Source of the DNA: Methanothrix sp.
Lineage (GTDB): Archaea > Halobacteriota > Methanosarcinia > Methanotrichales > Methanotrichaceae
Assembly: GCA_012798025.1 (NCBI GenBank)
Contig: JAAZNX010000124.1
Location: 1 to 17,550, forward strand
Length of the DNA stretch: 17,550 nucleotides
Direction: 5' to 3'
The first letter of the stretch is position 1; each line of letters opens with the position of its first letter. Below the pieces are notes generated by a model that saw only the letters and a program-made list of their open reading frames with translations, ran no database searches and was not told where the DNA came from. Of this stretch, positions 1-17,550 are shown one piece after another. Both the position numbers and the translations under genes were made by a program.

Positions 1-123
1 ATACACCAATATACCAAACTTAGCGTAGAAAAGAAGGTAGCCAGAATAATTTTCTTATCTCAAAAGCTCATTTGTTTATTTGATGAGCAAAATATCGAAA
101 TAAAAGCTATTCCTTTTTTGTGA
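1..123 (+). CDS. possible 3' end of an upstream gene (partial, unrecognised)
   Basis: The frame starting at base 1 is open for 40 codons and ends at TGA 121-123, 16 bases before the start of the permease gene. The translated tail is Lys/Ile-rich and ends in KAIPFL. I do not recognise it. The stretch is AT-rich, unlike the permease, and an open run of this length in AT-rich DNA can easily occur by chance. It may instead be the promoter region of the permease. It contains a 6-bp inverted repeat, GCTCAT (66-71) and ATGAGC (83-88), which could be an operator. Confidence 0.25.
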   Translation: MHQYTKLSVEKKVARIIFLSQKLICLFDEQNIEIKAIPFL

Positions 124-139
124 ATCTAGGAGAGGGGTA

Positions 140-1114
140 TTGCTATTCATTGCGGTTGGAGTCGCTATCACCTTTGGGGCCTACAGCATCTCCATCCTCG
201 ATGTTTATAGGATCGTATTGGCCCATCTATCGCCCTTTGGGGACCTTTCCAGCGTCACCAAGCTCCACAACACCATCGTCTGGGAACTGAGAATACCCCG
301 GGTTCTCCTGGCCGTGACCGTGGGCACGGCTCTGGCCACGGCAGGGGCAGTCTTCCAAGGGTGCTTTCGAAATCCGCTGGTGGAGCCATATATCCTCGGC
401 ATCTCCTCTGGGGCCGCCTTTGGCGCTGCCATGGGCATAGTTTTTTCCGACTTTCTCTTATCCATCCAGCTCTCAGCCTTTATCTTTGGATCCCTGGCCG
501 TGGCCATGGCTTACTTCCTGGCCAGGGTCAGAAAGGAGACACCCATAGTGACGCTGATCCTGGCAGGTGTGATCATAGGCTCCATATTCTCCGCAATGGT
601 CTCCATACTCAAGTACATAGCAACCGATGCTGCTTTGCGGGAAATTGTATTTTGGCTGATGGGCGGTTTCTACTATGCCACATGGAGTGATGTCCATTTG
701 CTCGTGCCAATAATAATCCCCAGTTTTCTGATCATGTGGGCCTTGGGCTGGAAGCTTAATATCCTCTCCATGGGCGACGACGAGGCCAGAGCCCTTGGAG
801 TCAACCCTGAGAAATACAAGTTTATCCTGATAACCCTGGCCACTCTTGTTACCTCTCTGGCAGTATCTACCGTGGGAATTATCGCCTGGGTTGGCTTGAT
901 GATGCCTCACGCCACTCGCATGATGCTGGGACCCGATCACCGCTATGTGATTCCAGCATCAGCCATGCTTGGAGGATCTTATCTTTTGGTCTGCGATACG
1001 ATGGCACGAACGCTAACGAGTGCCGAGATTCCTGTAGGAATCATAACATCCATCCTTGGCGCACCATACCTGTTCTACCTTCTCAGGACCAGAGGGAAGG
1101 CGATGCTGGGATGA
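140..1114 (+). CDS. FecCD/BtuC-family ABC transporter permease 1
   Basis: This is an integral membrane permease that would carry a metal complex (corrinoid, heme-like or siderophore) across the cytoplasmic membrane as a dimer with an ABC ATPase. Family landmarks are visible: RIPRVLLAVTVG near residue 50, FRNPLVEPYILGISSGAAFG near 75-95, the coupling-helix region with DDEARALGVN near 215, and the C-terminal EIPVGIITSILGAPYLFYLL. Several hydrophobic segments alternate with short loops, consistent with the family's usual ten helices. The start is TTG at 140, with GGAG at 129-132 giving 7-base spacing. The frame has a stop at 101-103 and no other start between. At 324 residues it is slightly short, because the N-terminus begins almost inside helix 1. 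Its stop overlaps the ATPase start as ATGA, so the two are translationally coupled. The ligand is not determined by sequence. Confidence 0.92.
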   Translation: MLFIAVGVAITFGAYSISILDVYRIVLAHLSPFGDLSSVTKLHNTIVWELRIPRVLLAVTVGTALATAGAVFQGCFRNPLVEPYILGISSGAAFGAAMGIVFSDFLLSIQLSAFIFGSLAVAMAYFLARVRKETPIVTLILAGVIIGSIFSAMVSILKYIATDAALREIVFWLMGGFYYATWSDVHLLVPIIIPSFLIMWALGWKLNILSMGDDEARALGVNPEKYKFILITLATLVTSLAVSTVGIIAWVGLMMPHATRMMLGPDHRYVIPASAMLGGSYLLVCDTMARTLTSAEIPVGIITSILGAPYLFYLLRTRGKAMLG

Positions 1115-2019
1115 CGCCAATGCTCGCGGTCAGGGACCTTCACTTCAACTATGGAAGTGCCCCAATACTCAAGGGCGTGTCCTTTGAGGTGGACGAAGGG
1201 GAACTGTGCGGCCTATTTGGTCCCAATGGTTGCGGGAAGACGACGCTATTCAAGTGCTGTCTGAACTTCTTGAAATACCAATCAGGATCTATACGCATGG
1301 ACGGCAAAGATGTCAAGGACCTCAGGGTTGAGGACATGGCCAAGATCGTGGCCTATGTGCCCCAGGAGCACAAACCGCCGTTCCCTTATCTGGCTAGGGA
1401 GGTGGTCCTGATGGGCAGAACGCCCAGGCTGAATGGATTTTTCGGTATCAGCCGGGAGGATAAGATGAAGGCGGCCGAGGCACTGGATCTCCTGGGGCTC
1501 GCAGAGCTGGCCGATTTTCCCTACAACCAGCTCTCTGGCGGTCAGCGCCAGATGATACTGATGGCCAGGGCCATAGCCCAGGAGACGCCGCTCATGTTCC
1601 TGGATGAGCCGACATCTGCTCTGGACTTCAGCAACCAGATCCGAATCTGGAGGATAATGCGCATGGTTGCGGAGAGAGGGGTGACGATCCTCGCCTGCAG
1701 CCACGATCCCAACCACGTCAGCTGGTTCTGCGACAAGGTGGTGGTGATGAAGGACAACCGCATCCTCAAGGAAGGATCGTCTCACAATGTCATCACCGAG
1801 GATACGATGGACGAGATCTATCAGGATGTGTGCTCTGTCAGGAGCATTGGCGGCATAAGGATGGTGCTGCCAAGGGATGTGGCGCTCCGGGAGGAGATGG
1901 AAGGGTTTGGACAGAGGGCTGCGGGGAAGATTGGTGTTCGTGAGGATGGGAGGGATCGACTGCAGCGAGGTAGGGAGGAGCAGCGCGTTATCGTGTCTCA
2001 TACTTTAGGCCATCGATGA
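1111..2019 (+). CDS. ABC transporter ATPase 1 (FepC/BtuD-like)
   Basis: This is the cytoplasmic ATPase that powers permease 1. Walker A is GPNGCGKTT at residues 37-45, the Q-loop is in YVPQEH, the signature LSGGQ is at 141-145, Walker B is LMFLDEPTS with D165/E166, and the H-loop His is near 198 in SHDPNH. The start at 1111 overlaps the permease stop (ATGA), with a GGGAAGG ribosome-binding site upstream. Related ATPases are about 255-265 residues. This one has 302 because about 45 Arg/Glu/Gly-rich residues follow the normal end (around IRMVLPRDV). The tail looks low in complexity and may be non-functional or reflect loss of the original stop. Assignment to iron/corrinoid-complex import rests on the FecCD partner. 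Confidence 0.94.
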   Translation: MTPMLAVRDLHFNYGSAPILKGVSFEVDEGELCGLFGPNGCGKTTLFKCCLNFLKYQSGSIRMDGKDVKDLRVEDMAKIVAYVPQEHKPPFPYLAREVVLMGRTPRLNGFFGISREDKMKAAEALDLLGLAELADFPYNQLSGGQRQMILMARAIAQETPLMFLDEPTSALDFSNQIRIWRIMRMVAERGVTILACSHDPNHVSWFCDKVVVMKDNRILKEGSSHNVITEDTMDEIYQDVCSVRSIGGIRMVLPRDVALREEMEGFGQRAAGKIGVREDGRDRLQRGREEQRVIVSHTLGHR

Positions 2020-2132
2020 GGGGACTGCACGGGTGACGAGAGGCAGATTCGGTCTGGAATCGCTTGAAGACGCGGGATTTTGGGGTGAGTCGATTGTCGA
2101 GATGGATGAAAAAGCAATGGAAGGTAAGATAG

Positions 2133-3308
2133 ATGAGACTACTGAAGAAATGGCTGATGGTTTTGACTTGTGTTTGCCTGCTGATGAGCACAGGATGGGC
2201 TGCAGAAGAGACGAGAACAGTTGTGGACAGCCGCGGCGTAGAAGTGCAGATTCCTGCGCAAATCGAGCGGGTTGTCACCGTTTCAGCAGGTCTCATCGAG
2301 AGTATGATGTTTATTCTCGGGGAGGAGGAGAAGATCGTCGGAGTTGGGACGTCCAGCGTCCAGAATGTCTTCAACTACACATTTCCGACTGTAGGCGGTG
2401 AGACCCATGAATACCAAAACGGCACGCGCCCTGTGACCTACCTGTATCCTCGCATCAGAGATCTGCCGCTGATCGGGGAGGGAACAGCCATGAATTACGA
2501 AGCGCTTGCAGGGCTCAACCCAGATCTTGTGCTCCTTCGTGTTGGCATCTGGCAGCTTCCATCTATGGACGACGAAGGGGTGCGAAAGACGATCAGCACG
2601 ATCGAGGCTCTCGGGATCCCTGTTGTTGTGCTAAAAGGCCCCCCGTGTTTCGACAAGCCAGACATCTCGACGATCTCTGATGAGATCAGGATCCTTGGTG
2701 AGGTCTTCGGTAAGGAGGAGAAAGCAGACAAACTGGCTGAATACATCGAGTCCCAGACGCAAGTAGTCTTTGAGAGGACAAAGGATATCCCAGAAGCTGA
2801 GCGGCCGACCGTCCTCATATTCGGGGCATCGTCAACCGCTCGCAAGGCAGGAATGGCTGGCAGTGTGATGGGAACCGACACAATCGATTCCTACTTCATT
2901 GAGGAGATTGTTCATGCGAAGAACGCATATCAAAACGCCGGCAGCCCCACTATCTCCGCCGAACAATTGCTTGCCCTCGACCCCGATGTCATCGTGCTAT
3001 GCACATCCAATGGTTACCATCCGCCCGAGGAGCTCTACTCGGCACCCTACTATCAGAACGTCGGCGAGCTCTCAGCCGTGAAGAATCGCAGGGTTATGTC
3101 ACTTCCTTGGACGCCCTCCAACACGAGACGCCTTGAGTACCCGATAGATGTTATGGTAATAGCCAAGGCGGCCTATCCCGATAGATTCGCAGACATCGAT
3201 CTCGGAGATTGGCTGCTGGACTTTTACAAGAATGTCTACGGCGTGGACGAAGACACCGCAAAGGCATTGAGATCTGTACAGTGGATGGACTGGTGCGTGG
3301 AGAAATGA
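2133..3308 (+). CDS. ABC transporter substrate-binding protein A (FepB/BtuF-like, TroA fold)
   Basis: This is a secreted binding protein that would capture a metal complex outside the membrane and deliver it to a FecCD-type permease. The N-terminus is a signal peptide (MRLLKK, a hydrophobic run, then GWAA before EETRTV). The mature part opens with the family pattern TVVDSRGVEVQIPAQIERVV, then the first lobe, a long helix linker near residues 190-230, and a second lobe with LDPDVIVL. The start ATG has GGAAGGT at 2119-2125 with 7-base spacing. No lipobox or C-terminal anchor is obvious. At 391 residues it is longer than typical siderophore-binding proteins (about 300-350), with an insertion around residues 80-115. 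It is a close paralogue of the protein at 4974-6155, roughly four-fifths identical by eye. It follows ATPase 1 by 113 bases and is a natural partner for that transporter. Confidence 0.92.
   Translation: MRLLKKWLMVLTCVCLLMSTGWAAEETRTVVDSRGVEVQIPAQIERVVTVSAGLIESMMFILGEEEKIVGVGTSSVQNVFNYTFPTVGGETHEYQNGTRPVTYLYPRIRDLPLIGEGTAMNYEALAGLNPDLVLLRVGIWQLPSMDDEGVRKTISTIEALGIPVVVLKGPPCFDKPDISTISDEIRILGEVFGKEEKADKLAEYIESQTQVVFERTKDIPEAERPTVLIFGASSTARKAGMAGSVMGTDTIDSYFIEEIVHAKNAYQNAGSPTISAEQLLALDPDVIVLCTSNGYHPPEELYSAPYYQNVGELSAVKNRRVMSLPWTPSNTRRLEYPIDVMVIAKAAYPDRFADIDLGDWLLDFYKNVYGVDEDTAKALRSVQWMDWCVEK
3228..3308 (+). repeat. near-identical 3' segment shared by SBP genes A and B (other copy at 6075-6155)
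   Basis: The last 81 bases of the two paralogous binding-protein genes differ at only 4 positions by direct comparison. The neighbouring upstream 150 bases differ at many synonymous sites. The copies lie in the same orientation about 2.85 kb apart, flanking the dockerin gene and the stem-loop region. Confidence 0.8.
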
Positions 3309-3403
3309 CTAAATTGCAGCTCTGTTGGATGTGGTCGATAGTGCAGTATATCGCATTGCCACAGGATGCAATAGAACAAATCGAAATACAAAGTCTGAAA
3401 ATG

Positions 3404-3408
3404 GGAGG
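3404..3408 (+). promoter_or_regulatory. Shine-Dalgarno site fixing the dockerin-SBP start
   Basis: GGAGG lies 9 bases before the ATG at 3418. The open frame extends upstream to an ATG at 3325, but that extension has no ribosome-binding site and would bury the signal peptide about 30 residues inside the protein. Confidence 0.75.
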
Positions 3409-3417
3409 AATGATGAA

Positions 3418-4713
3418 ATGATGACCAATAGGATGCTGGAGATTCTTTGCATCTCGATAGTTTTTTCACTGATAGGCATTTCCATAGCAAGCTACGAGCC
3501 TGCGATATATGGAGATGCCAATCAGGATAGCCGTATAGATCAGAAAGACGTTGACTATGTTGCGGGCATAATAACGGGCACAAACGAGCGTACAAAGCTC
3601 TCAGATGCGAATTACGACGGAAAAGTCGATGAAGCCGATATACTTCAGATAAAACAGATTATTGCCGGCAATCAAACGAAGCTGACCTTATTGGATATGG
3701 ACAATAGATCGGTGACGATTCCTCAACCAGTAAATAGAGTTCTCGGGATCGGTTTCGGCTTTATCGAGAATACAATGTTTGCTCTGGGAGTTAAAGATAA
3801 GGTAGTCGGCACCGGCGGTGCTGTCCGTTCGAATTCGCCAACCACACAATACTTGATGCCCGAACTCGGCAAACTCCCTAATGCGGGCTCTCCAACTGAA
3901 AGCATAAACTATGAGACGGTCGCAGCAGCGAATCCTGATCTTGTAATCGCGAGAAAATCTGTTTACTTCCCGGACCAGACTGAAAAAGCAGTGACGATGA
4001 TAGACAAGATGGGCATACCTGTCGTAATTCTAGAGGATCCCAATCATTTTCATACATCGGATATCAACACGATTTATCAAGAAATTGGCCTCATTGGCAG
4101 GATCTTCAACAGGACCGATTCTGCACAAAGAATAATCGACAAAATGGATGAAAGCATCTCAATGATTGTCGAAAGGACAGAGGATATCAAAGAAGGAGGC
4201 AGACCAAAGGTGCTATTTTGCGGCCTGGGAAGCAACAGCAGTCGAAACAAAGGAGGCATTCTTGTTGTATGGGCAAAAGAATGCGCTTCAACATTCGCAG
4301 ATCTGATCAATATCAAGAGTGCTTACGAAGGAACAGGAAGGAATTACCTATCAGCAGAACATGTGTTAAATTTGGATCCCGATGTGATCATATTGGAGAC
4401 ATCTGGCGGCGGATGGAATATGAGCCAGCTCTATGAAGAGGAGTACTATAAAAACATCCAAGATTTAAAGGCTATCAAAGAGAAGCGAGTATATTCCATT
4501 GGAAGATTGACCAGCTATGGAGATATTCAATTGGAACTACCCATAATGCTAATGATCGAGGCAAAGAGCGTCTATCCTGAGAGATTCAGTGACATCAACC
4601 TCTCTATGTGGATTGAAAAATATTACGAGGACATGTATAAGATTGGCGCTGACGATGCAACGAATCTGAAAAATGTCCAAGGATTGGGGTGGATTGACAG
4701 TTCCGGGCTTTAG
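3418..4713 (+). CDS. dockerin-type domain fused to a metal-complex substrate-binding protein
   Basis: This is a secreted binding protein of the FepB/BtuF-like family with an N-terminal dockerin-type module. Residues 1-25 form a signal peptide. Residues about 31-84 hold two dockerin repeats, each with a complete EF-hand-like calcium loop: DANQDSRIDQKD (33-44) and DANYDGKVDEAD (63-74), each followed by a helix ending in IITG or IIAG. The binding-protein part starts near residue 89 (LTLLDMDNRSVTIPQPVNRV) and runs to the end. It is related to SBPs A and B (the AANPDLVIARK, LDPDVIIL and YPERFSDI regions match) but clearly diverged. The ATG at 3418 is chosen from GGAGG at 3404-3408. It lies 109 bases after SBP A. 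By eye it is more AT-rich than its neighbours. Dockerins normally dock onto cohesins and no cohesin is in this window. The domain call rests on the calcium loops and is firm; the docking role is inferred. Confidence 0.9.
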   Translation: MMTNRMLEILCISIVFSLIGISIASYEPAIYGDANQDSRIDQKDVDYVAGIITGTNERTKLSDANYDGKVDEADILQIKQIIAGNQTKLTLLDMDNRSVTIPQPVNRVLGIGFGFIENTMFALGVKDKVVGTGGAVRSNSPTTQYLMPELGKLPNAGSPTESINYETVAAANPDLVIARKSVYFPDQTEKAVTMIDKMGIPVVILEDPNHFHTSDINTIYQEIGLIGRIFNRTDSAQRIIDKMDESISMIVERTEDIKEGGRPKVLFCGLGSNSSRNKGGILVVWAKECASTFADLINIKSAYEGTGRNYLSAEHVLNLDPDVIILETSGGGWNMSQLYEEEYYKNIQDLKAIKEKRVYSIGRLTSYGDIQLELPIMLMIEAKSVYPERFSDINLSMWIEKYYEDMYKIGADDATNLKNVQGLGWIDSSGL

Positions 4714-4748
4714 ATGCACACTATCAACGCTATCGGAGGGCTGCACGC

Positions 4749-4763
4749 ATGATCTTAGATCAT
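4749..4763 (+). promoter_or_regulatory. short palindrome ATGATC-TTA-GATCAT (possible operator)
   Basis: A perfect 6-bp inverted repeat with a 3-base spacer lies 35 bases after the stop of the dockerin-SBP gene and 11 bases before a larger GC-rich hairpin. Its size suits a dimeric regulator or a small RNA hairpin. No partner regulator is in the window, so function is unproven. Confidence 0.35.
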
Positions 4764-4773
4764 AGCAGAACCG

Positions 4774-4807
4774 GGAGGGTCGGGTGCTCGTCAACCCTGA
4801 ACCCTCC
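4774..4807 (+). promoter_or_regulatory. GC-rich stem-loop in the 260-base gap before SBP B
   Basis: GGAGGGT (4774-4780) pairs with ACCCTCC (4801-4807), and inside it GGGT (4782-4785) pairs with ACCC (4794-4797) around an 8-base loop. Eleven base pairs, interrupted by a 1/3-base internal loop, make this the strongest structure in the intergenic regions. It is not followed by a T-run, so it does not look like a normal terminator. It could be a processing, attenuation or binding element between the dockerin-SBP and SBP B. The rest of 4714-4973 shows no gene and no cobalamin-riboswitch box that I can find. Confidence 0.45.
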
Positions 4808-4973
4808 TGTAGGCAGGGATTGAACTGTTATGATCGATTGGAATGAGGGAATCCGGCGATTTGAGATCTGCGAAATCTGCTGATCTGAGGAAAGATGGAT
4901 CGGTTGCAGCAAATGGGATTGAGCGAAATGGCTGGATATCAATGGCAAGAATAAAAAAGAAATCAAGGCTGAG

Positions 4974-6155
4974 ATGATGAGATCTTCGATAAAATATCTG
5001 TTTGCATTGGCCTGCATTTGCCTTTTGCTTGGCACCTGCCTGGCCGCAGAGGAGACAAGAACAGTTGTGGACGGCCGCGGCGTAGAGGTACAGGTTCCGG
5101 CGGAGATCAAGCGGGTTGTCACAGTCTCTGATGGCCTCATCGAGAGCACTATGTTCATCCTCGGAGAGGAGGATAAGATCGTCGGTCTCGGTTCGATCAG
5201 CCCGCAGACGGTCTTCAACTACACCTACCCGACTGTGAGCGGAGGAACATACGAGTACAAAGATGGGATGCACCCCGTGGCATACTTGTATCCTCGAATC
5301 AGGGAGCTTCCTCGTGTCACAGAGTCGGGTGCATCCATGAACTTCGAGGCGCTTTCAGGGCTCAATCCGGATCTTGTGATCCTCCGCGTTGGCGATACTG
5401 CCCTCCGATCAATGGAGAGCGATGATGTGCAGAAGACCATTAAGACGATTGAAGCCTTAGGGATTCCTTTCGTCGTGCTCAAGGGCCCCCCGTGCTTCGA
5501 TAAGCCTGACCTTTCAAAGATCTCCGATGAGATCAGGATCATTGGCAAGATCTTCGGGAAGGAAGAGAAAGCTGACAAACTAGCAGGTTATCTCGAGTCG
5601 CAGACGAAGCTTGTCTTTGAGAGGACAAAGGATATTCCTGAAGCGGAGCGTCCGACAGTCCTCGTGTTCGGCGCATCGCCGACAGCTCGGAAGGCAGGGG
5701 GCGTTGGCAGCGTGAAGGGGACAGACACAATTGATTCCTACTTCACCGAGGAGATAGTCCATGCGAAGAACGCCTTCCGGAGCACTGGCCAGCCTACCCT
5801 CTCTGCAGAACAACTTCTCTCTCTCAACCCTGATGTTATAGTTCTCTGCACTGCCAACGGCTACCACCCGCCCGAGGAACTTTACTCGGCACCTTACTAT
5901 CAGAATGTCGGCGAACTCTCTGCCGTAAGGAACCGGAGGGTCATGTCCCTGCCTTGGACTCCCGGCAACACCAAACGCCTCGAGTACCCGATCGACATCA
6001 TGGTGATTGCCAAGGCAACGTACCCAGAGCGGTTTTCAGACATCGATTTAGGAGAGTGGCTACTGGACTTCTATAAGAATGTCTACGGCGTGGACGAAGA
6101 GACCGCAAAGGCGCTGAGATCTGTACAGTGGATGGACTGGTGCGTGAAGAAATGA
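4974..6155 (+). CDS. ABC transporter substrate-binding protein B (paralogue of A)
   Basis: This secreted binding protein is of the same type as the one at 2133-3308, sharing TRTVVD.RGVEVQ, the VLKGPPCFDKPD and YHPPEELYSAPYYQNVGELS blocks and the VQWMDWCV tail. The signal peptide is residues about 1-24 (hydrophobic run ending CLAA before EETRTV). Start options are the adjacent ATGs at 4974 and 4977, with AAGG at 4965-4968, which is a weak site. Length is 393 residues. It is a product of local duplication with A. Sequence differences are spread through the ligand-binding lobes (for example VGIWQLPSM against VGDTALRSM), so the two may differ in ligand preference. The methyltransferase gene begins 18 bases after its stop, so it probably heads a long transcript that includes the enzymes. 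Confidence 0.92.
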   Translation: MMRSSIKYLFALACICLLLGTCLAAEETRTVVDGRGVEVQVPAEIKRVVTVSDGLIESTMFILGEEDKIVGLGSISPQTVFNYTYPTVSGGTYEYKDGMHPVAYLYPRIRELPRVTESGASMNFEALSGLNPDLVILRVGDTALRSMESDDVQKTIKTIEALGIPFVVLKGPPCFDKPDLSKISDEIRIIGKIFGKEEKADKLAGYLESQTKLVFERTKDIPEAERPTVLVFGASPTARKAGGVGSVKGTDTIDSYFTEEIVHAKNAFRSTGQPTLSAEQLLSLNPDVIVLCTANGYHPPEELYSAPYYQNVGELSAVRNRRVMSLPWTPGNTKRLEYPIDIMVIAKATYPERFSDIDLGEWLLDFYKNVYGVDEETAKALRSVQWMDWCVKK

Positions 6156-6173
6156 TGCCTCGCTTCAGATGAG

Positions 6174-7076
6174 ATGAGACCGATGACACAATCAAATGCC
6201 CCGAGGCCTGAGATGGCCAATGCAGACCTCGACTGGAATGCCGTCTGGAAAGCCCTTTACGAAAAGAATGCAGAGTGCCGGGGGCGAGGGGACTGCGCCT
6301 CGATCTGGGCCTCTCGAGATCGTGCCCGTGCGTTTTTGGCACAGTCGCAGGAGAGACCGGAGCGCATTCTTCAAGATATCGAGGGCCTACCCCTCAAGGC
6401 TGACTCTAAGGTGCTGGACATCGGCGCAGGTCCAGGCACTCTTGCCGTCCCCCTGGCTGCCCATGTCGCTTCAGTTACCGCCGTCGAGCCTGCCGAAGGT
6501 ATGGCGGAGGTGATGAGCGAGCATGCACTGGAAAAGGGTGTAACAAATCTTTCAATTGTTCGCAAACGCTGGGAGGATGTTGATTCCAAGAAAGACCTCG
6601 ATGGTCCCTATGATATCGTCATCGCCCGGCATTCGCTAGGAATGCCGAATATCAGGGATGCGGTAAAAGCGATGTGCGAGGCATCTTCAGAATGGGTCTA
6701 TCTCTTCTGGTTTGCTGGGAGCACTGGATGGGAGAGGGCGATGATCGATCTCTGGCCCAAACTGCATGGCAGAGAATACCGGTCCGGTCCAAAGGCAGAC
6801 ATACTCTACAACGTCCTCTACTCGATGGGGATCTATCCTAATATGGAGACGGTGCAGATGGAATACACCCGCAAGTTTCCTGATATCAATGCCGCCGTAA
6901 ATGAGTTTAGGGAGCAGTACATGATATCATCCCCTGCCCAGGAGGAGATCCTGCGAGGGCATCTCCAAGAGAGCCTCTCGAAAAGCAGCGAGGGTCTGGA
7001 GAATTCTATGATGACGAGGCAGGTAAGGCTCTGGTGGAATGTTAATCAGCATGACGAACATCTTCAAGGATATTAA
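6174..7076 (+). CDS. class I SAM-dependent methyltransferase
   Basis: This is a predicted cytoplasmic methyltransferase. The SAM-binding motif I is VLDIGAGPGTLAVPLA starting near residue 80, followed by the acidic end of strand 2 in AVEPAEGM (E about 106) and a motif-IV-like PYDIVIARHSLGM near 145. About 70 residues precede the Rossmann core (DWNAVWKALYEKNAECRG) and probably cap the substrate pocket. Two nearby Cys (35, 41) are present. The C-terminal part (FWFAGSTGWERAM, then a helical tail) is not typical of ubiquinone-type methyltransferases. The substrate is unknown. Start choices are 6174, 6183 and 6213; only the last has a clear Shine-Dalgarno (GAGG, 6203-6206, 6-base spacing), so the true protein may lack the first 13 residues. 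It sits 18 bases after SBP B and 6 bases before the next methyltransferase, which argues for a role tied to the imported compound. Confidence 0.87.
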   Translation: MRPMTQSNAPRPEMANADLDWNAVWKALYEKNAECRGRGDCASIWASRDRARAFLAQSQERPERILQDIEGLPLKADSKVLDIGAGPGTLAVPLAAHVASVTAVEPAEGMAEVMSEHALEKGVTNLSIVRKRWEDVDSKKDLDGPYDIVIARHSLGMPNIRDAVKAMCEASSEWVYLFWFAGSTGWERAMIDLWPKLHGREYRSGPKADILYNVLYSMGIYPNMETVQMEYTRKFPDINAAVNEFREQYMISSPAQEEILRGHLQESLSKSSEGLENSMMTRQVRLWWNVNQHDEHLQGY

Positions 7077-7082
7077 TTTTAT

Positions 7083-8126
7083 GTGATTGACATGCTGGAA
7101 AATATTAAGCAAAACTTCGAGCAGGTTCTGGAATCGGATCAGGACGCCAGCGATCTGCGCAGCCTCTCCATATCTCTGGACACTTTCTATGCCCTTTCTT
7201 CCGCCATTGAGGTGGGTATATTTCAGGGTTTGATGCAGCCCAAGAGTTCCTCAGAGTTGGCCGAAGAACTGGGCCTTCATACAGAGATCACTGATAAGCT
7301 CTGCAAGGCTCTTGCATCGAGAGGATATCTTTTCAGAGGGGGCAGCAATTATGCCCTCTCCGATCTGGCCAGGACCTTTCTCACAGAGTCCTCTCCATTC
7401 TATCAAGGCAGTCTCATAAAATTAATGCAGAGAACGCGCGCGCAGCGGTGGAGCAACCTTTCCCGAGCTCTCAAAGAAGGCCCTATCGCTGCTCCGTCGG
7501 GACTCCAGGTCTTCGATGAATTCTTCTCCCTGGCCATGGCCGAGGGTGCAGTCGGCGGACCCCTGCAAAGGACGATAAGAGTATTGAAGGAGAGGCCGGA
7601 GTTTCACAAAGCTCGAAGATGCCTCGACCTGGGAGGCAGCCATGGGCTTTACTCCCTTGCATTTACCAGGTCAAATCCGGAACTTGAGGTAGTACTCTTC
7701 GATCTTCCTAAAGTAATAGATGGCGCCGCTAAAAAAGTGGTGTCTGACTCGGAAAGAATCGTCACAATGGCAGGAGATTTCAACAGGGATGATCTGGGCA
7801 AGGATTACGATTTGGTCTTTGCGTCCGATGTCCTCTACAGGCAGGAGGAATCCTTGCGCCCTTTGCTGGCCAGGATAAGGGAGAGCCTGAAGCAGGATGG
7901 GCTGTTAATATGCAAGCACTTTCACATCGACGACCTTATAAGCGACTCCTCGGCGGTTCTCTTTGATCTGATGTTCTCCATATCTGGGACGGGGGGTGTA
8001 GTCTATTCTTCTGCTGATTTCTGCCGCCTCCTGGTGTCATCGGGCTTCTCAGTCATTCAGGTTGAAGATATCAGCAGCTCTGTTAGTCCAAGCAAAATCA
8101 TCATGGCAAGGAAGGTGCAAGATTGA
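7083..8126 (+). CDS. O-methyltransferase-fold (ASMT/BchU-like) SAM methyltransferase
   Basis: This protein has the two-part layout of the Methyltransf_2 family. An N-terminal winged-helix dimerisation domain (about residues 18-100: TFYALSSAIEVGIFQGLM, then SSSELAEELGL) is followed by a SAM-binding domain with CLDLGGSHGLYSLAF from residue 180, VVLFDLPKVI and AGDF. Relatives include acetylserotonin and caffeate O-methyltransferases and the bacteriochlorophyll C-methyltransferase BchU. The usual catalytic His-Asp of the HDW motif aligns with Tyr252-Arg253 in SDVLYRQEE, so classical His-base O-methylation is doubtful. The start is GTG at 7083 with AAGGA at 7066-7070 (12-base spacing); ATG at 7092 is an alternative. 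The stop overlaps the cupin start (TTGA). The substrate is unknown; a tetrapyrrole, a benzimidazole-type ligand or a metallophore precursor are all possible. Confidence 0.87.
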   Translation: MIDMLENIKQNFEQVLESDQDASDLRSLSISLDTFYALSSAIEVGIFQGLMQPKSSSELAEELGLHTEITDKLCKALASRGYLFRGGSNYALSDLARTFLTESSPFYQGSLIKLMQRTRAQRWSNLSRALKEGPIAAPSGLQVFDEFFSLAMAEGAVGGPLQRTIRVLKERPEFHKARRCLDLGGSHGLYSLAFTRSNPELEVVLFDLPKVIDGAAKKVVSDSERIVTMAGDFNRDDLGKDYDLVFASDVLYRQEESLRPLLARIRESLKQDGLLICKHFHIDDLISDSSAVLFDLMFSISGTGGVVYSSADFCRLLVSSGFSVIQVEDISSSVSPSKIIMARKVQD

Positions 8127-8482
8127 AGGTTTACAGGATTGAGGAATTGGAGTCGTTCCAGACTCCGGAGGGTGTGATGACGCCAGTCTTCGCTTATGAT
8201 AAGGCAGCAGTAACTAATCTAGAGATACCAGCCGGGCTGCAGGTCAAACCACATTCTCATCCAGGCGATGGCATTTTGATATTGAAGAAGGGATCGGTAA
8301 AGCTCTTTGGAGAAAGCGCTGTTGTCATAAAAGCTGGTGACTTGGCCTTTATTCCAGGTGGCACAGAAGTAGGATTGGAAAGCAATGAGGACTCTGAAGC
8401 CGTCATTCTTTCAGTTCCATCTCGCTACAATAGTGTAGAGGAGTTCAGAGAGCGGCTTAGGAGCCTATTTCCAGGTCGTTAG
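8123..8482 (+). CDS. small single-domain cupin protein
   Basis: This is a 119-residue single cupin barrel. Motif 1 is visible as GLQVKPHSHPGDGILILKKG with His44 and His46. Motif 2 is GDLAFIPGGTEVGLESN. The usual motif-1 Glu is Gly50 (Asp49 is adjacent) and the usual motif-2 His is Val, so only two of the four standard metal ligands remain. It may bind a small molecule or a metal complex rather than act as a dioxygenase. The start is TTG at 8123, overlapping the preceding stop (TTGA), with GGAAGGTG at 8110-8117, so it is tightly coupled to the methyltransferase. SBP C follows within about 35 bases. The substrate is unknown; a binding, isomerase or sensor role for the transported compound is plausible. 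Confidence 0.9.
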   Translation: MKVYRIEELESFQTPEGVMTPVFAYDKAAVTNLEIPAGLQVKPHSHPGDGILILKKGSVKLFGESAVVIKAGDLAFIPGGTEVGLESNEDSEAVILSVPSRYNSVEEFRERLRSLFPGR

Positions 8483-8503
8483 CATGCGACCTAGTGCGGC
8501 AAT

Positions 8504-8508
8504 GAGGG
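8504..8508 (+). promoter_or_regulatory. Shine-Dalgarno site fixing the SBP C start
   Basis: GAGGG directly abuts an ATG at 8509 but lies 9 bases before the in-frame ATG at 8518. That spacing matches other genes here and favours 8518. Confidence 0.6.
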
Positions 8509-8517
8509 ATGCAGGTT

Positions 8518-9570
8518 ATGAGAATGATAACATACTTGCTGATAGCCTGCCTGCTGGAGCTGGCAGTACTCTCAGGGTCTCTGGCTCAGGGCGAGCAGAA
8601 GATCAGTGTAGTTGATTACAATGGCAGGACTGTCGAGGTTTCTGGTAATATAACATCCGTAGTGAGCCTGGACCCGGACGCCACAAGAATTCTGGTGGCC
8701 CTGGGCGCGGGAGATCGCATTGCAGGCGTGGAGGCGACGGCCAAGAGCTGTCCGGTTCTCAAGAAGGTCTTTCCGGAGGTAGAGACGCTTCCTGATGTGG
8801 GAAGCATCTCTCAAGGCACCTTGAGCCTGGAGAAGCTGGCTAATATGAAGCCAGATGTGGTGTTCCTGAGAGGCTTATATCAGGATACAGCTGAGAAGAT
8901 TCAGGGAGAACTGGGGATACCGTGCGTGTGCACCTACGGATCAGTCAAGAGTGTGGACGACTTCTTAAAGACCGTATCGATCATAGGAGAGACGGTCAAC
9001 AGAATGAACCGGTCCGTGGAGATATCCGACCTCATGCAGAATAAGATGGCAGAGATCAATGCCACTGTATCATCCGTTCCCGACGATCAGAGGGTGCGAA
9101 TACTCTATATCGGCCCGCCTTTCACAAAGGATCTCTTGCGTGTGATCTACAACCCACATCTATGTGTCTATAACGCAGGAGGCATAAATGTGGCCTACAC
9201 CAGCGATAAGATCTCTCCAGGCGTCGGCCCCTGGCAGACCGTTTCCCTGGAGCAGGTTGCAGGTTGGAACCCAGATATGATATTCATCCACGGCTTAAGC
9301 CAGCTTACTGTGCAGGATGTACTGAACAATGCCGACTGGAAGGATCTGAAGGCCGTCAAGGAGCAGAAGGTCTACAAGGTCTTTGCTGTATCCACCGGCT
9401 ACGATCCGTCTATGCTGCTGCTGGGCACAATGCAGATGGCCAAGATCATGTACCCCGACAAGTTCGACTTCGATTTCCAGGAATGGGCAGACCAGGTCTG
9501 TCAGCAGATCTACGGCATGGAAGGGCTTCCCGCCTACATGGAGTCGGAGTATGGAATATCCAAGGTCTGA
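8518..9570 (+). CDS. ABC transporter substrate-binding protein C (FepB/BtuF-like)
   Basis: This is a secreted metal-complex binding protein of the TroA fold. The signal peptide is residues about 1-24 (MRMITYLLIACLLELAVLSG, then SLAQ). The mature part begins ISVVDYNGRTVEVSGNITSVVSLDPDATRIL, followed by the GDRIAGVEATAKSC block, lobe 1 with MKPDVVFLRG, the linker helix, and lobe 2 with WNPDMIFIHG. At 350 residues it belongs to a second subgroup together with SBP D (shared SCP-L-K-FPE, PDVGS and C-terminal YGIS-V), distinct from A, B and the dockerin fusion. The start at 8518 is chosen from GAGGG at 8504-8508; ATG at 8509 is the alternative. No convincing lipobox is seen at the expected position. 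It sits among the enzymes and upstream of permease 2, which it probably serves. Confidence 0.92.
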   Translation: MRMITYLLIACLLELAVLSGSLAQGEQKISVVDYNGRTVEVSGNITSVVSLDPDATRILVALGAGDRIAGVEATAKSCPVLKKVFPEVETLPDVGSISQGTLSLEKLANMKPDVVFLRGLYQDTAEKIQGELGIPCVCTYGSVKSVDDFLKTVSIIGETVNRMNRSVEISDLMQNKMAEINATVSSVPDDQRVRILYIGPPFTKDLLRVIYNPHLCVYNAGGINVAYTSDKISPGVGPWQTVSLEQVAGWNPDMIFIHGLSQLTVQDVLNNADWKDLKAVKEQKVYKVFAVSTGYDPSMLLLGTMQMAKIMYPDKFDFDFQEWADQVCQQIYGMEGLPAYMESEYGISKV

Positions 9571-9606
9571 GTGAATGGAGACGAACAATATCATTGACTG
9601 CGCGGG

Positions 9607-9611
9607 CAGGA
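9607..9611 (+). promoter_or_regulatory. Shine-Dalgarno-like site deciding the radical SAM start
   Basis: CAGGA abuts the ATG at 9612 and sits 9 bases before the in-frame ATG at 9621, so 9621 is preferred. The open frame continues back to 9264 inside the SBP C gene, but that part is out of frame with real coding sequence. Confidence 0.5.
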
Positions 9612-9620
9612 ATGATAGAA

Positions 9621-10661
9621 ATGTTAAAAGATATACTGGATAAAGCAGCAATAGATGGGTCTATATCCCAGGAGGAAGCCCTCTTCCTCCTCGATAAAGT
9701 CCAAACAATCGAAGCGCTCATGGAACTTGCAAAAACAGCTTCGAGAATCAGAGATGATGCTCTTGGAAATGTTTTTAAATTTGACGGATTCATCGGCCCA
9801 ATAACCGCCTGCAAGATAGATCCTCCATGCAAGTATTGTGGCAGATCCGCAGGAATTCGCACAGACTTCTCTGAGGAAAAGACCCTAACTATAGATGAAA
9901 TCGAGCTGGCTTCAAGGCTCATGAAAGATGCAGGAATTAAAAGAGTAGAGCTGGGTGGGGGAACGCTTCTGGATGGCTCTGGCCAGAAGGTCATTGAGGC
10001 TGTTAAAGCGGTGAACAAAGTGGCTTCCCTCAACATATGGATCAACGTAGGGCCTTCGCTCTCCTCAGACGACTTAGCTCAATTAAAAGGACTTGGAGCG
10101 AAAGAGGTATGCAGCAGCCTTGAGACCATTAATCCAGATGTATTTGCCAAGATGAAGCCGGGTGATAGTCTGGAAGCCAGAATGAAACTTGCAAGAGAGA
10201 TAAATAGCATCGGCTTGGGGCTTGCAAGCGTAATGATGGTCGGGCTCGGCAGCAGTAATGAGGATTATGTCAAGCATCTGTTTTGGCTCAAGGAGTTTGA
10301 GAACCTCAGCCATTTCTGCATAACAGGCCTGAATCCGCTTCATGGATCTCAGATTCAGGGCCAGAATATGGCGAACTCTTTTGAAGTTGCAAAGGTTGGA
10401 GCAGTTGCAAGGCTCGTATTGAGGACCAAAGATATATCATTTGGAGGAATGATGAATGATCCCAGGCTCTTGCCTTTGTGGATAATGGCGGGTGGAAATA
10501 GAGCTATACACCTGGGTGCGCATCTGCACAGGGCAAAAGCGTGGGGACAGCCTCATCCAGGTGCACTCGTGGAGAGATTCGGAGAGGTGGAATTTGTAAA
10601 CATGCTGCCTCTAACGACTCGATTTGTTAGAGAGATGGGGATGGAGGTGGATATAATATGA
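9621..10661 (+). CDS. radical SAM protein, HmdB (HcgA)-like, with CX5CX2C cluster motif
   Basis: This is a predicted cytoplasmic radical SAM enzyme of the BioB/HydE/PylB/HmdB group. The [4Fe-4S] ligands are Cys64, Cys70 and Cys73 in ACKIDPPCKYCG, i.e. CX5CX2C rather than the common CX3CX2C; this spacing is known from HmdB (HcgA), which acts in guanylylpyridinol cofactor synthesis for [Fe]-hydrogenase. A GGE-type SAM motif is present as VELGGGT near residue 112, and the C-terminal half (MNDPRLLPLWIMAGGNRAIHLGAH) resembles the BioB-like barrel. Length is 346 residues, right for the family. The N-terminal helices (ISQEEALFLLDKVQ) also match BioB-type proteins. It lies between SBPs C and D and its stop overlaps the SBP D start (ATGA). 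No Hmd gene or other hcg gene is seen here, so its product is probably something else. The family is certain, the substrate unknown. Confidence 0.9.
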   Translation: MLKDILDKAAIDGSISQEEALFLLDKVQTIEALMELAKTASRIRDDALGNVFKFDGFIGPITACKIDPPCKYCGRSAGIRTDFSEEKTLTIDEIELASRLMKDAGIKRVELGGGTLLDGSGQKVIEAVKAVNKVASLNIWINVGPSLSSDDLAQLKGLGAKEVCSSLETINPDVFAKMKPGDSLEARMKLAREINSIGLGLASVMMVGLGSSNEDYVKHLFWLKEFENLSHFCITGLNPLHGSQIQGQNMANSFEVAKVGAVARLVLRTKDISFGGMMNDPRLLPLWIMAGGNRAIHLGAHLHRAKAWGQPHPGALVERFGEVEFVNMLPLTTRFVREMGMEVDII

Positions 10662-11677
10662 AAAAAATGATAGCAGTAATGCTTATATTTTTTGCAGGAA
10701 TATCCATCGGGCTTGGAGAGGAAGCTAATGTAAAAGTGACCGATCAATTGGGCAGAGAAGTGGTCTTGCCACATGAAGCTGATAGAGTCGTCAGCCTTTG
10801 GCCAGAGGCCACGAGAGTGGTTTTCGCATTGGGTGCTGAAGATAAAATTGTAGGAATTGATAGCAGTAGCAAGACCTGCCCAATACTCAAAACAGCATTT
10901 CCTGAAATTAATGAAACACCAGATGTGGGAAGTTCTACGAGCGGAACGCTGAGCAATGAAGCCATTGCGAAACTAAATCCAGATATCATTTTCATGAGTA
11001 CAGACAATCCTGACCTTGCGGACAGGATCCAGAAGTCCCTAGGCGTTCCTGTCGTGTGTGTTAGGTTCAATCCACCTCCTTCAAGAAAATATAGCTTCGA
11101 TCTGTTCTCGATAATTGGCAAATGCGTAGGCAAAGAGGCTCGTGGCGAAGAAGTCAAGAGCTACCTTGAGCAGAACATGTCTGAGGTTATTTCTGTAACA
11201 TCAAAACTCCCTGATTCAGAAAAGCCCAAGGTGTATGTGACTTTTGCGTATGATCTGCTGAAAACAATTGGATACTTCGATGTCGTGGATCTTGCAGGCG
11301 GAAAAAATATCGAGTTATCAGGAGGCAAGAAGGATGCATGGGTGACTGTGAGCCTGGAAGATGTAAATAAATGGAACCCGGATGTGATAATTCTCCATGG
11401 ATTCGGTAACTTTGCTCCACAGGATGTCTTGAACGATTCGAATTGGCAGCAGATCACAGCTGTAAAGAATAAACAGGTTTACAAGCTGACGCTTGGCTGG
11501 ACTGGATTCGATCCGGCGGGCTTTGTGGTAAACGTGATGCTGATGGCAAAAGTATTCCATCCGGACAAGTTTGATAGCAGCGTTGAAAACGAGGCCAACC
11601 AGATATTTGAAGAGGTATATGGTGTCGAGGGACTATATAGCAGATTAAAAGGCAGATACGGTCTATCCGATGTTTAA
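10658..11677 (+). CDS. ABC transporter substrate-binding protein D (FepB/BtuF-like)
   Basis: This is a secreted binding protein with a signal peptide (MKKMIAVMLIFFAGISIGLG before EEANVKV), then VKVTDQLGREVVLPHEADRVVSLWPEATRVV, the GAEDKIVGIDSSSKTCP block, lobe 1 with LNPDIIFMS and lobe 2 with WNPDVIILHG. At 339 residues it pairs with SBP C as a diverged paralogue. The start overlaps the radical SAM stop as ATGA, with a strong GGAGGTG at 10643-10649 (8-base spacing), so the two products are translationally coupled. Permease 2 begins 28 bases downstream; this SBP is the most likely direct partner of that transporter. By eye its base composition is more AT-rich than the permease and ATPase that follow. 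Confidence 0.93.
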   Translation: MKKMIAVMLIFFAGISIGLGEEANVKVTDQLGREVVLPHEADRVVSLWPEATRVVFALGAEDKIVGIDSSSKTCPILKTAFPEINETPDVGSSTSGTLSNEAIAKLNPDIIFMSTDNPDLADRIQKSLGVPVVCVRFNPPPSRKYSFDLFSIIGKCVGKEARGEEVKSYLEQNMSEVISVTSKLPDSEKPKVYVTFAYDLLKTIGYFDVVDLAGGKNIELSGGKKDAWVTVSLEDVNKWNPDVIILHGFGNFAPQDVLNDSNWQQITAVKNKQVYKLTLGWTGFDPAGFVVNVMLMAKVFHPDKFDSSVENEANQIFEEVYGVEGLYSRLKGRYGLSDV

Positions 11678-11705
11678 TGCGACTCGAAAAGACTGACTTT
11701 GGGGG

Positions 11706-12755
11706 ATGTTGCCAAATATGGTCTTCAAGGAGATTATGGTGTCTGTGAACTACATCCGGTGCTGGAGACCGGGTATGGGATTTCAGAAGTACAAAGTGGC
11801 GCTGATCTTCAGTCCCCTTATACTCTTGATCCTCTACCTCTCCATGGGCAAGTACAGCGTTTCCTTTGGATCTCTTGAGCAGCTGCTCTATAGCGACTCC
11901 ATCGACAAGACTATCTTCTTCAACATCCGGCTGCCCAGGGCCGTCGAGGCTATGATCTTCGGAGCCTGCATGGGGATATCCGGGGCAAGTCTCCAGACAA
12001 CTCTGAGAAATCCTCTAGTCAGCCCCTACTTTCTGGGGATCTCCTCGGGAGCGGCCTTCGGAGCAGCTCTATCTATGGCCCTCTTCGGCTACAGGAACTT
12101 CTTCCTGGTGCAGCCCTCCGCCATAATCTTCGCTCTGCTGGCCGTCTTTTTAACCCTCAGTTTATCCAAGTTCCGCGGCCAATTCTCGCCCGTCTCCCTG
12201 GTGCTGTCGGGAATGATAATCTCCGCTCTTTTTGCGGGCTTTCTTTCACTGGTCCAGATCTTGGTGGAACCGGAGAAGACCCAGGCAATCGTCGCCTGGA
12301 TGATCGGGAGGCTCTATACCATTACCTGGTCAGACGTCAGGGTATCAGCTCCCCTGGCACTTCTGGGAATTATCGGCCTTCTCCACTTCCGCTGGCGTAT
12401 CTTCGTCCTCTCTATGGGCGATGAAGAGGCTAGGTCTTTGGGGATCAATGTGGAGCGCGAGAGGCTGATGATCATCTTGCTGGCATCAATTGCCACGGCC
12501 TCTGTAGTGTCCGTGACGGGCATCATAGGCTGGGTCTGCCTTATAGCTCCGCACATCACCCGCTTTTTGGTGGGTTCAGATCCGAAGGTCCTGCTGCCAG
12601 CCTCCATTTCCGTGGGGGCATGCTTCATGCTGCTGGCGGATATGATCTCCAGGACTGCCTGGAGCTTTGAGATTCCCGTTGGCGTCATCACCACTATCAT
12701 TGGAGCACCGCTGTTCCTTTATCTTATGAGGAGGGCTCAAAATGAATGGCGTTGA
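11706..12755 (+). CDS. FecCD/BtuC-family ABC transporter permease 2
   Basis: This is a membrane permease of the metal-complex import family. Landmarks are RLPRAVEAMIFGACMGISGA, LRNPLVSPYFLGISSGAAFG, the coupling region DEEARSLGINVERERL, GIIGWVCLIAPHITRFLVG and the C-terminal EIPVGVITTIIGAPLFLYL. Multiple hydrophobic helices span the whole length, which is normal for the family at 349 residues. Compared with permease 1 it has a full N-terminus before helix 1. The exact start is uncertain: ATG 11706, ATG 11718 and GTG 11739 (with AAGGAG at 11727-11732, 6-base spacing) are all in frame. It overlaps ATPase 2 by 14 bases. It is clearly homologous to permease 1 but well diverged, so the two transporters are not a recent duplication. 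Confidence 0.93.
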   Translation: MLPNMVFKEIMVSVNYIRCWRPGMGFQKYKVALIFSPLILLILYLSMGKYSVSFGSLEQLLYSDSIDKTIFFNIRLPRAVEAMIFGACMGISGASLQTTLRNPLVSPYFLGISSGAAFGAALSMALFGYRNFFLVQPSAIIFALLAVFLTLSLSKFRGQFSPVSLVLSGMIISALFAGFLSLVQILVEPEKTQAIVAWMIGRLYTITWSDVRVSAPLALLGIIGLLHFRWRIFVLSMGDEEARSLGINVERERLMIILLASIATASVVSVTGIIGWVCLIAPHITRFLVGSDPKVLLPASISVGACFMLLADMISRTAWSFEIPVGVITTIIGAPLFLYLMRRAQNEWR

Positions 12756-13512
12756 GGCTGTGGATCTATGCTTCAGCTACGGGGAGATGATGATCATCCG
12801 GCAGGCATCCTTCGGGCTGCAGCCTGGCGAGATTCTCTCCATCCTGGGCTCCAACGGCTGCGGAAAGACTACTCTCTTAAAATGCCTGAATATGCTGCTA
12901 AAGCCCGAGGGAAAGGTGCTGGTGGACAACATGGACCTGAAGAGCTTGAGCGGCCGGGATCTGGCCATGCTCATGGGCTATGTCCCTCAGATGCATTCGC
13001 CGGATTTCCCCTATCGGGTAGTGGATGTGGCTGTAAGCGGCAGAACTCCCCAGCTGGGTTTCTCCATCCCTTCCAAGAGGGACTATGAGCTGGCCAGAAA
13101 AGCGCTAGATCGCGTGGGAGTGGGCCACCTGGCAGATAAGTTCTACACCCAGCTCAGCGGTGGAGAGCTGAAGCTGGTGCTCATCGCCCGGGCACTGGTG
13201 CAGGAGCCCAAAGTCCTGCTCCTGGATGAGCCCACGTCTCACCTGGATTTCAAGAATCGTGTGTTGGTGCTCAAAATCCTGCGGGAGATCGCTGACGACG
13301 GCATTGCCGTTATTATGAGCGAGCATGATCCCAATCTGGCCTCTCTGTTCTCGGATAAAGTCCTGCTCATGATGAACAAGGGGGAGATCGTGAGGTACGG
13401 GTCTGCAAAGGATGTTCTCAGCCCCGAGAACATCATGAAGGTCTACGGGCTGGAGATAGAGGTCTTCGAAAAGGAGGGTGCAAGGTATATATTTCCCAGG
13501 CTCGGTGCTTGA
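12742..13512 (+). CDS. ABC transporter ATPase 2 (FepC/BtuD-like)
   Basis: This is the ATPase partner of permease 2. Walker A is GSNGCGKTT at residues 36-44, the Q-loop is in YVPQMHSPDFPY, the signature is LSGGE from 138, Walker B is LLLDEPTS with D162/E163, and the H-loop His lies in SEHDPN near 195. Length is 256 residues, standard for the family. The ATG at 12742 lies inside the end of the permease gene (14-base overlap) and has a strong GAGGAGGG at 12728-12735 with 6-base spacing, so translation is coupled. It is the last gene of the + strand block; the convergent chelatase gene ends 83 bases away. Confidence 0.95.
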   Translation: MNGVEAVDLCFSYGEMMIIRQASFGLQPGEILSILGSNGCGKTTLLKCLNMLLKPEGKVLVDNMDLKSLSGRDLAMLMGYVPQMHSPDFPYRVVDVAVSGRTPQLGFSIPSKRDYELARKALDRVGVGHLADKFYTQLSGGELKLVLIARALVQEPKVLLLDEPTSHLDFKNRVLVLKILREIADDGIAVIMSEHDPNLASLFSDKVLLMMNKGEIVRYGSAKDVLSPENIMKVYGLEIEVFEKEGARYIFPRLGA

Positions 13513-13520
13513 AATGCTGC

Positions 13521-13550
13521 AAATAAAAAAGGATATTGTTAAATATATCC
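13521..13550 (-). terminator. terminator for the cobN gene (stem-loop plus T-run)
   Basis: On the - strand GGATAT and ATATCC form a 6-bp stem with an 8-base loop (13550-13531), followed at once by TTTTTTATTT (13530-13521). It begins 45 bases after the cobN stop. The stem alone could also slow + strand transcription after ATPase 2, but there is no T-run on that side. Confidence 0.65.
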
Positions 13551-13595
13551 CATCTGCAGGCATGAATATGCACTGCCAATGCTACTATTTCGGCG

Positions 13596-16500
13596 TCATG
13601 CTCCTATCACCTTGCTCATCTTCTCCTTCCAGGCCTTCACCTCATCCGCAGTAACCACATCTATCGCTCCGCCCTGGAACTCGCCCCCGACATCGCCCAT
13701 CCTCTCCTCCATCCAGCCCTCGATCTCCAGGTACAGAGACTTCAGGGTGTCCAGAACTTCAGGATCGGCCTTCCACAGTCCTCTCTGCTCGGCCTCCAGG
13801 AGCCTTCGGCCCATCTCCTCCATGGCCCAGGGGTTGTTCTCCTGAAAGAACTTGCGGTTCTCCTCGTCCATGATAAAGGTCCGGGCAATGTCGTCGAAGA
13901 TCCAATCGTCCACCTCCTGCGTCGTGGCCTCCCAGCCGTAGACCCTTCCCACGCGCTTGGAGATGTCTCCTGCGCCTTTGTAACCGTGTTGCTTCATGCC
14001 CTCTATCCATTTCGGATTGAGGAGCTTTGTGCGCACCACGCGCCTGACCTCGTCTGCAAGGTCCCGAACCTCGACGTGCTCAGGCTCCCTGGTGTCGCCA
14101 TAGTAGGCTTTCACATCCTTTCCGGAGATGTGCCTGGCCGCAACAGTCATCCCTCCATGCGTGCCGAAATAGCAGCAGCATCCGAAGAGATCGTACTCGT
14201 CGCTGACGACCTTGTTATAGGTGACATCTACGGATTTGAGGGAGTTCACGAAGTTTTGGTGCGACTCTTTGCCAGCCAATCCCTTTCCATAGGCATAGCC
14301 ATTCCAGTAGACGAATATATCCGACAGATCCTTCTCGTCCTTCCAGGCGCTAGCGTAGACGGCCAGGTTGGTTCCCGATTGATAAGTCCCGGGCTTGCTC
14401 GCAAAGATGCGAAGCGTCGCCTCACGCCAGTCCTTGGCCGTTCCGTTCTCCAGATTTGTCAGAGTGTGCTTGCGAACGAAGTTCATCTCCAGAGGCTCAT
14501 CGAGCGCCGCCACGGCCTGAACAGCCTCATCGACCGTGTCGATACAGTTGGGGAAGTTGTCTCTGGTGATGCCGGAAACTCGGACGGTCAGATCGATCCT
14601 GGGCCTTCCAAGCTCCTCGAGAGGGACGACCTTGAAGCCCTTCAGCCGGCCGTTGGGCAGCCAGACAGGTTCTGTGCCGAGCAAGAAGAGCATCTGGGCC
14701 ATATCCTCCCCATCAGCCCACATGATATCATTGCCCATCCAGAAGAAGGCGATGTTCTCCGGATAGCGGCCCTCCTCCTTCTGGTGCTTGGCGATGACCG
14801 CCCTGCCAAGCTTCTGTCCCACCTTCCAGGCGGTCTTCGTGGGCACGCGATATGGATCTAAAGTGTAGAAGTTCCTTCCAGTAGGCAGCACATCATCCCG
14901 TCCGCGGGTGATCAGGCCGCTTGGGCCCGCCTCGGTGTATCCGCCGTTCATGCCGTTTAGCAGTGCCTCTATCTCCAATGAGGCTTCCAGACGGGCCTGA
15001 AGATCCAGGACCTTATCATGAATGGCCTCCAGCTGGCTTTCGTAGCCTGCAGTGGACAGGCCCAGGACCTCATCAGGCCGCGCTCCACAGCCATGCAAAT
15101 GAACCTGAAGATACATGTCAATGAGCTTCTTGCATAATCCGTCGATCAGCTCCAGGAGCTGACCGTGCGACTTGCCGTAGCGCTCGTTAACAGCTCCCTG
15201 ATCCGCCAGCAGCTCCTCCATGGAGAGGCCCATCATGGCGGCGACTGTACCGCGTAGCGGGACGCCGCTTCCATCGAAGCGCATCACTGAGTTGATGAAC
15301 TCCACGCGCTTCTCGCCTTCAGGAAGCTGGCCGAAGATATGCATCCCTGAATCGATCTGTGTATTCCTGACATGGCTCAGCTCGTTATGGGCCTTGGCCA
15401 CGATCTCCTCCAGGGGCATGTCATCGGCCAGCTTCATGCCTCTGTCGAGGTTTGCAGCCTTGATGGCGTCGATTAGCAGATGTCGCAGCTCGTGCGAGCG
15501 AGCATGATCGTGCTTGGCAGTCTCATACTCGCCCAGCAGCCTGTCCACCTCAAGCAGCTCATCATAAAGCCCTGACTCTGTCATGACAGTTTGCATGTGG
15601 TCCACGAGCGTCGCATAGCTGCGGCGCTTGGCTATGGTTCCCTCTGGCGGGTTGTCCGCGTTGTAGATGTACAGATGAGGAATGGTGCCGATACATACGT
15701 CCGGGTAGCAGTTCCTGGACAGGCCCACGCCTTTCCCCGGCAGGAACTCCAGGTTGCCGTGCGTTCCGACGTGAATGAGAACATCTGCGCCGAAGATGTT
15801 TTCCAGATAGCGGTAGGTGGCCATGTACTGGTGAGTTGGCGGGACATCGGGGTCGTGCAGGATCTTGCAGACCTGGCCGTCGCAGCGCGCCCCGGCGCAG
15901 CCGCGCTTGGGCTGGACGCAGACTACCGTGTTGCCGTACTGGACGCCCGTGATCACGATCTTGCCCTGGTAGAGCATGGCCGCCGGGATGTCGTTCTTTA
16001 GCTCACCGGGCGGATTGCCCCAAGCATCGCTGACACGATCCTTTACATTGGGAGTGAGCGTATCGAACCACTTCTCATACTCCTCTTTAGTCTGATAGGC
16101 CAGTACCCCTCCTTTGGCCACGATCTCCTCGATAGGAGTCCAGCGAAACTCGGAGATGGCTTTTCTGTCCATGATGGTATCGATCAGCTCTTTGCCGGTC
16201 TTGGGGGTATTTTCAAGGGAGTATCCGGCATCGGCCATTCTGTTCATGATGCGAGCAACGCTTTCGATTGTATCCAGGTGTGCTCCGCCGCCCACCGTTG
16301 CCTCAACAGAGGCGCAGGGATTGTTATGGAATATGAAGGCCACCCGGCGCTCGGCTGCGGGTTTTTTGGCCAATTCGATCCATTTCTTTACTCTTTCTGC
16401 AAACTTCTCGCAGCGCTCAGTGATAGGTGTGCGTTCCTCGTATTCTCCTTGCTTTGACCCTGCGCTTATGATGATGGGCTCGATCAAGCCTTCGAACTCG

Positions 16501-17408
16501 GGCATAGCCACATTCCAGCTGATATCATTGGATATGCCAATACTATTTTCCCACTCCTCAATAGTCATATGGTAGGATAGGATGGGCTCAAAGACAGGGA
16601 TGTTCAGCGTCTTGAATAGACCTATGCCAGTCTTATTACTTTTCGAATCGCCGATGCTGTCTCTGCTCTGTCCTAACGAGAATGGGGTCGTCTTTATCAG
16701 GGCATCAATACGGCATCGGCCCTCGGCCAGGAAGTAATCAGCAACTACTTCTGCCATACTCCTGGTTCCTAGCTCGACATCCTTGAAAGGATGTGAAAAT
16801 ACTGGGATGACATTCATGCCCATCTGTTCAAGGACTCTTATCAGCTCGTCCTCCACATCCAGCGTCTTATTTACCCAATAAAATCGAGGGAATAAGATTG
16901 CAACTGTAGGGCCGTCATCGGGCTCATACCATTTCAAATACTCTTGAATATTTTCGAAATGGGATGGTGCATCAGGATGATACAATCCCTCCCAGGGCAT
17001 CTGTTGCGGTGGATCACAGGTTGTCTCCGTACTTAGCAGCTCTTTGCACAGGTACAGGAGCATGTTTCGCACATTCTCCTCTCCCCCGTATGTGAGATAT
17101 GTGTTTGCAGTAACAACAGCTTTCATAGGAGCTGAAGACTGCATCCAGTAAGACGAATCATACCCAAGGCAGACTACGTGAATGCTTTTTCTCAGCTCTT
17201 TAAGCTTGGGCTCGAACTCGTTCCAGAAAGACTCGCTCCCCCTGTGAATGAAAATAAGATCAGACTCGTTCAAGGCTTTCAGAGCGTCTTCCCTATAAGT
17301 GGGCTTATCTTCAACGCTCTCGGTCGAGTATAGCCGCAGGTCAAGCTCGCTGTGTTTTTTCGCCAATGCGAATTGGGTGTAGAGTCCCGAAATTATTTCG
17401 CCCATCAT
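13596..17408 (-). CDS. cobN: CobN-type (CobN/ChlH/BchH) metal chelatase large subunit
   Basis: This is the large subunit of an ATP-dependent metal chelatase, which binds the tetrapyrrole and inserts Co (CobN) or, in relatives, Mg. At 1270 residues it has full family length. Landmarks are a Cys-rich block with C497, C504, C509 and C514 followed by LHDPDVPPTHQY; the hallmark HVGTHGNLEFLPGKG at about 546-560; GPSGLITRGRDDVLPTGRNF; and FGCCCYFGTHGGM. The companion AAA+ and MIDAS subunits (ChlI/ChlD-type) are not in the window. The start at 17408 is the first ATG after an in-frame TAG (17411-17409) and lacks its own Shine-Dalgarno. The N-terminus begins in what looks like the first helix, so a leading strand may be missing. 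It is convergent with the import operon. Cobalt insertion is the likely role in an archaeon; a role in other tetrapyrroles cannot be excluded. Confidence 0.95.
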   Translation of the reverse strand: MMGEIISGLYTQFALAKKHSELDLRLYSTESVEDKPTYREDALKALNESDLIFIHRGSESFWNEFEPKLKELRKSIHVVCLGYDSSYWMQSSAPMKAVVTANTYLTYGGEENVRNMLLYLCKELLSTETTCDPPQQMPWEGLYHPDAPSHFENIQEYLKWYEPDDGPTVAILFPRFYWVNKTLDVEDELIRVLEQMGMNVIPVFSHPFKDVELGTRSMAEVVADYFLAEGRCRIDALIKTTPFSLGQSRDSIGDSKSNKTGIGLFKTLNIPVFEPILSYHMTIEEWENSIGISNDISWNVAMPEFEGLIEPIIISAGSKQGEYEERTPITERCEKFAERVKKWIELAKKPAAERRVAFIFHNNPCASVEATVGGGAHLDTIESVARIMNRMADAGYSLENTPKTGKELIDTIMDRKAISEFRWTPIEEIVAKGGVLAYQTKEEYEKWFDTLTPNVKDRVSDAWGNPPGELKNDIPAAMLYQGKIVITGVQYGNTVVCVQPKRGCAGARCDGQVCKILHDPDVPPTHQYMATYRYLENIFGADVLIHVGTHGNLEFLPGKGVGLSRNCYPDVCIGTIPHLYIYNADNPPEGTIAKRRSYATLVDHMQTVMTESGLYDELLEVDRLLGEYETAKHDHARSHELRHLLIDAIKAANLDRGMKLADDMPLEEIVAKAHNELSHVRNTQIDSGMHIFGQLPEGEKRVEFINSVMRFDGSGVPLRGTVAAMMGLSMEELLADQGAVNERYGKSHGQLLELIDGLCKKLIDMYLQVHLHGCGARPDEVLGLSTAGYESQLEAIHDKVLDLQARLEASLEIEALLNGMNGGYTEAGPSGLITRGRDDVLPTGRNFYTLDPYRVPTKTAWKVGQKLGRAVIAKHQKEEGRYPENIAFFWMGNDIMWADGEDMAQMLFLLGTEPVWLPNGRLKGFKVVPLEELGRPRIDLTVRVSGITRDNFPNCIDTVDEAVQAVAALDEPLEMNFVRKHTLTNLENGTAKDWREATLRIFASKPGTYQSGTNLAVYASAWKDEKDLSDIFVYWNGYAYGKGLAGKESHQNFVNSLKSVDVTYNKVVSDEYDLFGCCCYFGTHGGMTVAARHISGKDVKAYYGDTREPEHVEVRDLADEVRRVVRTKLLNPKWIEGMKQHGYKGAGDISKRVGRVYGWEATTQEVDDWIFDDIARTFIMDEENRKFFQENNPWAMEEMGRRLLEAEQRGLWKADPEVLDTLKSLYLEIEGWMEERMGDVGGEFQGGAIDVVTADEVKAWKEKMSKVIGA

Positions 17409-17428
17409 CTAACTTGACATTGTCCCAT
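17405..17428 (-). other. 7-codon upstream ORF overlapping the cobN start (possible leader)
   Basis: ATG at 17428 opens a reading frame encoding MGQCQVR whose TGA (17407-17405) overlaps the cobN ATG in ATGATG. It has the best Shine-Dalgarno in the region: GGTGAT at 17440-17435 (inside GGGGTGAT), 6 bases upstream, complementary to the archaeal 16S 3' end. CobN itself has none, so ribosomes finishing this ORF could re-initiate on cobN. Alternatively it marks a frame error near the true cobN start. Confidence 0.35.
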
Positions 17429-17435
17429 AATACTA

Positions 17436-17549
17436 TCACCCCGCTGATGCAGCCGTCTGTCTTCGATGATGAGATTCTCTGGCCGAAATCCTGGCTTTGT
17501 GTTTTGCTTTGATGATCTTCAGGATTTCTCTTTCACTGATATCTCTTTT
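17436..17549 (-). CDS. possible 3' end of a gene upstream of cobN (partial, unrecognised)
   Basis: From the right edge one - strand frame is open for 37 codons and ends at TGA 17438-17436, 27 bases before the cobN ATG. The translation is a Lys/Arg/Glu/Ile-rich helix-like stretch (REILKIIKAKHKARISARE) with a basic tail. It looks protein-like but an open run this short could be chance, and I do not recognise it. If real, it would be the gene immediately upstream of cobN on the same strand. Confidence 0.3.
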   Translation of the reverse strand, partial: KRDISEREILKIIKAKHKARISARESHHRRQTAASAG

Positions 17550-17550
17550 A

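Follow-up and report, generated by a model that had tools for sequence, protein, structure and literature searches.

The window, by which we mean the whole analysed stretch of 17,550 nucleotides from Methanothrix sp., contains 14 genes, 13 on the + strand and a CobN-family gene alone on the - strand:

140-1114, + strand: FecCD permease 1 (PF01032, 311.8 bits)
1111-2019, + strand: ATPase 1 (ABC_tran, 112.5 bits)
2133-3308, + strand: substrate-binding protein SBP1 (PF01497 and PF00404 scans of SBP1 to SBP3)
about 3418-4713, + strand: SBP2, with dockerin (same scans)
4974-6155, + strand: SBP3 (same scans)
6174-7076, + strand: MT1, class I SAM methyltransferase fold (PF13489/PF13649)
7083-8126, or from an ATG at 7092, + strand: MT2, Methyltransf_2 with a dimerisation domain (PF00891, 58.5 bits; PF08100, 36.3 bits)
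8123-8482, + strand: Cupin_2 protein (PF07883, 31.1 bits, cut-off 27.2)
8509-9570, + strand: SBP4 (PF01497, 94.4 bits)
9612-10661, + strand: radical SAM enzyme (rSAM) with a CX5CX2C motif (PF04055, 52.6 bits)
10658-11677, + strand: SBP5 (phmmer matches to solved Peripla_BP_2 proteins)
11706-12755, + strand: FecCD permease 2 (NCBIfam BtuC/FecCD models at 160-225 bits, all below cut-off)
12742-13512, + strand: ATPase 2
13596-17408, - strand: CobN-family class I chelatase (NF004646, 2180.3 bits, cut-off 1468)

Gene calls and family scans bear out the arrangement described in the earlier note. Indeed, from 6174 to 11677, MT1, MT2, the cupin and the HmdB/HcgA-like rSAM are interspersed with SBPs in a single orientation and flanked by two FecCD/ATPase pairs, and CobN converges on this block with a gap of 83 bases to ATPase 2. 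From SBP3 to permease 2, successive genes are spaced by 18, 6, -4, 26, 41, -4 and 28 bases, the 4-base overlaps being those of MT2 with the cupin and of rSAM with SBP5. A tRNA scan and an Rfam scan of the window gave no matches.

Neither permease reaches the BtuC equivalog cut-offs of 461 and 334 bits: permease 1 scores 288.9 and 221.2 bits, and permease 2 224.5 and 169 bits, respectively. This argues against the import and remodelling of a corrinoid or F430-like cofactor, in which rSAM and the methyltransferases would make or attach a lower ligand or a ring substituent. We consider such remodelling improbable, even though it would suit FecCD/BtuCD-type importers with a CobN-family neighbour, the weak similarity of MT1 to CbiT, the CbiMNQO genes adjoining the rSAM of one relative (L064) and the nitrogenase-like genes found near some others.

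Among the SBPs, SBP1 and SBP3 are 78% identical, while SBP4 and SBP5 form one subfamily (38% identical). The best solved Peripla_BP_2 relative of SBP5 found by phmmer is 4hn9 (E 7.9e-33), and its top solved relatives carry iron-complex protein names; it also matches 4ino, a Helicobacter pylori SBP named as nickel-binding (E 3e-13). Two residues, C134 (18/18) and H247 (17/18), stand out in the close set of SBPs, but they are absent from the nearly invariant columns of the wider set (n=61), and we rejected them as conserved cleft residues. The names of these SBP5 relatives, together with the FecCD fold, are consistent with an iron or heme system: heme or a chelate of iron would pass through the importers, and a siderophore would be made, or the porphyrin broken down, by rSAM and the methyltransferases, in the manner of HmuS and ChuW during heme uptake. 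In Desulfobacula, the corresponding unit also adjoins TonB receptors that are nearest to heme/siderophore models, all below cut-off. Against this stand the nickel genes and NikR-type boxes of relatives described below, which bear on it indirectly, and we hold an iron or heme substrate to be unlikely.

The chelatase scores above its family cut-off, and none of the CobS/CobT or ChlI/ChlD partners of CobN is encoded among the 14 genes of the window. CobN is a recurrent neighbour of importer genes: among 13 near-full orthologues of the window type that were listed, eight were examined, and all eight stretches carry SBP genes, five of them with FecCD as well. Six other contigs of the same genome, most of them short, encode CobN-family proteins; one has SBP and FecCD genes (L264), one an ABC ATPase (L261), and four have neither. 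Methanothrix relatives have extended arrays of SBP genes and more than one chelatase paralogue. As far as the accessible text goes, the CobN-family protein HmuS takes iron out of heme, which would suit the iron or heme proposal, and the function of its archaeal relatives is called unclear (PMC12583661).

The rSAM motif, CKIDPPCKYC, fits the CX5CX2C pattern, which is shared by all 39 sequences that we inspected, those of HcgA among them. With the HmdB equivalog TIGR03957 the protein scores 166 bits, whereas the cut-off is 320.9; the label "HmdB-like" of the earlier note is therefore correct, and plain "HmdB" would be a misnomer. In the tree, import-type rSAMs (all sequences except HcgA, L072-L076, and the unlinked Archaeoglobus genus, L066-L071, with fragment L037 left out) form a separate clade that is the sister group of HcgA. 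We further compared residues, leaving the Methanosarcinaceae sequences (L032-L035, L036 and L085) out of the import group. Within the resulting 132 sequences, mostly metagenomic proteins whose genomic context was not seen, 58 positions are conserved; 32 of these are the same in five HcgA, the pyridinol-forming enzymes of the FeGP cofactor, and 17 are conserved but different. Score, tree and residues together rule out that the protein is HmdB/HcgA itself. The neighbours differ too: HcgA lies with hmd/hcg genes, none of which occurs among the 14 genes of the window, whereas import-type rSAMs have importer neighbours.

These enzymes recur as three separable modules, rSAM-SBP-FecCD-ATPase, MT2-cupin and MT1-FecBCD, and the single fixed four-gene cassette proposed in the earlier note has to be given up. 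The first module is found in Archaeoglobi, Baldrarchaeota, Thermoprotei, Desulfobacula and Planctomycetota. The order rSAM-SBP-FecCD-ATPase, with neither methyltransferase nor cupin, is seen at L003, L006-L010, L013, L062 and L084, and the order SBP-rSAM-FecCD-ATPase at L032-L035 and L085. Archaeoglobus neptunius is a cultured species that has such an rSAM and such an SBP. Conversely, MT1 and MT2 often occur without rSAM: MT1-MT2 stand without an adjacent rSAM at L146 and L148, and MT2-cupin at L149, L153, L200 and L201. MT2 homologues are 344 aa long. At the level of the class, MT1 has matches in 137 of 237 genomes (E<=1e-15) and rSAM in only 12 (E<=1e-30).

Linkage of the enzymes to importers is nonetheless higher than in controls. 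Within 6 kb, an importer permease accompanies the import-clade rSAM in 20 of 29 cases (14/16 where at least 5 kb of contig is present on both sides), MT2 in 37 of 52 (18/23 with the same margins) and MT1 in 21 of 29, compared with 0/5 for HcgA, 1/6 for the unlinked Archaeoglobus rSAMs and 1/20 for arbitrary places; in these counts the models used for labelling had the very same loci as their training set, the cases are related by descent, and the methyltransferases are those within the fetched, mostly best-scoring loci. The loss of linkage in relatives that the earlier note had envisaged thus did not occur. To take exporter linkage as the usual mark of metallophore systems would be too strong: an ABC-2 membrane protein lies within 6 kb of only 1/29 rSAMs and 9/52 MT2s, and no exporter is present in the window.

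The free recombination of modules, the SBP arrays and chelatase paralogues of Methanothrix relatives and the rarity of rSAM in the class could also mean that the locus is a composite metal-uptake island, with modules for different ligands brought together by repeated insertion and transfer, and with rSAM, MT1 and MT2-cupin serving different substrates. This seems rather improbable in view of the short gaps and 4-base overlaps. Moreover, MT2-cupin and rSAM share one operon at L004 and L005, where MT2, cupin and PNPOx are inserted into the rSAM-importer unit, and both accompany the SBP4/5-permease 2 type of importer.

Several observations at related loci point to nickel. MT2 is found in the order SBP_bac_5-CooC-MT2-NikB-NikC at L146 and L176-L179, and as CooC-MT2-NikB-NikC at L175. 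The CooC protein matches 3kje (E 9.9e-18), and the CXC motif, which we take to be the nickel site, is retained in 15 of 15 CooC-like proteins. To our knowledge, NikABC-type operons do not import corrinoids. When the fetched loci were searched by pattern for genes resembling nikR, three proteins came up, of which two are truly NikR (L064, L075); at L064, nikR lies within an rSAM-CbiQ-ECF operon, beside CbiMNQO. A nickel-type permease, DUF364 and CfbE are present at L063. At L032, SBP-rSAM-FecCD-ATPase is preceded upstream by cfbD, cfbC and a split cfbB, from which endA and one more gene separate it; no F430 (cfb) genes were seen at L033-L035, and we therefore place little weight on this link.

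NikR-type boxes are also present at relatives, L005, L006 and L007 among others. This analysis was exploratory: half-sites were first noticed by eye, and the pattern was then fixed and later found in PMC545781. An initial count gave boxes in 5/101 import operons and 8/689 controls. Seven of the eight control operons with a site lay in the hmd/hcg loci L072-L076, several of them being divergent pairs with one common site, and these loci were for this reason set aside post hoc. With them removed, the upstream span changed from -300..+60 to -200..+40 and the operon gap from 120 to 80 bases, boxes were found in 6/104 import operons and 1/696 controls. Operons with an identical first-gene start entered the counts as one. 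Twelve of the 20 rSAM operon starts examined had no half-site, including those of Desulfobacula, Planctomycetota and Methanosarcinaceae, and one of the twelve, L037, offered just 42 bases; L062 does have a half-site. The window has no NikR box: no half-site occurs anywhere in it, and the closest approach to a correctly spaced palindrome between its genes shows five mismatches. Altogether, the association of MT2 with CooC in NikABC-type operons, and the presence at relatives of NikR-type boxes, with no cobalamin riboswitch match in the window, argue further against corrinoid remodelling, and cobalt or corrinoid gives way to nickel as the leading guess.

We thus propose that the locus serves to acquire a metal complex, with nickel as the most likely metal (probability about 0.6), although the metal of the window itself is inferred. 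Import of a nickel complex with enzymes acting on its ligand is the best reading, preferred over corrinoid remodelling, and the conserved linkage upholds the earlier proposal as far as metal-complex import with ligand-acting enzymes is concerned. The two FecBCD-type importers and five SBPs would take up a metal held by an organic ligand, the cytosolic rSAM, MT1, MT2 and cupin would act on this ligand, and the CobN-type chelatase would probably extract the metal from a macrocyclic ligand or insert it into one. For this complete scheme, in which the enzymes make or dismantle the ligand, we see even chances. As for which way the chemistry runs, synthesis of a metallophore that binds nickel may be slightly ahead of dismantling an imported nickel complex, such as a nickel tetrapyrrole.

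Opine metallophore systems (staphylopine, pseudopaline) encode SAM-using enzymes with a metal ABC importer. The window resembles them in this respect, and some relatives have an exporter too; as those systems are described, they have other enzymes and another importer type, and the window has no exporter. The hmu heme-uptake operon likewise joins a CobN-family chelatase to a FecBCD/HmuTUV-type importer, but no rSAM or methyltransferases are named there in the accessible text (PMC12583661). The NiuBDE system of H. pylori, the organism whose SBP 4ino matches SBP5, is a FecCD/FecB-type importer serving nickel that differs by having no tailoring enzymes; in the accessible part of its description, organic metallophores appear just among the references (PMC5140060). 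NikABCDE and NikMNQO with NikR have a parallel in the MT2 and CooC genes inside NikABC-type operons of relatives and in nikR and the boxes near rSAM operons, whereas the window importers are FecBCD-type and stand without a NikR box.

Nickel can be limiting for methanogens, according to the accessible text of PMC3087415, and the predicted NikR-type sites at relatives suggest that nickel, where scarce, is scavenged by a route not yet described. Among the papers listed in our search of the open-access literature, no entry showed an import operon with an HcgA-like enzyme or an archaeon-made nickel ligand. A bolder and doubtful extension is that HcgA-type rSAMs and methyltransferases make or open a nickel ligand carried by FecBCD-type pumps, and that the CobN-family proteins of archaea act in this system as chelatases or de-chelatases for nickel, possibly stripping nickel from the F430-like tetrapyrroles of dead methanogens, with no described counterpart. 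If true, this would give archaeal CobN-family proteins a role, extend HcgA-type chemistry past the FeGP cofactor and make a four-gene operon available as a test case for the idea.

The window spans contig C141 (17,550 bases), one of the 234 that make up a genome of 1.74 Mb and 87.65% completeness. Gene calls and family scans bore out the content and arrangement read in the earlier note, namely two methyltransferases (MT1, MT2), a cupin and an HmdB/HcgA-like radical SAM enzyme (rSAM) inside a double import locus beside CobN. Thirteen genes lie on the plus strand and CobN alone on the minus strand:

FecCD-type permease 1, plus
ATPase 1, plus
Substrate-binding protein SBP1, 2133-3308, plus
SBP2, bearing a dockerin type I domain at its N-terminus, 3418-4713, plus
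SBP3, 4974-6155, plus
MT1, plus
MT2, plus
Cupin, plus
SBP4, plus
rSAM, plus
SBP5, plus
Permease 2, plus
ATPase 2, plus
CobN, minus, converging

Permease 1 and ATPase 1, MT2 and the cupin, and rSAM and SBP5 each overlap by 4 bases, permease 2 and ATPase 2 by 14. SBP4 and SBP5 (38% identical) belong to one subfamily and SBP1-SBP3 to another. SBP1 and SBP3 are 78% identical and flank the dockerin protein, an apparent recent duplication around it.

The rSAM shares the motif CX5CX2C with HcgA/HmdB, but is set apart by its TIGR03957 score (166 bits, cut-off 320.9) and by phylogeny. In a tree of 39 sequences, the five genuine HcgA, told by their hmd/hcg neighbours (L072-L076), split from the other 34 with support 100/100, and the window rSAM clusters with Archaeoglobi and Mnemosynella enzymes (100/98; 66-69% identity). 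At a threshold of 93% or more across 132 import-group sequences, 58 positions count as conserved; the five HcgA have the same residue at 32 of these, a different conserved residue at 17 and a variable one at 9. HcgA is described as converting a small molecule of undefined identity into the pyridinol precursor from which the FeGP cofactor is built (PMC10100467). Given this kinship, heterocycle chemistry by the window enzyme is plausible, HcgA's own product not being thereby transferable. Matches in its own class (E≤1e-30) occur in 12/237 genomes, all but its own genome at no more than 49% identity; a metagenomic protein reaches 94%. This suggests acquisition by transfer. At E≤1e-40, matches occur in 11/59 Archaeoglobia genomes (six at 66-69% identity, five in an unlinked genus), 1/291 of the Desulfobacula class, and 2/148 and 2/81 in two further genome sets. 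This unlinked Archaeoglobaceae genus (L066-L071) forms a separate rSAM branch with motifs such as CxMEKYCIYC and importers mostly absent nearby. Divergent paralogues stand in tandem pairs at L063:9653-11747 and L028:1495-4035.

The order rSAM-SBP-FecCD-ATPase recurs in Archaeoglobi (L003, L013, L062 and L006, the last from Mnemosynella), Baldrarchaeota (L007), Thermoprotei (L008), Planctomycetota (L010), at L084 and in Desulfobacula (L009), there adjoining TonB receptors. The order SBP-rSAM-FecCD-ATPase is found at L032-L035 and L085, and in L004 and L005 the unit has MT2, cupin and PNPOx flavoprotein genes inserted. Other rSAM neighbours are a NikB/NikC-type set (L063), SBP_bac_5 (L028), an ECF transporter (L064), FecCD without SBP (L065), CobN/BchH (L030) and nitrogenase-like genes (L027, L037); L036 has just an SBP, and L019, a 3-kb contig, just another methyltransferase and an ATPase. 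An importer permease lies within 6 kb in 20/29 import-clade rows (14/16 where the contig extends 5 kb or more to each side) and a Peripla_BP_2 SBP in 22/29, against permeases at 0/5 HcgA, 1/6 unlinked Archaeoglobus rSAMs and 1/20 arbitrary places in nine genomes, the label models having been built from these same loci, which favours them somewhat.

MT1 matches (E≤1e-15) occur in 137/237 class genomes, versus 12 for rSAM, and an importer permease lies no more than 6 kb from MT1 in 21 of its 29 rows from fetched loci. MT2 matches occur in 57/237 class genomes (E≤1e-25) and 12/59 Archaeoglobia (E≤1e-40), and relatives at 69% and 85% identity are labelled Methanothrix sp. Within 6 kb of MT2, in 52 rows from fetched loci picked mostly from best-scoring matches, we counted importer permeases in 37, cupins in 23, PNPOx in 18, CooC-like genes in 12 and ABC-2 membrane proteins in 9; at arbitrary places, CooC-like genes occurred at 2 of 40 centres, an importer permease once and the others not at all. 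Eight of 11 further Archaeoglobia MT2 regions are FecBCD operons (L200, L201, L203-L206, L208, L210), L207 lies opposite a ZnuABC-type set, and importers are absent from L202 and L209. The four enzyme genes thus fall into three modules, and each of these has a history of its own of moving together with metal importers. FmdE-family proteins adjoin FecBCD/MT2 operons or lie near MT2 (L208:5894-6565, L210:5583-6245, L155:11346-11786). In several methanogen/ANME-type genomes, nitrogenase-like NifD-NifD-NifH sets (L154:12741-19901, L155:4681-8376, L166, L168, L147:11434-15032) neighbour MT2, PNPOx, cupin, ABC-2 exporters or SBP arrays; those scanned fell below the CfbC/CfbD cut-offs.

The window CobN passes its model (2180.3 bits, cut-off 1468). 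At E≤1e-100 its genome holds eight matches to the CobN/BchH family, fragments included (C141, C80, C91, C142, C164, C173, C180, C187), and 38/50 genomes of the family have at least one. Among 13 near-full window-type orthologues (at least 79% identity), the eight fetched (L268-L275) have SBP genes in 8/8 stretches and FecCD in 5/8; a ninth orthologue, L148, adjoins MT1-MT2. Six other own-genome contigs carry CobN-family genes, one with SBP and FecCD (L264), one with an ABC ATPase (L261) and four with neither. Long SBP arrays surround CobN in L271 and L269.

CobN-family chelatases beside FecBCD, a parallel with HmuS and the one-enzyme-plus-importer unit in several phyla speak for enzymes that dismantle an imported complex, as does the absence of an exporter from the window and from near 28/29 rSAM rows. 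We lean slightly towards the enzymes making a metallophore, which is favoured by the variety of SAM enzymes next to Nik-type importers, the ABC-2 exporters beside MT2 and the kinship of rSAM with HcgA.

The metal is left undefined by the window alone, and relatives point to nickel. FecBCD-type importers, as in the window, can serve nickel, the known use of NiuBDE in H. pylori (PMC5140060). The order SBP_bac_5-CooC-MT2-NikB-NikC occurs at L146 and L176-L179, with CooC-MT2-NikB-NikC at the contig end of L175. The CooC-like protein of L003 matches the solved CooC 3kje (E 9.9e-18), and CXC, which we take to be the nickel site, is kept in 15/15 CooC-like proteins, one from an arbitrary place. In L063, tandem rSAMs join a permease passing the nickel-permease cut-off (Opp2B, 382.1 vs 350), with a CfbE F430 synthase barely past its cut-off (257.3 vs 250) and a pair of DUF364 proteins ('putative heavy-metal chelation'). 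The genes after rSAM in L064 encode a CbiQ-family protein, an ECF ATPase and NikR (NF003381 176.5, cut-off 105; TIGR02793 108.1, below 175.45), a CbiMNQO set adjoining on the opposite strand. An iron or heme system and corrinoid remodelling are possible but unlikely, the latter slightly more so.

Half-sites GTATTAC/GTGTTAC were spotted upstream of archaeal rSAM operons. Counting against the nickel reading, the window has none, and among 20 rSAM operon starts they are present at 8 (L003-L008, L062, L085) and absent at 12. The predicted NikR box of delta-proteobacteria is given as GTGTTAC-[N13/14]-GTAACAC (PMC545781). Scanning 2.23 Mb for GTRTTAC-Nx-GTAAYAC with at most one mismatch gave 6 real vs 0 block-shuffled matches at spacer 14 and 1 vs 2 at spacer 13; totals over spacers 8-23 (13 vs 25) did not exceed shuffled sequence, which leaves the spacer as the one informative feature. 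Of the six spacer-14 matches, five precede rSAM, CbiM or MT1/FecBCD operons (L005, L007, L064, L163, L165), and that of L071 is intragenic. In a first pass over import and control operon upstreams, the half-site occurred in 20/101 vs 18/689 (p 1.1e-9; GTATTAC ties highest of 200 permuted 7-mers), and spacer-14 sites in 3/101 vs 0/689 at up to one mismatch (p 0.002), 5/101 vs 8/689 at two (p 0.017) and 19/101 vs 40/689 at three (p 4e-5), with no significant excess at spacer 13. Seven of the eight control operons with a site at up to two mismatches were in the hmd/hcg loci L072, L075 and L076, which carry NikR-type N14 palindromes with two mismatches, L075 also two nikR genes; hmd is reported as raised under nickel limitation in Methanothermobacter (PMC3087415). 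Once this was found, the hmd/hcg loci (6/49 operons with such a site) were set aside, and a second pass gave 4/104 vs 0/696, 6/104 vs 1/696 (p 2.7e-5) and 17/104 vs 25/696 (p 4e-6) at up to one, two and three mismatches. At two, spacers 12, 13, 15 and 16 showed no significant excess and shuffled import upstreams gave a mean of 0.2 and a maximum of 2; at three, spacers 15 and 16 reach p 0.044 and 0.016. The six import operons are L005, L006, L007 (a perfect palindrome), L163, L165 and L210.

In the open-access literature searched, judging by its listings, no description was found of an import operon that includes an HcgA-like enzyme. Importers with cytosolic tailoring enzymes are already known; the combination of enzymes here, together with its nickel setting, is a new form of that theme as far as found. 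Altogether, with a probability of about 0.5, we propose a metal-complex import locus whose importers would take up a complex, most likely of nickel, and whose enzymes would act on its ligand.
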